Shown: positions 1-64,000 of the stretch, in pieces | Layout: the number at the start of each line of letters is the position of its first letter | Position numbering within the stretch: the first letter of the stretch is position 1 | DNA from: Thermoplasmata archaeon | Lineage (GTDB): Archaea > Thermoplasmatota > Penumbrarchaeia > JAEHCK01 | Length of the DNA stretch: 64,000 nucleotides | Reading direction: 5' to 3' | Assembly (NCBI GenBank): GCA_020696345.1 | Contig: JAEHCK010000010.1 | Span: forward strand, 1 to 64,000 | Notes under the pieces: model-generated | The model's input: the letters and a program-made list of their open reading frames with translations, nothing else | Told to the model about the DNA's origin: nothing | Databases searched by the model: none | Position numbers and translations under genes: made by a program

Positions 1-165
1 TCCCATCCCCCATTCTTCCCATTCTTCCCATCCCCCCAATCTTCCCATTCACCCATTCTTCCCATCCCCCCATTCTTCCTATCCTCCCAATCTTTCATAT
101 CCCCATTCTTCCCATTCCCCCACTCTTCCCATTCCCCCACTCTTTCAACTTTCTCCATCCACAAT
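1..165. repeat. C/T-rich low-complexity tandem repeat
   Basis: The window opens with about 160 bases built from imperfect copies of CCCATTCTT and CCCATCCCCC. It has no open frame of interest. The complementary motif (GGGAATGGGGAAG) reappears inside the fourth STAND gene near 28600-28640, so this is probably one copy of a dispersed simple-repeat type. The left end lies outside the window. Confidence 0.8.
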
Positions 166-176
166 TAATAATATTT

Positions 177-1394
177 CTATGTTCTTTTCAAGTGCTCAGT
201 AATAATTGGATCGATTAATTCATAGTGATCATTGATCTTAGACACCAGACCATAGGATTGTAATCTGTTCAAATATACATATACATTTTTGACATTGGCT
301 TCCGATCCGATTTCGGATGGACGTTTATAACCCAACGCCATACAATGTAAAATGTTTTTTGTTTTTAATCCTAATTTAACCAATTGTTTTTCTATCATCT
401 GAAAGATAGGACTTATTGGTGAATGGATCTCTTCGCAAACCTTTTTTGCTATATCCATCGTTATAGTCTTATTCTCAGGTATGAGATCACAAATTCTCAA
501 ACCTGCCCAATTTAAATATGCAGGAAATCCTCCAACTTGATCGAAAATGAATTCTTCTATATCTGGTGTAATTTTCCTTCCTGCCTCCTTAAATCGTATT
601 TCTAAAAAAGAATTGCTAGTTTGTATATCGAATGGATTTACTCGAATTACCTCTGCTGCGCCTGCTAACGGATTTTTTGGATCATTAAATATTGTATCCA
701 TCATTCCTATTGCACTTCCAGTAAAGACATAAGCCACATTGTTTTGATTGCGAATTGATTTCCTAAAGTTTGCATGAAAACCACCCCTTGAAAAGTTAAA
801 ATTAGCAGTTTCTTGGAATTCGTCAAACATCACAATATATTTTTTATCCAAATTATTAGGTAAGGCTATAGTTCTTTCAAAAAGTTCGTCAAGCTCATCA
901 TCGGCTAAGGACCTATTTCTTGTTGATTTATCAAACTCGATCCTGAAGCGTAAAAATTCCTCACTTGAAGTGCCAAGTTCCACTGCACGTAGTTTTCCTA
1001 AGGCTTCTGCCATTGTTGAAATTGCTTCTGTAAAACCTTTCTTGATTCGTTCACCAAATCTTCGCATTAGACCCATTGCTTTTAATTCGGATTCAATAAT
1101 TGTATTTCCATAAGTTTTTAGAAAAGAGGAAAGGTCCAGCCCCTCACAATCTAAATTCATGGTAAATATATCTTCTTGAGCTAAATTGTGTTCCAAATAA
1201 AATATTATAGAAGATTTACCCACACGTCGTGGACCAACAAGAACAATATCATTTTTAACTCCGTCCTTAATTGTTAATAATCGTGATCGAATTCTATTTA
1301 ATTCTTCTTCTCGATCATAAAATTGTTCGGGTGATACTGGTCTGCCAAAAGAAAACTTAATTTTGCTCATACTAACACAGATGTTAGATAACAT
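177..1394 (-). CDS. Archaeal-type P-loop ATPase with C-terminal winged helix
   Basis: A 405-residue protein of the archaeal ATPase family (AAA/STAND-related, PF01637-like). An N-terminal FSFGRPV segment and a DREEEL box precede a Walker A motif GPRRVGKSS near residues 54-62. A Walker B KYIVMFDEFQE lies near 190, followed by a sensor-like FTGSAIG. The last 70 residues look like a winged-helix domain. Family members are often found in variable genome regions and some resemble regulators or defence ATPases; the role here is unknown. A second Met eight residues in (position 1370) is directly before the conserved part and could be the true start. It has no operon partner: a repeat and a helicase remnant lie upstream. 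Confidence 0.8.
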   Translation of the reverse strand: MLSNICVSMSKIKFSFGRPVSPEQFYDREEELNRIRSRLLTIKDGVKNDIVLVGPRRVGKSSIIFYLEHNLAQEDIFTMNLDCEGLDLSSFLKTYGNTIIESELKAMGLMRRFGERIKKGFTEAISTMAEALGKLRAVELGTSSEEFLRFRIEFDKSTRNRSLADDELDELFERTIALPNNLDKKYIVMFDEFQETANFNFSRGGFHANFRKSIRNQNNVAYVFTGSAIGMMDTIFNDPKNPLAGAAEVIRVNPFDIQTSNSFLEIRFKEAGRKITPDIEEFIFDQVGGFPAYLNWAGLRICDLIPENKTITMDIAKKVCEEIHSPISPIFQMIEKQLVKLGLKTKNILHCMALGYKRPSEIGSEANVKNVYVYLNRLQSYGLVSKINDHYELIDPIITEHLKRT

Positions 1395-1416
1395 AAGTGT
1401 TATAATAAACTTATGA

Positions 1417-1602
1417 TTAAATCTTGATATTAGATCTCACAGATTTGAAATGACAATCAGAAAAGACCTGGGAACACTTTTGATTTATCGGTTCTTTTCC
1501 TTCGTTTTGTCTTAAAATTCTACTCATTCTTTGTACAAGTTGTAATTTAGTTTTGGATGACGATATATTAATGCCTATTTTTGCACTCAGATTTTTTACC
1601 AC
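1417..1602 (-). pseudogene. Remnant of an SF2 helicase C-terminus
   Basis: The frame reads ISSSKTKLQLVQRMSRILR, which matches the motif V/VI region of superfamily 2 helicases of the XPB/ERCC3 or restriction type (consensus SSS...QRxGRxxR). About 35 further residues follow, then a stop. No helicase body is present upstream: the frame runs into a CCACGAA-type hairpin repeat at its 5' edge (about 1596), which supplies the apparent GTG start. The simplest reading is a helicase gene truncated by, or replaced up to, the repeat. A small functional protein is possible but unlikely. Confidence 0.45.
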
Positions 1603-1760
1603 GAAGACATGAATTATATAGTTAAAACAACGAATGATCCTAATAATCGAATAATCGAATTTATCTTTGATTTATTGTAAATATTCGTCGATTCGTTTAT
1701 TCGTTGGTCATTCGTTATTTCGTGGGTTTCGTATTTTCGTGGTTTTGTAGAAAAAGGAAA
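1596..1760. repeat. CCACGAA/ATTCG-type intergenic hairpin repeat
   Basis: Starts at TACCACGAAG and ends at CTTCG/TTCGTGGTTT, with inner arms rich in CGAAT on the left (CGAATGATCC, CGAATAATCGAAT) and ATTCG on the right (ATTCGTCGATTCG, ATTCGTTGGTCATTCG). The arms form a long imperfect hairpin. Related elements lie at 18741, 36745 and 61432. The stretch from 1603 to 1854 contains nothing else that looks coding. Confidence 0.6.
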
Positions 1761-1854
1761 AATTACAATAGATAATCTACTTAACCAAAAACGGTCAGTC
1801 CCCAAAAAAGGTAAGAAAAATATAAGTAAAAAATAGAATCGGATTTTAGTTTGC

Positions 1855-3306
1855 CTAATAAATCCTTTTAAATTTCTTGTGCCATAAGATCGTCATCAAT
1901 AATAAACAAATAATTAATAAATTCCCTTGGAAGGCTGGCAAAAATCCTATTTTCTTGTCCTTGTCATCATCATCCTTTTTCCATCTAGATGAGTCATACG
2001 GATATTCATCATCGTCGTCAGGGTGTCCGTCATTGTCATCGTCAGTATCGATTGAGTCAGGGATTAAGTCCAAATCAAAGTCTGGGGGAGTAGATGTGCT
2101 GTCCCAAATTATAGTGCCTTCTGAAATCTCGATGGTATCATTATATCCATCATTGTCATCATCTTCGTCCATGTAATCGGGATTTGCATCATTATCGGTA
2201 TCATGGGATAAATTATATTGATAAATATAATCTCTTAAATAAAAATATACTGTATTTTCATGAATAATCGGAAATCCCAGAACGTGATAATTTCTATTTT
2301 GTGTTTCTTTTAGCTTAATATCTTCCTTTTCAAGTTTAATAAAGATTTTATGTTCTTCATTAGGTTGGAAATCAAATAATCCAATTGAACAATAATCTTT
2401 TGAAGAAATTGGAAGTCCATACAGTAATTCATCATTTCCAGCGGATATATGATCGCCGTATCTCATAACATCATTATAAATTATACGAGTAGTGTCCATT
2501 TGGTTAAATTCATCCTTTTTTAAATCATAATAGTCACTGAAAGATCCAAAATAAAAATAATCATTTATTAAAAAAACTGGAAAATGTACTTCAGTAGAAA
2601 CTAATAATGATTTATGAATTAAATTTAAGCTATTTGTAGCTAGATCATAATTATAAAGATATGTTCCATTCAATTCTTTAGACCAACCAATTAAAATTAT
2701 ATATTTTTCATTCATTATTTTTCCTTTTGGAAATGAAATTATTTCAGCATCAAATTTCGTCTCGTTACCATGATAAATTACTTTTTCTGTGGATAAAATA
2801 AAATCATACATAATGATAGAATATTCAATAACACCAGATAAATTTCTTGCCTCAAGATATATAATCTTATTATTAAAAATATCAAAATAATAAATATGTT
2901 CGGCGCTATTTTTAATTAGTTTTATTGTTTTATTTGTTTCATAATTTAATATATTTAATTGATTATATTTCCATTGATTATTTATCAATTCTGGAGAATG
3001 ATAGACGATATATTTGTCCCAAATTTTTGGATATTCATCAGGATCTCCCATGTGGTTAATATTAAATTCTTTTAGATCATCTGTCTCAATATTATATACC
3101 ATCAATTTTTCTCTTGATTCCATTATTAAATAAGTAGAATTATAACTATCGATAATTACACCAGTAAACTTTTTTGGAATAATCTTTTCTATTGGAGAAT
3201 TATTAAATGGCTCATTCTCAGCGTTAACTCCTGAAATAATCGAGCTTAATATAATTGTTATAATCAAATAAATTATTACTTTATTTATCCTTTTACCACC
3301 TACCAC
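1855..3306 (-). CDS. Secreted, C-terminally anchored protein with acidic calcium-type repeats
   Basis: 483 residues, GTG start. Residues 1-29 form a signal peptide (basic start, then a run of I and L, ending SGVNA). The middle 330 residues consist of repeated Tyr- and Ile-rich strands like a TolB/DUF5050-style beta propeller. Near residues 375-450 come DTDNDANPD, DEDDDNDG and DTDDDNDG units of the thrombospondin type 3 kind, which bind calcium, then a Lys/Asp-rich spacer, a hydrophobic helix (about 463-476) and a short basic tail. It is expected on the outer face of the membrane. The substrate or partner is unknown, and it sits alone between repeats and the Hdr operon. Confidence 0.75.
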   Translation of the reverse strand: MVGGKRINKVIIYLIITIILSSIISGVNAENEPFNNSPIEKIIPKKFTGVIIDSYNSTYLIMESREKLMVYNIETDDLKEFNINHMGDPDEYPKIWDKYIVYHSPELINNQWKYNQLNILNYETNKTIKLIKNSAEHIYYFDIFNNKIIYLEARNLSGVIEYSIIMYDFILSTEKVIYHGNETKFDAEIISFPKGKIMNEKYIILIGWSKELNGTYLYNYDLATNSLNLIHKSLLVSTEVHFPVFLINDYFYFGSFSDYYDLKKDEFNQMDTTRIIYNDVMRYGDHISAGNDELLYGLPISSKDYCSIGLFDFQPNEEHKIFIKLEKEDIKLKETQNRNYHVLGFPIIHENTVYFYLRDYIYQYNLSHDTDNDANPDYMDEDDDNDGYNDTIEISEGTIIWDSTSTPPDFDLDLIPDSIDTDDDNDGHPDDDDEYPYDSSRWKKDDDDKDKKIGFLPAFQGNLLIICLLLMTILWHKKFKRIY

Positions 3307-3475
3307 AATTATCTATAATATTAAATTTTATATAAATATCTCTATGTTGTTCATTCATGGAATCCAGAGAGCCATCGGATTCTATATAATCACCTACGTA
3401 ATTACCATCTCCATCCCAATTATTATATTTCAATTGATATTTATAATTATTTATTTTTTTCCTGGTTTCGTGATT
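3293..3475 (-). pseudogene. Possible remnant of a secreted-protein gene
   Basis: Just upstream of the secreted-protein gene, and overlapping its start in another frame, an open stretch of about 60 codons reads NNWDGDGNYVGDYIESDGS. This Asp/Gly/Asn-rich string resembles archaeal surface-protein loops. It has no start codon at its 5' end (a TAG at 3476-3478) and no ribosome binding site, so it looks like a decayed fragment. Chance composition cannot be excluded. Confidence 0.22.
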
Positions 3476-3502
3476 CTAGTAATACTTATTTTTTGATATA
3501 AC

Positions 3503-6500
3503 TTAAACAAAACCCAAACCACTTGCCACCACCACAAGATCAAAACTAGCTATACCATCGCCCGTTTCTATCTCAAATGTCTTATCATCCAGTTCTGTAA
3601 TTTTCATCTCATCTTGTGTTACGATCTTGACATTATCACTTACATCATCCACCGTGACCAGCTCATCTTTTAGGTACTCAAAACCCTCCGGGAATGCGGA
3701 TAACTCAGTAGAATTGGTAAATAATGTCGGTTTAATATCCGGGTAATTACTTTTGATATATCTGACCAACCTGAGTAAATATTCCAATTCCAGGTTGCTC
3801 ATTGACTTCTGGGTTTCATTGAGCATTTCTTTATCGGATAGATTGATGAACGCAATGTTTTGCGGTAGCTCACCATCGTACGGGCGTAATATCCGCCCGT
3901 CAACGTCAAAGACGCCACCGGGTTTGATCATGTATTCCAGTTCCATCGGGGTCAGAACATTCATCGAGTTCTTGTATAATTCCTTCAATTCGTTATCGTC
4001 GCAAAACCGCCCTTCCTCCAAAGCAGGATATTGCAGCACCTCTTTTGCATCGATCTCGAAATGTTCATCCAACATCGAATAATCGATCGCATCCTGCGGG
4101 CACACCGACTGACACACGCCGCAGCCGATGCACATGCGGCAGCTCAGGCATCGACTTGCTTCAAAGACCGCCTCTTGCCGTGTTAAAGGCAGCTCCACCT
4201 CGGCAAACGATGTGATCCTTTTAACCGCATCCAAAAGCTTCGATGGCTTTCGTGAGCGTTTTTCCTCCGGCAGATCCTCCAGGTAGTTCTTTTTCAAGCG
4301 CAGTAATTCCAGTTCGGTTGTTCGCCCCTCGCCGCTGATCCTACTCCCCTTCCTGGCCTCGAACAAGTCCGGATCATCCAAATCATCCGGGGCACCGCCG
4401 AGATATCTGTCTATTGCACCGGCGGCAGCCTTACCGTCTCTGATCGCACCGATCACGGTCCCGGGACCTCGCAGTGCATCGCCACCGGCGAACACGCCGT
4501 CCACATTTGTTTCCAACGTTCTATTATCAACCACAAATGTCGAACGGTTGGTCAATTCAAGATCGATATCATCATCCACGGCCAAGAATCCCAGGTCCGG
4601 TTCCTGGCCAACAGCCACGAGTATTGTATCAACATCTATTGTAAACTCCGAGCCGGGAACACTCACCGGCCTGCGCCGACCCGATCCATCCGGTTCACCC
4701 AGCTCCGTGCGCTGGCACTCAATGGCTTTCACAATACCCGAGCCGCCATCCGCATGTTCACCATCACCAATAATACTTTTTGGCGCAACCAGATACTGGA
4801 TGATTATCCCCTCTTGGATGCATTGCTCCAGTTCCTCGTCGTCTGCTGGCATCTCGTTCTTGGTCCTGCGGTATAGAATATATACATTCTCAGCACCCAG
4901 TCGTCTTGCGGTTCGTGCAGTGTCCATGGCGGTATTACCGCCGCCTATGACCGCCACGCTTTGACCTGGCGAAATCGTTTTACCCCGAGCACCTAAATTA
5001 TATTCTCTGAGAAATTCCAGGCCGGAGACCACACCTTCGAGATGTTCGCCGCCGATACCCAATCTAATGTTCTTTTGCGCACCCACCGCGATAAAGATCG
5101 CTTTATACCCCTGTGCTTTCAGGTCTGAAATGGTCAGGCCCGGACCGATGGGTGTATTTAATTTCAGCTCAACACCCAGGTCGATGATCGCCTGAACCTC
5201 TCGCTGCACCGCGTCGGCCGGCAGCCGGTAATCGGGTATACCCATTCGCAGCATACCACCTGGTACGGACTGGCCCTCGAATATTGTAACCGGGTAACCC
5301 AGGAGTGCCAGGTCGTGCGCCGCCGCCAGCCCGGCCGGACCAGAGCCGATTATCGCCACCTTATTTGATGGCTCACGGTTTATGATCAACTTTGGTTTGG
5401 AAATAATTGGCCTTGCCGCTTGTTCGGATAGTTCATAATACTTCTCGACCGCGAACCGTTTGAGCTTTCTGATCTCCAGAGGCTCGTCAAAATAACCGCG
5501 TGCACATGTGAATTCACATGCATGGTCGCACACCTTACCGCATATATCTGGCATTGGATTCGACCGCTGTATTACCTCCACGGCGCCGTCGATATCGCCA
5601 TCAGCCAGTTTACCTATATACCCGCGCGCATCCATCAAGATGGGGCAGCTGCTCTGGCAGTTTGGTATGGACTTTGAGATCGCGAATTTTGTTCTGTCGG
5701 AGTTGGGCATGGGCCAATAAATAGCATGTTCATTGACCATACCATGGGCGTCGAAGTTCAGGATCTTTACCGGACATGCGGATGAGCATTCTCCGCAGTT
5801 ATCACATTTGCCCTCGTCCACATATGTGGCGATCTTGTGCACTTGAACGCGAATACCTCTCTCTCCGGTACTGACATCTTCCAGCCTGGCATTACGGATG
5901 ACCGTGATATTTTCATGGTCATAGATCCGGTCGATCAATTCGGAATATTCATTCATATGTTTGGAATGGTCGGTTTGGTCAAAGAAATTCTTAGTTAAGA
6001 TAGGAGGTTCGGGTAAGAACGAGGTATGGGCCGAAATAACGCAAACCTTATTGCCAGCCTCTGCAAGCGCCACTGCTTTTCGTAAACCGGAAATTGTAGT
6101 GCCCACCAACACATGATCGAATCTATTATTTCCGGTGATCTGATTCTGACCTGGCTGGGTTTCTTCCACTTTTATCTTATTGGGGAGCTCATTTTTTACT
6201 TGTAAAGGTCCATTGCCAGCCTCGCCGACCTCCGCACCTCCCTTGCTATCAACTGCTATCTCCTGAACCGGGCTCAGGCTGTACATCGGCGAACTATTTT
6301 CCTGCCCAGCACCCCTTACTACACCGCTCCCGATCAGATCATGAATGGCTCGCAATATCTTGTGTGGCGGCACAGCCATTTTTTTGGCGAGCATCTTGAC
6401 AGAGCTGTTTGAATCCTTGAGTAAAAGCAAGATCTTAGTGCACACGAACTCATCACTGGCGATCTCGCTTAAGAGCCGGTTTTGCTCATGCTCGGTGAAC

Positions 6501-8911
6501 TGCTCGTGATATTTATTACCGTCAGCTGAAAACTGCATTATTTTCTCGGCGATCACCCGCAGTCGTTTGCCTTTTGCAGAGTCAAGCGCTGCCTGGAGAT
6601 CGATCGCCAAAAACTTATCATTTGCCACGGGCCCGAGTATGTCAAGTTCGGTGACGAACTCTTTAGCCACCCGGGCAAACTTTGCACCCTCTGCAGCACT
6701 CAACCATTCCAGCCGCACACGCTCTGGGTTGATATCGGCAAGTTCCAGTAATTTCTTCGTTAATAAAACCTTTTTTTCTGCGAAATAATTTCCCGTTATA
6801 TAATGACATGTTGGAAACTCGCAGCCGGCAACCATAACACCCGCAGCACCGCGGGAAAACGCATGCAGTATGAACGCCGGGTCCACGCGGCCCGAACACA
6901 TGACCCGAATGATACGTAGATTTGCCGGATATTGTATCCTGCTCACACCCGCGTTATCCACCGCACCAAGAGCACACCAATGACAGGCAAACACCACCAC
7001 CTTGTCTTTGCATTCAACTTCACATTCACCTTTACTTTCGGTTTTATTGTTATTTGCCAATGCCATGTCGATCTGTGCCATGATCTGTTCATCCGAATAA
7101 TGAACGATATTTATTGCTTGTGTCGGGCAGCTGGCGGCACATGTGCCGCACCCCTTGCAGATAGCCTTGATCACCTCGGGCTTATTATTGATAATATTAT
7201 CAATATCAATATCAAAAGCAATATCAATTAACTCAACTGCCCCAAATGCACAGACCTCGGTGCAAATACCGCAGCCGATACACAGGTCGGAATTGATGTC
7301 GGCAACAATACCCTCGGTTTCCACATAACCTTTGTTCATCGGTATGGCTGCGCGCATTGCCGCACCCATGCTCTCTTCCAGGCATTCTCGTACACTCTTG
7401 GGCGACCGTGCAGCACCGCAGATGTAAATACCATCGGATGCAAAATCCAACGGGCGCAGTTTCACATGTGCCTCGATAAAGAACCCGTCATGGTTGGTGG
7501 ACACCTTAAGCAATCCTTTGAGCTGCTCGGTTGTGGAATTACCCTTGAAACCTGTTGCCAATACAACCATGTCCACTTCGACCTTGACTTCTTCTCCCAT
7601 CAAAATATCATAGCTTTGTACTGTCAATTGCCGGTTGTTTTCGACTGTCCCCTTTGGTTGAACCACCGGTGGTGCCGAGTCAGGATACCTGAATGAGGCG
7701 GCAATCTGCCCCATGGAATCGTAATGATACTGTACATCCATACCGGTAATTGTAAGGTCGCGGTAGAACAAATATACATTAATCTCCTCGTTCAATTCTT
7801 TTACGATCTTCATATTCTTGATCGATGACAGGCAGCCAATATTACAACAACCGCACTCGGTATCCCTGGAGTTCACGCAATTGATGAATGCAACATTTTT
7901 CATCTTTGCCAATCTTGGATCGTTATTCTTCAAAAGCTCTTCAAATTGAAGCTGTGTCAACACGTTGGAATATTTTCCATAACCGAACATGCCCAACCGT
8001 TCGATCTCTTCCATGCCGGTGGCAACAATGATCGTTGACACCACACACTCGAAAATATCTTCTTCGAGATGTGGTTTATTTTCATTATATCTACCGACCA
8101 GCTTAATATTGAAATTTCCGATATATCCCTTGATATCAGCAACCTCGGTGTCCAAAAAGATCGTGATATTTTCATGTTGTTCTGCCCGGTCCAGCTTGGT
8201 CGATAAAAATTCACGGGCGACCATATCCGATGGCGCTAACTTGTGCAGCCGGTTCAACAACCCGCCCAATGAACCGGTTCGCTCCACCAAAAATATCTTG
8301 AAACCAAGGTCAGCAAGTGTAAGTGCCGCGGTTATACCTGCTATACCGCCGCCAATGACCAAACACTCTTTACCAACCGGTATTTGTATCTCCTCACCTG
8401 GCTCAAGGTATCGTGCCTTTGCCACACCCATCTGCACCAGGTCCCTGGCGACCTCGGTGGCCAGCTTCGGATCATCCTGATGCACCCATGAGCTTTGTTC
8501 ACGTATACTGACGAATTCCAGTAGAAATGGGTTCAACCCCGCTTCTTTCACGGTTGTTTTAAAGGTGGGTTCATGCGTGCGCGGGGTACAGCAGGCCACA
8601 ACCACACGGTTGAGATCATGTTCGGAAATATACTCCTTGATCTTGGTTAGGTAATCCACCGAACATATCCATTTGCCTTCCTCGGCGAATACGACGCCGT
8701 TCATGGTTCGGGCGAACTTCACCAATTCTGGTACATCTACAACACCCGCAATATTGGTGCCGCAATCGCAAATAAAGACACCGATCCGCATTTCTTCCCG
8801 ATCATTCTTATATTTATGTTTATCTTTATCGTTAGTCTTATCGTTAGGTTTATCGTTAGGCTTATCTTTATCCTGAACATCATGGCCGTTATCCATTGTG
8901 TATAGCCCCAT
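3503..8911 (-). CDS. Giant HdrA-MvhD-HdrA/GltD fusion flavoprotein (1,802 aa)
   Basis: A cytosolic multi-cofactor electron-transfer protein. Residues 41-530 are HdrA: an N-terminal CDCG segment, CCTPRTHEP, a Rossmann GGGIAGITAA at 187-196 and the cluster region CGCCNIGC near 353-360. Two ferredoxin clusters follow (CIGCGICTEVC 544-554; CKGCGTCAASC 585-595), then an MvhD domain (about 636-765, ACHWCALGA and CEFPTCHY) and a winged-helix-like spacer. From 931 a second, weaker HdrA-like Rossmann domain begins, with a cluster at 1036-1046. It is interrupted by a complete GltD/NfnB-type NAD(P)H oxidoreductase (about 1080-1570; GSGPAGLAAAHD 1189-1200, a second GGGNTAMD) and a cluster CRMCIGCGVCQSVC. 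The last 170 residues resemble the end of HdrA again. Residues 13-40 are a KPND-type repeat; Met6 (8896) or Met41 may be the real start. The start overlaps the preceding gene. Confidence 0.85.
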   Translation of the reverse strand: MGLYTMDNGHDVQDKDKPNDKPNDKTNDKDKHKYKNDREEMRIGVFICDCGTNIAGVVDVPELVKFARTMNGVVFAEEGKWICSVDYLTKIKEYISEHDLNRVVVACCTPRTHEPTFKTTVKEAGLNPFLLEFVSIREQSSWVHQDDPKLATEVARDLVQMGVAKARYLEPGEEIQIPVGKECLVIGGGIAGITAALTLADLGFKIFLVERTGSLGGLLNRLHKLAPSDMVAREFLSTKLDRAEQHENITIFLDTEVADIKGYIGNFNIKLVGRYNENKPHLEEDIFECVVSTIIVATGMEEIERLGMFGYGKYSNVLTQLQFEELLKNNDPRLAKMKNVAFINCVNSRDTECGCCNIGCLSSIKNMKIVKELNEEINVYLFYRDLTITGMDVQYHYDSMGQIAASFRYPDSAPPVVQPKGTVENNRQLTVQSYDILMGEEVKVEVDMVVLATGFKGNSTTEQLKGLLKVSTNHDGFFIEAHVKLRPLDFASDGIYICGAARSPKSVRECLEESMGAAMRAAIPMNKGYVETEGIVADINSDLCIGCGICTEVCAFGAVELIDIAFDIDIDNIINNKPEVIKAICKGCGTCAASCPTQAINIVHYSDEQIMAQIDMALANNNKTESKGECEVECKDKVVVFACHWCALGAVDNAGVSRIQYPANLRIIRVMCSGRVDPAFILHAFSRGAAGVMVAGCEFPTCHYITGNYFAEKKVLLTKKLLELADINPERVRLEWLSAAEGAKFARVAKEFVTELDILGPVANDKFLAIDLQAALDSAKGKRLRVIAEKIMQFSADGNKYHEQFTEHEQNRLLSEIASDEFVCTKILLLLKDSNSSVKMLAKKMAVPPHKILRAIHDLIGSGVVRGAGQENSSPMYSLSPVQEIAVDSKGGAEVGEAGNGPLQVKNELPNKIKVEETQPGQNQITGNNRFDHVLVGTTISGLRKAVALAEAGNKVCVISAHTSFLPEPPILTKNFFDQTDHSKHMNEYSELIDRIYDHENITVIRNARLEDVSTGERGIRVQVHKIATYVDEGKCDNCGECSSACPVKILNFDAHGMVNEHAIYWPMPNSDRTKFAISKSIPNCQSSCPILMDARGYIGKLADGDIDGAVEVIQRSNPMPDICGKVCDHACEFTCARGYFDEPLEIRKLKRFAVEKYYELSEQAARPIISKPKLIINREPSNKVAIIGSGPAGLAAAHDLALLGYPVTIFEGQSVPGGMLRMGIPDYRLPADAVQREVQAIIDLGVELKLNTPIGPGLTISDLKAQGYKAIFIAVGAQKNIRLGIGGEHLEGVVSGLEFLREYNLGARGKTISPGQSVAVIGGGNTAMDTARTARRLGAENVYILYRRTKNEMPADDEELEQCIQEGIIIQYLVAPKSIIGDGEHADGGSGIVKAIECQRTELGEPDGSGRRRPVSVPGSEFTIDVDTILVAVGQEPDLGFLAVDDDIDLELTNRSTFVVDNRTLETNVDGVFAGGDALRGPGTVIGAIRDGKAAAGAIDRYLGGAPDDLDDPDLFEARKGSRISGEGRTTELELLRLKKNYLEDLPEEKRSRKPSKLLDAVKRITSFAEVELPLTRQEAVFEASRCLSCRMCIGCGVCQSVCPQDAIDYSMLDEHFEIDAKEVLQYPALEEGRFCDDNELKELYKNSMNVLTPMELEYMIKPGGVFDVDGRILRPYDGELPQNIAFINLSDKEMLNETQKSMSNLELEYLLRLVRYIKSNYPDIKPTLFTNSTELSAFPEGFEYLKDELVTVDDVSDNVKIVTQDEMKITELDDKTFEIETGDGIASFDLVVVASGLGFV
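8820..8876. repeat. 12-bp tandem repeat coding the N-terminal linker of the fusion protein
   Basis: Imperfect copies of TTATCGTTAGGT on the plus strand encode the D-K-P-N / D-K-T-N run at residues 14-38 of the HdrA fusion. It lies between the possible starts and the conserved HdrA beginning at Met41, so it is a low-complexity linker, or even 5' leader if translation starts at Met41. Confidence 0.6.
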
Positions 8912-10376
8912 TTATTTTTTTCTGGTTTTCAAATACCTCAGAAACAGCTTTAATACTTGCCGCAATTGCCTGGGTCACCGCCTCCGAGATATCTGCAGGA
9001 CCAAGTGCGCCGCCGCAGAGAAATACACCGGGTTCATTGGATCGTAAAGGCGCCTCTAAATGGTCTTGCTCCTTGAAAAAGCCAGTTATCGGATCAAGTT
9101 CGATCTTTAGTACCTTTGATAATCGTTTATTCTTTGCACTCGGATACACGGGCACAGATAGAACTAACAGTTCAACCTCAGAAACTTCGATCTTGCCGGT
9201 ATCCAGATCTTCGTAGGTTACATGCAGGTTTTTTGACTTGGGATCCTCGTATACCTCGGCAAGCTTGCCTTTTACGTGTTTTACCCCGTTATCTTTTGCA
9301 CGCATGTAAAATTTGTAAAAATCCTTACCATACGTTTTCATGTCCTTGTAGAGAATGATCGTTTCCATATCTTTGTCATGTTCTTTGGTGATTATTGCCT
9401 GTTTATTGGCGATCATGCAGCATACTTTTGAGCAATACGGCACACCCAGTTTGGTATCACGACCCACACACTGTACCCATAGGACCGACCTTGGGATCTT
9501 TGCATCCGACGGCCGAACTATTACACCTTGTGTAGGTCCACCTGCATTGGTCAATCGTTCATATTCCAAATGTGTAATGACATTCTCGTAGATGCCAAAA
9601 CCAAAATAACCCATGGGCAGCTCCAACGTTTCCAAACCTGAAGCGACAATGATGCTGTTTACCTCGATGTCCATTAACTCATCTTTACCCCAGAGCAAGA
9701 TCGCATCCGCACCTTCCTTGCGGCACTCCACAACACATTTGGCGATCTGGCATTCACGGCACTGGATGCAGTCCACATCACAACCGCCAATACATGCGCC
9801 CTCGCCGTATTTCTTGCCATATCGGCATTCCGGCGAGATATAATATACATTTGGCACCGCCTGTGGAAATGGTATCGAGATCAATTTACGAGTCCCCCCG
9901 ATCCTTCCATCCAGCTCATCGGGCACCGTAACTGGACACACATCAATACATTTACCACAGCCTTTACATTTTTCCTCGTCCACGAACTTGGACCTTTTCA
10001 ACAATCTGATCTTGAACTTGACATTCTCTCTATTTACCCTGCGAATTTCCGTGTTGGTCAGAAGTATGATATTAGGATTTCTTTGAACATCGTACATTTT
10101 AGGCGCTTCTATACAGATCGAGCAATCATTGGTTGGAAATGTTTTGTTAAGTCTAGCCATTAACCCACCGATCGTGGGGGTTGACTCCACTAGATACACT
10201 TTAATTCCAAACTCTGCAAGGTTCAACGCGGCTTCCATACCTGCAATGCCGCCGCCCAGGATCAGCACGGCATTTGCATCTGCGTCTGTATTTTCACCTG
10301 CATCTGCATGAGCAGGTCTTGGCTCTAGATTCGTATTAATAGACTTATTGTCCACACCATCGATGTTACCAGGCAT
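8889..10376 (-). CDS. HdrA-like FAD/iron-sulfur subunit
   Basis: 495 residues, HdrA/QmoA-like. After about 36 low-complexity residues comes a Rossmann motif LILGGGIAGMEAALNLAEF and the HdrA signature around DCSICIEAPKMYDV. A ferredoxin cluster CKGCGKCIDVCPV sits near residues 137-149, followed by an unusual Cys-rich segment (CRYGKKYGEGACIGGCDVDC, then CIQCRECQIAKCVVEC) that could hold a further cluster. The end carries the HdrA FAD-binding GVFLCGGALGPADISEAV. Related proteins use FAD to split electron pairs between ferredoxin and another acceptor. It is first in a minus-strand operon with the giant fusion, whose start overlaps its stop, so the two probably form one complex. Confidence 0.85.
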   Translation of the reverse strand: MPGNIDGVDNKSINTNLEPRPAHADAGENTDADANAVLILGGGIAGMEAALNLAEFGIKVYLVESTPTIGGLMARLNKTFPTNDCSICIEAPKMYDVQRNPNIILLTNTEIRRVNRENVKFKIRLLKRSKFVDEEKCKGCGKCIDVCPVTVPDELDGRIGGTRKLISIPFPQAVPNVYYISPECRYGKKYGEGACIGGCDVDCIQCRECQIAKCVVECRKEGADAILLWGKDELMDIEVNSIIVASGLETLELPMGYFGFGIYENVITHLEYERLTNAGGPTQGVIVRPSDAKIPRSVLWVQCVGRDTKLGVPYCSKVCCMIANKQAIITKEHDKDMETIILYKDMKTYGKDFYKFYMRAKDNGVKHVKGKLAEVYEDPKSKNLHVTYEDLDTGKIEVSEVELLVLSVPVYPSAKNKRLSKVLKIELDPITGFFKEQDHLEAPLRSNEPGVFLCGGALGPADISEAVTQAIAASIKAVSEVFENQKKINGAIHNG

Positions 10377-10518
10377 TGCATTACACCAATTACATTAATT
10401 ATACCAATTACACCATATAATAGAATGATGGTCAGAAGTTATAGTATAAAAGTATTTAAAAAAATTGTTATCGAGTTCGATAAAAGCAGATCATGATGGA
10501 ATAATGGCTAAAGTAGGT

Positions 10519-10630
10519 GGTTTACCAGTCCGCTAGTCCGTTAGTCTATCGGTCTGTTGGTTTGCCAGTTGACTAGCCGACCAGCTGACTAGCTGACCAG
10601 TCGACCATCCGACCAGTTGACTAGTCGACA
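10519..10630. repeat. Array of fourteen degenerate 8-bp units
   Basis: Contiguous 8-base units follow the pattern RGTCKRCC or its variants: GGTTTACC, AGTCCGCT, AGTCCGTT, AGTCTATC, GGTCTGTT, through AGCTGACC, AGTCGACC and AGTCGACA. Units drift in sequence but stay exactly in register. A second array of the same type with a shared 3' flank (TTTCAACTAAYAAAGTA) lies at 40625-40728. The gap 10377-10690 between the Hdr operon and the KaiC-like gene holds nothing else recognisable. Confidence 0.8.
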
Positions 10631-10690
10631 ATCCTGTCAATTTCAACTAATAAAGTACTGCTAGAAACTTTGGCATCAAATTATAAATGA

Positions 10691-11380
10691 TTATAATGCC
10701 GGTGTGATCTTAAATAGCTTATCTTTGTATTCAATAGTAAATATCGATGTGTTATGGTCCATGCCGCGCAGCTTTACGCAGCGTATACGACGGAATATAT
10801 CTATGTCACCCACTCGCTCCAATGTAAGGTGTATGATGCCATCAGCCAAAAAGTCCTCATCACGCAGAATGTTCGGGTCAGCTGAAACCTCGTTGATTAT
10901 TAAAGTTGTTAGGTTCAACTTACGCAGCCATTCGAAGAATTGGAATAATTTCGTACGTTTTTCATCCATTAATGAAAGTATCTCTAGAACAGGTAAAGAA
11001 TCGATCACTAAAATATTGAATTGATATTTATTATGTAAAAGTTCCAGGTGTTTTTTTATTATATTGAACCAGTTTTTCCCCTTGTAATCACTCGCAACGC
11101 TGCGAATGCGTGATAGGTCGACTATTTTTAATCCATCACCGAGATCTTTATCCAGGCCCATCCTGGACATCTGAAAGATCAGGCTTTTTTTGGATTGCTC
11201 GAATGACAGGTACAGGCCACGCGCGTTTTGGGCCATTACGTTGTTATAAAGAAAATAATACGACAGCGACGATTTCATAGTCCCTGGTGTTCCGGCGATT
11301 AAAATTATATGCCCTTCAGGAATGCCGCCGCCCAGTTCTTTATCGAACCCCTTTATATGGGTCTTGAACAATTTTGTCAT
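10691..11380 (-). CDS. RAD55/KaiC-like RecA-superfamily ATPase
   Basis: 229 residues, a single KaiC/GvpD-type domain. It begins with a typical IKGFDKELGGGIPEG segment, then Walker A GTPGTMKSS (about 30-38). Walker B is FNILVIDSLPVLE near 123-135, with LIINEVSADP near 160 and GIIHLTLERVGD near 180. Such single-domain proteins are abundant in Thermoplasmatota and some other Euryarchaeota and are usually assigned to signalling or regulation; no specific partner is evident. It is transcribed away from the PKD surface protein gene, with a shared 170-bp promoter region between them. Confidence 0.8.
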   Translation of the reverse strand: MTKLFKTHIKGFDKELGGGIPEGHIILIAGTPGTMKSSLSYYFLYNNVMAQNARGLYLSFEQSKKSLIFQMSRMGLDKDLGDGLKIVDLSRIRSVASDYKGKNWFNIIKKHLELLHNKYQFNILVIDSLPVLEILSLMDEKRTKLFQFFEWLRKLNLTTLIINEVSADPNILRDEDFLADGIIHLTLERVGDIDIFRRIRCVKLRGMDHNTSIFTIEYKDKLFKITPAL

Positions 11381-11551
11381 GATATCACTATTATATGATA
11401 GATCATTAACATTTGATATGAGTTTTTTATATTTCTATTTAACCATGATAATTCAAAGATGATTCGAAAATTTTAATAGTTAAAACCTTATTATTATTTA
11501 AGAGATGATATCTGAACAGACCAAATTAAATGAAAAAGAGTTGTTGAAATA

Positions 11552-12664
11552 ATGTTAATAAACTTTTTTCGAAGACTTCGATCTTCAAAATTGATAGGCC
11601 GACTTGTACTTTTATTAATTGTAATATTGTTCATACCAATTCCCTTAAGTTTTGGCCAACCCGATGGCTCCGAAAACGTTGAACCGGTGGCCAATATAAA
11701 ACTTGACCAAAGTAGACATTCAAGTTCCAATTCGGTGATGGTTCTCGAGCCTGTCTATTTTTCAGGTGAGGATTCGTATGATCCAAACCCCGGCGATGAG
11801 TTGACCTACTTTTGGGATCTTGGAAATGGTAAAACTTCACATGATATCTCACCAAATACCATTTATAACATCGTGGGTGAATATATAGTAACATTAAGTG
11901 TGCATGACGGCTCACTCTCGGACGTTAGCAACCTGACGATCTTTATGATCTCAGAGGGTGGTCATCATCCAGTTGCTAATATTCTACCCAAGTCAGATAA
12001 AGATGCTCAAGGAGATCACTATGCAAATGTTTCAGAACCAATCTCGTTCTTGGCAACCGATTCATATGACCCCGACGGGTTTCAATTGAACTATGAATGG
12101 AATTTTGGAGATGGCAAAAAGAGTTTTGGAGAGATCGTGATACACGAGTTCGAAACTGATGGTTCATTCAATGTAACTTTGATCGTAACCGATGAAGAAT
12201 TACTCGAAGATTCGGACTCGATCATTTTTAAGATTCAACCTACAGGATCAGGAACATCAAAGAATAACGGTGATGATACGCCCGATGAATCTATAAGGTC
12301 CAATATTCTACTTTTTGGGATCGTTATCGTGTTAATAATCACGTTATTGACCATTTGGCTTGTACTTGGTTATTTGCGCAAACGTGCCCGAAAGCAAGAA
12401 AAAAGAACGGTGCCGGCTGCTACAGCTAAAGCTGCACATATACATGTACATACAGCTCAAGTAAAACCAGCGCGATCTCGGTCTCGATCTGCAGTCGAAT
12501 CGCAAGTAGTTCCAGTTACCCAACCAGTTACCAAAACAACAAAATCAAAACGTGCAGCTGAAGGTTTAAAAAAGGATTATTTACGTAAAAGGTTGCATGA
12601 TGAATACAAAAAAGTCGATGATGATATGAAAAAAGAATTTGAAGATCTGGGAATTGAACTATAA
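11552..12664 (+). CDS. Membrane-anchored PKD-domain surface protein
   Basis: 370 residues. Residues 1-36 form a signal peptide (basic start, LVLLLIVILFIPIPLSFGQ). Two PKD domains follow (about 45-130 and 143-230), each with the expected YFWDLGNG / YEWNFGDG and late YNIVGEYIVTL / HEFETDGSFNVTL strands. A transmembrane helix spans about 250-273, followed by a long basic cytoplasmic tail (RKRARKQEKR, KSKRA) ending in a charged helix. PKD domains act in cell-surface contacts in archaea. The basic tail is unusual for a simple anchor and may bind an internal partner. No downstream operon partner. Confidence 0.8.
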   Translation: MLINFFRRLRSSKLIGRLVLLLIVILFIPIPLSFGQPDGSENVEPVANIKLDQSRHSSSNSVMVLEPVYFSGEDSYDPNPGDELTYFWDLGNGKTSHDISPNTIYNIVGEYIVTLSVHDGSLSDVSNLTIFMISEGGHHPVANILPKSDKDAQGDHYANVSEPISFLATDSYDPDGFQLNYEWNFGDGKKSFGEIVIHEFETDGSFNVTLIVTDEELLEDSDSIIFKIQPTGSGTSKNNGDDTPDESIRSNILLFGIVIVLIITLLTIWLVLGYLRKRARKQEKRTVPAATAKAAHIHVHTAQVKPARSRSRSAVESQVVPVTQPVTKTTKSKRAAEGLKKDYLRKRLHDEYKKVDDDMKKEFEDLGIEL

Positions 12665-12841
12665 TCTTTTTTTAGAAATTACAATGATTTGTTAAAATAG
12701 TAGTGTACAACCTCGAAGTAATTAGAATTATAAGGCCGATTTATACATTTACAAGTTAAGTTTAAATATTATTACCTTATTTATATATTGTTGAGAATAT
12801 CAATAAATATAATTATTCTGGAATAAAGATTAAAATTACTT

Positions 12842-12965
12842 AGGATTTAAATCCTAGGGGATGATATAAAAACAGAATGAAAAAACAGAAATCATTCAAC
12901 CTCCATGAGGGGTTAACTGACCGAGTGAAACTTGGTCGGGTGGGTTTGGGCGGCTTCAATTTAAA
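12842..12965 (+). ncRNA. Candidate structured RNA in a 600-bp gap
   Basis: The gap 12665-13282 has no credible frame. It contains a compact block that is more GC-rich than its surroundings: a palindrome AGGATTTAAATCCT, then CCTC-CAT-GAGG, then the 7-bp stem GACCGAG/CTTGGTC with loop TGAAA, followed by a G-rich strand GGGTGGGTTTGGGCGGC. A C-box-like ATGAT and a D-box-like CTGA are present, but spacing is not clearly that of a C/D guide. Strand and ends are guesses. It could be a small RNA or a leader element of the downstream operon. Confidence 0.3.
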
Positions 12966-13098
12966 TACCGTTTTGATATATCTTCGTTTTTTTTTAATAA
13001 ATCTAATAACTTTTATTTTTTAGCATTTTATTATTCCAGTTACAAAATTTTTAACTCTATATAATTTTTAAAGTTTCTGTAAAAAAGCACCTATGCAC

Positions 13099-13112
13099 AA
13101 AATATTTAAATA
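13099..13112 (+). promoter_or_regulatory. Possible TATA/BRE element of the hdr-mvhD-metVF operon
   Basis: The string AAAATATTTAAATAC contains TTTAAATA, a good match to the archaeal TATA box, preceded by purines like a BRE. It would start transcription about 150 bases ahead of the first gene, leaving a long leader. Seen by eye only. Confidence 0.25.
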
Positions 13113-13282
13113 CGCAAAACAGTCACAATCGTCATCGTAGCAACGAAGAATACAAACTTAAAAATAGCAATTTACATTAATTGGTTTTCCTTTCATTATA
13201 CCGGTTAAAAACGAGCATGAATAACTATATTGATACTCGGGGTAAAACTAATTTTTAATTAGTATACTGGAGGTTTCTACAA

Positions 13283-14362
13283 GTGACAAATTCGAATACG
13301 TTGGTCATTGGCTGTGGCATTGCAGGGATCACATCCGCTCTTGAACTGGCAAAGATGGGATACAAAGTATACATGGTAGAAAAAAATACCAATATTGGTG
13401 GTAAGGTTGCTTCATTTTGTTGTAAAGCGTCTAGCCAGTGTAATAAATGCTCTGTATGTTTGATCACCGATAGAATGGTAGAGGTGAGGGATCATACAAA
13501 TATACAAATTATGACAGATTCAGAGGTAATCGCCATAGAGGGTAAAGGCGGGGATTTTACTGTAAAAGTAAATGGTAATGTAAATGGCAATGATCCTGAG
13601 GAGAGTTCCAAAAAAGACAATATAAAAAGTTTGTCAGTTGGTACAATTATAGTTGCTATTGGAATTGATGTATTTGAACCAAGATTAGCACCACAATATG
13701 GCTATGGAAAATACAAAAATGTTATGACCGCTCTTGAGCTGGAGAAGTTCATATATAAACACGATTCAATCAATAGACCCTCGGACGGTGCGCAGCTAAA
13801 ACGGATCGCATTCATTCAATGTGTTGGTTCGAGAAATATTCATTTTAATAAATATTGCTCGAAAGTATGCTGCATGTACGCTACTAAACTCTCGGAATGG
13901 ATACACGATCGTATTCCTGATGCGGATGTCACGATATTCTACATGGATTTTCAAACATTTGGAAAAGGTTTTATGGAACTTTATGATAGATATACAAATG
14001 AAGACTGGATCACTTTTATTAGGAGCAAGCCAGCAGAGGTTTATCAAATTGAAGATGATCTATATGTAAGATATGAGGATACTATTAAAGGCGAGATCGT
14101 TGAAGATACATTTGACATCGTCGTTCTTTCAACAGGCATTACTCCAAAAAAGGATCATAAATCCATCGCAAGGCTCTTTGGACTTGAACTAGATGTTGAT
14201 GGCTTTTTTTCATGTCAATCCTCATTGGAGACTGCAAGAACCAATATCAATGGTGTTTTTTTGGCAGGTGGCTGTCAATCGCCAAAGGATATAAGTGAAA
14301 CCATTTCTCAAGCATCACTAGCGGCTGCGGATGCGGCTTTGTTTTTGGAGAGGGCTAAATGA
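13283..14362 (+). CDS. HdrA/QmoA-like flavoprotein
   Basis: 359 residues, GTG start, with a strong GGAGG ribosome binding site 11 bases upstream. It has a Rossmann VIGCGIAGITSALELAKMG, then a Cys-rich HdrA segment CCKASSQCNKCSVC (about 47-60), AFIQCVGSRN, CSKVCCMYATK (about 195) and a C-terminal GVFLAGGCQSPKDISETISQA that binds FAD. It lacks ferredoxin clusters and is as short as QmoA (around 400 residues). It is the first of five overlapping genes ending in metF and should be a flavin subunit of a soluble electron-transfer complex. Confidence 0.85.
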   Translation: MTNSNTLVIGCGIAGITSALELAKMGYKVYMVEKNTNIGGKVASFCCKASSQCNKCSVCLITDRMVEVRDHTNIQIMTDSEVIAIEGKGGDFTVKVNGNVNGNDPEESSKKDNIKSLSVGTIIVAIGIDVFEPRLAPQYGYGKYKNVMTALELEKFIYKHDSINRPSDGAQLKRIAFIQCVGSRNIHFNKYCSKVCCMYATKLSEWIHDRIPDADVTIFYMDFQTFGKGFMELYDRYTNEDWITFIRSKPAEVYQIEDDLYVRYEDTIKGEIVEDTFDIVVLSTGITPKKDHKSIARLFGLELDVDGFFSCQSSLETARTNINGVFLAGGCQSPKDISETISQASLAAADAALFLERAK

Positions 14363-15660
14363 ATAAAAACGGTCAGGACGACAATAGAACTTCCAAAATA
14401 TTTAACCCTGATGTTTTGGTACTGGGTGGTGGTTTGGCGGGTCTACAAACAGCCATCGATCTAGCGAATCCTGGAAGCCATGTTACAATTATTGAACGAA
14501 CCTCCAATCTTGGCGGACATGTAAATCAACTGTTCAGTCTTTATAATAGTGCCATAGATCCAAGAACCTTGATCTCGGAAAAACTCAAAGACCTGGAGAA
14601 AAATAATGATATCGAAGTGATAACCAATGCTGAACTTGTAAAATTGGATGGTTTTGCCGGTGATTTCACTGCTACGATCAAAGTTCGTTCGGATAATGAG
14701 AACATTATGAAATGTATTGGGATAGGAGCCGTAATTGTAGCCACGGGATATAAAACTAGTTTTTCTAATGTGGATTATGGCATACAAGCTTCCGAAAATA
14801 TTATTACCTTACTGCAACTGGAAGATATGTTAATAAATAATAATTTTGCCAGTATCCCTCAGGAGCAGAATATCTGTTTTTATTTGACCCAAGATGCAAC
14901 TAAGATCTCTTGTGGTTCGGTTTTAAATGATGCTATTTTTTTAAAGCATCAATTTGGATCTAATGTGTTCGTTTTTTTCAATGACATGAAGGTCTATGAT
15001 GATGGATTAGAAGAACTATATCTAAAAGCTCAAGATAACGGAGTTAGGTTCATTAGATGTTTAGATACCAATTTGGAATTCATAAAAGAGAAAGGGACGG
15101 CCATAATTCGGGTCAAAGACCAGTCTTTTAAAGACATAGGATCTATTTCCAATCTGGAAATTCCATATTCAATGCTAATTATCCCTGAAAAGATCATGCC
15201 AACAGATAGTTACAATGATCTTAGGTCCATACTTCAAATAGGTTTGGGGCCGGATAATTTTTTCCAGGTAGATAACGTGAACCTGACATCAGTGGAATCA
15301 AATCGAAGAGGCATATTTACTGTTGGCGGTTGCAGAGGGATCAGAGATATATCAGGGACCATTATGGATGCTCGGAACGCCGTATTAAAAACACTTTCAT
15401 TATTAATATCATCAAGTGATCAGAAAGATCACAACCAAAAAGCGAAGATCGACCCAGACAAATGCACACTTTGCCTAACCTGTATTCGAACATGCCCGCA
15501 TGTAGCTATCTGTATTGAACCCCAAAATAGAACTGCTAAGGTTGTTGACATTGCCTGCTATGGATGCGGTATTTGTACTGGGGAATGTCCCACAAAAGCA
15601 ATTGAATTGCAGGGGTATTCAGACGAACAAATATCTAAAGAAATAGGAGAATTAGTATGA
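14359..15660 (+). CDS. HdrA/QmoB-like flavoprotein with two [4Fe-4S] clusters
   Basis: 433 residues, start overlapping the previous stop by 4 bases (ATGA). It has a Rossmann LVLGGGLAGLQTAIDLANPG near residues 19-38, a weakly conserved middle in which the usual HdrA cysteines are mostly absent, a GIFTVGGCRGIRDISG FAD segment, and two C-terminal ferredoxin motifs CTLCLTCIRTC and CYGCGICTGEC. Together with the next gene (MvhD) it corresponds to a QmoB-type protein split into two genes. It probably passes electrons between the flavin and the MvhD iron-sulfur protein. Confidence 0.8.
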   Translation: MNKNGQDDNRTSKIFNPDVLVLGGGLAGLQTAIDLANPGSHVTIIERTSNLGGHVNQLFSLYNSAIDPRTLISEKLKDLEKNNDIEVITNAELVKLDGFAGDFTATIKVRSDNENIMKCIGIGAVIVATGYKTSFSNVDYGIQASENIITLLQLEDMLINNNFASIPQEQNICFYLTQDATKISCGSVLNDAIFLKHQFGSNVFVFFNDMKVYDDGLEELYLKAQDNGVRFIRCLDTNLEFIKEKGTAIIRVKDQSFKDIGSISNLEIPYSMLIIPEKIMPTDSYNDLRSILQIGLGPDNFFQVDNVNLTSVESNRRGIFTVGGCRGIRDISGTIMDARNAVLKTLSLLISSSDQKDHNQKAKIDPDKCTLCLTCIRTCPHVAICIEPQNRTAKVVDIACYGCGICTGECPTKAIELQGYSDEQISKEIGELV

Positions 15661-16085
15661 AATTCCAACCACAAATAATAACCTTTTACTGCGATCACTC
15701 CCTTCAGGATCACATATTCGAAGAAATGGTTGATGGAAATGTAAAGTCACAGTTACCTGGTTTAAAATTTATTCGGGTACCTTGCTCGGGAAAAATTGAG
15801 TCTCATCATATACTCAGGGCATTTGAACAAGGTGTTGATGGCGTTTGTGTATTTGCATGTCACAGCGGGTGTTGCCATTTTTTAACGGGTAACATCAGAT
15901 TAAAAAAGAGGGTTGAATATGTCAAAAGCTTGTTGGAACATATCGGCCTGGAAGCTGACAGACTTTTTTTGATCAATATTGCCTCGGTTGAAGGCGAACG
16001 TTTTAGTGAAATAACTAAGAAATTAATAACAACAATTGGAGATCTAGGGCCTAATCCACTTAAGTTAAAGGTGCGTGATAACTGA
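15657..16085 (+). CDS. mvhD: MvhD-like iron-sulfur subunit
   Basis: 142 residues, overlapping the previous gene by 4 bases (ATGA). It matches the MvhD/FlpD family (F420-non-reducing hydrogenase iron-sulfur subunit): RVPCSGKIESHHILRAFEQG, then CHSGCCHFLTGN, then INIASVEGERF. The family carries a [2Fe-2S] cluster and bridges an HdrA flavoprotein to another electron donor or acceptor. The first family cysteine region is reduced to FYCDH. Here the neighbours suggest the partner is the methylene-tetrahydropterin reductase. Confidence 0.85.
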   Translation: MKFQPQIITFYCDHSLQDHIFEEMVDGNVKSQLPGLKFIRVPCSGKIESHHILRAFEQGVDGVCVFACHSGCCHFLTGNIRLKKRVEYVKSLLEHIGLEADRLFLINIASVEGERFSEITKKLITTIGDLGPNPLKLKVRDN

Positions 16086-16789
16086 TGATAATTGCTCAGC
16101 AGAAATCTTTGGAAGAGATCAGTAATATGATCGCAGATCATGATAAAGTTTTATTAGTGGGCTGTGACACCTGTGTAGCCATCTGCCATGCCGGCGGTGA
16201 AAAAGAGGTTGGAATTCTCGCACCTGCACTGAGAATGAAAGCTAAACTGGATGGAAAGGAAATAAGCATTGAAGAGGCCAGTATTGAAAGACAATGCGAA
16301 AAAGAATTTGTTGAGGCTCTTGCTGATAAAATTGAACGAAATGATGTGGTGCTTTCACTTGCCTGCGGAGTAGGGCCGCAGACCATTGCGGAAGTATTCC
16401 CTGAAAAAATAGTATTACCCGGAGCAAACACAACTTTTCTGGGTCTCCCCGTAGAACAGGGTGTATGGGAGGAACGCTGCGGTGGATGCGGAAATTGTAT
16501 ATTGGATAAAACAGGTGGAATTTGTCCCATTGTTAGATGTTCAAAAAGTATGCTGAACGGGCCCTGCGGTGGTTCCGATAACGGCAAGTGCGAGGTAAAT
16601 AAAGAGATCGACTGCGGCTGGCAGCTCATTTATGATAGGTTAATAGCTTTGGATAGATTAGATATATTAGATGAAATAACCCCGCCAAAGGATTGGAATA
16701 CTGCACGCCACGGCGGGCCGCGAAAGATGGTGAGAGAAGATCTGATGCTTGAGGCCGATGAAGATGATGAACCGGAGGGTGGGAAATGA
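16085..16789 (+). CDS. metV: MetV-like zinc/iron-sulfur subunit of methylene-tetrahydrofolate reductase
   Basis: 234 residues. The N-terminal half carries VGCDTCVAICHAGGEKE; the C-terminal half is a cysteine-rich block CGGCGNCILDKTGGICP, then RCSKSMLNGPCGG and a late CGW. This is the MTHFR C-terminal family (PF12225) known as MetV in acetogens, where it pairs with MetF. Its last bases overlap metF. It likely carries iron-sulfur clusters and zinc and connects MetF to the Hdr/MvhD subunits. Confidence 0.85.
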   Translation: MIIAQQKSLEEISNMIADHDKVLLVGCDTCVAICHAGGEKEVGILAPALRMKAKLDGKEISIEEASIERQCEKEFVEALADKIERNDVVLSLACGVGPQTIAEVFPEKIVLPGANTTFLGLPVEQGVWEERCGGCGNCILDKTGGICPIVRCSKSMLNGPCGGSDNGKCEVNKEIDCGWQLIYDRLIALDRLDILDEITPPKDWNTARHGGPRKMVREDLMLEADEDDEPEGGK

Positions 16790-17712
16790 AGGCGGGCAGC
16801 AATCTGGAAAAAGTACTTATGGCTGGAAAATTTGCTGTCACCGGTGAGGTGGGGCCACCCAAAAGTGTTGACATTGAGATTGTGAAAAAAAAGGCACAAT
16901 ATATGTTGGGTAATGTTGATGCAGTAAACCTAACTGATAATCAAACTGCAATTGTAAGGCTTTCCAGTATAGCCGCAGGCAAGATCATGCTTGAACTTGA
17001 TCTGGAGCCGGTCATTCAGATGGTGGTACGTGACAGAAACAGAATAGCGATCCAGAGCGATATTTTAGGTGCAGCCGCCTTGGGCATAAAAAATATATTA
17101 TGTCTATCAGGCGATCACCAGTGCTTCGGCAACCACCCAACTTCAAAGAATGTGTATGATATCGATTCAATACAGTTCATCCAGGCACTAAAAAACATGC
17201 GTGATGAGAAGAAGTTCATCAATGGTGACGAGATCAAGGTTGAGCCAAGAATGTTCATTGGTGCTGCTGCAAACCCATTCGCCACCCCCTTCGATTACAG
17301 GGTCAAGCGTCTTTCTAAAAAGATCAAAGCAGGTGTGGATTTCATTCAAACACAGTGCATCTATGACATGGAAAGATTTGAAAAATGGATGGCTGAGGCA
17401 AGAAAACTTGGATTGCCCGAACAAGTGTATATCTTAGGCGGAGTTACTCCTCTCAAATCAGCAAGAGCTGCAAAATTCATTAATAATAATGTTTCCGGAA
17501 TAACTATCCCTAAGGAGATAATAGACCGTTTATCAAAGTACGATGACCCTGATGAACAGAAAGCCGAGGGTATCAACCAAGCCGTTGAAACCATAGAACA
17601 TCTACAGTCTATCGAGGGTATTTCCGGCGTCCATATTATGGCCATTGCATGGGAGAGCAAGGTACCGGAAATTGTTGAGCGTGCCGGGCTATTGCCGAGA
17701 CCCGAGATTTGA
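16786..17712 (+). CDS. metF: Methylene-tetrahydrofolate/methanopterin reductase, MetF type
   Basis: 308 residues, a TIM-barrel MetF protein beginning ATGAAGGCGGG within the end of metV. Features include the N-terminal VTGEVGPPKSVD, NLTDNQTA near 45, LCLSGDH near 105, a substrate/FAD segment FIQTQCIYDMERFEKW near 185-200 and LGGVTPLKS near 215. It reduces methylene-tetrahydropterin to the methyl form in the methyl branch of the Wood-Ljungdahl pathway. A bacterial-type MetFV in an archaeon stands in for the F420-dependent Mer. The fifth gene of the operon; a T-poor, A-rich gap follows. Confidence 0.88.
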   Translation: MKAGSNLEKVLMAGKFAVTGEVGPPKSVDIEIVKKKAQYMLGNVDAVNLTDNQTAIVRLSSIAAGKIMLELDLEPVIQMVVRDRNRIAIQSDILGAAALGIKNILCLSGDHQCFGNHPTSKNVYDIDSIQFIQALKNMRDEKKFINGDEIKVEPRMFIGAAANPFATPFDYRVKRLSKKIKAGVDFIQTQCIYDMERFEKWMAEARKLGLPEQVYILGGVTPLKSARAAKFINNNVSGITIPKEIIDRLSKYDDPDEQKAEGINQAVETIEHLQSIEGISGVHIMAIAWESKVPEIVERAGLLPRPEI

Positions 17713-17728
17713 AGATTTATTGCTTAGG

Positions 17729-17866
17729 TTAAATCCGAAATATGAAATACGAATCTCTAAACAAATCAGAAATGAGAATATCCCAAACTTGTTTTTCCTG
17801 CTGATGTTTGGAATTTAGGATTTGTTTAGGGTTTAGAACTTCGGATTTAGAATTTGTTTTCCATCA
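17729..17866. repeat. Imperfect inverted repeat of the ATCCGAAAT type
   Basis: Left arm AAATCCGAAATATGAAA and CTAAACAAATC, right arm GGATTTGTTTAGGGTTTAG and TTCGGATTTAGAATTTG, separated by about 50 bases. The arms are approximately complementary. The gap 17713-17955 between metF and the acidic membrane protein contains only this and an A-tract near 17920. Confidence 0.5.
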
Positions 17867-17955
17867 CTAATAAAGACGAATTCAACTGGTTGCGTTGAAA
17901 TTCCAACAGACGTTATAAAAAAAAAAAATAATGATGACGGAGTGGAGGCTCAAAT

Positions 17956-18381
17956 TTAAATGCCATCATTATCGGTATCTTTATCATTTGGATCGGTAGA
18001 ACCCCTCTCATTACCATCTGCTAAGTGGTCATTATCACTGTCCCAATCATATTGATCTGTTTTACTATCAGGTTCATCTTCGTCCGGAATAAAGTCACCA
18101 TCAGAATCGTCACGTTCTTCCGGCCGTGGCCCGGGAGGATCATCAGGGTTTGGGTCGTCGGGGCCGGGGCTGTCGGGGTCGGGTGGCGGGTCAGGATCGG
18201 GATCTGGGCCAGGTGGGCCAGGGTTATCTCCGGGGCCTTCAGGTGGGCTGTATTTTGATTCAACACCACCAGGGGTGGTTCCGCCCATGGCGAGACCCAC
18301 AAAACACCAAACGATCAATAATACTATACCAAATAATGCAGAAAAAAGCATCATTAAATTCGTATTCGCCCTTTCTTTCAA
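17956..18381 (-). CDS. Small membrane protein with Pro/Asp linker and calcium-type repeats
   Basis: 141 residues. Residues 9-33 form one hydrophobic helix (LMMLFSALFGIVLLIVWCF) that should anchor the protein; the rest is external. After a Gly/Pro-rich stretch comes a long Pro-Asp linker (repeated PDPDPPPDP-like steps, about 55-88), then acidic thrombospondin-3-like units DSDGDFIPDEDE, DWDSDNDHLADG and DKDTDNDG. The protein stops exactly at the end of a DTDNDGI unit, as if truncated within a repeat array. It is similar in style to the C-terminus of the secreted protein at 1855-3306. Function unknown. Confidence 0.65.
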   Translation of the reverse strand: MKERANTNLMMLFSALFGIVLLIVWCFVGLAMGGTTPGGVESKYSPPEGPGDNPGPPGPDPDPDPPPDPDSPGPDDPNPDDPPGPRPEERDDSDGDFIPDEDEPDSKTDQYDWDSDNDHLADGNERGSTDPNDKDTDNDGI

Positions 18382-18652
18382 ATCAATTCACCTTCATTTT
18401 TTTTCATGTAATTAATATGTGCTCTTTCGGGTATATAAACTTTATAAGACAATTATCGAATAAAAGGGCTATTTTTTTATTGAGATATTGTGTGTAGGCA
18501 TATAATATATTGACATTTAATTAATAATCGGCATCACTTTTTATTGTTTCATACATCTAATATATAAACTTTATCAGACATTCATCGAACATACTGGCTG
18601 TTGGATTGGAGATTGGAGACTAGAACAATTTGCCAAATCAAATTATTCAGCA

Positions 18653-18677
18653 TTGGAAAACTCTTCGACTTTTCCAA
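18653..18677. repeat. Short palindrome with exact 8-bp arms
   Basis: TTGGAAAA and TTTTCCAA are separated by nine bases (CTCTTCGAC). It lies in the 590-bp gap 18382-18972 ahead of the STAND array, beside ATTGGAGATTGGA, a phrase that recurs at 36693 on the other side of the array. Confidence 0.5.
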
Positions 18678-18740
18678 AGTTGTAAAAGTTAAAAGTTTTT
18701 CTTAATTTTTCAATTTCTATCCGCCACGCCACTCCCCATT

Positions 18741-18874
18741 ATTAACCACGAATTAACACGAATATACACGAATGTTTTCATATCATTCGTGTCGATTCGT
18801 GTGTATTCGTGGTTAAAAACCCTCAAATCAATCCGTGTAAATCCGCATAATCCGTGTCATCTGTGTTCTATTCC
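18741..18874. repeat. Left flanking hairpin repeat of the STAND array
   Basis: A near-perfect hairpin, TTAACCACGAATTAACACG... against ...ATTCGTGTGTATTCGTGGTTAA, with roughly 33-bp arms and a loop of about 9 bases (18742-18815). It is followed by AAAACCCTCAAATCAATCC and GTGTAAATCC-type units up to TTCTATTCC. The last 74 bases (18801-18874) recur almost unchanged at 36894-36967, downstream of the sixth STAND gene. Confidence 0.8.
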
Positions 18875-18972
18875 AAAAATACAACTTTCCCATAATTTTC
18901 ATATTTCAAACAAACTTTTATTTACATTCAAATTATTCATGGATATGTTTATCAGGGTCAGGTGAGGCAAAC

Positions 18973-21780
18973 TTGGACGAGACTGACAAGAAAATCAAGG
19001 AACTTGAAGCCGAATTAGAGAGTTATATTAAAAAAGAAATGGAAGATTTGTTAGAATCAAAGACACTTAGTAAAAAATATGTTCTAAAGGAATTATTTAA
19101 AAGCAGTATGAAATGGATATCAGGTAAACTTCCAATTGATTTATATGAAATATTTGAGGAGCGGAAAAAACAATATGAAGAAAAAATGCAAAAGATTGTG
19201 AACACTATTTATTTAAAAAATATAGAGAAAATGCAAAGAAAGATCGATAAAAAAACAGGTAGAATTTATAAAAAAACTAAAAAAATTGATAAAAAAACTG
19301 ATGAAATTTTAGAAAGAGTTAAGAAAATTCCAATAAAGGGTGAAGGTGAACAATATTCGGTGTCAAAATCGAAGCCCCTCATCTTCATCCCCCACCCGTA
19401 CCCCGAGGCCCCCAACTTCACCGGCCGTGTGGCCGAAAAACAGATGCTCACCGACTGGCTGCTGCATGATCCCGAGCACCCATTACTGTCAATGGTCGCC
19501 ATCGGCGGCATGGGGAAGAGCGCGCTGGCGTGGCGGTGGCTGCAGGAAGAGGTGTTGGGGAAAGATAATCAGCTAGATGGGGTGGTGTGGTGGAGCTTTT
19601 ACGAGTCAAAGGCCGATTTCAGGGCCTTCCTGAACGAATTGGGAGACGGGGTATTCAAGGAAGACAGAGAGCACTACAAATCCCTAGCTGAGAGAGAGAA
19701 GCTGGATTATACTTTCAATTACTTCTCAAACAACAACTATTTGCTGATTTTTGACGGATTTGAGAGGACTTTGCGAGCATATATGGGTATATCCGCTTGC
19801 TATATTGGTGATGATTGCAAACTAGAAGATAGAGAAAGACACAGACAATGCGTTGATTCGAATCTTGCATGGTTTCTACGAGCATTAACTGCGATCAACT
19901 GCAATTCTAAAACACTACTTACCACCCGTTTGCATCCTTTGGATTTAGAAAGTTTTTTAGGAGTTAAAAAAGTAGTACTTGAAAAAATGAATCCCATGGA
20001 TGCTGTAGATTTTTTCCAAGCACAAGGTGTAAATGGTACAAGAGCAGAGATAGAAACAGCTTGTGAAAAGTATAATTTTTTACCTCTTTGCCTGCGATTG
20101 TTATCAGGGATGATTATCACACATCCAAAATATCGAAAAGACAAGGATATAAAATTAGCAGAGAATATTCCTGATTTGGATTTAACTAAAGTCGATGATA
20201 ACTTGCAAGACGCTATTAAATTTCAACACATTCTTCAATATTCATATGATGAATTAATGCCAGAAAATCAACAATTGATGTCAAATATTGCAGCATTCAG
20301 ATCTCCCATGGAATTTACGACTCTACGAGAAATACTTGCCCAAGATATCAATGTCAATGAATTTAGAGAGAAATTAGAGTGTTTTAAAAAACGGGGACTA
20401 CTCCAATTTAATGAAAGAACCGATAGTTATGATTTACACCCTGTTGTGGGAAGATATTGCTATGCTCGATTAATTGAACCTAAAAAAATACATGGAATAA
20501 TTACGAAATACTTAGAGGAAAAGGTAAACAAACAATTTGGACTTCGCATTCCCTTTAAATATCAGATACTTATGGACCCAGGACCTATGAAGATAGAAAA
20601 AATAGAAGATTTACAGCCAGTAATCGAATTATACTATCATTCTATTGGTTCAGAAAAGTATGAGGAGGCTTTCCTAATTCTTTATGATAGACTCCAGTCA
20701 CCTCTTTATTATGGCTTCGGTGCTTTTCATGAATTTTCCGAACTGCTGTTGGCATTTTTCGTTGATGGAATTGATAATCCACCTGATTTATGTGATGAGT
20801 ATGTAAGTTGGATTCTCAATTCTCTTGCAAACTCTTTCTCTCATTCTGGTCAGCCCCAGAAAGCATTACCTGTTTTCAAGCAAGCTATTAGAATTGCCGA
20901 AATAGTAAGAAAATGGGGAGATGTTGCAATTGGTTTAGGTAATCTTGCAAAAATGGCACAGGTTCCCATTGGAAATCTAGAATCCGCTGAATCTAATTTA
21001 CAGAAAAGAATTGTGATTGCAGGTAAAAATAACGACGAAATAAGCGTGGCTATGGCTAATTTAGAACTTGGAAGAATTTCTGCATACTTGGGGCGATTTG
21101 ATGAATCTATAAAAAAAATTTCAAAAGCACAAGTAGTACTTGATTCCTATGGTCCATTAAAAACAAATTCTGTTTCCCTTATTAGGGCTTATAAGTCAAA
21201 TTATGCTCTCCTAATGAACAATCCCCGGGACGGATTACGGTTCGCCCAGGAAGCCCTAGTTCACGCAAAAGAATGGGAGAAAGAATTTGCTAAACAAAAT
21301 ATTCTACAAGCTGGTGTGGCTAATTTAATACAATGTAATTTGCTCATCGGAGCCTCCTATATTGCAATGAAAGATGCTGCGAAAGTAGAAGCACCACTTC
21401 AGTTTGCCATCACCAAATGCCGCAAAATCAACATGGTCGACTACGAAGCCCCAATCCTACTCGAATTGGCAAAACTCCGTCACCTCCAGCAAAAAGACGA
21501 CGAAAGTCTGAATTTGGCCACCGAAGCCCTCGAGATCGCCAACCGCTGCGGCTACATCCTCCAGCAAGCCGACATCGAACAATTCCTCGGCGAGTATTAC
21601 AAGGATCAAGGTGATATGAAGAAAGCCAGGAAATATTTTGAAGACTGCATCGAGCACTGCACCCACTGCTGGAAGTACAACGAAAAGACCAAAGATTTCG
21701 ATTATGTCAAGAAGGACGAGAAGTGGTGGTACAAGCCGAGATATGAGATGGCAGTGAGGTTGTTGGAGGAATTACAATGA
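18973..21780 (+). CDS. STAND/NB-ARC NTPase with TPR repeats, coiled-coil N-terminus (array gene 1)
   Basis: 935 residues, TTG start with an AGGTGAGG ribosome binding site 6 bases ahead. Residues 1-125 are a charged, Lys/Glu-rich helical or coiled-coil region without an enzyme motif. The shared core begins with FIPHPYPEAPNFTGR (138-152), then Walker A AIGGMGKSALAWRW (176-189), WWSFYE (206-211) and Walker B YLLIFDGFER (256-265). An RNBS-B-like LLTTRLHP follows near 318, a GLPL-like LPLCLRLLSG, and DLHPVV at the place of the MHD motif (near 490). The C-terminal 350 residues are TPR-like helical pairs. Such proteins sense a ligand with the repeats, oligomerise through the NTPase and activate the N-terminal part. 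This member has no visible enzyme and may be an adaptor or structural partner. It overlaps gene 2 by 4 bases. Confidence 0.85.
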   Translation: MDETDKKIKELEAELESYIKKEMEDLLESKTLSKKYVLKELFKSSMKWISGKLPIDLYEIFEERKKQYEEKMQKIVNTIYLKNIEKMQRKIDKKTGRIYKKTKKIDKKTDEILERVKKIPIKGEGEQYSVSKSKPLIFIPHPYPEAPNFTGRVAEKQMLTDWLLHDPEHPLLSMVAIGGMGKSALAWRWLQEEVLGKDNQLDGVVWWSFYESKADFRAFLNELGDGVFKEDREHYKSLAEREKLDYTFNYFSNNNYLLIFDGFERTLRAYMGISACYIGDDCKLEDRERHRQCVDSNLAWFLRALTAINCNSKTLLTTRLHPLDLESFLGVKKVVLEKMNPMDAVDFFQAQGVNGTRAEIETACEKYNFLPLCLRLLSGMIITHPKYRKDKDIKLAENIPDLDLTKVDDNLQDAIKFQHILQYSYDELMPENQQLMSNIAAFRSPMEFTTLREILAQDINVNEFREKLECFKKRGLLQFNERTDSYDLHPVVGRYCYARLIEPKKIHGIITKYLEEKVNKQFGLRIPFKYQILMDPGPMKIEKIEDLQPVIELYYHSIGSEKYEEAFLILYDRLQSPLYYGFGAFHEFSELLLAFFVDGIDNPPDLCDEYVSWILNSLANSFSHSGQPQKALPVFKQAIRIAEIVRKWGDVAIGLGNLAKMAQVPIGNLESAESNLQKRIVIAGKNNDEISVAMANLELGRISAYLGRFDESIKKISKAQVVLDSYGPLKTNSVSLIRAYKSNYALLMNNPRDGLRFAQEALVHAKEWEKEFAKQNILQAGVANLIQCNLLIGASYIAMKDAAKVEAPLQFAITKCRKINMVDYEAPILLELAKLRHLQQKDDESLNLATEALEIANRCGYILQQADIEQFLGEYYKDQGDMKKARKYFEDCIEHCTHCWKYNEKTKDFDYVKKDEKWWYKPRYEMAVRLLEELQ

Positions 21781-24700
21781 CTAAGAAGAACCAAACCAAA
21801 TCATTTTCATTACCTTCAGATGAAAAAATCCTTAATGCAGTAAATCTCAAGGAATTGACAATTTATTATCAAAAATTACTTGAGATTGATACTCTTCCAA
21901 AAGGAAAAACAAAACAAAAATTATTAAAAAAAAGAGGGAAGAAAATTGAGAAAATTATTGCGCGGATTATCGAAATATATAATTGGAAAAATGTCGAATT
22001 AAATCATATAAAAGATGGTGTCGAAGTAGACATAATGGGTGATTATGGAAGAGATTTCTTTATCATGGAGTCAAAATGGTGGAAAGAACCAATTCAAAGC
22101 GGTGTACCGTTACGATTATCCGGAATGATACCGTTATATCCAGAAGCAAAAGGAATGGTTATTTCTCAAAAAGGATTAACTGATAACGCATTAACAGTTA
22201 TTTCGACATTAATGGTACAAAATCGAATAATAATATCTTTAGATAGAAATGATATCGAGGCAATCTTGAATGAAAAAATCAATTTTAATTATCTTATAGA
22301 TAAAAGACAATCTTTTGCAAGAAGAGAAAGAGCGCCGAATAAACCGGCAATATCTAAAGTAATTGAACAATTCGGGAAAGAAGGAGAATTTAATAAATAT
22401 CCTATTCCTGGGATTAAGAAATCTCACATCTTCATCCCTCACCCGTACCCAATCCAGGAGAAGTTCACTGGCAGAATTGCAATGCGAACGAAATTGACAA
22501 AATGGCTAACTTTAGATAAACATCCCGTTTTTATTATTCGTGCAATAGGAGGGATGGGTAAAAGCGCTCTATCTTGGATTTGGTTCAAACACGATGTATT
22601 TGGAGAATCCTTACCTGGATTTGAGGAAGAAACTGCAGAATCTGAATGTTGCCGATTGGACGAAGATCGCAAACCTGTTGGTGCAATATGGTGGTCGTTT
22701 TATGAAGAAAAAGCAAATTTTACACTGTTCCTTCAAAATACCGGTAAGAAAATTTTCGCAAATGATAAGGATTATAACGAATTAAGCGATCGGGATAAAT
22801 TAGATAGAATTTACGATTTCTTCCACTCCAATCCATTTCTTATAATCTTCGATGGAATCGAACGTGCTCTTCGGTCGTATAAAGAATTTTCTCCTTCATA
22901 TAAAAAACAAAAATCAACGATAGAAAGAAGGGACCGGGAGTGTATAGATCCAAACCTTGAAAAGTTCTTAGAACGCATGGCCGCGGAAGGAGGGCTCTCT
23001 AAGTTACTGATGACTACGAGAGTGACTCCGTTGATCCTGGACGGATTGGGTGGCGTGAAAGAGGAAGTTTTGGAAAGAATGGAAAAAGAAGAAGCTGTAA
23101 ATTTCTTCAGAAAATATGATGTAAAAAACATCCGATCTGAAATTGAAGGACTGTGCAAAGGGGTCAATTACATACCACTATGTTTGCGCATATTGGCTGG
23201 GGCCTTATCAACGAATCCAAAATATAATATAGACGTTACAAAACTGAGTGAAGACGTTGATCTTGCGAAAATTGCAAAGCAAAAGCACGATAAGAACAAA
23301 ATTAACCACATCCTCGAATTTTCAGAGAGATTTATCTCAGAAAAGAATGAACAACTAAAAGACTTAATGTGTTTGATCTCAGCGTTTAGAACGAAGGTAC
23401 CATATAACGCGCTAAAGGTCGTAACAGAGGATGAAGAACTAGAAGATCTTTCTGAAAATTTGAATGGGCTTATAGATAGGGGTCTGTTATTCTATGACCC
23501 TATATTAGTCAGTTATGAGATGCATCCGGAAGTGAAAGATTATTATTACGACATTATTGAAAATAAAGTCGAAATCCATCAGAAATTACGAAAATATTTT
23601 GCGAGCGTGCCTGAGCCTGAGAAAATAGAGACTATTGACGATTTAGAGCCAGTGATAGAGTTATACCACCATACAGTTAAGGCGGGTATGCACAAAGAGG
23701 CACTGATATTATTTTATGACAAATTGCATGATCATTTTCATTATAAATTTGGTGCGTATTTACTTACGATAGAACTTTTAACTGAATATGTAGAACAATT
23801 CGAGTATATTGAAGATATAAAATATTCGGAATTATTTGAAGATCTTACTAGAGCGTTCTCAATTATTGGGAAATTAAGGGACTCATTAAAATGGTCTCTT
23901 AGGGCTATTGATATCTGTGAGAAATCAAAAGATAAACAAAGACTTGCTGAAATTCTTATTTATCTTGCTTGGTCTCAGATTGCACTTGGAGATTTTGAGC
24001 AGGCTCTTAACTCTCTTGACAGAAGTTACAATATGAGTCAAAAATCTGGGATGAGGTATTTCTCTGGTTTAGCCCTTCAAGATAAAGCGCGCATCTTGAT
24101 GTATAAAGGGATGACAAAAAAAGTAATAGATTTATTCAAACAAGCATCGGATATATTTAATAAAATTACTAAAAATCCTAATAAAGACTATCGAAAGGGA
24201 AGAATTGAATGGGAACCGGATAAGGTTGAAAGATATGCACAAAGAAGACTTTTTTTCGAAAACTTAAGAATGGCTGAATTAGCACTTAACCTGGGAAATA
24301 AGGAAAAAGCTCTTGAAAATGGAAAAATGGCATTTGAAAAAATGAAAAACATGGAATTGTTTCAAAGAGATGAAGTACGAATGAATTGGATTATTGGATC
24401 TTCCCATATTACCTATGCAATAAAATGCTCAAGTAATGAATCGAGAAGTCATGTAAAAGAAGCAGAAAAATATCTTGAAACTGGGTATAAATATATTATT
24501 AAAAAAAATAGCGAATCAAAAGAACGAATATGTAAAGGTGCTTTGAGAGACTGTCGAAGTATCAATTTGGTTGAACTTGAAGCTGCTATATTACTTGAAA
24601 CTGCAAAACTCCGCCACCTCCAGGCCAGATCTCCTGACTCTCGACCTGCGACTCGTGACTCTCGGCTTAAAGAATCATTTACGTTAGTTTCTGAGGCCTT

Positions 24701-24950
24701 CGAAATCGCCAACCGATGCGGCTATGTCCTCCAACAAGCCGATATCCATCTATTCCTCGCCCACTACTACAAAGATCTTGACCACCTCGCCAAAGCCAAA
24801 GAGCACGCCGAATTCGCCAAGCTGCGGTCACACCAAATGATCGATGTGGAGACGGGGGATTATATTACGAAACTAGAGGAAACGGAATATAAGTACAAGC
24901 CGTGTTATGATAAGGCGGTGAAGTTGTTGAAAGAGTTGGAGGAGAAGTAA
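21777..24950 (+). CDS. STAND/NB-ARC NTPase with PD-(D/E)XK nuclease N-terminus (array gene 2)
   Basis: 1,057 residues, start ATG inside the ATGA overlap with gene 1. Residues 45-175 look like a restriction-endonuclease fold: a basic helix, then VEVDIMGDYGRDFFIMESKWW, in which D85 and E98-x-K100 fit the PD-(D/E)XK catalytic pattern. The shared core follows: FIPHPYPIQEKFTGR (218-233), Walker A GGMGKSA (258-264), WWSFYEEKANF, Walker B FLIIFDGIER, LLMTTRVTP, IPLCLRILAG and an MHD-position MHPEV. The TPR region is the most divergent of the six and holds an in-frame insert rich in D-S-R (24615-24668). Predicted to cleave DNA when the sensor is triggered. The next gene starts on its stop codon. Confidence 0.85.
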   Translation: MTKKNQTKSFSLPSDEKILNAVNLKELTIYYQKLLEIDTLPKGKTKQKLLKKRGKKIEKIIARIIEIYNWKNVELNHIKDGVEVDIMGDYGRDFFIMESKWWKEPIQSGVPLRLSGMIPLYPEAKGMVISQKGLTDNALTVISTLMVQNRIIISLDRNDIEAILNEKINFNYLIDKRQSFARRERAPNKPAISKVIEQFGKEGEFNKYPIPGIKKSHIFIPHPYPIQEKFTGRIAMRTKLTKWLTLDKHPVFIIRAIGGMGKSALSWIWFKHDVFGESLPGFEEETAESECCRLDEDRKPVGAIWWSFYEEKANFTLFLQNTGKKIFANDKDYNELSDRDKLDRIYDFFHSNPFLIIFDGIERALRSYKEFSPSYKKQKSTIERRDRECIDPNLEKFLERMAAEGGLSKLLMTTRVTPLILDGLGGVKEEVLERMEKEEAVNFFRKYDVKNIRSEIEGLCKGVNYIPLCLRILAGALSTNPKYNIDVTKLSEDVDLAKIAKQKHDKNKINHILEFSERFISEKNEQLKDLMCLISAFRTKVPYNALKVVTEDEELEDLSENLNGLIDRGLLFYDPILVSYEMHPEVKDYYYDIIENKVEIHQKLRKYFASVPEPEKIETIDDLEPVIELYHHTVKAGMHKEALILFYDKLHDHFHYKFGAYLLTIELLTEYVEQFEYIEDIKYSELFEDLTRAFSIIGKLRDSLKWSLRAIDICEKSKDKQRLAEILIYLAWSQIALGDFEQALNSLDRSYNMSQKSGMRYFSGLALQDKARILMYKGMTKKVIDLFKQASDIFNKITKNPNKDYRKGRIEWEPDKVERYAQRRLFFENLRMAELALNLGNKEKALENGKMAFEKMKNMELFQRDEVRMNWIIGSSHITYAIKCSSNESRSHVKEAEKYLETGYKYIIKKNSESKERICKGALRDCRSINLVELEAAILLETAKLRHLQARSPDSRPATRDSRLKESFTLVSEAFEIANRCGYVLQQADIHLFLAHYYKDLDHLAKAKEHAEFAKLRSHQMIDVETGDYITKLEETEYKYKPCYDKAVKLLKELEEK
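24615..24668. repeat. In-frame repeat insert in array gene 2
   Basis: Repeated GACTCTCGACC / GACTCGTGACTCTCGG steps add about 18 residues (ARSPDSRPATRDSRL...) between LRHLQ and the AFEIANRCGY helix. Array genes 1, 3 and 4 have only a few residues (QKDDES-like) here. Gene 6 has a shorter, visibly related string (ATCTCATGACCCTCGACTTG) at 36312-36338. Confidence 0.6.
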
Positions 24951-27853
24951 TGAAAGTAATGATCAGTAGTACAGTCAAAGATCTCGTAGACCTCAGAGAT
25001 CGCCTATACGATTATCTCAAAGAAAAGGGGCACGAACCCTGGATCAGCGGAAAACCTGGCTTTCCGACTCATCTTGATAATGATGCTATGACGTGTTGTG
25101 TGAAAGCAGCAGAAAGTTCTGATTATTTCATCCTGATTTTAGACCGGCATTCTGGTCTAACTTATAAAAAGACTGGAACAAGTATAACTGAAGCGGAATT
25201 CAATGCGGCATCCAATAGCAATAAACCAAGATCAATTTTTGTAAGAGAACCTGTAGATTCTCAATGTAAAATATTCCGTCAAATGTCTGAAGACCAACGT
25301 AAGGACATCAAATGGGATTGCGACCACGGAGTCTATGACTTCTATGATCGTCTTCAACATCTTGAGAATGTACCATGGCGGCATCTATTCTCTGACTATA
25401 ATAATATTATTGAAAACCTTAAGGCTGATTTTCAGAAATTTGAAAGACGAAAGATATTGTTGGATAAATCCTTCACCCCTCACCCTTACCATGAAGACCC
25501 ACATTTTACTGGACGTACGACAGAAAGAAAAATGCTCAACGACTGGCTTATCAGAGATAAAGACAAACCTCTATTATCCCTTGTTGGGATTGGAGGGATG
25601 GGGAAGAGCGCCTTGGCCTGGAGATGGTTACAGGAGGAAATTATAGACAAGGGAATGGAATTTGATGGAATCGTATGGTGGAGTTTTTATGAGAAGGAGA
25701 TGACATTCTCAAGTTTCATTCGCAGTTTTATAATTCATAAATGGGGTGAAAAAAGCCCTTTACTCCAAATGGCTACTAGTGAACAGATCAACAAGGTGTT
25801 CGAGGAATTTCAAAAAAACAACTATCTTATTATTCTGGATGGAGTTGAAAGAATACTCAAGGCCTATTTCGGACTTGGCTCACCATACCAGAAGGATGAT
25901 GATAAAACCCTCAGTTCAGACAAGGATTTTCGGGCCTGTATCGACCCGAGCGCAGGGAATTTTCTCCAGAAACTTGCCAGTGATAGTGTAAAGAGTAAAA
26001 CCCTTCTAACAACACGCCTCCATCCTAAGGCACTGGATACCACAGCAGGATGTTTGCGATACAACCTCACATCGTTTTCACGGGAGGATGGTGAAGAATT
26101 CTTCAGACGCCAGGGAGTTAAAGGAACTAGAGCCGAGATAGAACGTGAGTGCGAAAAATACGGTTTTCATCCACTATCTTTACGTTTACTTTCGGGTATG
26201 ATCGTGAGTGATCCCGAATGTAAAGGCGACATTGCAAAATGCGAGATTCTTGGCCGGATAGAAGATATGGCTCCGAAAGAGCATAATATTTTGGAACTTT
26301 CCTATAACGCTCTCGATGATGAAAAAAAGGAGTTTGTAAGTTCACTTGCTGCATTTCGTTCCCCAATGGACTTTGAGGCCATAAAATCAATTGCAAAGTA
26401 TGAAAACCATAAAGAACTCATTTCTGCACTTATTGAGGTTGTGAACAGAGGCATTCTCTTCCAGCGAAAAGAGAAGGATAAAAAGGGTAAGGAAATTACG
26501 ATTTACGACCTCCACCCAATAGTCCGTTCCTACTGCTACGTCAGGTTGCGAGATAAAGAGGGCGTGCATTCCCAGCTACGGGATTATTTTGCGAGCGTGC
26601 CTGAGCCTGAGAAGATCGAGAGTATCGACGACCTCGCCCCTGTCATCGAGCTCTACCACCATACCGTACGTGCGGGGAGGTATGAAGAAGCTATCAAATT
26701 GTACAAGGACAGACTAAGTTCACCCTTATATTTCATGTCAGGTTCATATCAAACCCAAATCGAATTGCTCTCTGCGATTTTTCCTGAGGATTATGATAAA
26801 CCTCCAAAGGATTTGCGAGAAGATAATATTGCTTGGGCTCTTAATTCTCTTGCGAACTCCTACTCCATCTCCGGCCAGCCCCGCCGTGCCGTGCTGATGT
26901 TCGAGATGATAAAGAAGATAGATATTAAGAATTTGCAAAACCAGGATGCAAGATTCATCTTTACGGATGATAGATTTGTGATACCTAAAGACCACACTAT
27001 GAGTACAAATTATTTAGAACAATGTGCGATTAGCCTCGGCAACCTCGCCGAGGACCAGTTAAAGATCGGCGACCTGGAGTCTGTGGAGTACAACCTGCAA
27101 CGAGCTATTAATATTTGCGAGGAAATTGATGAAGAAAGATACAAAGCTATGTGGCAAGAGATTCTTGGGAAGAATTTTGCGTATATTGGAAATTTCATTG
27201 ATTCTGCCAAAGAATTGGATATTGCTTTTGAAATTCAAAAACGATATAATGCTCCACAGGGACAATGTATAGTAACAATTAGCCGCTCCCTCCGCGCCCT
27301 CCTCATGGACGACCCAAAAGAAGCACTTAAATGTGCTCAACAAGCCCTCGAATTTGCGAAAAAAGAAGAGAAAGAAAGAGGCGAACCAACTATTAGAGAC
27401 TTCATCCGAGCCAACTGGCTCATCGGAGCCTCCTATGTTGCAATGGGCAAGGTAGAAGAGGCAGAAGCACCATTTCAATTTGCCATCACCGAATGCCGAA
27501 AGATCAACATGGTCGATCACGAAGCCCCTATCCTCCTCGAACTCGCCAAACTCCGCCACCTCCAGCAAAAAGACAACGAATCCCTTCCCCTCGCCACCGA
27601 GGCCCTCGAGATCGCCAACCGCTGCGGCTATGTCCTCCAGCAGGCCGACATCCACTTTTTCCTCGCACAATATTACAAAGACCTCGGCGACCTCGCCAAA
27701 GCCCACGAGCACGCCGAACTCGCGAAACTACGAAGCCACCAGATGATCGATGTTAAGACCGGAGATTATATTACGAAGCCAGAAGATACCAAGTGGATGT
27801 ACAGGCCATGTTATGATAAGGCTGTGAAAATGTTGGTGGAATTGGAGGCGTAG
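24950..27853 (+). CDS. STAND/NB-ARC NTPase with DUF4062 N-terminus (array gene 3)
   Basis: 967 residues; its ATG shares one base with the stop of gene 2. Residues 1-155 are a DUF4062 domain: MKVMISSTVKDLVDLRDRL, a mid strand YFILILDRHSG and an AEFNAA helix; the fold is related to TIR-like and nucleoside-handling domains. The shared core follows: TPHPYHEDPHFTGR, Walker A GGMGKSA (215-221), WWSFYEKEMTF, Walker B NYLIILDGVER, LLTTRLHPKALD, HPLSLRLLSG and an MHD-position DLHPIVRSYCY. C-terminal TPR-like repeats contain several GC-rich blocks nearly identical in DNA to genes 4-6. The final part carries HQMIDVKTGDYITKPED and YRPCYDKAV, shared with the other members. Activity of the N-terminal domain is unproven. 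Confidence 0.85.
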   Translation: MKVMISSTVKDLVDLRDRLYDYLKEKGHEPWISGKPGFPTHLDNDAMTCCVKAAESSDYFILILDRHSGLTYKKTGTSITEAEFNAASNSNKPRSIFVREPVDSQCKIFRQMSEDQRKDIKWDCDHGVYDFYDRLQHLENVPWRHLFSDYNNIIENLKADFQKFERRKILLDKSFTPHPYHEDPHFTGRTTERKMLNDWLIRDKDKPLLSLVGIGGMGKSALAWRWLQEEIIDKGMEFDGIVWWSFYEKEMTFSSFIRSFIIHKWGEKSPLLQMATSEQINKVFEEFQKNNYLIILDGVERILKAYFGLGSPYQKDDDKTLSSDKDFRACIDPSAGNFLQKLASDSVKSKTLLTTRLHPKALDTTAGCLRYNLTSFSREDGEEFFRRQGVKGTRAEIERECEKYGFHPLSLRLLSGMIVSDPECKGDIAKCEILGRIEDMAPKEHNILELSYNALDDEKKEFVSSLAAFRSPMDFEAIKSIAKYENHKELISALIEVVNRGILFQRKEKDKKGKEITIYDLHPIVRSYCYVRLRDKEGVHSQLRDYFASVPEPEKIESIDDLAPVIELYHHTVRAGRYEEAIKLYKDRLSSPLYFMSGSYQTQIELLSAIFPEDYDKPPKDLREDNIAWALNSLANSYSISGQPRRAVLMFEMIKKIDIKNLQNQDARFIFTDDRFVIPKDHTMSTNYLEQCAISLGNLAEDQLKIGDLESVEYNLQRAINICEEIDEERYKAMWQEILGKNFAYIGNFIDSAKELDIAFEIQKRYNAPQGQCIVTISRSLRALLMDDPKEALKCAQQALEFAKKEEKERGEPTIRDFIRANWLIGASYVAMGKVEEAEAPFQFAITECRKINMVDHEAPILLELAKLRHLQQKDNESLPLATEALEIANRCGYVLQQADIHFFLAQYYKDLGDLAKAHEHAELAKLRSHQMIDVKTGDYITKPEDTKWMYRPCYDKAVKMLVELEA

Positions 27854-27855
27854 AA

Positions 27856-30723
27856 ATGACTGAAGAAGTAACCAAAATCAAGATTTTCGTCGCCTCACCT
27901 GGCGATGTGAATAACGAGCGAAAAAGGGTGAAAAAGGTTATAGAAGAATTAAATAAAACGGTATGTCCATCAAGAAGCCTTACCCTGGAATATAAGGGTT
28001 GGGAGGAAGTCGTACCAGATATTGGAAAACCTGGTCAAAGGGCAATTGATGAACAAATAGGACCATATGATATTTTCATTGGAATAATGTGGAAAAAGTT
28101 TGGGCATCCAACATTAGGCGCGGGTTCTGGAACTGAACATGAATTTAATATGGCATATAAAAAGAGAAAGAAGTTTGGCGAACCGCGAATCTTATTCTAT
28201 TTCAGCCAAAAACCTTCTACTCCAAAAACAGAGAAAGAAACGGAACAGTGGGGTAAAGTAATCAAGTTTAAAAAGAAAGTCCAGAAATTGGGTCTTACGA
28301 AAGATTACAAAAACCCTAGCGATTTCGAAAAAATTGTTCGAGAACATTTAACTAAAATAGTTGCCGATTGGGGTAAAGAACCAACTATAGTAGAGAAAAA
28401 AAAACCAGCAACTCTAGTAACATTCATCCCCCACCCGTACCCCGAAGCACCGAACTTCACCGGACGTGTTACAGAGAAGAAGATGCTCACCGACTGGTTA
28501 ATGCATGACCCCGGGCACCCACTTCTATCCATGGTCGCAATCGGCGGCATGGGTAAGTCCGCGCTGGCGTGGCGGTGGCTGCAAGAAGAGGTTTTAAAGC
28601 ACGGGAATGGGGAAGATGGAATCGGGAATGGGGAAAAGATAGAGCTTGAGGGCGTAGTGTGGTGGAGCTTTTACGAGAAGGGGATGACTTTTGACTGTTT
28701 TATACGAGATTTTGCAGCAAACCTATGGGGTGATGATAGCCCTAAACTTAAACGATCGATGTCCGAGTTATACAACGATGTGTACCTTGAATTTCAGCAG
28801 AATAATTATCTAATTATACTCGATGGCGTTGAGAGAATCCTTCGGGCATATACAGGACTTGGATCACCCTATCAAGGCGACGATGTAAAAGAAGACCCAA
28901 ATCAAGATTTCCGTGGATGTATCGATCCCAATGCAGATTCCTTCTTTCAACATCTGTCCACATCCATAAATAAATCAAAAACATTGCTAACGACAAGATT
29001 ACATCCAAAGGCACTGGATACGGTTGATGGTTGTTTAAGAAAAGATCTCGAAAGCATGGACAAAGAAGATGCAGTTGAATTTTTCCATGCCCAGGGAGTC
29101 AAAGGAACCAGAGTGGAGATCCAACTGGCTTGCGATCCTTACGGATACCACCCGTTGAAATTACGACTTCTATCTGGTCTGATACTTGAGGATAAAGAGA
29201 ATCCAGGCGATTGCAGTCAAAGTAAATATTGTAAAATTGGTGATGTAGCACCAAAGAAACATTACATCATGGAAATCTCTTACAATGCCTTGGACAAGAA
29301 AAAGCAGAATTTCATCAGCAGTTTGGCAGCCTTTAGAGCGTCAATGGAATACCCTGCGATCAAGGGAATAAGTAAGTTCAAATCGAAAAAAGATTTGGAT
29401 GTGGTATTAACAGAATTGGTGAACCGTGGTTTATTATTTTGGGATAAAGAAAAAAATAGATACGACCTCCACCCAATTGTCCGCTCCTACTGTTACGATA
29501 GGTTGCGAGATAAAGAGGACGTACATTCCCAGTTGCGGGATTATTTTGCGAGTGTACCTGAGCCTGAGAAAATTGAGTCCCTCGACGACCTCGCACCCGT
29601 CATCGAACTCTACCACCACACCGTGGGTGCGGGGAGGTATGATGAGGCTTATAATCTAATGCGAGAAAGATTATTACCAGATCAGCTTCATTTTCAATTT
29701 GGAGCTTATTCTCTCTCAATCGAAATTATGGGTGCGTTTTTTAAGGACATTGAGTATAGAAAAGCAAAAATTAAAGACGAAGGAATAATTGCTGTTTTAT
29801 ATAATGGACTAGCCGTTTCTTATTCCCTCGCCGGCCAACCCCGCCGTGCGGTGCCGCTGTTCGAGAAACAGATTGCAATTAGCGAAAAGCGGGAAGTCGC
29901 TATCGGCCTCGGCAACCTCGCCGACGACCAATTAAATATCGGCGACCTAGAATCTGCGGAGGCTAACCTGCGAGGAAAAATTAAAATTGTTTACGAAATT
30001 AAAGATGAACCTCATAAAGCTAGAAGTCATCACGAACTTGGACGAGTTCTTTCTTTTTTAGGGGAATTCATCAAATCTGAATGCGAACTTAATTCCGCTA
30101 TGGATATATTTAAATCTATAGAACATATACAAATGATTGGATTAGTTTGGGCCTATCGCTCCCTCCCCGCCCTACTCATGGACGATCCCACCGAGGCCCT
30201 TAAATGTGCGAACAAAGCCCTCGAATTTGCGAAAAAAGACGAAGAAACTGATTCGAGAACCCCAAGAGACTTCATTCAAGACCATTATTTCCTTGGTGCA
30301 TCCCATGTTGCATTAAAAGACATTGCGAAAGCCGAAGAAAACCTACAATTCGCAATCACCGAATGCCGCAAGATCAATATGGTCGACCACGAAGCATTAA
30401 TACTTTTGGAACTCGCCAAACTCCGCCACCTCCAGAAGAGAGATGAAGAATCAATAAAACTTACGAATGAGGGCCTCGAAATCGCCAACCGCTGCAGCTA
30501 TGTCCTCCAGCAGGCCGACATCCACCTCTTCCTCGCACAATACCACAAAGACCTCGGCGACCTCGCCAAAGCCCGCGAGCACGCCGAACTCGCAAAACTG
30601 CGAAGCCACCAAATGATCGATGTGGAGACAGGGGATTATATTACGAAGCCAGAAAATACCAAATATAAGTATAAACCATGTTATGATAAGGCGGTGCAAT
30701 TATTAGAAGGATTAACTTCGTGA
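27856..30723 (+). CDS. STAND/NB-ARC NTPase with second DUF4062-type N-terminus (array gene 4)
   Basis: 955 residues, starting 2 bases after gene 3 with GGAGG upstream. Residues 1-175 begin KIKIFVASPGDVNNERKRV, the typical opening of DUF4062 proteins, with a YDIFIGIMWKKFG strand and a TEHEFNMAY helix; it differs clearly from genes 3 and 6. The shared core follows: FIPHPYPEAPNFTGR, Walker A GGMGKSA (230-236), WWSFYEKGMTF, Walker B NYLIILDGVER, LLTTRLHPKALD, HPLKLRLLSG and DLHPIVRSYCY. A low-complexity insert (GNGEDGIGNGE) lies between Walker A and WWSFYE. The region around 29090-29470 is highly similar in DNA to gene 6, while the 5' parts are unrelated. Confidence 0.85.
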   Translation: MTEEVTKIKIFVASPGDVNNERKRVKKVIEELNKTVCPSRSLTLEYKGWEEVVPDIGKPGQRAIDEQIGPYDIFIGIMWKKFGHPTLGAGSGTEHEFNMAYKKRKKFGEPRILFYFSQKPSTPKTEKETEQWGKVIKFKKKVQKLGLTKDYKNPSDFEKIVREHLTKIVADWGKEPTIVEKKKPATLVTFIPHPYPEAPNFTGRVTEKKMLTDWLMHDPGHPLLSMVAIGGMGKSALAWRWLQEEVLKHGNGEDGIGNGEKIELEGVVWWSFYEKGMTFDCFIRDFAANLWGDDSPKLKRSMSELYNDVYLEFQQNNYLIILDGVERILRAYTGLGSPYQGDDVKEDPNQDFRGCIDPNADSFFQHLSTSINKSKTLLTTRLHPKALDTVDGCLRKDLESMDKEDAVEFFHAQGVKGTRVEIQLACDPYGYHPLKLRLLSGLILEDKENPGDCSQSKYCKIGDVAPKKHYIMEISYNALDKKKQNFISSLAAFRASMEYPAIKGISKFKSKKDLDVVLTELVNRGLLFWDKEKNRYDLHPIVRSYCYDRLRDKEDVHSQLRDYFASVPEPEKIESLDDLAPVIELYHHTVGAGRYDEAYNLMRERLLPDQLHFQFGAYSLSIEIMGAFFKDIEYRKAKIKDEGIIAVLYNGLAVSYSLAGQPRRAVPLFEKQIAISEKREVAIGLGNLADDQLNIGDLESAEANLRGKIKIVYEIKDEPHKARSHHELGRVLSFLGEFIKSECELNSAMDIFKSIEHIQMIGLVWAYRSLPALLMDDPTEALKCANKALEFAKKDEETDSRTPRDFIQDHYFLGASHVALKDIAKAEENLQFAITECRKINMVDHEALILLELAKLRHLQKRDEESIKLTNEGLEIANRCSYVLQQADIHLFLAQYHKDLGDLAKAREHAELAKLRSHQMIDVETGDYITKPENTKYKYKPCYDKAVQLLEGLTS
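28598..28640. repeat. In-frame simple-repeat insert in array gene 4
   Basis: Two copies of CGGGAATGGGGAA add about 12 residues (HGNGEDGIGNGEK) between LQEEVLK and LEGVVWWSFYE. Gene 1 has LQEEVLGKDNQLDGVVWWSF at the same place. The repeat is complementary to the CCCATTCTTCCC type at the left end of the window. Confidence 0.6.
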
Positions 30724-30732
30724 GGATATTAG

Positions 30733-33700
30733 ATGTCAAATCGACCATATATTTCAAAAAAAGTTGTAGATAAACTTCTAGTAGACTGTATGCATCGGTG
30801 TTGCCTTTGCCCAGAACATCATAATCTTGTCGATAAACACCATATAGAATTATTGTCCGATGGAGGCCCAAATACAGAAAAAAATCTCATTGCTGTTTGC
30901 CCAACTTGCCATGCAAAAATCCATAGAAGAAAGGGGCAATATAACAAACGACAGTTAATTATGTATAAGATGTGGTGGGTTAATTTCTGTAAAATGGGAT
31001 TACCACTAGATGCTAGAATTGCTGTGGCTCCATGGATAAAGTATAATGAACAAATTAATAAAATAGAATCAAGACCTCTAACTTTCCTCGCTCACCCGTA
31101 TTCCCTACAATCTAAATTTACCGGTCGTATTGAGGAGAGAAAAAACCTTACCCATTGGTTATGTCATGATAACGACCATCCCGTTATATCATTAACTGCT
31201 ATTGGCGGTATGGGTAAAAGCGCCCTAAGCTGGGTATGGTTGAATCTTGATGTGCTTAGAGAAAAAATACCAGGATTAGAAGTAGAATATATCCAGGCCA
31301 CTAAAAAATGCAATATACCTGAGGAACACCGACCGGATGGGGTATTTCAATGGTCCTTTTATCTTGGAGAATTAAGTTTTTCCAAGTTCCTAATTGAAGC
31401 ATGTAAATACACAGGTGGCGATCCAGAAATCCCTGCAGACCAAGAGAAGGTAACCGATAACGACAGGCTTCGAGTATTGATTCAACGAATGAGAGAGAAT
31501 CGATACCTATTTATTCTTGATGGATTTGAGCGTCTGCTGAGAGCCTATGGAAGCCAAGATGCCGCACTTCTCAGAGAAAAGGACGTTAGCGAATATTCTG
31601 AAGATGAGAGGCGTTGTTCAGATCCGAATGTGTCAAGCTTCTTGATGGAAATCGTAGCTGGAATTAAAAGCAAGGTACTTTTAACAACAAGATTGGTCCC
31701 ATACGAGCTTCAGGGGAGGCCAGGGTTCAAGGATTATTCGATGATCGGATTGAACAAAGAAGATGCAGTCACATTCTTGAAATCCATGGACATTTCGGGT
31801 CTGGATCGGGAATTACTTGCTGTAGCCAAGGTATATGACAACCATCCTCTCAGTCTGAGCCATTTGGTTAATGTGATCAGAAGGAAAAGCCTGGATGGAA
31901 AAAATGACATTTCCTTAGCTCCTGAAATTGATGTGACAATGGACCTTAGGGGAAAAAACCAGCAGATACTGGAGAAATCCTTTGAAATTCTGCCGGAAAA
32001 TTTGAAAAAGACTCTAATGAAAATTTCCGCTGTTAAAGGTTCAATAAGCTATGATTTTTTTAAATTGGTAAATGACGGTCTGACAGATAGGGATCTGGGA
32101 AATATTCTGCCCACATTGATGGAGATGCAATGGATATTCTGGGATCGGAATAAAGGACTGGTGAATTTCCATCCATTAGCACGTAGATATTGTTACCAAC
32201 AAATGAAAGAAGAACAAAGAATAGAAGTCCATGAAACCCTACGAAAATATTGGGAAGAGAGAGCTAATGAGAAACTTCCGATGATTGCAGATATTTTAAG
32301 CGAAGAAGAATTGCGAGCCATTGAATTTGAACAGAGTAAATTGATTGCTAAATCAGATGCGAAGAAAAAGGATGAGTTGAAGATAACAATGCCAGAATTG
32401 GAAGCTGGTTTCGATTCGATTAGAGAAATGCTTAAACATATACGAGTTGATAAAAGAATCCCCCTCCTAGACATGATTTTAGGCCTAGATTCCGTTCCCA
32501 CCCACTTAAAAAAAATTAAAGTGGTATCCCTCGACGACCTCGCCCCAGTCATCGAGCTCTACCACCACACGGTAAGAGCGGGGAGGTATGATGAAAGTGC
32601 GACTCTACTGCGAGATCGACTTGCTTATCCTATTTATTTTCAATTTGGAGCTTATCATACAGAAATTGAATTATTGCGAGACCTATTTGTAGATGGTGAG
32701 AATAAACCTCCAAAGCTTTCATTAAAAGCCTGGCAGGCATATATTTTAAACGAACTTGCGGCTTGTTACACCCTCTCCGGCCAGCCCCGCCGTGCCGTAC
32801 TGCTGTTCGAACAGTATATCCAGATTCATGCGAACATAGTACGAAAGGAAATTCCAACATATAATTGGAAAGATATTACAACATATCCAAAGAGGGAACA
32901 TTCAAGACAGTTTTCATATAATTTAGGAGAAAACGCCATCGGCCTCGGAAACCTCGCCGGCGACCAGATGAAGATCGCCGACCTGGAGTCTGCGGAGGCC
33001 AACCTGCAACGAGCTATTAAGTTGAGTGTTGAAATTGAAAATAAAGAAAATCAGGGGAGATGGAACAATGAATTTGGAAGAACGTTAGCATATTTAGGCG
33101 ATTTTGAAAAATGTGAAAGAAAATTCAATATTGCAAATGATTTATTTGAAAAATTGAAAAATTATCAATCTATAGGGGTCGTCTGGGCCTACCGCTCCTT
33201 CCGCGCCCTCCTCATGGGCAACCCCAAGGAAGCTTTAAAATGTGCGAACAAAGCCCTCGAATTTGCAAAAAAATGGGAAAAAGAAGAACATAGGAATACA
33301 AGAGACTTTATCCGATACAACTGGCTCATCGGAGCCTCCAATGTTGCGATGGGAGATACCGCCCAAGCCGAGGGACCATTGAACTTTGCCATCACCGAAT
33401 GCCACAAGATCAACCTCGTCGAACTTGAAGCTGCGATACTTTTAGAAATTGCAAAACTCGAATACCTAAAAATGAAACCGCAGATTAATGCTGATAAACA
33501 CGGATCAGATAATCTCCGTGTTAATCTGCGTTCATCGGCGGTTAAATTAGCCGAAGAAGCCCTCGAGATCGCCAACCGCTGCGGCTACATCATCCAGCAA
33601 GCCGACATCCACCTCTTCCTCGCACAATATTACAAAGACCTCGGCGACCTCACCAAAGCCCGCGAGCACGCCGAACTCGGCAAACTCCGAAGCCATCAAA

Positions 33701-33816
33701 TGATCGATGTGGAAACAGGGGATTACATCGATAAACCAGAGGATACTAGGTATAAGTACAAGCCATGCTATGACAACGCAGTCAAATTAATTTCTGAGTT
33801 GGGTGATTCAAAATGA
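30733..33816 (+). CDS. STAND/NB-ARC NTPase with HNH nuclease N-terminus (array gene 5)
   Basis: 1,027 residues; starts 10 bases after gene 4, with GAGGAT upstream. Residues 15-70 are an HNH nuclease: zinc pairs C23-x2-C26 and C56-x2-C59, catalytic DKHHIE (H36, H37), N51 and CHAKIH (H60, H64). The core has FLAHPYSLQSKFTGR, Walker A GGMGKSA (158-164), a variant QWSFYLGELSF, Walker B YLFILDGFER, LLTTRLVP and FHPLARRYCYQQ at the MHD position. A helical insert of about 70 residues follows before the TPR part. The TPR region carries a palindromic in-frame insert (33470-33545). Predicted to cut DNA or RNA on activation. Overlaps gene 6 by 4 bases. Confidence 0.87.
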   Translation: MSNRPYISKKVVDKLLVDCMHRCCLCPEHHNLVDKHHIELLSDGGPNTEKNLIAVCPTCHAKIHRRKGQYNKRQLIMYKMWWVNFCKMGLPLDARIAVAPWIKYNEQINKIESRPLTFLAHPYSLQSKFTGRIEERKNLTHWLCHDNDHPVISLTAIGGMGKSALSWVWLNLDVLREKIPGLEVEYIQATKKCNIPEEHRPDGVFQWSFYLGELSFSKFLIEACKYTGGDPEIPADQEKVTDNDRLRVLIQRMRENRYLFILDGFERLLRAYGSQDAALLREKDVSEYSEDERRCSDPNVSSFLMEIVAGIKSKVLLTTRLVPYELQGRPGFKDYSMIGLNKEDAVTFLKSMDISGLDRELLAVAKVYDNHPLSLSHLVNVIRRKSLDGKNDISLAPEIDVTMDLRGKNQQILEKSFEILPENLKKTLMKISAVKGSISYDFFKLVNDGLTDRDLGNILPTLMEMQWIFWDRNKGLVNFHPLARRYCYQQMKEEQRIEVHETLRKYWEERANEKLPMIADILSEEELRAIEFEQSKLIAKSDAKKKDELKITMPELEAGFDSIREMLKHIRVDKRIPLLDMILGLDSVPTHLKKIKVVSLDDLAPVIELYHHTVRAGRYDESATLLRDRLAYPIYFQFGAYHTEIELLRDLFVDGENKPPKLSLKAWQAYILNELAACYTLSGQPRRAVLLFEQYIQIHANIVRKEIPTYNWKDITTYPKREHSRQFSYNLGENAIGLGNLAGDQMKIADLESAEANLQRAIKLSVEIENKENQGRWNNEFGRTLAYLGDFEKCERKFNIANDLFEKLKNYQSIGVVWAYRSFRALLMGNPKEALKCANKALEFAKKWEKEEHRNTRDFIRYNWLIGASNVAMGDTAQAEGPLNFAITECHKINLVELEAAILLEIAKLEYLKMKPQINADKHGSDNLRVNLRSSAVKLAEEALEIANRCGYIIQQADIHLFLAQYYKDLGDLTKAREHAELGKLRSHQMIDVETGDYIDKPEDTRYKYKPCYDNAVKLISELGDSK
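33470..33545. repeat. Palindromic repeat element inserted in frame in array gene 5
   Basis: An imperfect hairpin: CCGCAGATTAATGCTG..AACACGGA against TCCGTGTTAATCTGCG..CGGCGG. About 22 of 27 positions pair by my reading. It codes for about 25 residues (KPQINADKHGSDNLRVNLRS) between LEYLK and LAEEALEIANRCGY. The AATCCGTGT / ATCTGCG vocabulary matches the intergenic repeats flanking the array. Confidence 0.65.
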
Positions 33817-36620
33817 AAGTATTTATTAGTTCAACATTTCTCGATCTTCGTGAATATAGGGAAAAAGTCATTGAAGCATTACGAAATTTTGGAGAGCAAT
33901 ATAAAGCAATGGAAATATTTGGTGCCAGATCTGAAGAACCTAAAACAGTCTCACTAAAAGAAGTAAAAAATTGTGATGTTTTTATTGGCATTTATGCCCA
34001 CAGGTATGGGTGGGTTCCAAAAAATGATGAATATTCTATAACCCACCAAGAATATGAAATAGCAAAAAAAGAAAATAAAAAGGTCTTATGTTACTTCATA
34101 GAAGAAGACTATCCCTGGCTACCTAAATGGATGGATGAAGGGGGAGAAAAGAAAAAATTGGAAAAATTCAAACAAAAAGTAATGGAGGTTTATACTCCGG
34201 ATTATTTTACAACCTCTGAGAGTTTGATACCAAAAATATCTCGTGATCTAGCTAGAACCATGATAGAATTGGGAAAGGTTCAAGCTGAAGACTTCGATCT
34301 TTTTCCTCACCCCCCCGCACCATATTTCGCACATCCGTATCCACTACAAGAAAATTTTACTGGCCGTAATAAAGAACGTCAACAACTTACGGAATGGTTG
34401 AAAAATGACCCACGACCCATGTTTGCGTATGTTGCAATTGGCGGCATGGGCAAATCCGCATTAACATGGTATTGGTTACAGGAAGATATTATTAAAAAAG
34501 GTTTGGCACCTGAAGGTATCATTTGGTGGTCATTCTATGATGAAGAATCTAGCTTTGAAAAATTCCTCTTCAGCACTATTAAATATGCGAGTGGAGGAAA
34601 AATTAACCCCTCAACTATTAAATCTGTTAGGGAAAAAATTGATACACTTTACAATCTTCTTTATCAAAAACGATATCTAATTGTTCTGGATGGTTTGGAA
34701 CGGTTATTAAGGGCTTATGCGGGTTTGGGATCTCCATACCAGGGTGACGAATTTAAAAAAGAAAAAGATCAAACATTTCGCTCTTGTATTGATCCAAATG
34801 CTTCTTGGTTCTTAAAAACAATGGTAACGGGTTATCCACAATCCAAGATATTGTTTACCAGCAGATTATTTCCAAAGGAACTCGATGGTTTGGCGGGTTA
34901 TAATAAAATTGAATTGAAAAGTATGAACCCAGATGATGCGGTAGAGTTTTTCCACCTCCAAGGGGTCAAAGGAACACGAGCCGAAATACAAGTAGCTTGC
35001 GAACCTTATGGATACCATCCCCTAAAGTTACGACTTCTATCTGGTCTGATACTTGAGGAAAAAGAGAACCCTGGTGATTGCAGTCAAAGTAAATACTGTG
35101 AAATTGGCGACGTGGCACCAAAAGAACATTATATCATGGAGATTTCATACAATGCTTTGGACAAGAAAAAGCAAAATTTCATTAGCAGTTTGGCTGCCTT
35201 TAGAACACCAATGGATTACCCTGCGATCAAGGCAATAAGCAAGTTCAAATCAAAAAAGGAATTGGATGGGGCATTAACAGAATTGGTGAACCGTGGATTA
35301 TTATTCTGGGATAAAGAGAAAAATAGATACGACCTCCACCCCATAGTCCGTTCCTACTGCTATGGCCGTCTTATGGATAAAGAGGGTGTGCATTCACAAT
35401 TAATTGATTATTTTAATGCTGTCCCAAAACCCTCGAAAATCGAGAGCATAGACGACCTCTCTCCAGTCATCGAACTCTATCACCACACCGTAGGTGCGGG
35501 GAGGTATGATGAAGCTTGGAGTTTATTCTACGAGAGATTGAACCAACCTACATATTATCAATTCGGTGCCTACCAATTAAGGATAGAATTAATGAATGCT
35601 ATGTTCCCAAATGGTTACGATAAACCTAAGCTAACTAAAGAGGATGCCCTTGCTTGGACATATAACGGCTTAGCCAATTCCTACTCCCTCTCCGGCCAGC
35701 CCCGCCGTGCCGTGCAAGTTTGGTCAATAGCAATGCCTATTGCTAAAAAACTTGGAGAAAAACGAAATTATGCAGTCGGCCTCGGCAACCTCGCCCTCCA
35801 GCACAAGGTAATTGGCGACCTGGAGTCTGCGGAGGCCAACCTGCGGCGAGCTATAAAAGTCGATCAAGAAATTGATGATAAAGACTGGGAATCTGAAAAT
35901 CGTCGCTGGCTTGGTCAATTATTGGCATATAAATGTTCATTCAAAGAATCGAATAAAGAATTACTAATTGCGATGAAATATTATAAGAAGGAATCTCAAT
36001 CTTCAGATATTTGTCATACCTATGAATCACGCTCCCTCCGCGCCCTCCTCATGGACGATCCAACCGAAGCCCTGCGATGTGCTCAAAAAGCCCTCGAATT
36101 TGCGAAAAAATGGGAAAAAGAAGAATATCGCTTAGAAATAGACTATATCCATGTTAACTGGCTCATCGGTGCATCCTATGTTGCGATGAAAAAACCTAAT
36201 GAAGCGGAGAAGCCTTTAACCTTTGCGATTACCGAATGCCGCAAGATCAATCTTGTCGAATTAGAAGCCTCAATCCTTCTAGAAATGGCAAAGTTAAGAT
36301 ATCTCCAAACGAAATCTCATGACCCTCGACTTGCCGAATCTCTGAAACTTGCAACTGAGGCATTAGAGATCGCCAACCGCTGCTCCTACATCCTCCAGGA
36401 AACGGACATACTCAACTTCTTAGCCGAATACTGGTTAGACATGGGTAAAACGGATGAGGCTATCAAAGAAGCCCGTCTAGCCCTTGATCGCTCTACTCAA
36501 ATGATCGATGTTGAAACCGGGGAATATGTCGTCAAGAAAGATCCAAAGTATTATTACGTTCCAGGTCACAAAAAAGCACAAGCATTTCTGGAGAAACATT
36601 TCCATGGAGAGATGTCCTGA
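33813..36620 (+). CDS. STAND/NB-ARC NTPase with third DUF4062 N-terminus (array gene 6)
   Basis: 935 residues, ATG within the ATGA overlap with gene 5. Residues 1-150 are DUF4062: VFISSTFLDLREYREKV, a CDVFIGIYAHRYGWVP strand and an HQEYEIAKKENK helix. Of the three DUF4062 members this is closest to the classical form. The core follows: FAHPYPLQENFTGR, Walker A GGMGKSA (210-216), WWSFYDEESSF, Walker B YLIVLDGLER, ILFTSRLFPKELD (TSR instead of TTR), HPLKLRLLSG and DLHPIVRSYCY. The TPR region ends with a shortened, more divergent tail (DVETGEYVVKKDPKYYYV). Last gene of the array; the flanking repeat begins about 120 bases downstream. Confidence 0.86.
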   Translation: MKVFISSTFLDLREYREKVIEALRNFGEQYKAMEIFGARSEEPKTVSLKEVKNCDVFIGIYAHRYGWVPKNDEYSITHQEYEIAKKENKKVLCYFIEEDYPWLPKWMDEGGEKKKLEKFKQKVMEVYTPDYFTTSESLIPKISRDLARTMIELGKVQAEDFDLFPHPPAPYFAHPYPLQENFTGRNKERQQLTEWLKNDPRPMFAYVAIGGMGKSALTWYWLQEDIIKKGLAPEGIIWWSFYDEESSFEKFLFSTIKYASGGKINPSTIKSVREKIDTLYNLLYQKRYLIVLDGLERLLRAYAGLGSPYQGDEFKKEKDQTFRSCIDPNASWFLKTMVTGYPQSKILFTSRLFPKELDGLAGYNKIELKSMNPDDAVEFFHLQGVKGTRAEIQVACEPYGYHPLKLRLLSGLILEEKENPGDCSQSKYCEIGDVAPKEHYIMEISYNALDKKKQNFISSLAAFRTPMDYPAIKAISKFKSKKELDGALTELVNRGLLFWDKEKNRYDLHPIVRSYCYGRLMDKEGVHSQLIDYFNAVPKPSKIESIDDLSPVIELYHHTVGAGRYDEAWSLFYERLNQPTYYQFGAYQLRIELMNAMFPNGYDKPKLTKEDALAWTYNGLANSYSLSGQPRRAVQVWSIAMPIAKKLGEKRNYAVGLGNLALQHKVIGDLESAEANLRRAIKVDQEIDDKDWESENRRWLGQLLAYKCSFKESNKELLIAMKYYKKESQSSDICHTYESRSLRALLMDDPTEALRCAQKALEFAKKWEKEEYRLEIDYIHVNWLIGASYVAMKKPNEAEKPLTFAITECRKINLVELEASILLEMAKLRYLQTKSHDPRLAESLKLATEALEIANRCSYILQETDILNFLAEYWLDMGKTDEAIKEARLALDRSTQMIDVETGEYVVKKDPKYYYVPGHKKAQAFLEKHFHGEMS

Positions 36621-36744
36621 TGCTTTGTGCCCCACCCCACCTCACTCCCCAATAGAACACGGATCTTATTATGCTGTGGTATTACTATGTGAATTGGAGA
36701 TTGGAAAAGTCTGATTATATAACATCCATCCCACCCCCCCCCAA

Positions 36745-36967
36745 TATTAACCACGAATTAACACGCTAATGTATTTATTGAGGTATTAGAAAAGTAAAAA
36801 GTAAAATCTTAAAAGTGAAAATTCCAATTTTTATTTCGACTTTTACCTTTTACATTTTGCCTTTTCAATTAATCAACCATAAAATCAAGCTATGTGTATT
36901 CGTGGTTAAAAACCCTCAAATCGATCCGTGTAAATCCGTCTAATCTGTGTCATCCGTGTTCTATTCC
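36745..36967. repeat. Right flanking repeat of the STAND array
   Basis: Begins ATTAACCACGAATTAACACG like the left copy at 18741. A block of about 120 bases, itself an imperfect AAAAGTAAAA / TTTTACCTTTT hairpin, then replaces the hairpin middle. It resumes with GTGTATTCGTGGTTAAAAAC and runs to TTCTATTCC, matching 18801-18874 with only a few differences. The gap 36621-37065 holds nothing else recognisable. Confidence 0.75.
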
Positions 36968-37065
36968 TGGAGCCTAATTCATTACATTCCAAATTCCCAT
37001 AACTTCAATAATAATACAAACTGACATCTAGCAACTAAAAACTAGCAACTAGCATTAAACAAAAA

Positions 37066-38142
37066 TTATTTATTCTTGCTTTTCCACCCTTTTTGATAAG
37101 TTCCAGGCGGCATCAGTACCCGTATGGGTCGAACCGCGATACCCGAGTCTGAATCCAATATCTCGTTGGTTGCCATGATATTCTCACCCAGCGCAATTCC
37201 TTCACCTTTTTGCGATAGAATTGCTACCGGTTTACCCTTTTGTGGTATATCGTCGAACTGTATTATCCCGGGGATTGCCAGGTCTGCCCCATGACAGATC
37301 GCATCAACTGCGGAATCTTGGATAATTACTTTCGGCAGCCCATTGAATAATATTTCCATGGGCATTACACATTTTCTTAATTCCGTGTCATCTTCATTAT
37401 CTTTCCAAAACGCTACTGCGTCTTTCAGGTCATGTAAAGTGACCGAGTCCTTTTCAAGAAATGTGCCGCTTCGGGTACGACGAAGCTCCTGTAAATGCGC
37501 ACCCTTTCCCAATACCAAACCAATATCATTGGCCAGACTGCGAATATATGTGCCCGCCTCACTTTCCACTTTGAACATGATATCTCGTTTATTTTGTTCT
37601 AATATCTTTAATGAATATATCGTTCGCACTCGTATTTGACGTTTCACCGCCGAGCGTATTGGTGGTAATTGATATATTGGCCCGATGAATTCATCAACCA
37701 CACGTTGAATATGTTTCAATTGTACATCATGATGCAGCCGCATAACACCAACATACTCCTTGGAAAAATATAAAAACACACTTAAAAGCCGGGCAGTGTT
37801 GTTAAATGCCATTGGCAATACTCCGGTCACCCTCGGGTCCAGTGTGCCTCCGTGACCTACTTTTGAGATCCCAAAAATATTCTTCACCCATGCAGATATC
37901 TGATGACTTGTTGGCCCCATAGGTTTGTTGAGATTCACCACACCGGATTCAAATAACGTGTCAACCGATATATCCGGTCCTTTTACATCGTTAACATGAT
38001 CAGATCCATTATCAGAGGTACCCGATATTGATGGAACTTCTATTAATTTATAGGTCTTCCTGGATTTATTTAAGGGGTTATTATTATGATCAGGATCAGA
38101 ATGCTGATCGTTATCAAATTTGGAAAAACCATTCTTTGAAAT
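37066..38142 (-). CDS. cbf5: tRNA/rRNA pseudouridine synthase Cbf5 (dyskerin family), probable AUU start
   Basis: The catalytic subunit of H/ACA ribonucleoproteins, which also acts as a tRNA uridine-55 pseudouridine synthase. The conserved part reads VNLNKPMGPTSHQ, then GHGGTLDPRVTGVLP with the catalytic Asp, and a C-terminal PUA domain (GADLAIPGI, GEGIALG, RPIRVLMPPGTYQ). The first canonical start in frame is GTG at 37941, but it cuts into the conserved block. The frame stays open upstream for 68 codons, including DTLFESGV, which fits the family's segment before VNL. No ATG, GTG or TTG occurs in that extension. ATT at 38142-38140 follows AGGAG by 10 bases and lies 30 bases after the cmk stop, giving 358 residues, a normal Cbf5 length. 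If GTG is used, the protein is 291 residues. Confidence 0.8.
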   Translation of the reverse strand: MSKNGFSKFDNDQHSDPDHNNNPLNKSRKTYKLIEVPSISGTSDNGSDHVNDVKGPDISVDTLFESGVVNLNKPMGPTSHQISAWVKNIFGISKVGHGGTLDPRVTGVLPMAFNNTARLLSVFLYFSKEYVGVMRLHHDVQLKHIQRVVDEFIGPIYQLPPIRSAVKRQIRVRTIYSLKILEQNKRDIMFKVESEAGTYIRSLANDIGLVLGKGAHLQELRRTRSGTFLEKDSVTLHDLKDAVAFWKDNEDDTELRKCVMPMEILFNGLPKVIIQDSAVDAICHGADLAIPGIIQFDDIPQKGKPVAILSQKGEGIALGENIMATNEILDSDSGIAVRPIRVLMPPGTYQKGWKSKNK

Positions 38143-38171
38143 GAATTACACACTCCTGTCTGTTGCCTGTT

Positions 38172-38753
38172 TTAACTATGTTTTAAATTCAAATTTTCAA
38201 TTATTTTTTCTACGATCTGTTCGGGGGTCAAATTTGTCGTTTCAATTACCAGATCATAATGAGAGTGATCTTGGTAATTTATGCCATAGATCTTTTCATA
38301 TCGTTGAAGTTCGGTTTGCTCGCGCGATATTATCTCCTCTTTAACCTGATCATAATCTTTATTCTCGCGGCCCATGATCCTATTGACACGAGTATCCAAA
38401 TCCGCACTTAACAGGATCTTAAAGGCTTCGACATTATTATTTTTGGTCATCCAGCCGGATAATCTACCCTCAAGGATCACATTACCAGATCTCGCATGGT
38501 CGACCTGACGGTTATCCAATTCTTGATCAATTTTCGGATTTTCCTTTGCAAATGAACCGAATTCGGAAAGCGACATGTTGTATTGTTTTGCCAGTTCACG
38601 GAAGATCTCACCGATGTAAACCAGTCGTAAATTCAATTTAGTACTTAATAGTTTTGCGATCGTAGTCGTTCCCGACCCGGGCACACCACTGATCGTAATG
38701 ACGGTTGAACTTGTACGGGTCATCAGGCACTCAATCTCCAAAAATTCATTCAA
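38172..38753 (-). CDS. cmk: Cytidylate kinase, archaeal type
   Basis: 193 residues. It phosphorylates CMP/dCMP to the diphosphate. Walker A is SGVPGSGTTTIA (about 23-34), followed by GEIFRELAKQYNMSL, LEGRLSGWM and a lid with RIMGRENKDYDQVKEE. The archaeal family usually starts just ahead of the ITISG strand, so Met11 (38723), preceded by GGAG, may be the real start. It lies 6 bases after the DUF106 gene and directly before cbf5, an order conserved in Euryarchaeota. Confidence 0.88.
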   Translation of the reverse strand: MNEFLEIECLMTRTSSTVITISGVPGSGTTTIAKLLSTKLNLRLVYIGEIFRELAKQYNMSLSEFGSFAKENPKIDQELDNRQVDHARSGNVILEGRLSGWMTKNNNVEAFKILLSADLDTRVNRIMGRENKDYDQVKEEIISREQTELQRYEKIYGINYQDHSHYDLVIETTNLTPEQIVEKIIENLNLKHS

Positions 38754-38759
38754 TTATCT

Positions 38760-40436
38760 TTATCTACGCTTTGCAATCCTCTGCTGTTGTCGTTTTGCAT
38801 CTTCGGCGATATCTTTTGCTCTATTAGCCAGTTCTATTGCACGATTATAATTTTTATTGGTGAGTGCAACCTCGGCATTTGCCACGAGTTTTTCGGCTTC
38901 AAGCACACTTGCACCAAAGCTTACAGCATTTGCCACCACCAGTTTGGCGAACGATACGCTCTCCTGGGCATTTTGAAATATTTCTCGCTCATTTGTGATC
39001 AATTCATTGCATTGGTCCGCAAGTTCGAGGGTATCCTGATATCTATTCTCTTCAAATGCTTTGTTTGCATTTAGAAATAGTTCTTGAGCTTTTGGAACAT
39101 CCAATTCCATGTGCTTAATGGTATCAAGCGCGTTCTTCACTTTAGCGAGCGCTTCTATTGCTTCTTTGTTCAACTTACCTATTTCTTTTGCCTTAAGCTT
39201 AGCAGCTTTTGATTGCAAAATCACATTTGAATAATCCTTTTTATCCATCGAGTCAATGGCTTTTTTGAAGATATTATCTGCACTTTCTGTGTTAACCTCA
39301 CGCAGGTCATACATCAAAGCTTTGACCGATGAGAGTGTTTCTTCCGCTTCTTTATGCGATGCACGGGCTTCTTTAACATTGCGTTGACTCTTTTTTGCAT
39401 AATATATGGCCGATGTATCGTCGTTGCGCTTTAAGGCCTTACGCGAAAATTCCAGGGATTTAACTGCCGCATTTATATTTATGCCCTTATTCTTGGCATT
39501 TTGAATCATGGTATCAGCCTGGGCAATTAAACCTGTAATTCGGTTAAATGTATGTATATGGGCTTCGAGATCACTCTCGGCTTCGTTAATTAGATTTGCT
39601 GCTTTTGTATACTTTTTCTCAACAACTCTTTGTCCGGCCTGTGACAGGAACTCATGTGTTTTTTGATTTTTTATACCCTTCTTTTGTGCGGCTTCCACCT
39701 TTTCATCCAAAGCGCTTATTTTTTTCTTAAGATCGTATTTCTGGGTTAGTTCTGTTTTGGCGATCTTATGCGTGAAGGTTACATATTTCAATGTGTTCTG
39801 GATCAAAAGCCCCAGGGGTAAGGATAATATCATGTAAACAAGGATCCATTGTCCCCATGGTATTGGGCAGATATTTATATTATCGGTTAAATTCCACTTA
39901 GATATCCCAGGGAGACTTATGTATGTGAATTCCAGTCGCTCAAAATATACCATCCATAGCCATGGGAATACTACTATGAAGAATATCATGGTAAAAATAA
40001 CCGGCTTTAAATTATAGGTCATCAGCCTCATCTGGTGTTTTGAGATCTCAGGACTAAGTTCTTCCAATTTCTTCATTTTTACAGTATTTCCTGTTTGCAT
40101 AGCGTTTAATTTTTCTTTTTGAAAAGAATTCATCAATTTTTGGGCTCTCGCAACTTCGACCCAGTCGGTCATGTAATGGCGAATACAGGTTGAGCAAAAG
40201 ACCAAAAAGATCGAAGTGCAAAGTAAGGTTGGCACAGGATATTTACCCCCAAAACCAAAGATCGGATTAAATACTCCGTCCAAGGAATATGCAATTGCAA
40301 TTCTCAATTCAATATTGAACATGATAAACATTGTTACGAACATAAGCATCATCATGATAAAACCAGTTGTGCCTCCACATAACTCTGGTTCCTCTGAATC
40401 GGTTGAACCCGTTTGATCTGAATTTTCTGTCATCAT
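38760..40436 (-). CDS. DUF106 (EMC3/Oxa1-like) membrane protein with long helical C-terminus
   Basis: 558 residues. Residues 20-250 are a DUF106 domain: transmembrane helices near 26-50, 65-85, 150-172 and 195-222, with a cytoplasmic coiled coil (VARAQKLMNSFQKEKLNAMQ) between the second and third. Archaeal DUF106 proteins are distant Oxa1/YidC insertase homologues that dock near ribosomes. Residues 240-558 are an additional cytoplasmic region of about seven helical repeats with a recurring motif of the type AxxLxxxANxAFEENRY, which most DUF106 proteins lack. First gene of the DUF106-cmk-cbf5 operon. Two start Mets are adjacent. Confidence 0.82.
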   Translation of the reverse strand: MMTENSDQTGSTDSEEPELCGGTTGFIMMMLMFVTMFIMFNIELRIAIAYSLDGVFNPIFGFGGKYPVPTLLCTSIFLVFCSTCIRHYMTDWVEVARAQKLMNSFQKEKLNAMQTGNTVKMKKLEELSPEISKHQMRLMTYNLKPVIFTMIFFIVVFPWLWMVYFERLEFTYISLPGISKWNLTDNINICPIPWGQWILVYMILSLPLGLLIQNTLKYVTFTHKIAKTELTQKYDLKKKISALDEKVEAAQKKGIKNQKTHEFLSQAGQRVVEKKYTKAANLINEAESDLEAHIHTFNRITGLIAQADTMIQNAKNKGININAAVKSLEFSRKALKRNDDTSAIYYAKKSQRNVKEARASHKEAEETLSSVKALMYDLREVNTESADNIFKKAIDSMDKKDYSNVILQSKAAKLKAKEIGKLNKEAIEALAKVKNALDTIKHMELDVPKAQELFLNANKAFEENRYQDTLELADQCNELITNEREIFQNAQESVSFAKLVVANAVSFGASVLEAEKLVANAEVALTNKNYNRAIELANRAKDIAEDAKRQQQRIAKRR

Positions 40437-40624
40437 ATCACATTATTTTTAGTAGCCCCTGTTTCCCGGTCATGTTTGATCGTGTTGGACCCATATTGAT
40501 TAATGAGTTATTATTTTATCGGAAAATGTCTCAGAAGTCACACCTAAGGGGTGTTTATAATAATTAGTACTGTTTCGTTGGTTAATGGTTTTGTATTCGG
40601 AAATTAATGAGTGGTAATGAGAGA

Positions 40625-40728
40625 TGGTCTACCGGTCTGCCAGTCTATCGGTCTGCCGGTCTATCAGTCTACCGGTCTGATGGCCTATTAGTCTACCGGT
40701 CGACCAGGTGACTAGCTGACCAGACGAC
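40625..40728. repeat. Second array of degenerate 8-bp units
   Basis: Thirteen 8-base units, GGTCTACC, GGTCTGCC, AGTCTATC, GGTCTGCC, GGTCTATC and on to AGCTGACC and AGACGACT, in exact register. It has the same consensus and the same 3' neighbour (TTTCAACTAAYAAAGTA) as the array at 10519-10630. It lies in the 520-bp gap 40437-40963, between two divergently transcribed genes. The rest of that gap is AT-rich and probably contains both promoters. Confidence 0.8.
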
Positions 40729-40963
40729 TATCCATAATTCATAAAATTTTTCAACTAACAAAGTAGCGTTATGTTATAATAGCTGCGATATCAATAGATC
40801 ATTTTCGGAAATTATTCAAATTATCCAAAATTTGTTACAAATCTAGTGCAAAGAAGAATTTTTCATAAATAAGTTTTTAACCTTCAAATCATATTTACAT
40901 CTCTCTTTAAGATGATTTATGAAAATATCTAATAATATCATACACTAATAATTGGGGATTTTC

Positions 40964-42130
40964 ATGACAACAGATTTCACACCGATATGTAAAAAATGTA
41001 ATGAAGGGAGCCTTGTTCCATTTTATAGTACTGATGGAAGAAATGTTTATTTCTGTACCAACTGTGGAATAAAATTTACAGGATATATCGATGAGCCAAC
41101 TATAAATGATGAGCCAATATTTTTAAAAACGGCGATATATGAATCCGAAGAAGCAGTGCCACAAGAGCTTAAGGAACCAATGGTAGAAGATGAACCGGTA
41201 CCAGAGGAAACTACGGAAGAAGAACCGACACCTGATGTAGTTCCGGAAGAAGAACCAACACCGGAAGAAGAACCAACACAGGAAGAAGAGCCGACACAGG
41301 AAGAAGAACCAACACAGGAAGAAGAACCAACACAGGAAGAAGAACCAACACAGGAAGAAGAACCAACACAGGAAGAAGAACCAACACAGGAAGAAGAACC
41401 AACACAGGAAGAAGAACCAACACAGGAAGAAGAGCCAACACAGGAAGTTGTTCAGGAAGAAGAACCGACATCTGATGTAGTTCAGGAAGAAGAACCGACA
41501 CCTGATGTAGTTCAGGAAGAAGAGCCAACACAGGAAGTTGTTCAGGAAGAAGAACTGACATCTGATGTAGTTCAGGAAGAAGAGCCAACACCTGATGTAG
41601 TTCAGGAAGAAGAGCCGACACCTGATGTAGTTCAGGAAGAAGAGCCGACACCTGATGTAGTTCAGGAAGAAGAGCCGACACAGGAAGTTGTTCAGGAAGA
41701 AGAACCAACACCTGATGTAGTTCAGGAAGAAGAACCGACACAGGAAGTTGTTCAGGAAGAAGAGCCGACACAGGAAGAAACAACATCTGAGGAAGATGCA
41801 GGCCAAGGCCAAGATACGATGTATGTCGAAACTAAAGGTGGCTTATTGGATAAAGAAGATAGTAACGAGGAATTAGAGGATCTATTAAAGGCATTTGAAG
41901 AGCCGCTAGATGACGACCAAGGTATTAGGGATTTAATGTCAGGTGGACCAAACGGTAATAATAAAGGCAACAATATAGATGTTTATAAGAAATTAATTAA
42001 TAAATACAAAACGAAAACAGTTGATAATTCGAATTCAAAACCTCCTGAGTTTTGTTCGAAGTGTGGCCAAAAACTTGTTATTGGCCAGGATAATTCCAAA
42101 TATTGTGAAAAATGCAAAAATATTCAATAA
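40964..42130 (+). CDS. Double zinc-ribbon protein with long EEPTQ/VVQEEEPTPD repeats
   Basis: 388 residues from the ATG at 40964 (GGGGATT just upstream; an in-frame TTG at 40952 is less likely). Residues 6-33 form a zinc ribbon (CKKC, then CTNC 20 residues later), and the C-terminus carries a second one (CSKCGQ, then CEKC). Between them lie about 190 residues of acidic repeats: first six-residue EEEPTQ units from near-identical 18-bp DNA repeats, then ten-residue units VVQEEEPTPD or VVQEEEPTQE. The linker must be extended and strongly negative. It may be a spacer tethering two nucleic-acid or protein-binding ribbons; function unknown. Confidence 0.75.
   Translation: MTTDFTPICKKCNEGSLVPFYSTDGRNVYFCTNCGIKFTGYIDEPTINDEPIFLKTAIYESEEAVPQELKEPMVEDEPVPEETTEEEPTPDVVPEEEPTPEEEPTQEEEPTQEEEPTQEEEPTQEEEPTQEEEPTQEEEPTQEEEPTQEEEPTQEEEPTQEVVQEEEPTSDVVQEEEPTPDVVQEEEPTQEVVQEEELTSDVVQEEEPTPDVVQEEEPTPDVVQEEEPTPDVVQEEEPTQEVVQEEEPTPDVVQEEEPTQEVVQEEEPTQEETTSEEDAGQGQDTMYVETKGGLLDKEDSNEELEDLLKAFEEPLDDDQGIRDLMSGGPNGNNKGNNIDVYKKLINKYKTKTVDNSNSKPPEFCSKCGQKLVIGQDNSKYCEKCKNIQ
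41240..41790. repeat. Coding tandem repeats, 18-bp then 30-bp units
   Basis: About ten near-identical 18-base units (GAAGAAGAACCAACACAG) are followed by about eleven 30-base units built on GTTGTTCAGGAAGAAGAACC. All are multiples of three and keep the frame, so unit number can change without breaking the gene. Differences between units are mostly synonymous A/G changes. Confidence 0.85.
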
Positions 42131-42138
42131 AATGGTTA

Positions 42139-42600
42139 TTAATTCGATTGCGGAGTTGGAGCTTTATCTGAATTTTTTTTCCTGTAAACAGATAACAACA
42201 TGAATAATATAAACATCATTGAACCCAGTGAAGCGGAGAAGATGATCTCAAAATAAAGATCTGATCTGATCGAACCATAAATGATAAATGAATATTGTGC
42301 AATGACTATAGCTCGAAATATAAAAATGATCGCTGTAATTAACAAGGAAATTGGCAGTAATAAATATAAATAGGAATTGAATTTATGGGAATCAGAGTAC
42401 TTGTTCATATATCCAAGGATCTCAAAAGGTTCGAAATCTTCAAAGAGTGACCATATTAAAAGTATTTGACAACAAAATGTGATCAGTATAATGCCTTCAA
42501 TGGTCTTGTTGTTGTAAATTACCACAAAACTTAGGATTATGAACGTGAATAATAATACTTTAACTAAATACTTAAGGTCATCTACAAATGAAGCGGTCAT
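42139..42600 (-). CDS. Small four-helix membrane protein
   Basis: 153 residues with four predicted transmembrane helices (about 11-30, 35-52, 77-100 and 118-140), a short acidic loop EDFEPFEILGYMNKY after the second, and a polar tail. No family is recognised. It converges with the zinc-ribbon gene (stops 8 bases apart) and diverges from the basic protein gene at 42748. Confidence 0.6.
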   Translation of the reverse strand: MTASFVDDLKYLVKVLLFTFIILSFVVIYNNKTIEGIILITFCCQILLIWSLFEDFEPFEILGYMNKYSDSHKFNSYLYLLLPISLLITAIIFIFRAIVIAQYSFIIYGSIRSDLYFEIIFSASLGSMMFILFMLLSVYRKKNSDKAPTPQSN

Positions 42601-42747
42601 CTATTTAATATATATAATCACCTATTTATTAACTATTTTATTCAAGAATCACTTTAACCCGATAGTCAAAATATTTAAGTATTATAATTTCAGTCATATC
42701 AAACCAGAAATGAAAAAACGATTTATTATTTGAAAAGGTGAGATCGT

Positions 42748-43332
42748 ATGTGCACAGTATTTGGTAAAAAGATCATTTTATTCAATTTCACTTTGACTCT
42801 CTTACGGTCAACAGGTATTGGTGGAGGTAAGATAAAAAAGGTTAAACACAAACGAAAAATGAAAAAACAAACTCCAAATTTACATAAGGTTCGTAGATCT
42901 TCTATTGCACCAAAAAAGAAGGTAATAAAGAGAACGAAAAGAACCACCCAAAAACCCAGTGTTAGAACGGTTGGGCCGACCCCGGCGCCAGAAGAACTTC
43001 CCCAAGAATTGAGATGGCTTCGTGATGACCCGCATGAATTACTATTGTCTCGTTTTGTGGTAACACCAAAAGACACGCCACTTGGTGAAAGCATTGGTAT
43101 AGACAAATCTATGATAATCTTAAAACATAAGAGCAAGTTTTATTCAATACCATTGAAATCAATAAAAGAAAAAGGGGATAAATTAGTATTACATAAAAAA
43201 GTTAACTGGAAACGAGCAGAAAGATTGGGTGAACATTGGCGTAAAAAAACACTTGATGTTATGAAGGTTAAAAAAGTAAAAAAACCGAAAACGATAAAAA
43301 GTAAAAAAATTGTTTCGCAAAAGAAACGATAA
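42748..43332 (+). CDS. Basic protein with small beta-barrel-like domain
   Basis: 194 residues, very Lys/Arg-rich at both ends (runs such as KKVKHKRKMKK and KVKKVKKPKTIKSKK). The centre (about 95-150) reads as a compact beta domain: FVVTPKDTPLGESIGID, MIILKHKSKFYSIPLKSI. This is similar in style to PRC-barrel or other small barrels. It may bind nucleic acid. A GGTGAG ribosome binding site precedes the ATG. It sits just before pth2, which hints at a translation-related role; that is inference. Confidence 0.6.
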   Translation: MCTVFGKKIILFNFTLTLLRSTGIGGGKIKKVKHKRKMKKQTPNLHKVRRSSIAPKKKVIKRTKRTTQKPSVRTVGPTPAPEELPQELRWLRDDPHELLLSRFVVTPKDTPLGESIGIDKSMIILKHKSKFYSIPLKSIKEKGDKLVLHKKVNWKRAERLGEHWRKKTLDVMKVKKVKKPKTIKSKKIVSQKKR

Positions 43333-43397
43333 TATATCAATTTCATATATCTTCTAACTAAAAATTTATGATTTAATGAAATATTGAGGATGTAGTT

Positions 43398-43751
43398 GTG
43401 GAAAATAAATTAGTGATAGTAATTAGAGATGATCTGAAATTATCCACCGGAAAACTAGCGGTCCAAGTTGCACATGCCGCAGTTAATTGTGCATTAACCT
43501 CGAAAAAGAACCATAATAAATGGTTCAGATCATGGTTTAGTGAGGGTGAGAAAAAAGTGGTGGTGCGTGCATTTGATTTAACCCATTTATATGATCTGAA
43601 AGAGCAGGCAGAGGCAAATAAACTTCAGACCAGCCTGATAATAGATGCAGGCTTAACCGAAGTACCACCAAATACAGTAACATGTTTGGGTATAGGCCCG
43701 GGACCCAACAAAATTGTGGATAAGATAACTGGCGGGCTAAAACTCTTATGA
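43398..43751 (+). CDS. pth2: Peptidyl-tRNA hydrolase, archaeal/eukaryotic type
   Basis: 117 residues, GTG start preceded by GAGGATG. Pth2 releases tRNA from stalled peptidyl-tRNA. The whole family pattern is present: LVIVIRDDLKLSTGKLAVQVAHAA, WFSEGEKKVVVRA, LIIDAGLTEVPPNTVTCLGIGPGP and a terminal KITGGLKLL. Normal length. The next gene starts 3 bases downstream, so the two are probably cotranscribed. Confidence 0.93.
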   Translation: MENKLVIVIRDDLKLSTGKLAVQVAHAAVNCALTSKKNHNKWFRSWFSEGEKKVVVRAFDLTHLYDLKEQAEANKLQTSLIIDAGLTEVPPNTVTCLGIGPGPNKIVDKITGGLKLL

Positions 43752-43754
43752 AAA

Positions 43755-44339
43755 ATGTTGAGTATCATGAAAGAACAGGTACGAATTCTTGGTGTTGACG
43801 ACGGACCGTTCAACTTCAAACAAAAAACCGTGCCTATTATAGGGGTGATAATAAGGGCGCCAAATTATATAGAGGGCATAAGCTGCTCGGAGATCACCAT
43901 TGATGGCACAGATGCTAATTCTGTTCTGGAAAAAATGATCAACGAGAGTAAATATAAAGACCAGATAAGATTGATCATGTTTGATGGGATAGCTCTGGGT
44001 GGATTTAATGTAATAGATCTTGAAAAATTGTACAATTCAGTCAATATACCAATTTCCAGTATAACACGTACCGAGCCTGATTTGGCTCTGATCAAAAACA
44101 CTCTGAAAAAGCACTTCAAAGATTGGGAGACACGTTGGCAAGTCATTGATAATCTTGACCTTGAACGAATAGAAACGAACTACAGGCCAATTTATGTCAA
44201 ATATATCGGCTTGAGCAGCGCCGAGGTTAGGCGATTGATCAACTTGACCACTGTGCGCGGAGTACTACCAGAACCCATTCGAGTTGCACATCTAATTGCC
44301 TCTGCAATTATAAAAGGTGAGTCATACGGCAGGGCTTAA
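43755..44339 (+). CDS. DUF99 family protein (endonuclease V-like fold)
   Basis: 194 residues. The start RILGVDDGPF and the pattern LIMFDGIALGGFNVID, then PISSITRTEPD, identify DUF99 (PF01949), whose fold is related to endonuclease V. The biochemical role is unknown. It follows pth2 by 3 bases. Met5 (43767) is an alternative start. The C-terminus has VRGVLPEPIRVAHLIASAI, as usual. Confidence 0.88.
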   Translation: MLSIMKEQVRILGVDDGPFNFKQKTVPIIGVIIRAPNYIEGISCSEITIDGTDANSVLEKMINESKYKDQIRLIMFDGIALGGFNVIDLEKLYNSVNIPISSITRTEPDLALIKNTLKKHFKDWETRWQVIDNLDLERIETNYRPIYVKYIGLSSAEVRRLINLTTVRGVLPEPIRVAHLIASAIIKGESYGRA

Positions 44340-44357
44340 ATGATAATGATCCAGAGT

Positions 44358-45236
44358 TCAAAAGAACATAATTGTGATTAAAGTATTTACAAAGACAAAA
44401 ATAAAAGCCAAACCGGCCATTATCATTACAATTCCAAAAATGGTTTTCACACTCTCAAGGATTTTTGCGGTTTTAACAAAGCCAGATAACGAACTGCTGA
44501 CCAGGGCTACAATAATTATTGGTATGGACGCGCCTATTGCGAACATGAACATGGCGGCGCCACCGAATACGGCAGCCTCCATTAATGTGTTGCTCATTAT
44601 GCCAATAGACCCGGAGATTATGGTTAATTCGACCATAATTATTTCACCAAGACATACAATGCTTAGCAGGCTGCCCCAAAAGAAAAATAATTTATTAGGT
44701 TTATCTTCCATATTTTTGATCCGTTTTCTAATAAATGATAGAATGCCTGAATCTTCGCAATGTTCCGGGCCCTGAACATTTTCCACATTACATACCTTAT
44801 CCACACAATTACGATCATTACCGCATGATCTGCAACCTTTTATTTTTCTTACTTTCTTTTTCCGATCTGGTTCATTTACGCTCGCTTTATCCCGCTCTTT
44901 CAAGTCCTCTTGCTTATCCACACTGGTAGTGAACATATACGCACCAAAGAATAGAATGAATATTCCCAACAGGCCATACCCTATCGCCTGTATAGAAATA
45001 AATATTGGAGGTAGTGCAGAAATAAAAGCATCTTTAAAAAAATAGGCTAGAATGCCAATTAGGGTGCCTAATACAGATAGAACTATTATTCGTGGAAGAT
45101 TGAATATTATCGCCAGCATTAAAGATTTTCGCCAACTGTATTTCTTAGAAATTATATAAGGTATTATCCCCGGTGCACAGGCTATCATGCAAATAGTGGA
45201 TCCTCTGGCAATTCCCCATAATAACGGTATGATCAA
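44358..45236 (-). CDS. CcdA/TauE-like membrane protein with cysteine-rich loop
   Basis: 292 residues with about six transmembrane helices in two halves. The first half has CMIACAPGIIPYI in helix 1, like the Cys-Pro region of CcdA/DsbD-type thiol-electron transporters; the second half has CLGEIIMVELTII. Between the halves lies a hydrophilic loop with seven cysteines (CRSCGNDRNC, KVC, HCEDSG) that could bind a metal or form disulfides. A transporter of reducing equivalents or a LysE-superfamily exporter is plausible; the substrate is unknown. It has no clear operon partner. Confidence 0.65.
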   Translation of the reverse strand: MIIPLLWGIARGSTICMIACAPGIIPYIISKKYSWRKSLMLAIIFNLPRIIVLSVLGTLIGILAYFFKDAFISALPPIFISIQAIGYGLLGIFILFFGAYMFTTSVDKQEDLKERDKASVNEPDRKKKVRKIKGCRSCGNDRNCVDKVCNVENVQGPEHCEDSGILSFIRKRIKNMEDKPNKLFFFWGSLLSIVCLGEIIMVELTIISGSIGIMSNTLMEAAVFGGAAMFMFAIGASIPIIIVALVSSSLSGFVKTAKILESVKTIFGIVMIMAGLAFIFVFVNTLITIMFF

Positions 45237-45300
45237 AATGGCAAAGAACCCAAGAATTTCTATTTGAATAATTATTACCCCCGTATTGAGAAGAACCTTA

Positions 45301-46116
45301 TTATTTAATGATCACTGGCATTAGTTCTCGCTCCAGAAGTTTCAATTCTTGTTCTTTAATAGCTTTAGGGCTAACCGCTATCAATAAGATCGAATCGGTT
45401 TCAGAGATCTTGTCGATTATTTTTCTTAAAAATCTCAATACCGGATTGAAACTATTGTTTGTGATCAGATATTCCAAGCCATCCAGCAGTATTACACACA
45501 CATCATTGTTGTCGATGAATTCTTCTACTACAAATATCATGCTTTCAAGAGATGGCGATATTGTTGGCATTTTACTGGTCTCGCTGTCAGTGAGCCATAA
45601 CACATTTACATTATCTTTCAAGTTATATTTTCGTCTAATTATCACAGGATTAGTACGGCAAATGCAAAGCCCGATATGCTTTTCATCTGCTAGAGTCGAC
45701 ATTATGTTGAAACATTCATTGGCTCTTGTTTCCTCTATTAAATAACTAAAACCTCCTTCAAAATCTGTTCCAGGTATCGCTTGTGACTCTTTTTCTTTTT
45801 CTTTTTCTATTTTCTCTTCCGTGTCCACGATCGCGGGTATCTCATCCGATATCCGCTTATCACTGGAGGTTGCCAGTGGCTTATCACCTTTACTTACCTT
45901 GACCTGTTTTTTAAGTTCCATGACTTCGACCATGCTCTTTTTTGCAAACTCGATCGCAGAATTATAATCACTTTTGTCAAGAGCACTCTTAGCACTATTT
46001 AATAATTGTTTAGCATTGGAAGTATCCGCACCAAGTAATTGAACATTCAAAATTAACGCTTGGGAACGTCGAATAATGTTTTGAACTTGACCATGTTTCT
46101 CTTGATCATCTATCAT
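45301..46116 (-). CDS. DUF835 protein with helical N-terminus
   Basis: 271 residues. Residues 1-75 are a helical repeat with an AKQLLNSAKSALDKSDYNSAIEFA-like pattern, resembling the repeats at the end of the DUF106 protein. A charged linker follows, then a DUF835 domain (about 120-271) with GLCICRTNP, NVLWLTDSE, VCVILLDGLEYLITNNSF and LLIAVSPKA. DUF835 is an archaeal domain with a RecA/KaiC-related fold found in signalling proteins. It lies 75 bases downstream of the DnaA-like gene on the same strand and could be cotranscribed with it. Confidence 0.78.
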   Translation of the reverse strand: MIDDQEKHGQVQNIIRRSQALILNVQLLGADTSNAKQLLNSAKSALDKSDYNSAIEFAKKSMVEVMELKKQVKVSKGDKPLATSSDKRISDEIPAIVDTEEKIEKEKEKESQAIPGTDFEGGFSYLIEETRANECFNIMSTLADEKHIGLCICRTNPVIIRRKYNLKDNVNVLWLTDSETSKMPTISPSLESMIFVVEEFIDNNDVCVILLDGLEYLITNNSFNPVLRFLRKIIDKISETDSILLIAVSPKAIKEQELKLLERELMPVIIK

Positions 46117-46191
46117 TGTATTAGCCTGTCTATTAACTTTTTTTCTTCGAAATTTCAGATCAAACTCGATCCGGTGGGTCGATGATAAATA

Positions 46192-47922
46192 TTAAAAACT
46201 TGTTACATTAACCCCCTCATCGATTACATCTTGTAATACTTCCTCGACCAAGGTTTTATCAAGTGTGCGATCGGTTAAAGATGAATATGCCACTAACCGG
46301 TTCAGAATGCCGATCAGTGTCCGAACATTTGTTCTAACCTTTGCCGCCAGGAAATTAATAATCTCATCAGATACATAAATCCCATCTTTTTCTGCCTTTT
46401 CATGCAAGATCATCGTTCGTGTGCCCAGATCGGGGGGTTTTATATTAACTATTAAACCACCTTCAAACCTGGAGCGTAATCGATCTTTAAGGTGTGCAAT
46501 ATTCTTTGGTGGCCTATCGCTAGTGATCACAATTTGTTTATGAGCGTTATATAATGAATTAAATGTGTGGAAAAATTCCTCCTGGGTACCTTCCTGGCCT
46601 CCAATAAACTGGATATCATCGATCAATAACACATCAATGTTACGATATTTATCTCTAAATTTATCCATTTCGCCCAACCGCAAATGGTCCAAGAGTTCGT
46701 TTGTAAATTTCTCGGAACTTAGATACACAATCTTACCTTTTGGATTTTCGGTTTGAATATAATTGCCAATTGCACATAATAAATGAGTTTTTCCCAGACC
46801 AACTTCACTATAGATGAAAAGTGGATTGTACGCCTCTGCGGGTGTTTTTGCAACCGATTGTGAAACATCATGGGCAAACCTGTTACTAGGCCCAACGATA
46901 AAATTAGAAAATGTTAATGTTTGTAGAGGTTGAAACTCCTTTTTAACATCATCTTCTATGCTTTTTACTCTGTCGATTTCACTGCCCGCACTAACATTAA
47001 CGCCCTCACCAACAATTTCTTTTTCCACTTTAACGCCAACAGTGGGTGCTTCCGCCACCGCACCTTTACCCTTACCCTCGTCGTTATGAAAAACGTGCTC
47101 AAGTTCGGTATCTTCAATGTCAGTAAAGATCTTATTCATATCTTCCAATCTATTTAGCATCTTTTCTTTTTCATGTAATTTATTTTCGAACGTTTTCAAT
47201 TTTTTCTCGCGCAATTCAAGATCTTTCTGTGATATTTGTTTTTGTTTGACCTTAGCTTTATCTTTCATCTTTTCCTTGATCTTAACGCCCAATGCAGGTG
47301 GTTTTTTTACAGGTTCCTTCTTTATTATTGGTCTTTGTTTCAAATCCGAGTCAAATTTAACGATCTTTTTCAGCAACTCATCATCGTCAGTTTCACTTTT
47401 ATGCAATTGGGTTATTCCCACCGATTTCTTTGTAGGTTCCGTGGTCCTTTTAATACCCACCATTGCTTCTCCGGTTTCAGGTTGTGTGGAAATAGAGGGA
47501 AGATATTCACCAACAGGCGTGAATTTCTTAGGCTTGGTTTCGGTATCTGTTTTAAACCCAGAGATATCATCGACACTTTGAATGGTCTTAGGTATATTTG
47601 ATAGTGATTCTTCGAGCATTCTTTTCTCTTCTACGTTTAGCAACTGTACGTTTCTGCCAGAGATTTGATATTGTGATCCTGGTTGTTGTTGGCCAACGGC
47701 CGTATATGGTGAACTTTTTTGAGTTTGTGTTGCGGGAGTTTTGAGAGTTGCAGGAGTTTGGGGAGTTGTGGGAGTTTGGGGAGTTGTGGGAGTTGCGGGA
47801 TAGACCCTTGTAGTACTCGTTAAAGCTGCGGTTGTTTTTGAAGTTGTGACGGCTTGCTGAGTAGAATATGATCTTCGTGGGACGGTTTTCTTTTTTTTGA
47901 ATAATCTATCAAAGATGCCCAT
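46192..47922 (-). CDS. DnaA-type AAA+ ATPase with long disordered N-terminus
   Basis: 576 residues. Residues 1-330 are low in complexity: a basic start MGIFDRLFKKKK, TTPQTP repeats (about 43-67) and a Lys/Glu coiled coil (215-265). Residues 333-565 form a full DnaA domain III: FSNFIVGPSNRFAH, Walker A SEVGLGKTHLL (372-382), Walker B VLLIDDIQF (431-439), sensor 1 TSDR (467-470), Arg-finger box RLRSRF (481-486) and sensor 2 NVRTLIGILNRL (532-543). The DNA-binding domain IV of bacterial DnaA is missing; the protein ends 30 residues after sensor 2. Archaeal replication uses Orc1/Cdc6, so this is probably not the initiator. A signalling or DNA-associated scaffolding role is possible. Confidence 0.85.
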   Translation of the reverse strand: MGIFDRLFKKKKTVPRRSYSTQQAVTTSKTTAALTSTTRVYPATPTTPQTPTTPQTPATLKTPATQTQKSSPYTAVGQQQPGSQYQISGRNVQLLNVEEKRMLEESLSNIPKTIQSVDDISGFKTDTETKPKKFTPVGEYLPSISTQPETGEAMVGIKRTTEPTKKSVGITQLHKSETDDDELLKKIVKFDSDLKQRPIIKKEPVKKPPALGVKIKEKMKDKAKVKQKQISQKDLELREKKLKTFENKLHEKEKMLNRLEDMNKIFTDIEDTELEHVFHNDEGKGKGAVAEAPTVGVKVEKEIVGEGVNVSAGSEIDRVKSIEDDVKKEFQPLQTLTFSNFIVGPSNRFAHDVSQSVAKTPAEAYNPLFIYSEVGLGKTHLLCAIGNYIQTENPKGKIVYLSSEKFTNELLDHLRLGEMDKFRDKYRNIDVLLIDDIQFIGGQEGTQEEFFHTFNSLYNAHKQIVITSDRPPKNIAHLKDRLRSRFEGGLIVNIKPPDLGTRTMILHEKAEKDGIYVSDEIINFLAAKVRTNVRTLIGILNRLVAYSSLTDRTLDKTLVEEVLQDVIDEGVNVTSF

Positions 47923-48067
47923 TATATCCCTCAGCGTGATCTTACCTTTGCAATATTATGATCAAATGTTTTAAATTATATCCATTTAATTGTTGATTTC
48001 TCCTGAAAGACTTCAACTATAATCGTATATATACATTCATATAATAAAAATTTTATTAAAAATGTTA

Positions 48068-48940
48068 TTACTCTACCACAATTGCAGCATACCCAACTGC
48101 ACTATCTGCAGGTTGTATATCATAAGATGATGCATATTTAAGAAGTGTGGCTTTTTTGGCATTTAATTTAACCGCCGCCGTGATCATGGCAATTATCGGC
48201 CCATATCCACACATTGTAATATCAAAGCGCCTAATATTTCTGATCAATCCTTTTGCATCAAGGTTCAAAATTGTATTTATCGCCTTTTTATCTTGCGATT
48301 TCGCCCATGCACCGGCATTCATACCTGATGCAGGTAGTTGACCGTACATATGCCCACAGTGGGTAAAGTCCGAACTTGCGATCACCACCACATCACGAGC
48401 ACTATCTTTAATTGCTTCAGCTATGATATTGCCTACCTCAGTTGCAGTTTTAAAATCCTGAAGAGCTAATGAGATCGGGACAAATTGAAAATTCTTGGAA
48501 ATATGCTGGAGAAATGGTAATTGAACTTCAATGGAATGCTCCATTTTATGTGAATTTAAGTCATTATCGATTATGCCTTTCCATAACAGTTTTGCTAGAG
48601 TTTGGTCAACTTTCACTTCACCAAATGGCATTTGGAAATCTTCAGTAGTTAATGCAATCACACTGCCGAACCCTGAATGATTCGGGCCCAGTATAATAAA
48701 ACTATCTGGGAATCCATCCTCAGCAAGTCGATAATAAGAATGGGCCGCCACAGGCCCGGAATAAGAGTATCCGGCGTGCGGGACAACAATGCCTTTTATA
48801 TTTCGGTTTTGTTTTGAGTTTTTATTCAAGTGAGGTTTTTTTTGTGGGCCTAGTTCATGTTCATAACAATATTCAAGCTGTTTGATCAATTCATTATCTG
48901 AAGCGGCATAAAACTTGCCAGCCACAGCAGGTCTCCTCAT
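48068..48940 (-). CDS. MEMO1 family protein
   Basis: 290 residues. The MEMO (AMMECR2) family is recognisable from RRPAVAGKFYA, VPHAGYSYSGPVAAHSY, ILGPNHSGFG, HSIEVQLPFLQ and VIASSDFTHCG. The fold is related to extradiol dioxygenases and keeps metal-ligand-like His residues, but the archaeal function is unknown. It overlaps the rps2 gene by 4 bases, an arrangement common in archaea. Confidence 0.9.
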   Translation of the reverse strand: MRRPAVAGKFYAASDNELIKQLEYCYEHELGPQKKPHLNKNSKQNRNIKGIVVPHAGYSYSGPVAAHSYYRLAEDGFPDSFIILGPNHSGFGSVIALTTEDFQMPFGEVKVDQTLAKLLWKGIIDNDLNSHKMEHSIEVQLPFLQHISKNFQFVPISLALQDFKTATEVGNIIAEAIKDSARDVVVIASSDFTHCGHMYGQLPASGMNAGAWAKSQDKKAINTILNLDAKGLIRNIRRFDITMCGYGPIIAMITAAVKLNAKKATLLKYASSYDIQPADSAVGYAAIVVE

Positions 48941-49572
48941 AATTTTGCCTCAAAATCCTCTATTGGAGTTGGAAACTCATCATAGCTAGATATATCTCCA
49001 CGTTCTTTTAGTGTTTCACGAGCCAATAGCCAGTATACGACCGCCAGTGATCGACGACCTTTATTATTCGCTGGAATTATAAAATCAACATTTTTCGTTT
49101 CATTATTGGCGTCGCATAAGCCAATAACGGGTAAACCAATACTCACCGCTTCTTTCAATGCTTGTGCATCTGCCGCCGGGTCGGTTACTACCAAAAGCTC
49201 AGGCTCAACATATTTAGGCAGATCGGGGTTTGTCAGTGTACCCGGTATGAATCGGCCCGCAAATACATTAAATCCTAATGCCCGTGCAAAAGAAGTTACT
49301 GGCTTTTGACCATATTGTCTTGCAGATACTGCCAGAACTTTCGAAGACTCATAACGCGATAAGAATTGGGCACCGTATTTGATACGTTCGTTTGTCAATT
49401 GGATATTTAAAACATATAATCCATCATTCCTTACTCTAAAAATGAATTCTTTCATATCTGCACTTTTTTGCTGTGTACCGATATGGACGCCTGATGTGAG
49501 AAACACATCTTCCGAGATCAAGAATTCTTTGACTTTATAGCTATCCTCCATTATACGCCTCCAATCTAACAT
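48937..49572 (-). CDS. rps2: 30S ribosomal protein S2, archaeal type
   Basis: 211 residues. A small-subunit ribosomal protein. It contains FLTSGVHIGTQQKSADMKEFI, AVSARQYGQKPVTSFA, GRFIPGTLTNP, EPELLVVTDPAADAQAL, and GLPVIGLCDANN followed by DFIIPANNKGRRSLAVVYW, all typical. Met8 (49551) may be the real start, as the first seven residues are not conserved. Located between rpoK and MEMO; the enolase gene often found here in other archaea is absent. Confidence 0.93.
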   Translation of the reverse strand: MLDWRRIMEDSYKVKEFLISEDVFLTSGVHIGTQQKSADMKEFIFRVRNDGLYVLNIQLTNERIKYGAQFLSRYESSKVLAVSARQYGQKPVTSFARALGFNVFAGRFIPGTLTNPDLPKYVEPELLVVTDPAADAQALKEAVSIGLPVIGLCDANNETKNVDFIIPANNKGRRSLAVVYWLLARETLKERGDISSYDEFPTPIEDFEAKL

Positions 49573-49600
49573 AATGATTTGTATTCATCTATAATCCGGA

Positions 49601-49771
49601 TCATGACCGTAAAACGGTGATTGGCATTGTCCCTTTTTTAAATTCTAAAGTTGCAATCCATATCGGATCGATCATCTTTTTGGGCACTTTCACCAATATT
49701 GGCGCACCCATAGTGATCTGTAACGCCCTTGCCCCTATTATTCTCGCTATTTCAAACCGAGTATATTTCAA
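49601..49771 (-). CDS. rpoK: DNA-directed RNA polymerase subunit K (Rpb6/omega)
   Basis: 56 residues from a TTG start with a GGAGG ribosome binding site 6 bases ahead. It reads [20 protein letters not shown], then [28 protein letters not shown], the full archaeal RpoK pattern. An ATG farther upstream (49837) would add 22 unrelated residues, so TTG is preferred. RpoK stabilises assembly of the polymerase. It precedes rps2 by 28 bases, a common archaeal pair. Confidence 0.9.
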
Positions 49772-49923
49772 AGATAACCTCCAAATACATTTTAAACAAT
49801 AATTAGGATTTTTTGATAACATTGCCTCATGTATCACACCCCAATCTTTGAAGTTGTATATATATGTTATGTGGTTTGAAGTTTTGCATTTTCAAATCAA
49901 AACGCCAAAGTGCAGTTATCTGG

Positions 49924-50907
49924 TTATATACTTCTTACCCGATCAGGCGGAAATATTCGCTCTTCTGCGTCAGGTACCAATCGAATTGTTTCCAGGGTTT
50001 CATCAATATATTTGATCATTTTCGATTTATCCTTGGGTAGGTGACCGTTCAGTGGTAGATAATTAGAATTGTGATCGCTTAAAAAGTTGGTTGTACATGT
50101 CATATTCTCAAGCAATAAACGTGTTTCACGCACAATATCCAGTGCCGAGGATTCTAAAAACTCACCCCGTTTCATTTTGAAAAATAAGATAGTTTTTGGT
50201 CTAAGCATTAAAGTTCTTACTCTAACCCAAGTTGGACCGATCTGGTTTAGCACATTTGCGGTGCCAATTGCATGTTGTTCCCAAAATCTTTTGCCACCCA
50301 AGCCCAATAAGACATACTCCGTTAATTCAAATCCTGCTTTGAGAGCTTTTTGTCCGGCTTTTACCTGCTCGTCGGGACTTGCGCCTTTTTTGATCATCTT
50401 CAATAATTCCGGGTCACCTGTTTCCAAACCCACATGTAACCGATCTAGTCCGGCATCATGTAACTTTTTCAAGTCTACTTGGGTTTTTTCAACAAGGGTC
50501 TTTGCACGTGCATAACTGGTAATACGTTCAAGCCCAGGAAATGTTGTGTGTATAAATGCTACAAGCTCGGCCAAGTCGTCGGTGTCCATTATCAGCGAAT
50601 TGGAATCTGCGAGAAAGACACTTTTTACACATCCATTTAATAACCACGGAATACCGTTTTTAGATGCTATATTGCTTACGCTTTGGCCCGATGATTCTGC
50701 TTTATTAAGTATTTTTGTTTCCAGTTCTTTGGCCATTATAACATCTTGCTTGATCTCCTCTATCGATCGAAACCGAAATTTTTGCGTTTTGTACATGTCG
50801 CAGAACGCACATTTATTATGTGGACAACCTATGGTTGCCTGGATGATAAGACTCTGCCATTCACTGGGTGGTCTGTAAACCGGGTATTCATAACGCATAT
50901 TCAACAC
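49924..50907 (-). CDS. Radical SAM protein
   Basis: 327 residues. The cluster motif is CPHNKCAFCDMYK (about 29-41), a C-x4-C-x2-C spacing seen in the Elp3/HemN-related COG1032-type group rather than the classical C-x3-C-x2-C. Other family marks are FLADSNSLIMD, RITSYARAKTL and LHVGLETGDPELLKMIKKG. It uses S-adenosylmethionine and a [4Fe-4S] cluster to start radical chemistry; the substrate is not evident. It stands alone, with rpoK downstream. Confidence 0.85.
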   Translation of the reverse strand: MLNMRYEYPVYRPPSEWQSLIIQATIGCPHNKCAFCDMYKTQKFRFRSIEEIKQDVIMAKELETKILNKAESSGQSVSNIASKNGIPWLLNGCVKSVFLADSNSLIMDTDDLAELVAFIHTTFPGLERITSYARAKTLVEKTQVDLKKLHDAGLDRLHVGLETGDPELLKMIKKGASPDEQVKAGQKALKAGFELTEYVLLGLGGKRFWEQHAIGTANVLNQIGPTWVRVRTLMLRPKTILFFKMKRGEFLESSALDIVRETRLLLENMTCTTNFLSDHNSNYLPLNGHLPKDKSKMIKYIDETLETIRLVPDAEERIFPPDRVRSI

Positions 50908-51037
50908 GACATCTATAGGTCAATAATAATGTTACAAAATATTTAATTTATTGCTTTCACCCTAAGGAAGAAAATACTTAATTTTTATATCTAGGAACAA
51001 GGGAAGAGGACGTTCTATTGATTAAATGATTAATTTC

Positions 51038-51247
51038 ACTAGAGGAAAGAGGGTAGTTAGGATTGTTTTCTGGCTTCCAAACGATTTGACAATCGATGAT
51101 AAAGATTTACCAAAACTCTCCATAATTATTCTTTTCTTTTTTCTACTGATTTGATTAACCCATAAATCATTCTTGATAATTCATAACATTCTTCGTATAA
51201 TTATTCATGAACTAACCTTCAAATGATCAACCCTCTTCCCTCTTTCC
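51038..51247. repeat. Long-spaced inverted repeat AGGAAAGAGGG
   Basis: AGGAAAGAGGGTAGTTAGGATTG near 51040 is matched by ATGATCAACCCTCTTCCCTCTTTCCTAT near 51240; the outer 11 bases are exact complements. The loop of about 190 bases is AT-rich. This fills the 370-bp gap 50908-51279, which has no coding signal. Confidence 0.5.
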
Positions 51248-51279
51248 TATCTATTCATAGTACAATTGATACTTATCAT

Positions 51280-51924
51280 TTATATTTTCAGATCCAAACC
51301 AAATATGTTCACTAACTCCTTCAATTTGTTTTTCCGGATCTCCTTCTCACCACCCAATAACCTTGAGAGGATCACAACTCGTGCAAGGTTCTCCAATGTT
51401 TCAAGATTGTAATATGTCCGTAATAGATCGGAACCTATACAAAGTACACCATGATTCTGCAACAAGAACGTGTTTGCATTTGTTCTAAGATATTTGTCAA
51501 GCTTCATAGGCAGCTGATCGGTGGAAGGTGTGCCATATTCGACGAGCGGGATCTCGCCCAGAAATACCACGGTCTCTGGCTGGATAAATGTGTTTAACCT
51601 CTCACCTGTGACTGAAAATGCCGTTGCGCACGGTGGATGTGCATGGATCACAGCATTGATATCCGGTCTGGCCATGTAAACATGTAAATGCATTTTATAT
51701 TCCATAGATGGTTTTGTGTTGCCTTCGATCACATTACCTTCCCGGTCAATTAAACACAGGTCATCCCGATCTAAAAATCCTACACTGGCCAAGGTTGGTG
51801 AGATCAAAATTTTATTCTTCGCGAGCCTAATACTGATATTCCCGCCTGTGCCTGGGCTTAAACCACGCTGCCAGATGCGACGTCCGATCTCGCAAAGGCG
51901 CTCACGTTTCTGCTCGAAATTCAT
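51280..51924 (-). CDS. Class II aldolase (L-fuculose-phosphate aldolase-like)
   Basis: 214 residues, aldolase II/adducin family. Key parts: GLSPGTGGNISIR (about 20-32), SMEYKMHLHVY with the catalytic Glu, zinc ligands in VIHAHPPCATAFS (about 92-104) and LLQNHGVL with the third His near 155. It cleaves a phosphorylated sugar to dihydroxyacetone phosphate and an aldehyde. In archaea without a pentose phosphate pathway, related enzymes act in ribose or methylthioribulose metabolism, so the substrate is open. It is separate from its neighbours. Confidence 0.85.
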   Translation of the reverse strand: MNFEQKRERLCEIGRRIWQRGLSPGTGGNISIRLAKNKILISPTLASVGFLDRDDLCLIDREGNVIEGNTKPSMEYKMHLHVYMARPDINAVIHAHPPCATAFSVTGERLNTFIQPETVVFLGEIPLVEYGTPSTDQLPMKLDKYLRTNANTFLLQNHGVLCIGSDLLRTYYNLETLENLARVVILSRLLGGEKEIRKNKLKELVNIFGLDLKI

Positions 51925-51968
51925 CAGAGGTTAAACGATAAAAGAATTATTTAATCATATCGTAAAGA

Positions 51969-52685
51969 TCACGCGTATTTTTCACTTGCCTTTGCCTTCA
52001 ACTCAGCCACCGCGGCAATAGAAAGCCATACCAGGCCCTCGGTCTCCATATACTCATTTGCAGATCCATCAAACAACAAGTTACCTGATGCTTCTACTTC
52101 GTCATCGCCAGTCCAGAGCAAAACCGTGATAGGTACACGCGGTAATATGGGGATAGATATTCCGTATTCGCCTTTATCAACTTTCACACCACCCAGTGCG
52201 AAGCCCGCCTCCATTAAAAGTTTTGGCTTATCACAAAAGTATTCAGTCAACGGCGTCAAGACGCGGTTGGTAAATGCAGGATAATATTCGTTCCCGCCCC
52301 AGAGTTCGCGAAAGCTGATCAATTTATTCGCTATTGGCTTATCTTTGGCATGAACCATGTAATGCAATATAATGCCTATTTTGAACAGATCATAGAATGG
52401 TTTTTCACCATTTATCATAATGGCCCTTTCTTGAGGTTTGAGGGTATATTCCTCACCCAAAAATTTTACAATATAAGAATCTGCAGTATCACTCAAGATG
52501 CAGTGGGTTCTTTCAATAACATCCTCGGCACATTGTTTCTTGAGTGTATGCCATGATGTTTCTACTGCCTTTCTTAAACCGTAAATGAGCTCATCGTCAC
52601 TTGATCCTTTCCCCACTTTTTCTGACATGCAAGAAACATGATATGTAATAATAGAATAACCGTTTTTGCCTCGATTGAATTTCAA
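51969..52685 (-). CDS. DUF3786 family protein
   Basis: 238 residues; Met20 (52628, MSEKVGKGS) is the likelier start because the first 19 residues look like leader sequence. The C-terminal pattern PILPRVPITVLLWTGDDEVEA followed by LLFDGSA is typical of DUF3786, a family of anaerobic archaea and bacteria sometimes near corrinoid or iron-sulfur genes. No catalytic role is known. It lies just downstream of the DUF72 gene on the same strand (18 bases from its stop to the first ATG). Confidence 0.75.
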   Translation of the reverse strand: MKFNRGKNGYSIITYHVSCMSEKVGKGSSDDELIYGLRKAVETSWHTLKKQCAEDVIERTHCILSDTADSYIVKFLGEEYTLKPQERAIMINGEKPFYDLFKIGIILHYMVHAKDKPIANKLISFRELWGGNEYYPAFTNRVLTPLTEYFCDKPKLLMEAGFALGGVKVDKGEYGISIPILPRVPITVLLWTGDDEVEASGNLLFDGSANEYMETEGLVWLSIAAVAELKAKASEKYA

Positions 52686-52703
52686 ATTATTTCTTCAAGT
52701 ATA

Positions 52704-53639
52704 TTAAAACGAATCAAGCTTAATTTGCTTTTTAAATGTAATGTCAATGGGCTTTCTTGGCATGCCCAGCAGGTCCATGAGCATGAACGCGTTTTTCACC
52801 GCCTGGGCGTTCGGGTGGTTATTGAAATAAATACGGGTTTTAGTGCCTTCGCATTCTTGAAGTTGTTTGATCCGGGGCCGCCATCCCTCCAGCTCAGCTA
52901 CGGTGTACAGGTAATCGTACCGATTCATGCGCGAATCGGCACCGGGCATGTTTTCACGGTCATTACTTTCACGGTTTTTGCTTTTGAACCATATATCTTT
53001 ATTCCGGCCATGGAAACGGATATATCCGTGCGAAGCCGTAATTGTGTTTGTCACCGGGAACCCGGGCCCGTCCAAATGGCAATTGGCGATATTGAACTCT
53101 TTTAGCAGGTCGAGGGTCTCTGGCAGAAGATCGTCACGGGTGTGATTCAACCAGCTTGAATGGCGGAATTCCACGGCATAATCATAATTGTCAGTATCAA
53201 TAATCTCGAACACGCGTCTTAGTTTGGGTAGGTTATCGGTTCTTGTTTCGGTATCAAAACGCCTGAAATATGGTGATAACTGGATCAACACGGCACCCAG
53301 GAGTTTGTTATCAGCTAATGGCTGGATGCATTTTTTCTCGAACGATCTTGCGATCTCCGCTGCTTTATCACTACTATCTTTTATTATAGTTTCATGTGTA
53401 ACGAGCTGTGGCAGCTTAAGAGAAAACTCGAAGTCATCAAATCGTTTGCCTTTGTTAATCCAACTGTTAACGATGAATTCTTTGGGCATGCGGTAGAATG
53501 TACTGTTGATCTCGACACTTTTCAGATACTTAGCGTAGAATCCGAACCATTCGTTTTTGGCATTACGCAGCCTATCGGGGTAGAAATTGCCAACCCAATC
53601 GTCGTATGACCAACCGCTCGTACCGATCAGAACCTCCAT
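52704..53639 (-). CDS. DUF72 family protein (YecE-like TIM barrel)
   Basis: 311 residues from the ATG at 53639. The family start EVLIGTSGWSYDDWVGNFYP begins right there; the frame is open for 45 codons farther upstream, but those residues do not belong to the family. Later marks are VEINSTFYRMP, FSLKLPQLVTH, LIQLSPYF, YAVEFRHSSW and YIRFHGRN. DUF72 proteins have a TIM-barrel fold; their reaction is unknown. Confidence 0.85.
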   Translation of the reverse strand: MEVLIGTSGWSYDDWVGNFYPDRLRNAKNEWFGFYAKYLKSVEINSTFYRMPKEFIVNSWINKGKRFDDFEFSLKLPQLVTHETIIKDSSDKAAEIARSFEKKCIQPLADNKLLGAVLIQLSPYFRRFDTETRTDNLPKLRRVFEIIDTDNYDYAVEFRHSSWLNHTRDDLLPETLDLLKEFNIANCHLDGPGFPVTNTITASHGYIRFHGRNKDIWFKSKNRESNDRENMPGADSRMNRYDYLYTVAELEGWRPRIKQLQECEGTKTRIYFNNHPNAQAVKNAFMLMDLLGMPRKPIDITFKKQIKLDSF

Positions 53640-53786
53640 GTGAAAGAATAGAAGTAAAGATATAAAAAATATTTTATAATGGAGGGGTGGTTGTAAGTTG
53701 AGGGGTAATAGGGTGTTGTATATATCGAAGAGATAGCAGGATGTTCTAAATTTCGTTGAGACACCGGGATGCATTAATGAATTATC

Positions 53787-53875
53787 AATAACAAATCAAA
53801 CATCCTAACAAATAATTGAAATATCCAACATCCTAACAACCAAGCGATACGTTCAACATCCTAATAATGAATTGT
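53787..53875. repeat. Short CATCCTAACAA repeats
   Basis: Three spaced copies of CAACATCCTAACAA/TAA lie between 53787 and 53875. Complementary AGGATGTT and GGGTGTTG strings occur at 53720-53745, so the gap upstream of the DUF72 gene is another loose inverted repeat. The rest of 53640-54109 contains no gene that I can support. Confidence 0.45.
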
Positions 53876-53909
53876 AATATTAGATACCACAAGACATATA
53901 TACTGGAAC

Positions 53910-53917
53910 TTTATAAA
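53910..53917 (+). promoter_or_regulatory. Possible TATA box ahead of two small genes
   Basis: TTTATAAA fits the archaeal TATA consensus. Transcription would start near 53940 and include the two short genes at 54110 and 54346. Judged by eye only. Confidence 0.3.
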
Positions 53918-54109
53918 GATTATTATGGCAAGAACGAAATAAATATGAAATGCCTAGAATTCAGTTCAAGATCAAAAACCAGCGATTATATTCAATATAC
54001 GGGATTACGAGGTTGAGGAGATGATTATTCGTTAAAGATATCTGATGATAGACCTCACGTTCTGTGGAGGTATTCATTAACCGAATCCGAATCGATCGGT
54101 GGATGTAAG

Positions 54110-54289
54110 ATGAGAAACACTCCTCTAGAATTGTTTATATGTCCTCAGATCAAGAGTTGTCAACTCGAATGTATCCAAAAGAATGAACAGCATATGCGCG
54201 AAGAATATGTTCATGATCAACAATTAATGATCCAGAACAAGATCGGAAACCTGTCACTTGAGAATGATACAAAATTAAATAGTAAATAA
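54110..54289 (+). CDS. Small cysteine-containing protein (59 aa)
   Basis: ATG at 54110 with GGATG just upstream. 59 codons read MRNTPLELFICPQIKSCQLE and continue with a charged, Gln-rich helix. Cysteines are spaced C-x6-C-x3-C in ICPQIKSCQLEC, which could bind a metal. Base composition and the helical second half look like coding sequence. It is followed 57 bases later by another short helical protein, suggesting a small operon. No family is recognised. Confidence 0.5.
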   Translation: MRNTPLELFICPQIKSCQLECIQKNEQHMREEYVHDQQLMIQNKIGNLSLENDTKLNSK

Positions 54290-54345
54290 TATTAAGCATG
54301 ATAACAATATACTTAAAATGTAATTCTAGTCAGGGATGATCAAAG

Positions 54346-54534
54346 ATGACAAAGAAAGATGAAGAACTAGCAAAATCTATCGAAGATCTACGCACAGAAG
54401 TTCGAGAACTAAGAGAAATGGTGAACATGCTAGTTGACCTTATTGTTAACATGGAAGGTGACGATAATGGCGACCTTGGAAATGGTTATTTTGATATAAA
54501 TAAATTTGAAAAAGATACCCGATTTTCTATGTAA
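54346..54534 (+). CDS. Small coiled-coil protein (62 aa)
   Basis: 62 residues. A heptad-like helix spans residues 5-37 (LAKSIEDLRTEVRELREMVN), followed by an acidic Gly/Asp stretch and a polar tail. AGGGATGATC precedes the ATG. No enzyme motif; it may be an oligomerising adaptor. It lies 43 bases ahead of the SHMT-like gene and could be cotranscribed with it. Confidence 0.5.
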   Translation: MTKKDEELAKSIEDLRTEVRELREMVNMLVDLIVNMEGDDNGDLGNGYFDINKFEKDTRFSM

Positions 54535-54577
54535 ATATTCTAAAAATTTTTTATACCATTATTGATTAAGGTTAGCC

Positions 54578-55810
54578 ATGGCTCACGAGAATAAATTATT
54601 TTCATTGACATTGAAACATGCACAATGGCGTATGCACGAGACTTTGAATTTAATACCATCGGAGAACATAACCTCACCACAGGTACGCGAGCTGCTGGCG
54701 AGTGATCTTGGCCATAGATATACATTAATGGTGAACAGTACTATTCACGGAGTGTATATTAATAATGCATATGGGGGCACGAAGTTTACAGATCAGATAG
54801 AAACCGAGTCAGAGGAGATCGCAAAACATGTATTTGGCGCAAGATTTTGTACATTAAAACCACTCTCTGGCCATATTGCGGGCATGATCATGCTGTTTTC
54901 ATTGTGTGCACGTAATGATCTGATCATGGCGATAAGCGCCGATCTCGGCGGATATGATGGGTATATGGCCGGATATATGCCCGATAAACTTGGCCTGCAT
55001 GTGGATTGCCTTCCGTTCGTGGAGCGTGATTGGAATGTGGATTTCGAGATTGCACCCAAACTAATACGTAAAAATAAACCGCGGTTGGTAATCTTGGGTG
55101 CATCTTTTATTTTATTTCCATATGACATTAAACCGATACGCGAGGCGTGTGACGATGTAAACGCGTTTTTAGGATATGACGCTTCACATGTATTGGGTTT
55201 GATCGCGGGTGGCGAATTTCAAAAACCATTGAAAGATGGTGTGGACTTGGTTGTGGGCTCCACACATAAAACTCTGTTTGGACCACAAGGAGGCTTGATG
55301 ATCACAAACAGAGAGGATGTATTTGATGAGGTCTCGAACAGATTAGCATGGCATACACTTGATAACCCGCACCAAAATAGGATAGCCGCCTTAGGTCAGG
55401 CACTCTTGGAGGCGAAAGAATTTGGTTCCGAGTATGCGAGACAGATCATTAAGAACTCTAAGAGACTGGCCAATGCACTCAACGATCTCGGCATACCGGT
55501 TTTGTATGCTCATAAAGATTTCACGCAGTCACATCAAGTCTTATTAGATCTAAATAGAATCAGATCGGAATTTGGCCTAAATTCGACTGAGTTAATGAAT
55601 TTATTAGAAAGTGAGAATATGATCATTGATGCAGTGGGTAGATTAGGCACCAACGAGATGACCCGCCGCGGGTGCAAAGAAGACGATATGGAAAGAATTG
55701 CAGAGTTTTTCACTCGGATCGTTAAGGGAAAAGAGAAGAAAATTAAAAATGAGATAATCGAATTCTTAAAAGATTGCAAATTAACCTATTGCTTTGATGA
55801 TAAAAAATAA
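54578..55810 (+). CDS. Serine hydroxymethyltransferase-like PLP enzyme
   Basis: 410 residues. The fold-type I PLP pattern of GlyA is clear: LNLIPSENITSPQVRELLAS near 22-41, HRYTLM, FGARFCTLKPLSGHIAG, then FLGYDASHVLGLIAGGEFQ and the cofactor lysine in GSTHKTLFGPQGG (K231). It converts serine and tetrahydropterin to glycine and methylene-tetrahydropterin, which would supply the MetF substrate. It is more divergent than standard GlyA (HRY in place of NRY, a short C-terminal domain), so a related aldolase activity is possible. Confidence 0.8.
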   Translation: MAHENKLFSLTLKHAQWRMHETLNLIPSENITSPQVRELLASDLGHRYTLMVNSTIHGVYINNAYGGTKFTDQIETESEEIAKHVFGARFCTLKPLSGHIAGMIMLFSLCARNDLIMAISADLGGYDGYMAGYMPDKLGLHVDCLPFVERDWNVDFEIAPKLIRKNKPRLVILGASFILFPYDIKPIREACDDVNAFLGYDASHVLGLIAGGEFQKPLKDGVDLVVGSTHKTLFGPQGGLMITNREDVFDEVSNRLAWHTLDNPHQNRIAALGQALLEAKEFGSEYARQIIKNSKRLANALNDLGIPVLYAHKDFTQSHQVLLDLNRIRSEFGLNSTELMNLLESENMIIDAVGRLGTNEMTRRGCKEDDMERIAEFFTRIVKGKEKKIKNEIIEFLKDCKLTYCFDDKK

Positions 55811-55887
55811 AAAAAAATATATTAAAAATTCGTTCGGCACATGAAAATTGAATATTGGTTGACCTTGAACAATGATCGGGGCGGTAC

Positions 55888-56415
55888 ATGACTTTAAAAA
55901 TAATCGATGTTGCAGGCTTAAAAAATTCGGGTAAAACAACTGTAATTGAAAATATTATTTCAGAGATGAGTTCCCGTGGTTACAGGGTTGGGACAGTTAA
56001 GAAAATACACATACCCGATTTTACCATCGATCACGAGGGGAAAGATACATATAGACACAAACATGCAGGGGCGGATTTTGTCATTAGTTTGGCGCCGGAA
56101 GAGATCGCACTGATACGGAATTTAGAAGGACAGCGTGAGTTATCAGCGGTCATGGACCTCATACCGGACCATACAGATTTTTTGATCTGTGAGGAATTGA
56201 ATGAACAGCTGAACGATATCATGTATATCATTACCTTGAAAGATCTAGCCGATCTGGATGAGACGTTTCGGGTCCGGGCGATCGGAAATAAAGTACTGGC
56301 GATCTCGGGTGTGGTTTCAAGTAAAAATGTTACATCTGATAAATATCCGATAATTGATTCCACCACAAAAGATGGTAAGAAGCGGCTTGTTGATATGATC
56401 GTAGAAAGTAAATAA
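55888..56415 (+). CDS. mobB: Molybdopterin-guanine dinucleotide adapter protein MobB
   Basis: 175 residues. It begins IIDVAGLKNSGKTTVIENII with Walker A GLKNSGKTT (10-18), then GYRVGTVKKIH, DTYRHKHAGADFVI and DFLICEELN, which define MobB. It assists attachment of GMP to molybdopterin, so molybdenum or tungsten enzymes should exist in this organism. No moaA or mobA lies nearby. Confidence 0.85.
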   Translation: MTLKIIDVAGLKNSGKTTVIENIISEMSSRGYRVGTVKKIHIPDFTIDHEGKDTYRHKHAGADFVISLAPEEIALIRNLEGQRELSAVMDLIPDHTDFLICEELNEQLNDIMYIITLKDLADLDETFRVRAIGNKVLAISGVVSSKNVTSDKYPIIDSTTKDGKKRLVDMIVESK

Positions 56416-56518
56416 TATTAAATTTTGATAGCAAAACATAAAAAAGATTATATCTATTATGGCACATATCGTGCTTTAACTTATAAATTATATTATTATA
56501 TTATATGAGGTTTTTATT

Positions 56519-57280
56519 ATGCCTAATGATGGCTCCGGTTTCGTTTCTGGGTTATTAGGTAACAAAGGGCTGAAGGCCAGTGATGTTAAACTATGTATTA
56601 TTAATAAATATGATCGCGAGATGTTTTTTCAAAACTTGACGAACTATGGTTGGGAAGAAGTCGAGGACGCGTTCGAGTTTGAACGCAGTTGGTCTGAAAA
56701 GAAGATCCGCAAGGCCGCTCGTGAACATGCTGCAGATGTTAATGCAAACCTATTGGTCGAGGTACGTGATAACGATTACTCAACCAATCCATTTAATGAT
56801 TATGTGTATTATGTTTACCGCAGCACGCCACAAACACGAGGTTTGCCACCACCACCACAAATCACACCACCGGGTATGATGAATCCACAGATGCAAATGT
56901 TGGCCGATCAGCAGCGTGCATTGATGCAGCAACAACAGATGTTACAGCGAATGCAGGTGCAATTCCAGGGACCGCAGGCACCACCACCAACACCACCAGG
57001 TGTGCCACCCGGGCAGGTCTGTGCTCGATGTGGTGGAAACCAAATACAATATATGGCAAATGGTATGGCCAAGTGTATTAAATGTGGTTTCATGTTCAAT
57101 TGGCAGCAGCCACAACAACAACCAATACCACAACAACAAATACCCAATGTCTCACCGCCAGTTCAACCTGGTGCGCCAATACCGCCAGGAACTCGCGTCT
57201 GCCCCAAGTGTGGAAATGCACTTAATGTGTTTCCAGATGGTAGTGCACTCTGCAGCAAATGTGGATTTACGGGTAAATAA
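56519..57280 (+). CDS. Protein with Gln/Pro-rich linker and two zinc ribbons
   Basis: 253 residues. Residues 1-100 form an alpha/beta domain (VKLCIINKYDREMFFQNLTN, then RKAAREHAADVNANLLVEV). A flexible Q/P/M-rich segment follows (about 105-165), then a zinc ribbon (CARCGGN, then CIKCG), a second Gln-rich linker and a C-terminal ribbon (CPKCGNA, then CSKCG). Such ribbon ends are common in archaeal adaptor proteins. A TATA-like run TTATATTATTATATTATATG lies before the gene. Function unknown. Confidence 0.65.
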   Translation: MPNDGSGFVSGLLGNKGLKASDVKLCIINKYDREMFFQNLTNYGWEEVEDAFEFERSWSEKKIRKAAREHAADVNANLLVEVRDNDYSTNPFNDYVYYVYRSTPQTRGLPPPPQITPPGMMNPQMQMLADQQRALMQQQQMLQRMQVQFQGPQAPPPTPPGVPPGQVCARCGGNQIQYMANGMAKCIKCGFMFNWQQPQQQPIPQQQIPNVSPPVQPGAPIPPGTRVCPKCGNALNVFPDGSALCSKCGFTGK

Positions 57281-57336
57281 TTGATCTTAATTTATAACTT
57301 TTTCATTCAATTTATCCATATTGGAGTGTAACTGGA

Positions 57337-58515
57337 TTGGTCAAACGGACAGTTGTCATGGTGGTCACAAAGGATATTCTAAAACCATATCTTGACCTTA
57401 GGGTATTTAAGGAAGCAAAAGCGCTGGTAGAACAGAACTTCAAGGTAACTGTCCTTTGCAGAGTATATTCGTTAAATGGTGTTTGTACAAAGGAGAATTA
57501 TAAAGGTGTTCGAGTACAACGCCAGCTTTGCATAAAGCCCAAAAAAATATCTGGTACAAGGCTTCAGAAGTTATACTATAATCTCGTAAATGTTCGCAGT
57601 ATGGCAAAAATGATCATTGAATTGGATCCCGATATAATACATGCTCATGACCTTAATGCATTACTGGAATGTGTGCTTGCCAAACGTAAACTCAATGTAC
57701 CATTGATATATGATTCACATGAGGATTGGCCGCGTTTGGAGCAGTCCACAGGAAATAATTTGGCGTATGTCAGCGCTATGATCTATGAGAAGTTTTTGTT
57801 GGCACACGTAAATTACATAGTAACAGTAAATCGATCCTTAGCCGAAAGATTCAGAAGTATAAAACCCACATTGATAATACACAATTTTCCCGAAGCTAAG
57901 ACTTTCACACCAAAAGACGAGGTTGAAAAAGAGATCTATAAAAAATATGACCTTCGCAATAAAACAATAATTGAATATCATGGAGTGATCGGACCAAACA
58001 AAGGAACCGATCAATTATTTGCTGCTGCGGCTTTACTTGTTAAGAAACACAAAGATATATTGTTTTTACTTATTGGAGACACATCTGAAAACTATTTGGC
58101 CAAACGCCCTGAACATGGACTGGAAGATTTTGTCATTTTTACAGGACCAGTGGACTATAACTTAATTCCATCATACATTTCTGTTTCTGATATTGGATAT
58201 TTGGTATTACCACCTACTACACAGTATATAATCAGTACCCCTACCAAACTTTTTGAATGCATGCTTCTGGGCAAACCCGTTGTTGCAAATGCAGAATTCC
58301 CCGAAGTTGCCAACGTCATGGGCGGACCGGAAAAGGCACGACCAGGGTTATTGGTGAAATACGATGTTGACGAAATTGTATCTGCTCTAGATAGATTGAT
58401 CGCCAATAGATCATTAAGAAAAAAATACGGAGATAATGGTACTGCAAGAGTTTTAAAGAGTTACACATGGGAAGTAGAAAGAGAAAAATTAATTGAATTC
58501 TATGAACAACTATGA
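57337..58515 (+). CDS. Family 4 glycosyltransferase
   Basis: 392 residues, TTG start with GGAGTG upstream. A GT-B fold: an N-terminal Rossmann KRTVVMVVTKDI, PDIIHAHDLNALLE near 100-113, YDSHEDWPR, and a C-terminal half with IIEYHGVIGPNKGTDQLF and LLIGDTSE. The nucleotide-sugar-binding LPPTTQYIISTPTKLFECML then GKPVVANAEFPE fits GT4. It transfers a sugar from a nucleotide donor, probably in glycan or glycolipid synthesis. It converges with the dehydrogenase gene. Confidence 0.87.
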   Translation: MVKRTVVMVVTKDILKPYLDLRVFKEAKALVEQNFKVTVLCRVYSLNGVCTKENYKGVRVQRQLCIKPKKISGTRLQKLYYNLVNVRSMAKMIIELDPDIIHAHDLNALLECVLAKRKLNVPLIYDSHEDWPRLEQSTGNNLAYVSAMIYEKFLLAHVNYIVTVNRSLAERFRSIKPTLIIHNFPEAKTFTPKDEVEKEIYKKYDLRNKTIIEYHGVIGPNKGTDQLFAAAALLVKKHKDILFLLIGDTSENYLAKRPEHGLEDFVIFTGPVDYNLIPSYISVSDIGYLVLPPTTQYIISTPTKLFECMLLGKPVVANAEFPEVANVMGGPEKARPGLLVKYDVDEIVSALDRLIANRSLRKKYGDNGTARVLKSYTWEVEREKLIEFYEQL

Positions 58516-58525
58516 AACATCAAAT

Positions 58526-59668
58526 CTAATTCACATTGATCTTTTTCAATTGCTCTATAATCTTATTTGTTACAGCAGATGGATCAGCATCTCCACCGAC
58601 TTCAATAGGCAGAGATCTTCCATTTTTAAAGTAATTCTCAACGGCTCTGGATAGATCACCAGCACTTTGTTGTAAGATATCATCGTCTTTTCGCTCACCC
58701 AACCATTTCAACATCATTTGCATGGAAAGTATCATTCCAATAGGGTTGGCAATATTTTTCCCGGCAATATCGGGTGCCGAGCCGTGCACAGGCTCGAACA
58801 TTCCAGAATCAACGCCAATATTGGCACTTGGCGCCATGCCAAGACCGCCCTGCAGCACCGCCGCCAGATCGGTTAATATGTCTCCAAATAGGTTAGTTGT
58901 CACGACCACATCGAAGTTTTCAGGATTTTGAAGTAATGCCAGTGTGAATGCGTCAACAAATTTATGGTCCCGGCCTATCTCGGGATAATCCCAGGCAACC
59001 GAATTATATGTCTCACGAAAAAGCCGACAACCGTTCAACACATTAGATTTATCTACACATGTAACGCGCCTTTTACCATCTACAGGTGCGCCTGAACGGC
59101 CGCGAGCCAACTCAAAAGCAAATCTTGTAATTAGCTCAGAACCCTTTTTTGTTATAATGCGTTTGTCTGTTACCTCATCAGACACTCCAGATAGTGCAGA
59201 ATCTTCATTTTTTTGAATGGCATAAAATCCTTCTGTGTTTTCACGAACGATCACCATATCCACATTTTCCACGGGCCAAAGCGGCCGAAACTCGCCAGAG
59301 ATATTATGCATTATATTGGGGAATAACATCACAGGCCGTACATTGGCATACAGACCCAACCCGGACCGGAGGCCTAAGACGATAATACGGCCGGGGCTAT
59401 GTTCGCCAACGGCGAGTGTTTTGGCATTATCCGCACGACCTATTGCACCCAATAAAACGGCGTCTGCAACATCTCGGCATAACTCAAAAGTACCCTCTGG
59501 CCATGGCTCACCGGTTTCATGCAAATATTCAAATCCACACGGACGTTCAATAAGCTCAAGATCCAAATTGTGGAGTTCACTAATGGTGATCAAAACTCGT
59601 TTTGCCTGGTCCATGACCTCCGGACCAATACCGTCACCAGGCAGCATCACGATCTTATATGTGGTCAT
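58526..59668 (-). CDS. Isocitrate/isopropylmalate dehydrogenase family enzyme
   Basis: 380 residues. The beta-decarboxylating dehydrogenase family is evident: MLPGDGIGPEVMDQAKRVL, LRSGLGLYANVRP, VIVRENTEGFYA, CVDKSNVLNG, YPEI, and FEPVHGSAPDIAGKNIANP. RENTEG is the form seen in isocitrate, homoisocitrate or tartrate-type enzymes rather than the usual VRELTGG of LeuB, so the substrate is uncertain. It uses NAD(P)+ and a divalent metal. AGGGTAAGG precedes the ATG. Monocistronic by its neighbours. Confidence 0.82.
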   Translation of the reverse strand: MTTYKIVMLPGDGIGPEVMDQAKRVLITISELHNLDLELIERPCGFEYLHETGEPWPEGTFELCRDVADAVLLGAIGRADNAKTLAVGEHSPGRIIVLGLRSGLGLYANVRPVMLFPNIMHNISGEFRPLWPVENVDMVIVRENTEGFYAIQKNEDSALSGVSDEVTDKRIITKKGSELITRFAFELARGRSGAPVDGKRRVTCVDKSNVLNGCRLFRETYNSVAWDYPEIGRDHKFVDAFTLALLQNPENFDVVVTTNLFGDILTDLAAVLQGGLGMAPSANIGVDSGMFEPVHGSAPDIAGKNIANPIGMILSMQMMLKWLGERKDDDILQQSAGDLSRAVENYFKNGRSLPIEVGGDADPSAVTNKIIEQLKKINVN

Positions 59669-59794
59669 CCTTACCCTGAATCCTTTACAAATTTAATAAT
59701 ATTTGGCTGATTAAGGAGTTATGTTTAAATTGACACATTATATTACACCGATCGAATTACAATACAAAAATATCCATTAGAGTGGAGATAGTAA

Positions 59795-61360
59795 ATGATA
59801 TGGCTTAACATGGGAGAGATGGTCAAGGTCAATGCCAAAAAGTTTGGAGATAAACTGGCGTTAAAAGATGTTAGAAAGCAATTATCGTTCAGGCAGTACA
59901 ATACACGAACTAATCAATTGGCAACCGGTTTGTTAAAGCTTGGACTTCAAAAAGGCGATCGTGTTGCCGTGCTGCTTTATAATTGCCTGGAATATATGGA
60001 GATCTATGTTGCGGCGGCCAAAATCGGTATTGTGATCGTGCCGATCAATTGGCGGCTGGTGGGGGCCGAGATACAATATATAGTTGATAATTCAGAAGCA
60101 AAAGGATTTATCGTTGGCGAACAATTTATTGACCGCGTTAACAGTATAAAAGAAGATCTACCCAAGGTTGCCAAAGAAAATTATATCTCTATAAATTTTG
60201 AAGATAAGCGTTTTGAAGGGTATCGAGATTATGAAGATGTTGTGGCGCAGGGTGAAGATGTCGAACCTGATATAAAGGTGTACTCGAAAGATACCTGGAT
60301 ACAGATATATACTTCCGGCACTACAGGTGCACCCAAGGGTGTGGTTCGTTCCCATGAATCTTATACTGCGTTTTATCTGCTCAATGCGGTTGATTACCGA
60401 TTTACCGAGCACGATTATGGTTTGATCATAATGCCATTATTACATGTGAACTCCACATTTTATTCATTTGTGTTTACATATTTCGGAGGTAGTGTATACA
60501 TTCACCGTGAGTATGACTTCAAACCTGAAGATTTTTTCGAACTTGTAGACAGGGAGAAAATCACATTCACATCGTTGATCCCGACACATTATGCAATACT
60601 CCTAAGTCTACCCGAAAAAGAGCGCAAGAAATATGATACAAGCTCGATCAAATCATTACTATGTTCTTCCGCACCAGTGCGAAAGCAGACAAAATTGGAT
60701 ATCATGAAAGCATTTCCGAATGCCGGCCTGTTCGAAGCCTATGGTTCTACCGAAGCAGGGTTGGTAACATTATTGAAACCCGAGGACCAATTGAAAAAGC
60801 CAGGATCGATCGGCCAGGAATGCGCGGGCACCGATATTATTAAGATATTAGACGAAAACGGAAACAAAGTTGCAGTTGGTGATGTCGGCGAGCTTTATTC
60901 TCGGGGACCAATGATGTTCGATGAATATTACAAGATGCCAGAAAAGACCGCCAAGTCGTTCATAGGTGATTTCTTTACCGCGGGAGACCTGGTAAAGAAG
61001 GATGAAGATGGGTATTATTATATCGTCGACCGAAAAGATAACATGATCATTACAGGCGGCGAACATGTGTACCCGAGCGAAGTTGAGGACGCAATATCCA
61101 AGCACCCTGGTGTTTTTGATGTTGCGGTGATAGGCGTACCCGATCCGAAATGGGGTGAGGCGGTAATTGCCGTGGTAATTTTAAAGGATGGTCAGACTGT
61201 AACCGAACGTGAGCTCATCGATTTTTGCCGTGATAAGATGGCTGGGTATAAAAAACCCAAAGCCGTGAAATTCATCACCCGGGACGATATGCCGCGAACT
61301 GCCACGGGCAAGATACTGCATCGTGTATTACGTGAAAGATTCAAAGTTGATGATAATTAA
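59795..61360 (+). CDS. Acyl-CoA synthetase (AMP-forming)
   Basis: 521 residues. ANL superfamily: P-loop YTSGTTGAPKGVVRSH (about 171-186), LFEAYGSTEAGLVTLL, ITGGEHVYPSEVEDAISKHP and the terminal catalytic lysine in RTATGKILHR. It activates a fatty or other carboxylic acid to the CoA thioester through an adenylate. It starts at an ATG preceded by GGAGATAG. No beta-oxidation genes lie alongside, so the acid is unknown. Confidence 0.9.
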   Translation: MIWLNMGEMVKVNAKKFGDKLALKDVRKQLSFRQYNTRTNQLATGLLKLGLQKGDRVAVLLYNCLEYMEIYVAAAKIGIVIVPINWRLVGAEIQYIVDNSEAKGFIVGEQFIDRVNSIKEDLPKVAKENYISINFEDKRFEGYRDYEDVVAQGEDVEPDIKVYSKDTWIQIYTSGTTGAPKGVVRSHESYTAFYLLNAVDYRFTEHDYGLIIMPLLHVNSTFYSFVFTYFGGSVYIHREYDFKPEDFFELVDREKITFTSLIPTHYAILLSLPEKERKKYDTSSIKSLLCSSAPVRKQTKLDIMKAFPNAGLFEAYGSTEAGLVTLLKPEDQLKKPGSIGQECAGTDIIKILDENGNKVAVGDVGELYSRGPMMFDEYYKMPEKTAKSFIGDFFTAGDLVKKDEDGYYYIVDRKDNMIITGGEHVYPSEVEDAISKHPGVFDVAVIGVPDPKWGEAVIAVVILKDGQTVTERELIDFCRDKMAGYKKPKAVKFITRDDMPRTATGKILHRVLRERFKVDDN

Positions 61361-61431
61361 ATTATGGAAAATTTAGTACACCATCAGCTTACTAAATTGT
61401 AATCTAATATCATTAAATGTTCGGTTATGTT

Positions 61432-61562
61432 TACCACGAAAGCACGAAAATATCCACAGTACTACCTCTCTTTTAATATTCTTTACAACGAATAGCACGA
61501 ATGTTCGAATACTCGAATAATATTCGTCTATTCGTTGATTCGTCATATTCGTTGTTGTAAAG
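61432..61562. repeat. CCACGAA/ATTCG-type intergenic hairpin repeat
   Basis: Starts at ACCACGAAAGCACGAAAATA. Inner arms CTTTACAACGAATAGCACGAA and TTCGTCATATTCGTTGTTGTAAAG face each other around CGAATACTCGAATAATATTCG. It is similar in words and order to 1596-1760. The remaining gap 61361-61766 has no coding signal. Confidence 0.65.
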
Positions 61563-61766
61563 TGGTAAGTGGCAACATTATAATGACCTCACAAGGTGTA
61601 AGTATTGGACTTTTTTATATTTTGACTCCCGGACTAATAAGCCTTATTTCTTCGTTTTCTTTACCTTTTTAATTTTCTTTTTGGGTTTTATTTGAAAAAG
61701 ATATAATAAAATAACCCATTTAACCTAAATGATTGATTTTCAAAGCAAATCAGTAGGTTATAAAAA

Positions 61767-62495
61767 ATGTTCAAGAAAAAAAAGGTCAAGTTGGGTGAAA
61801 AAAAGAAAGGTTTTAAACATCACCACCTTTGGGAAACCGACATAACCAAAAAAAACCGTTCAATAGTAGTGTTTCAAATTCTTTTTCCTTTCGTTGTGAT
61901 ATTTCTTTTTTATACATTACTTTATTATACATTATCATGGACTATGTTCAGCCGCCTTGGTGCCGGTTCGCTTCTGTATTTTTTACCGCCAGCGGGCAAG
62001 GAATCAGTGATCCCCGGGATGATAAGCAAGAACGTGGATTGGTATCTTGTGATCATTGATATCGTGTTCATCGATGTTATCATTTCAATCTTTTTGATCT
62101 GGAATTTTGATTACGTTAAAAAAGTACCGCTTTTAGGAGGTTTGCTGAAGTTTGTTGAAAAACACAGCCAGAAATATTTAAAAGATAGGAGGTTTGCAAA
62201 AGGCAGTGTATATATCCTGCTGATCTTGTTCGTCATGGTGCCCTTTGAAGGTTCTGGCGGAGCCGCCACAACCATCATCGGGAAGATCATCGGTGTGAAA
62301 CCGTATAAGCTCTGGGCCTGCGTCTGGATCGGTTCTATATTGGGCGTTTCGATTATCACAAAGGCTGCTTTGGAAGCAAAGGCATACATCGGCGAGGATC
62401 TGATTTGGGTAGTTATTGGGATATTTGCTATTGCGGGCATTATTGCAGTTATCAGTTTTGTCAGAGGTCGGTTGAAGGATAAAAAAAAAGGTTGA
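61767..62495 (+). CDS. Small multidrug-export-like membrane protein
   Basis: 242 residues. A Lys-rich start (FKKKKVKLGEKKKG), then transmembrane helices near 32-55, 88-112, 145-165, 175-200 and 212-235. The segment FVMVPFEGSGGAATTIIGKIIGV followed by a hydrophobic helix matches the loop-helix pattern of the PF06695 family (small multidrug export protein). Actual transport has not been shown for most members. Standing alone between a repeat and the Fic gene. Confidence 0.6.
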   Translation: MFKKKKVKLGEKKKGFKHHHLWETDITKKNRSIVVFQILFPFVVIFLFYTLLYYTLSWTMFSRLGAGSLLYFLPPAGKESVIPGMISKNVDWYLVIIDIVFIDVIISIFLIWNFDYVKKVPLLGGLLKFVEKHSQKYLKDRRFAKGSVYILLILFVMVPFEGSGGAATTIIGKIIGVKPYKLWACVWIGSILGVSIITKAALEAKAYIGEDLIWVVIGIFAIAGIIAVISFVRGRLKDKKKG

Positions 62496-62592
62496 AGAAT
62501 GATAAATGACAGACCAACCAGCACAATGCCTGGGAATACAGAGTGTGTTTTTTCGATCCATCTGTTTCCCGAGTTACCGCTCCCACCATTAC

Positions 62593-62733
62593 CTACCTTT
62601 TCTTGGAATTTGGCAACGGTTTGATCCCAAACAACATCCTCGTCACCTTGTTCGGTTTCACGACCATACTCAATAATCCCGTCCCGATCAAGAGCAAGCT
62701 GACGACTTGGAGTACCAGAATCTTTTTTCTCAT
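62593..62733 (-). CDS. Possible small single-helix membrane protein (46 aa)
   Basis: From the ATG at 62733, GAGG lies 9 bases upstream. 46 residues: a basic start MRKKIL, one hydrophobic helix (VLQVVSLLLIGTGLLSMVV) and a basic tail ending LPNSKKR. It lies 60 bases after the Fic stop on the same strand. An overlapping plus-strand frame also looks hydrophobic because of base composition, so coding status is uncertain. Confidence 0.3.
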   Translation of the reverse strand: MRKKILVLQVVSLLLIGTGLLSMVVKPNKVTRMLFGIKPLPNSKKR

Positions 62734-62792
62734 ATATTTCATTACCTCATCTTTATTGTCGGTTCCCGAATCCTTTGACGGGGCAGCGGCTA

Positions 62793-63746
62793 TCAATAGT
62801 TCTCAATTATAGTATGAAAGTTCTTATATGTCTTTTTAGCCTGTTTCAGCACGAATTGATAATATGTTTTCATATTCTTTCCAGTCAATCCTTTGGATAT
62901 CGAGTTGAAATACGCCTTGGAATTCCCAGAGTAGATGATAATCGGGAAATATTTTTGGCTCATTAGGATCTTGTTCATTATTAATCGCCCAGTCCTACCA
63001 TTTCCATCCAGGAACGGATGGATGTGTTCATAAGAAAGGTGAAAATCCATTGCTAGTTTCAACGGATGTGTTTGCCGTTTATTCTTTTTATATTGACCAA
63101 GAAGGTTGGAGAGTCTTGGAATCACCATGTCGGGAGGAACAGTTTCCATATTGTTTACGATATTGCTTACGGTCTTGAAACCCCGCGGGTATGGTTCCCC
63201 ATTCTGCATTGTCAGGTCTTTTGTGAGAATGTAATACAGCTTTTTGACGGAACCAATATTGAATTTAAATCCTTTCTGTATGTATTTCATAGCTTCTATA
63301 GAATTATGGACCTCCAGAACCTCGTTTGCGTTCTGATATCTGGAGTTTCCGGATTCTATGATTCTATTTACCTCCTCGGCAGGAATCTTTGAACCTTCAA
63401 TATTGTTGGAATTAAATATGAACTCCTTGGCAAATTCGGTTAATATGCCGTCTCCTACATTCTTTACTTCGATTTGGTTGTTTATCTTTATGGACATCAA
63501 TTCAATATCGAAAAGAAGCTTTTGATTATACGCGATCTCAAGGTTCTCGATCAAGGGCCGTCTAAGCTCAAATTCCTTCCTGGAGATGACGTCAAGGTTC
63601 CGTCTCAAGAAATCTCTCGAATCCAAGGTCGATATGTTCTTTCCGATATGTTCGTGTATCCTGAAGCTTCGACCCATTAGACTAAATTTCTTGACGAATG
63701 TAACATATTCTGTATCGTTAACCTTCTTGATCTCCAAATATGACAT
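62793..63746 (-). CDS. Fic-domain protein with N-terminal inhibitory helix
   Basis: 317 residues. The Fic active-site loop is HPFLDGNGRTGR (243-254) with catalytic H243 and the nucleotide-binding residues intact. An upstream motif SNNIEG (113-118) fits the (S/T)xxxE(G/N) inhibitory helix of class II Fic proteins, in which E117 would block ATP. Fic enzymes attach AMP or related groups to target proteins. The N-terminal 90 residues are a Fic_N-like region. No separate antitoxin gene is needed in this class. The target is unknown. Confidence 0.88.
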   Translation of the reverse strand: MSYLEIKKVNDTEYVTFVKKFSLMGRSFRIHEHIGKNISTLDSRDFLRRNLDVISRKEFELRRPLIENLEIAYNQKLLFDIELMSIKINNQIEVKNVGDGILTEFAKEFIFNSNNIEGSKIPAEEVNRIIESGNSRYQNANEVLEVHNSIEAMKYIQKGFKFNIGSVKKLYYILTKDLTMQNGEPYPRGFKTVSNIVNNMETVPPDMVIPRLSNLLGQYKKNKRQTHPLKLAMDFHLSYEHIHPFLDGNGRTGRLIMNKILMSQKYFPIIIYSGNSKAYFNSISKGLTGKNMKTYYQFVLKQAKKTYKNFHTIIENY

Positions 63747-63815
63747 CGCATACTAAAAAGGTTGTAATCCTTAATTAACTTTTACCTCCTAGGCAGGAAA
63801 ATCTAGAAAGTTATT

Positions 63816-64000
63816 TACTTGTTTGGCAGAAACTTCCAAACATCGAGTGATGTGAAATGGTTCAGGCTCTTAATGAGTTCCTCCAGCCCATCACAGTCCA
63901 ATCCGGTCTCCGGATGCAGTCCAGGACTGTTCTCTCTCTAAATGTCATTATCGATGTCCCGCAGGATACTGATTTCCAGCGGGCTAAAGTGTAAGGCGAG
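63816..64000 (-). pseudogene. 3' end of a gene interrupted by an in-frame TAG
   Basis: Read on the minus strand from the window edge: FSPLEISILRDIDNDI, then TAG (63940-63938), then in the same frame RENSPGLHPETGLDCDGLEE and on to HFTSLDVWKFLPNK and TAA at 63818. Both sides of the TAG look like good protein sequence. Either a gene ends at the TAG and the rest is chance, or a gene has acquired a nonsense mutation. The 5' part lies outside the window. Confidence 0.35.

What the first reader, a model, noticed from the sequence alone, without database searches (positions are those of the whole stretch)
3503..8911. 1,802-residue flavoprotein with a GltD/NfnB-like module nested inside a second HdrA-like domain
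The protein contains HdrA, two ferredoxin clusters and MvhD. It then has an HdrA-like Rossmann start (from 931) with a cluster, a complete NAD(P)H-dependent GltD-like oxidoreductase, another cluster, and a C-terminal piece that reads like the missing end of HdrA (GVFDVDGRILRPYDGELPQN ... DLVVVASGLGF). This suggests the GltD module is inserted in a degenerate HdrA, giving one polypeptide that could couple NAD(P)H, ferredoxin and a third carrier.
Basis: partly seen in the sequence, partly recalled or inferred. Interest (0 to 1): 0.72.

Follow-up and report, generated by a model that had tools for sequence, protein, structure and literature searches.

The report
NAD(P)H arm fused to HdrA-MvhD
A very large archaeal electron-transfer protein that joins three enzymes which other microbes make separately; one of them is an NAD(P)H-using module sitting inside a second HdrA copy that appears to have lost its own flavin, so it is an unusual rearrangement of a known kind of energy-coupling enzyme.

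Summary
Residues 39-765 are HdrA with its N-terminal and C-terminal ferredoxin domains, lacking the inserted ferredoxin and Cys197, followed by MvhD. Residues 928-1802 are a second HdrA whose inserted ferredoxin domain is split, between HdrA residues 291 and 292, by a complete GltD/NfnB module. The nesting is already known: HdrL (2009), ANME-1 HdrA9-11 (2022), 'type III HdrA' (2025). What is unusual is the chain and the state of the outer HdrA: FAD motif, catalytic Lys (K409→R), proximal-cluster cysteines and C-terminal FAD segment are gone, ferredoxin clusters kept. About 14 of 58 ANME-1-class genomes encode the degenerate HdrA[GltD] as a separate gene behind MvhD-HTH, often in the order HdrA6 | HdrA | MvhD-HTH | HdrA[GltD], under purifying selection. 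The window protein fuses the last three. Best reading: flavin-less HdrA[GltD] is an NAD(P)H input arm feeding MvhD of a heterodimeric, probably bifurcating HdrA pair whose ferredoxin site is on the neighbouring 495-aa subunit. New variant of a known kind.

The parts
3503..8911 (-). whole gene: 1802-aa fusion HdrA(N)-MvhD-HTH-degenerate HdrA[GltD]
8378..8794 (-). HdrA N-terminal cluster domain (aa 40-178), C48/C50/C83 present
   Evidence: alignment to 5ODC HdrA
7313..8374 (-). HdrA FAD domain 1 (aa 180-533): GGGIAG at 187, E324 (=E356), K365 (=K409); no inserted ferredoxin domain, no Cys197
7082..7306 (-). C-terminal two-cluster ferredoxin of HdrA (aa 536-610)
6617..7012 (-). MvhD/FlpD domain (aa 634-765)
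   Evidence: Pfam FlpD 1.3e-48; 5odc_D 1.2e-39
6242..6616 (-). helical domain with a possible HTH (aa 766-890), conserved after MvhD in the ANME-1 cassettes
   Evidence: HTH matches below Pfam cut-offs
6131..6241 (-). linker at the former gene boundary (aa 891-927)
   Evidence: comparison with the separate ANME-1 genes; no ATG codon in it, one in-frame GTG
5846..6130 (-). degenerate HdrA FAD-domain N part (aa 928-1022), FAD motif VGTTISG at 936, no Cys197
5675..5845 (-). first half of the split inserted ferredoxin domain (aa 1023-1079), one [4Fe-4S] motif
   Evidence: aligned to 5ODC 232-291
4394..5674 (-). GltD/NfnB-like NAD(P)H oxidoreductase insert (aa 1080-1506), FAD motif at 1189, NAD(P) motif at 1323
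4037..4174 (-). second half of the split inserted ferredoxin domain (aa 1580-1625)
3506..4036 (-). degenerate HdrA FAD-domain C part (aa 1626-1802): E1659 kept, K409 replaced by R1714, proximal-cluster cysteines lost, truncated
8889..10376 (-). partner gene: 495-aa HdrA6-like protein, no N-terminal or C-terminal ferredoxin domain, with inserted ferredoxin, Cys197 equivalent (C88), E273, K325; overlaps the fusion gene by 23 bp

Best explanation
The 1802-aa protein is a three-gene fusion of the cassette HdrA(N-type) + MvhD-HTH + degenerate HdrA[GltD], working with the adjacent 495-aa HdrA6-like protein. The two HdrAs probably form an asymmetric pair: the fusion supplies three cysteines of the N-terminal cluster, the C-terminal ferredoxin and MvhD; the 495-aa protein supplies the fourth cysteine (Cys197 equivalent) and the ferredoxin-reducing inserted domain. 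The third HdrA no longer bifurcates and probably binds no flavin; it is kept as a frame holding the two clusters of the split ferredoxin domain next to GltD. Proposed flow: NAD(P)H -> GltD FAD -> Fe-S clusters of GltD and the split ferredoxin -> MvhD [2Fe-2S] -> C-terminal ferredoxin -> FAD of the HdrA pair, which splits electrons between ferredoxin (via the 495-aa subunit) and an acceptor encoded elsewhere; it could run backwards to make NAD(P)H. Shown: domain order, residue losses and retentions, the ANME-1 cassette and selection on it. Inferred: flavin loss, dimerisation, electron path, bifurcation, acceptor.
For: Separate genes for the same parts in an ANME-1 (Methanophagales) MAG: HdrA6 (41% to the 495-aa protein), HdrA (44%), MvhD-HTH (46%), degenerate HdrA[GltD] (40%); the degenerate form occurs in about 14 of 58 genomes of that class, in ORFs of 841-864 aa where complete, never fused. 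The MvhD-HTH gene directly precedes it in every locus fetched, while the HdrA upstream varies (HdrA6+HdrA pair, or one full-length HdrA; in L183 itself a GltD-containing HdrA), as expected if MvhD-HTH + HdrA[GltD] is an exchangeable input unit. MvhD is the known docking port for hydrogenase or formate dehydrogenase (PMC6085437). Cys197/N-domain complementarity between the 495-aa protein and the fusion is the pattern read as heterodimer in ANME HdrAs (PMC9012536). Both HdrA flavin sites of the pair keep FAD motif, E356 and K409; the third has lost FAD motif, K409 and cluster cysteines. Window and ANME-1 degenerate modules group against 15 non-degenerate ones (100/99); median dN/dS 0.16 and 0.20 on the degenerate HdrA halves, 0.12 on GltD. 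The GltD-to-second-cluster model resembles NfnABC/StnABC chains (Z 44.7, rmsd 2.0, 474 residues). HdrA in the HdrCBA-MvhD-MetVF cluster of a Moorella thermoacetica strain contains the same insert, and the complex purified from that species reduces benzyl viologen with NADH (review PMC5861303).
Against: No biochemistry on any degenerate form. The window row is a long branch (1.8), so its grouping may be partly convergence of degenerate rows; the GltD-only, MvhD and first-HdrA trees do not give a supported window+ANME-1 clade. ANME-1 forms keep GxGxxG, so flavin loss is less sure there. No HdrB/HdrD-type (CCG) match on this contig, so the acceptor is unknown. The electron path to MvhD rests on gene order and fusion; cluster distances were not measured. 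The fusion is seen in one MAG only.
Confidence: 0.55

Rival explanations
1. The nested HdrA still binds FAD and bifurcates, as proposed for type III HdrA: NADH -> GltD -> split ferredoxin -> FAD of that same HdrA.
For: The nested form and the split ferredoxin are shared with type III HdrA; E356 is kept (E1659); the authors report K409 and E356 in all their type III sequences (PMC12054007).
Against: Here GxGxxG became VGTTISG, K409 is R1714, all proximal-cluster cysteines and Cys197 are gone, and the C-terminal part of the FAD domain is missing.
Confidence: 0.1
2. The GltD flavin is itself the bifurcating site, as NfnB is in Nfn, and the HdrA parts are relays and docking frames.
For: Closest solved structures to residues 1080-1604 are NfnABC/StnABC chains and NfnI; Chadwick et al. 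raise two bifurcation sites for HdrA-NfnB (PMC9012536).
Against: Both HdrAs of the predicted pair keep the residues linked to HdrA bifurcation; no NfnA/PyrK-like partner was seen among the genes next to it.
Confidence: 0.2
3. The complex belongs with the MetV-MetF cluster 2.9 kb away: NADH-driven methylene-tetrahydropterin reduction as in Moorella, with the parts rearranged.
For: Window 13283-17712 encodes HdrA, HdrA, MvhD, a MetV-like protein and MetF; the last two are 58% and 63% identical to those next to the GltD-containing HdrA of a Moorella thermoacetica strain. The genome lacks McrA, so heterodisulfide is an unlikely acceptor.
Against: Divergent strands, two unrelated genes in between, and the MetVF cluster has its own HdrA pair and MvhD. 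ANME-1 are reported to have no MetF in HdrA clusters (PMC9012536). Compatible with the best explanation; it only names an acceptor.
Confidence: 0.2
4. Degenerating or artefactual fusion without function.
For: Single MAG (91% complete, 6% contamination); long branch; no orthologue among 389 genomes of the phylum.
Against: 1802 codons without a stop, all ferredoxin cysteines kept, similar GC3 across modules, and the unfused counterpart is under purifying selection.
Confidence: 0.06

Closest known systems
HdrL (HdrA/glutamate-synthase fusion), Desulfobacterium autotrophicum, PMC2702500
   Same: HdrA-GltD fusion with predicted NADH site, colocalised with mvhD
   Different: MvhD and GltD-HdrA not reported as one chain in this order; flavin loss not described
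HdrA9/10/11 of ANME-1 (PMC9012536) and type III HdrA, classes A9, A9-TRX-C, A10 (PMC12054007)
   Same: NfnB/GltD insert inside the inserted ferredoxin domain; ANME-1 carries the unfused cassette; class A9-TRX-C may be the degenerate form (the name suggests it; not verified)
   Different: Papers report FAD residues (2022) and K409/E356 (2025) retained; here K409 and the FAD motif are lost and the module is fused behind HdrA-MvhD
HdrA2 / type Ia HdrA (HdrA-MvhD fusion)
   Same: residues 39-765 have HdrA, C-terminal ferredoxin and MvhD in this order
   Different: no inserted ferredoxin domain, no Cys197; continues into HTH and HdrA[GltD]
MetFV-HdrABC-MvhD of Moorella
   Same: GltD-containing HdrA beside a second HdrA and MvhD
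   Different: order HdrA[GltD]-HdrA with separate MvhD; non-degenerate; HdrBC and MetVF in the operon
1884-aa HdrA[GltD]-HdrA-MvhD of another genome of the same phylum (L201)
   Same: all three modules in one chain
   Different: opposite order and a more complete outer HdrA

Membership tests
HdrL / type III HdrA | GltD/NfnB module inserted within the inserted ferredoxin domain of HdrA | tested here: met
   junction between HdrA 291 and 292
HdrL / type III HdrA | K409 of the host HdrA conserved (reported for all type III sequences, PMC12054007) | tested here: not met
   R1714; ANME-1 counterparts lack it too
HdrL / type III HdrA | E356 of the host HdrA conserved | tested here: met
   E1659
HdrL / type III HdrA | intact FAD site in the host HdrA | tested here: not met
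   VGTTISG and missing C-terminal segment
tandem (heterodimeric) HdrA, HdrA5/6 type | one copy with N-domain and no Cys197, the other with Cys197 and no N-domain | tested here: met
   fusion residues 39-615 versus 495-aa protein
tandem (heterodimeric) HdrA, HdrA5/6 type | physical heterodimer | not testable with these tools
   needs co-purification or structure
type Ia HdrA (HdrA2) | MvhD fused behind the C-terminal ferredoxin of HdrA | tested here: met
type Ia HdrA (HdrA2) | complete HdrA including inserted ferredoxin and full-length model score | tested here: not met
   inserted ferredoxin absent; NF040770 807.6 bits against cut-off 1100
MetFV-HdrABC-MvhD complex | HdrB/HdrC and MetVF in the same operon | tested here: not met
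   no CCG match on this contig; MetVF is on the other strand
Nfn transhydrogenase | bifurcating FAD in the NfnB-like module | not testable with these tools
   fold match only

The most novel reading that the evidence does not exclude
An HdrA fold that has given up its flavin and bifurcation and is kept under selection as a wiring frame joining an NAD(P)H dehydrogenase to MvhD: a recurring plug-in input arm for HdrA complexes, separate in ANME-1 and covalently fused here.
Probability: 0.45. Interest if true: 0.55.

Novelty: new variant of a known kind. Interest (0 to 1): 0.42.

Why it matters
HdrA-based bifurcation sets the energy budget of many anaerobes, and how different electron donors plug into it is an open question; for ANME-1 the return of NAD(P)H electrons to catabolism is named as open (PMC9012536). 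The fusion supplies covalent evidence for which parts belong together (MvhD with the GltD-bearing HdrA) and predicts that this HdrA is a wire, not a bifurcating site. The GltD-containing HdrA in Moorella's MetVF cluster offers a workable organism in which NADH use can be tested.

Tried and rejected
Packing of 931-1060 with 1640-1802: AlphaFold2 of residues 634-1802 gave mean pLDDT 71.3, pTM 0.57, but no coordinates or PAE are returned and both structure comparisons were filled by the GltD fold; no solved HdrA chain was in the 50 rows shown, which says nothing either way. HTH-like segment folded alone: pLDDT 44, not used. GltD-only tree: placement of the window unresolved. MvhD tree: no window+ANME-1 clade. 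A scan of viral contigs with the ANME-1 protein found nothing. McrA absent from the genome, so methanogenic heterodisulfide was set aside as acceptor. Taxonomic identity: archaeal genes in the window, species unnamed; Cbf5 comparison with named genomes not decisive. The supplement of PMC12054007 could not be opened to check class A9-TRX-C.

Full report
What is there. The interval holds one 1802-codon gene on the minus strand, overlapping by 23 bp the end of an upstream 495-aa HdrA-like gene (8889-10376). Pfam, NCBIfam and PDB comparisons give: HdrA 39-615 without its inserted ferredoxin domain (273 continues almost directly at HdrA 313), MvhD 634-765, a helical segment with sub-threshold HTH matches, then a second HdrA interrupted by GltD. 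The HdrA of PDB 5ODC aligns to 1022-1081 (HdrA 232-291) and 1593-1612 (HdrA 292-311), with no HdrA residue missing in between: GltD lies between the two clusters of the inserted ferredoxin domain (the short second piece is weak on its own but recurs in the family alignments).

State of the three HdrA copies. Against 5ODC (numbering): the 495-aa protein keeps the FAD motif, Cys197 (C88), E356 (E273), K409 (K325) and an inserted ferredoxin domain, and lacks the N-terminal and C-terminal ferredoxin domains. The first HdrA of the fusion keeps N-domain cysteines, FAD motif, E324 and K365, and lacks Cys197 and the inserted ferredoxin. These two complement each other in the way described for tandem HdrAs (PMC9012536). 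The nested HdrA keeps E1659 and the ferredoxin cysteines but has VGTTISG for GxGxxG, R1714 for K409, none of the proximal-cluster cysteines, no Cys197, and ends before the last FAD-binding segment. DNA just past the stop was read by eye only; no remnant of the missing HdrA end was noticed.

Relatives. Non-degenerate HdrA[GltD] proteins occur in the same genome (1260 and 909 aa), in other genomes of the phylum (1457, 1657, 1884 aa), and in Moorella, Thermincola, Smithella, Syntrophobacterales, Dehalococcoidia, a Clostridiales MAG and others. The 1884-aa protein already has GltD, two HdrAs and MvhD in one chain, in another order. So neither the nesting nor a three-module chain is unique.

The ANME-1 cassette. 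A Methanophagales MAG encodes the parts of the window as neighbours in the same order: HdrA6-like, HdrA, MvhD-HTH, degenerate HdrA[GltD]. In the class of that MAG 28 of 58 genomes have some match to the degenerate tail and about 14 have the degenerate protein itself, in ORFs of 841-864 aa where complete. Eleven further loci: MvhD-HTH directly precedes it in all; upstream of that the HdrA6+HdrA pair is seen complete in five (plus the index MAG), cut by contig ends in some, and replaced by full-length or GltD-containing HdrAs in others. Degenerate proteins share the losses of Cys197, the proximal-cluster cysteines, K409 and the C-terminal FAD segment; ANME-1 members keep GxGxxG. On a tree of the whole module, window and eight ANME-1 proteins are one side of a branch (100/99) against 15 others, with the caution that the window row is long. 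Trees of GltD alone, of MvhD and of the first HdrA do not give that clade with support. Median dN/dS among ANME-1 members is 0.16 and 0.20 on the degenerate HdrA halves, 0.12 on GltD. No orthologue of the window's tail was found among 389 genomes of its own phylum; the ANME-1 tail found only weak matches there, at ordinary HdrA level, not examined one by one.

Mechanism. MvhD is where hydrogenase or formate dehydrogenase plugs into HdrABC (PMC6085437). The pairing of MvhD-HTH with HdrA[GltD], separate or fused, suggests that NAD(P)H enters by the same port. This is inference from gene order and fusion. NADH versus NADPH is left open. A Moorella thermoacetica strain (DSM 21394) carries HdrC-HdrB-HdrA(1487 aa, with GltD)-MvhD-MetV-MetF; the complex purified from this species oxidises NADH with benzyl viologen and has two FAD in HdrA (PMC5861303). 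Whether the purified strain's HdrA has the insert was not checked here. The acceptor in the window's organism is unknown: McrA is absent and no HdrB/D-type match lies on this contig.

Structure. AlphaFold2 on residues 634-1802 (20 sequences): pLDDT 71.3, pTM 0.57; GltD and the second cluster match NfnABC/StnABC chains at Z about 44.

Verdict. Observation confirmed; interpretation partly right; a new arrangement of a known kind, with an apparently flavin-free HdrA as its most interesting feature.

Noticed in passing
window 13283-17712 (+): Split HdrA pair (359 and 433 aa), MvhD, MetV-like (234 aa) and MetF (308 aa); the last two 58% and 63% identical to those of the Moorella NADH-linked cluster.
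   Followed up: partly
L199 (Moorella thermoacetica DSM 21394), L083 (M. stamsii): The HdrA of the HdrCBA-MvhD-MetVF cluster is a GltD-containing (type III) HdrA fused to a second HdrA, although PMC12054007 says type III has not been studied biochemically.
   Followed up: partly
window 46192-47922 (-): 576-aa protein with a bacterial-type DnaA ATPase domain (Pfam 6e-68; TIGR00362 344.4 bits) beside archaeal Memo and ribosomal S2 genes; PF00308 matches in 8 of 9 genomes of the class, several in ORFs of 1200-1400 aa.
   Followed up: partly
G000, contigs C39, C166, C51, C73 and others: Very many HdrA-like genes in a genome without McrA; C39 alone has at least six within 34 kb.
   Followed up: partly
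window 18973-36620 (+): Six consecutive ORFs of 935-1057 aa; the three scanned have TPR repeats, the last also DUF4062.
   Followed up: no
L201:4895-10546 (+): 1884-aa HdrA[GltD]-HdrA-MvhD fusion in another genome of the same phylum.
   Followed up: partly
window 1855-3306 (-): Predicted exported protein with an Asp-rich repeat stretch and a C-terminal hydrophobic segment; no Pfam or NCBIfam match.
   Followed up: no

Follow-up and report, generated by a model that had tools for sequence, protein, structure and literature searches.

The DNA analysed here (the window) is a stretch of 64,000 nucleotides from a Thermoplasmata archaeon (contig JAEHCK010000010.1, assembly GCA_020696345.1). On its plus strand, positions 18973-36620 are occupied by six intact STAND/NB-ARC open reading frames arranged head to tail, which we call genes A to F (Table 1). 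These encode proteins of 935, 1057, 967, 955, 1027 and 935 aa, and the junctions between them are, in order, −4, −1, +2, +9 and −4 bases. A Shine-Dalgarno-like motif was found upstream of every start, including the TTG start of gene A, which has AGGTGAGG upstream, and genes A to F are likely to be read as one transcript. An earlier sequence-only reading of this DNA had proposed six consecutive plus-strand STAND paralogues with close junctions and one probable transcript, and this description holds. Scans for sigma-70-like promoters and terminators returned no more than expected by chance; archaeal promoters are outside the models of these scans.

Table 1 Genes of the array, their parts and the patches that they have in common.
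Feature	Position	Strand	Parts, or partner positions	Residues, identity or dS
Gene A: STAND, helical/coiled N-terminus	18973..21780	+	N-term 18973-19383; NBD-WHD 19384-20616; TPR sensor 20617-21777	
Gene B: probable Mrr-like PD-(D/E)XK N-terminus	21777..24950	+	N-term 21777-22430; NBD-WHD 22431-23648; TPR sensor 23649-24947	E58, D85, E98-x-K100
Gene C: DUF4062 TIR-like predicted NADase N-terminus	24950..27853	+	N-term 24950-25471; NBD-WHD 25472-26638; TPR sensor 26639-27850	catalytic Glu83
Gene D: second DUF4062 type	27856..30723	+	N-term 27856-28422; NBD-WHD 28423-29595; TPR sensor 29596-30720	Glu96; PDC-S60 match
Gene E: HNH N-terminus	30733..33816	+	N-term 30733-31083; NBD-WHD (separate lineage) 31084-32544; TPR sensor 32545-33813	C24, H36/H37, N51, C56, H60, H64
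Gene F: third DUF4062	33813..36620	+	N-term 33813-34322; NBD-WHD 34323-35462; TPR sensor 35463-36617	Glu80; AlphaFold mean pLDDT 91.6
Mosaic patch, start of D NBD	28423..28592	+	A 19384-19553	86% DNA identity; dS 0.73
Mosaic patch, D NBD/WHD	29051..29650	+	F 34918-35517	82% DNA, ~90% protein identity; dS 0.74
Homogenised C-terminal end of D sensor	30464..30702	+	B 24692-24920; C; E 33552-33789	dS 0.35-0.71
Mosaic patch, A sensor	21342..21576	+	C 27418-27652	83.5% DNA identity; dS 0.64

The nearest gene downstream of the array lies on the minus strand and the plus-strand genes upstream stop more than 1.2 kb away, so that the unit consists of the six genes without a separate effector gene. Downstream are genes for Cbf5 and an archaeal CMP kinase, both above NCBIfam equivalog cut-offs, and upstream are HdrA/FlpD-like and MTHFR genes; judged by these matches, the neighbourhood is archaeal. 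The array sits between housekeeping genes and not in a defence island, with a PADLOC candidate match in only one of the eight flanking window genes scanned. The host genome (4.97 Mb, 272 contigs, 6.2% estimated contamination) is the sole member of its order among the genomes searched, and no second strain with the array was found among them. An assembly artefact was ruled out, as the six cores differ widely (approximately 30-65% protein identity) and are flanked by archaeal housekeeping genes. A 75-bp repeat, 93% identical, lies on both sides of the array (18800-18874 and 36893-36967); these copies were ruled out as insertion ends, since the genome holds approximately 20 copies and the repeats are therefore not markers of a mobile element.

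Elsewhere in the window, all on the minus strand, are a gene for a Fic-like protein with similarity to protein adenylyltransferases, possibly a toxin or modifier (62793-63746), a 576-aa protein with an ATPase domain of the bacterial DnaA type (E 6.4e-68) in this archaeal contig, whose N-terminal half has no assigned family (46195-47922), and an archaeal ATPase_2 protein with similarity to the PADLOC candidates PDC-S01/S27 (177-1394).

Proteins A to F can be aligned from the HPYP..FTGR motif to the C-terminus, through the NBD, winged-helix and TPR parts. The Walker A motif GGMGKSA is invariant, and all six keep the Walker B motif [IV][FL]DGxER, the sensor Arg in T[TS]R and, where MHD would stand, an HP motif. 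Some of the motifs that had been described as common to the set are looser than claimed: A and B have FDGxER, E has QWSFYL, B, E and F have TTRVTP, TTRLVP and TSRLFP, and B and E have MHP and FHP. The Pfam NB-ARC profile scored above its cut-off in C and F, narrowly below it in A, and was weaker or absent in B, D and E.

An AlphaFold model of F built from a 71-sequence alignment (pTM 0.84) consists of a TIR-like domain, an NBD, a winged helix and a long TPR superhelix, in agreement with the C-terminal TPR-like sensor of the sequence-only reading. Its best match in the PDB was PH0952 (E 1.2e−17), followed by Avs3, the apoptosome protein APAF-1, CED-4 and plant resistosomes. Global TM-scores were modest (0.17-0.35 by query length) because the domain arrangement differs from that of these structures. 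A scan of public species genomes identified 159 relatives with the same core, which places it far beyond chance. By their motifs and modelled fold, proteins A to F belong to the STAND/NB-ARC (AP-ATPase) switches, and ligand-driven ADP/ATP exchange and oligomerisation are predicted.

N-terminal domains and comparison with known systems

The N-termini of C, D and F all matched Pfam DUF4062 above its cut-off (E 7.6e−15, 1.3e−5 and 2.9e−25, respectively) and keep the catalytic Glu of the [ST]xTxxE motif. DUF4062 is a TIR-like NADase which is active in antiphage defence, and E97 is required in KpSwz, one of the DUF4062 proteins of that study, which has no STAND core (PMC13174449, preprint). The N-terminus of F aligns with KpSwz at E 2.7e−8, with Glu80 opposite position 97, an Ala in the solved chain; we infer that this Ala is the E97A mutant of the KpSwz structure, with a numbering offset. 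The N-termini of C, D and F are predicted to be three different TIR-like NADases. That of D is a distinct DUF4062 type, which matched the PADLOC candidate PDC-S60 over residues 5-178 of a 906-aa profile (E 3.8e−47).

The N-terminus of E matched HNH (PF01844, E 2.3e−5, 24.9 bits against a cut-off of 21.4), with the zinc Cys and the catalytic His/Asn residues kept. For B there was a weak match to Mrr_cat that fell short of the cut-off of 21 bits (17.6 bits, E 0.0042) and an E..D..ExK motif is present, making it a probable Mrr-like nuclease; its comparison with solved structures gave chance matches only, and a single-sequence AlphaFold model (pLDDT 35) was uninformative. The N-terminus of A is helical and matched no Pfam family. 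Of the N-termini that had been read from the sequence, the three DUF4062 types and the HNH domain are thus borne out by profiles, the PD-(D/E)XK nuclease of B is weakly so and the N-terminus of A, which had been read as a coiled coil, is helical/coiled. Viral contigs gave no match, whether searched with the alignment as a whole or with the N-termini of A and B.

The closest solved structure raises the question of whether the array might control gene expression or stress responses, in the manner of MalT or AfsR, and not immunity. PH0952 of Pyrococcus horikoshii (PDB 6mfv) is a MalT homologue whose closed ADP form is held by TPR-NBD contacts (PMC6468293), and weak NCBIfam similarity to the TPR/STAND parts of AfsR and MalT was also seen. 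However, none of the six proteins showed a DNA-binding domain, their N-termini belong to NADase or nuclease classes and their catalytic residues are intact, and TIR, hydrolase and nuclease domains are found on relatives. We regard a regulatory array as very unlikely.

PH0952 resembles proteins A to F in its NBD-winged helix-TPR fold and archaeal origin, but is not described as part of an effector array and has no TIR-like or nuclease set (PMC6468293). The Avs (AVAST) proteins, including Avs3, the second-best fold match, likewise have an N-terminal effector, a STAND core and a TPR-like sensor; in comparison, proteins A to F are shorter and are six paralogues in one operon, and none matched a PADLOC Avs profile. 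Swarozyc (KpSwz; PMC13174449) resembles C, D and F in its DUF4062 TIR-like domain with a catalytic Glu. KpSwz, however, uses a small auxiliary HTH/winged domain to sense portal, while in C, D and F the DUF4062 domain is followed by a STAND-TPR switch and the Swarozyc layout of DUF4062 with a portal-binding HTH/winged domain is absent. PDC-S60 is a single-protein candidate whose match to D is limited to the N-terminal 170 residues and leaves out the remainder. PADLOC has no model for any of the whole proteins, and this match to D is the one PADLOC match among the six. By these profile and domain-layout tests, the array falls outside the Avs, Swarozyc and PDC-S60 systems.

The AP-ATPase/STAND conflict systems of Kaur et al. 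(PMC7159879, PMC8195603) also combine a STAND NTPase and TPRs with exchangeable effector or adaptor domains; in the portions of these papers available to us, there was no array of six STAND paralogues with recombination between them. Modular STAND conflict proteins are already known, and it is a prokaryotic STAND array such as this six-gene operon, with modules recombining between paralogues, that was not found in the open-access literature searched.

Relatives in other genomes

We examined 80 loci out of the 159 found. The N-termini of these relatives include TIR, DUF4062, α/β-hydrolase, nucleosidase, phosphoesterase, transmembrane and unassigned helical domains, indicating that effector exchange is a property of this family as a whole. 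The relatives are single genes: a second intact core gene was present in none of the 39 loci flanked by 3 kb or more on each side, and two core genes were found only at two Methanophagales loci (L024 and L026). Two further apparent neighbour pairs (L045 and L097) were rejected, as they look like single genes split by frameshifts. No other array was found in searches covering 390 genomes from the same phylum, 58 genomes from the Methanophagales class and 298 from a class of Chloroflexota; the two large searches among these scored only two candidates per genome, so that small arrays could escape there. The size of the array is unusual, as the sequence-only reading had supposed.

Invariance between strains had been named as something that would speak against a role in defence. 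Among the Methanophagales, which offer the closest case for comparison, two genomes (L026 and L032) have flanks of 95-97% DNA identity and different STAND cassettes between them. The cassette of the former (L026:198-7560) contains a DUF4062-STAND gene, a standalone SIR2 gene and a fusion of 1264 aa with the order nSTAND1-DUF4062-NB-ARC-TPR; that of the latter (L032:7287-11577) contains a different DUF4062-STAND gene and a standalone Mrr nuclease gene. As read from these two sequences, such cassette exchange is typical of a defence site.

Decayed fragments of the family were found on three other contigs of the host genome (C149:9883-10122, L010; C46:8239-8461, L166; C165:25464-25589, L165), and a genome of the same class has a C-terminal remnant. 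These decayed copies and the remnant suggest gene birth and loss. Contig C165 also carries, within L165:4472-11300, another STAND-TPR gene of 1042 aa, the core of which is not of the A-F family, followed by two further genes, one of them for a TPR protein of 738 aa.

Mosaic genes, one sensor clade and three ATPase lineages

Within the patches which the genes have in common (Table 1), dS was 0.35-0.75, whereas most stretches outside them are saturated or nearly so. Closest partners change along the genes; that of D is A where the NBD begins (92%), C in the middle, F at residues 403-540 (up to 92%), C again at 543-600, E in the TPR and both C and E at the end. A column-permutation test gave p = 0.0002. 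Recombination or gene conversion can produce such patchy low dS, which constraint on the protein sequence cannot, and genes A to F are mosaics formed by recombination or gene conversion between paralogues.

The patches also bear on whether the genes are neutral tandem duplicates, decaying by-products of recombination, as the decayed fragments elsewhere in the genome and a dispersed repeat inside at least one sensor loop might suggest. Intact frames and purifying selection go most of the way to refuting this explanation. Each of the six genes has an open frame of 935-1057 codons with translation signals, dN/dS in most patches is about 0.1 to 0.2, and ATPase and effector residues are kept. Of the explanations considered here we give neutral duplication the least credence.

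The repeat in question is a dispersed intergenic repeat (ccgcagattaatgctgataaacacgga...), which apparently lies in frame in gene E (33469-33537) as a sensor loop insertion (PQINADKHGSDNLRVNLRSS); copies similar to this insert are present on several contigs. The same sensor loop in gene B holds a low-complexity insert of another kind (24624-24680).

In a tree of the sensors, the six sensors and that of a relative from a Methanomassiliicoccales archaeon (Thermoplasmatota; L092) form one clade (support 100/100). The NBDs fall in three places, with C, D and F beside Methanophagales and Altiarchaeales, A and B together, and E beside L092; B is a long branch and its placement is the least sure. A single NBD clade was rejected (AU test: p = 1.6e−83). 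In the first half of its NBD, L092 has 62-71% identity with E; it then follows D, at 64-72% identity, through the first part of the sensor, and on this sequence pattern is a natural chimera of an E-type NBD and a D-type sensor.

These trees bear on the proposal of a multi-specificity sensor set, in which each of the six proteins would recognise a different viral product and the differences in effector would be incidental. Characterised antiviral STANDs do bind conserved phage proteins through C-terminal sensors (PMC10907252), identities in TPR1 among the six are just 25-54%, and a mid-TPR segment (F 687-740) is the most variable part of the sensor, both within the six and among relatives. Against this, the sensors form one clade while the NBDs form three, the last ~190 sensor residues are strongly conserved within the array and homogenised by recombination, and the greatest difference is in the effector, as every N-terminus differs. 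The proposal, which had been made from the sequence, is not supported in that form, and we now think it rather unlikely, if still a serious contender.

It had also been suggested that the proteins co-assemble. In a hetero-oligomeric hub, all six would join one wheel through the common core and mix NADase and nuclease effectors, a possibility with which the tight coupling of the genes in one likely transcript, the common C-terminal end of the sensors and the invariant core motifs are consistent. However, the NBDs of E, A/B and C/D/F are 31-48% identical to one another, which makes mixed interfaces between the three ATPase lineages less likely, and the relatives, as single genes, presumably form homo-oligomers. 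A hub of this kind seems improbable to us.

A candidate antiviral battery

The reading that we prefer, to which we give about an even chance on the strength of the domains and of the cassette variation in Methanophagales, among other things, is that the A-F operon is an antiviral abortive-infection battery of NLR-like STAND switches. We infer an activation cycle in which each resting protein would be a monomer with ADP bound, kept closed by its TPR superhelix in the manner of PH0952, until a viral product was bound by the TPR sensor. The NB-ARC would then swap ADP for ATP and the protein would oligomerise, bringing the N-terminal effectors together, and the cell would die or arrest through loss of NAD+ or DNA damage. 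The effectors available for joint use would be three TIR-like NADases (C, D and F), an HNH nuclease (E), a probable Mrr-type nuclease (B) and the helical module of A.

Because the sensors are common and the effectors variable, related triggers with several kill modes are favoured over six unrelated specificities. With one sensor family kept similar by recombination, related triggers would probably fire several kill modes, and no single viral inhibitor could then block all of them. The variable mid-TPR segment could nevertheless leave room for different triggers. Diversification of the array proceeds by recombination between paralogues and by re-pairing of ATPase/effector modules with sensor modules.

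Tandem NLR paralogues which diversify by recombination and module re-pairing are familiar from the NLR clusters of plants, although those have LRR repeats, while the array described here has TPRs and is a prokaryotic operon. As a more tentative proposal, which we hold to be doubtful, the array may be a prokaryotic NLR cluster that builds its receptors combinatorially: recombination within and between lineages would re-pair ATPase/effector heads with a shared sensor, and one class of viral trigger would set off the NADase arms and the nuclease arms at once, perhaps within mixed assemblies.

With its six N-termini, its re-pairing of modules and the evident recombination between paralogues, the operon displays in an archaeon the NLR-cluster mode of evolution which is familiar in plants and fungi. 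Its relatives, like most known prokaryotic antiviral STANDs, stand alone, in contrast to these six genes with six N-termini. The array may serve to test whether having diverse effectors on one common sensor gives protection from viral anti-effector proteins, and as a natural set for mapping the TPR surfaces which set the range of triggers.
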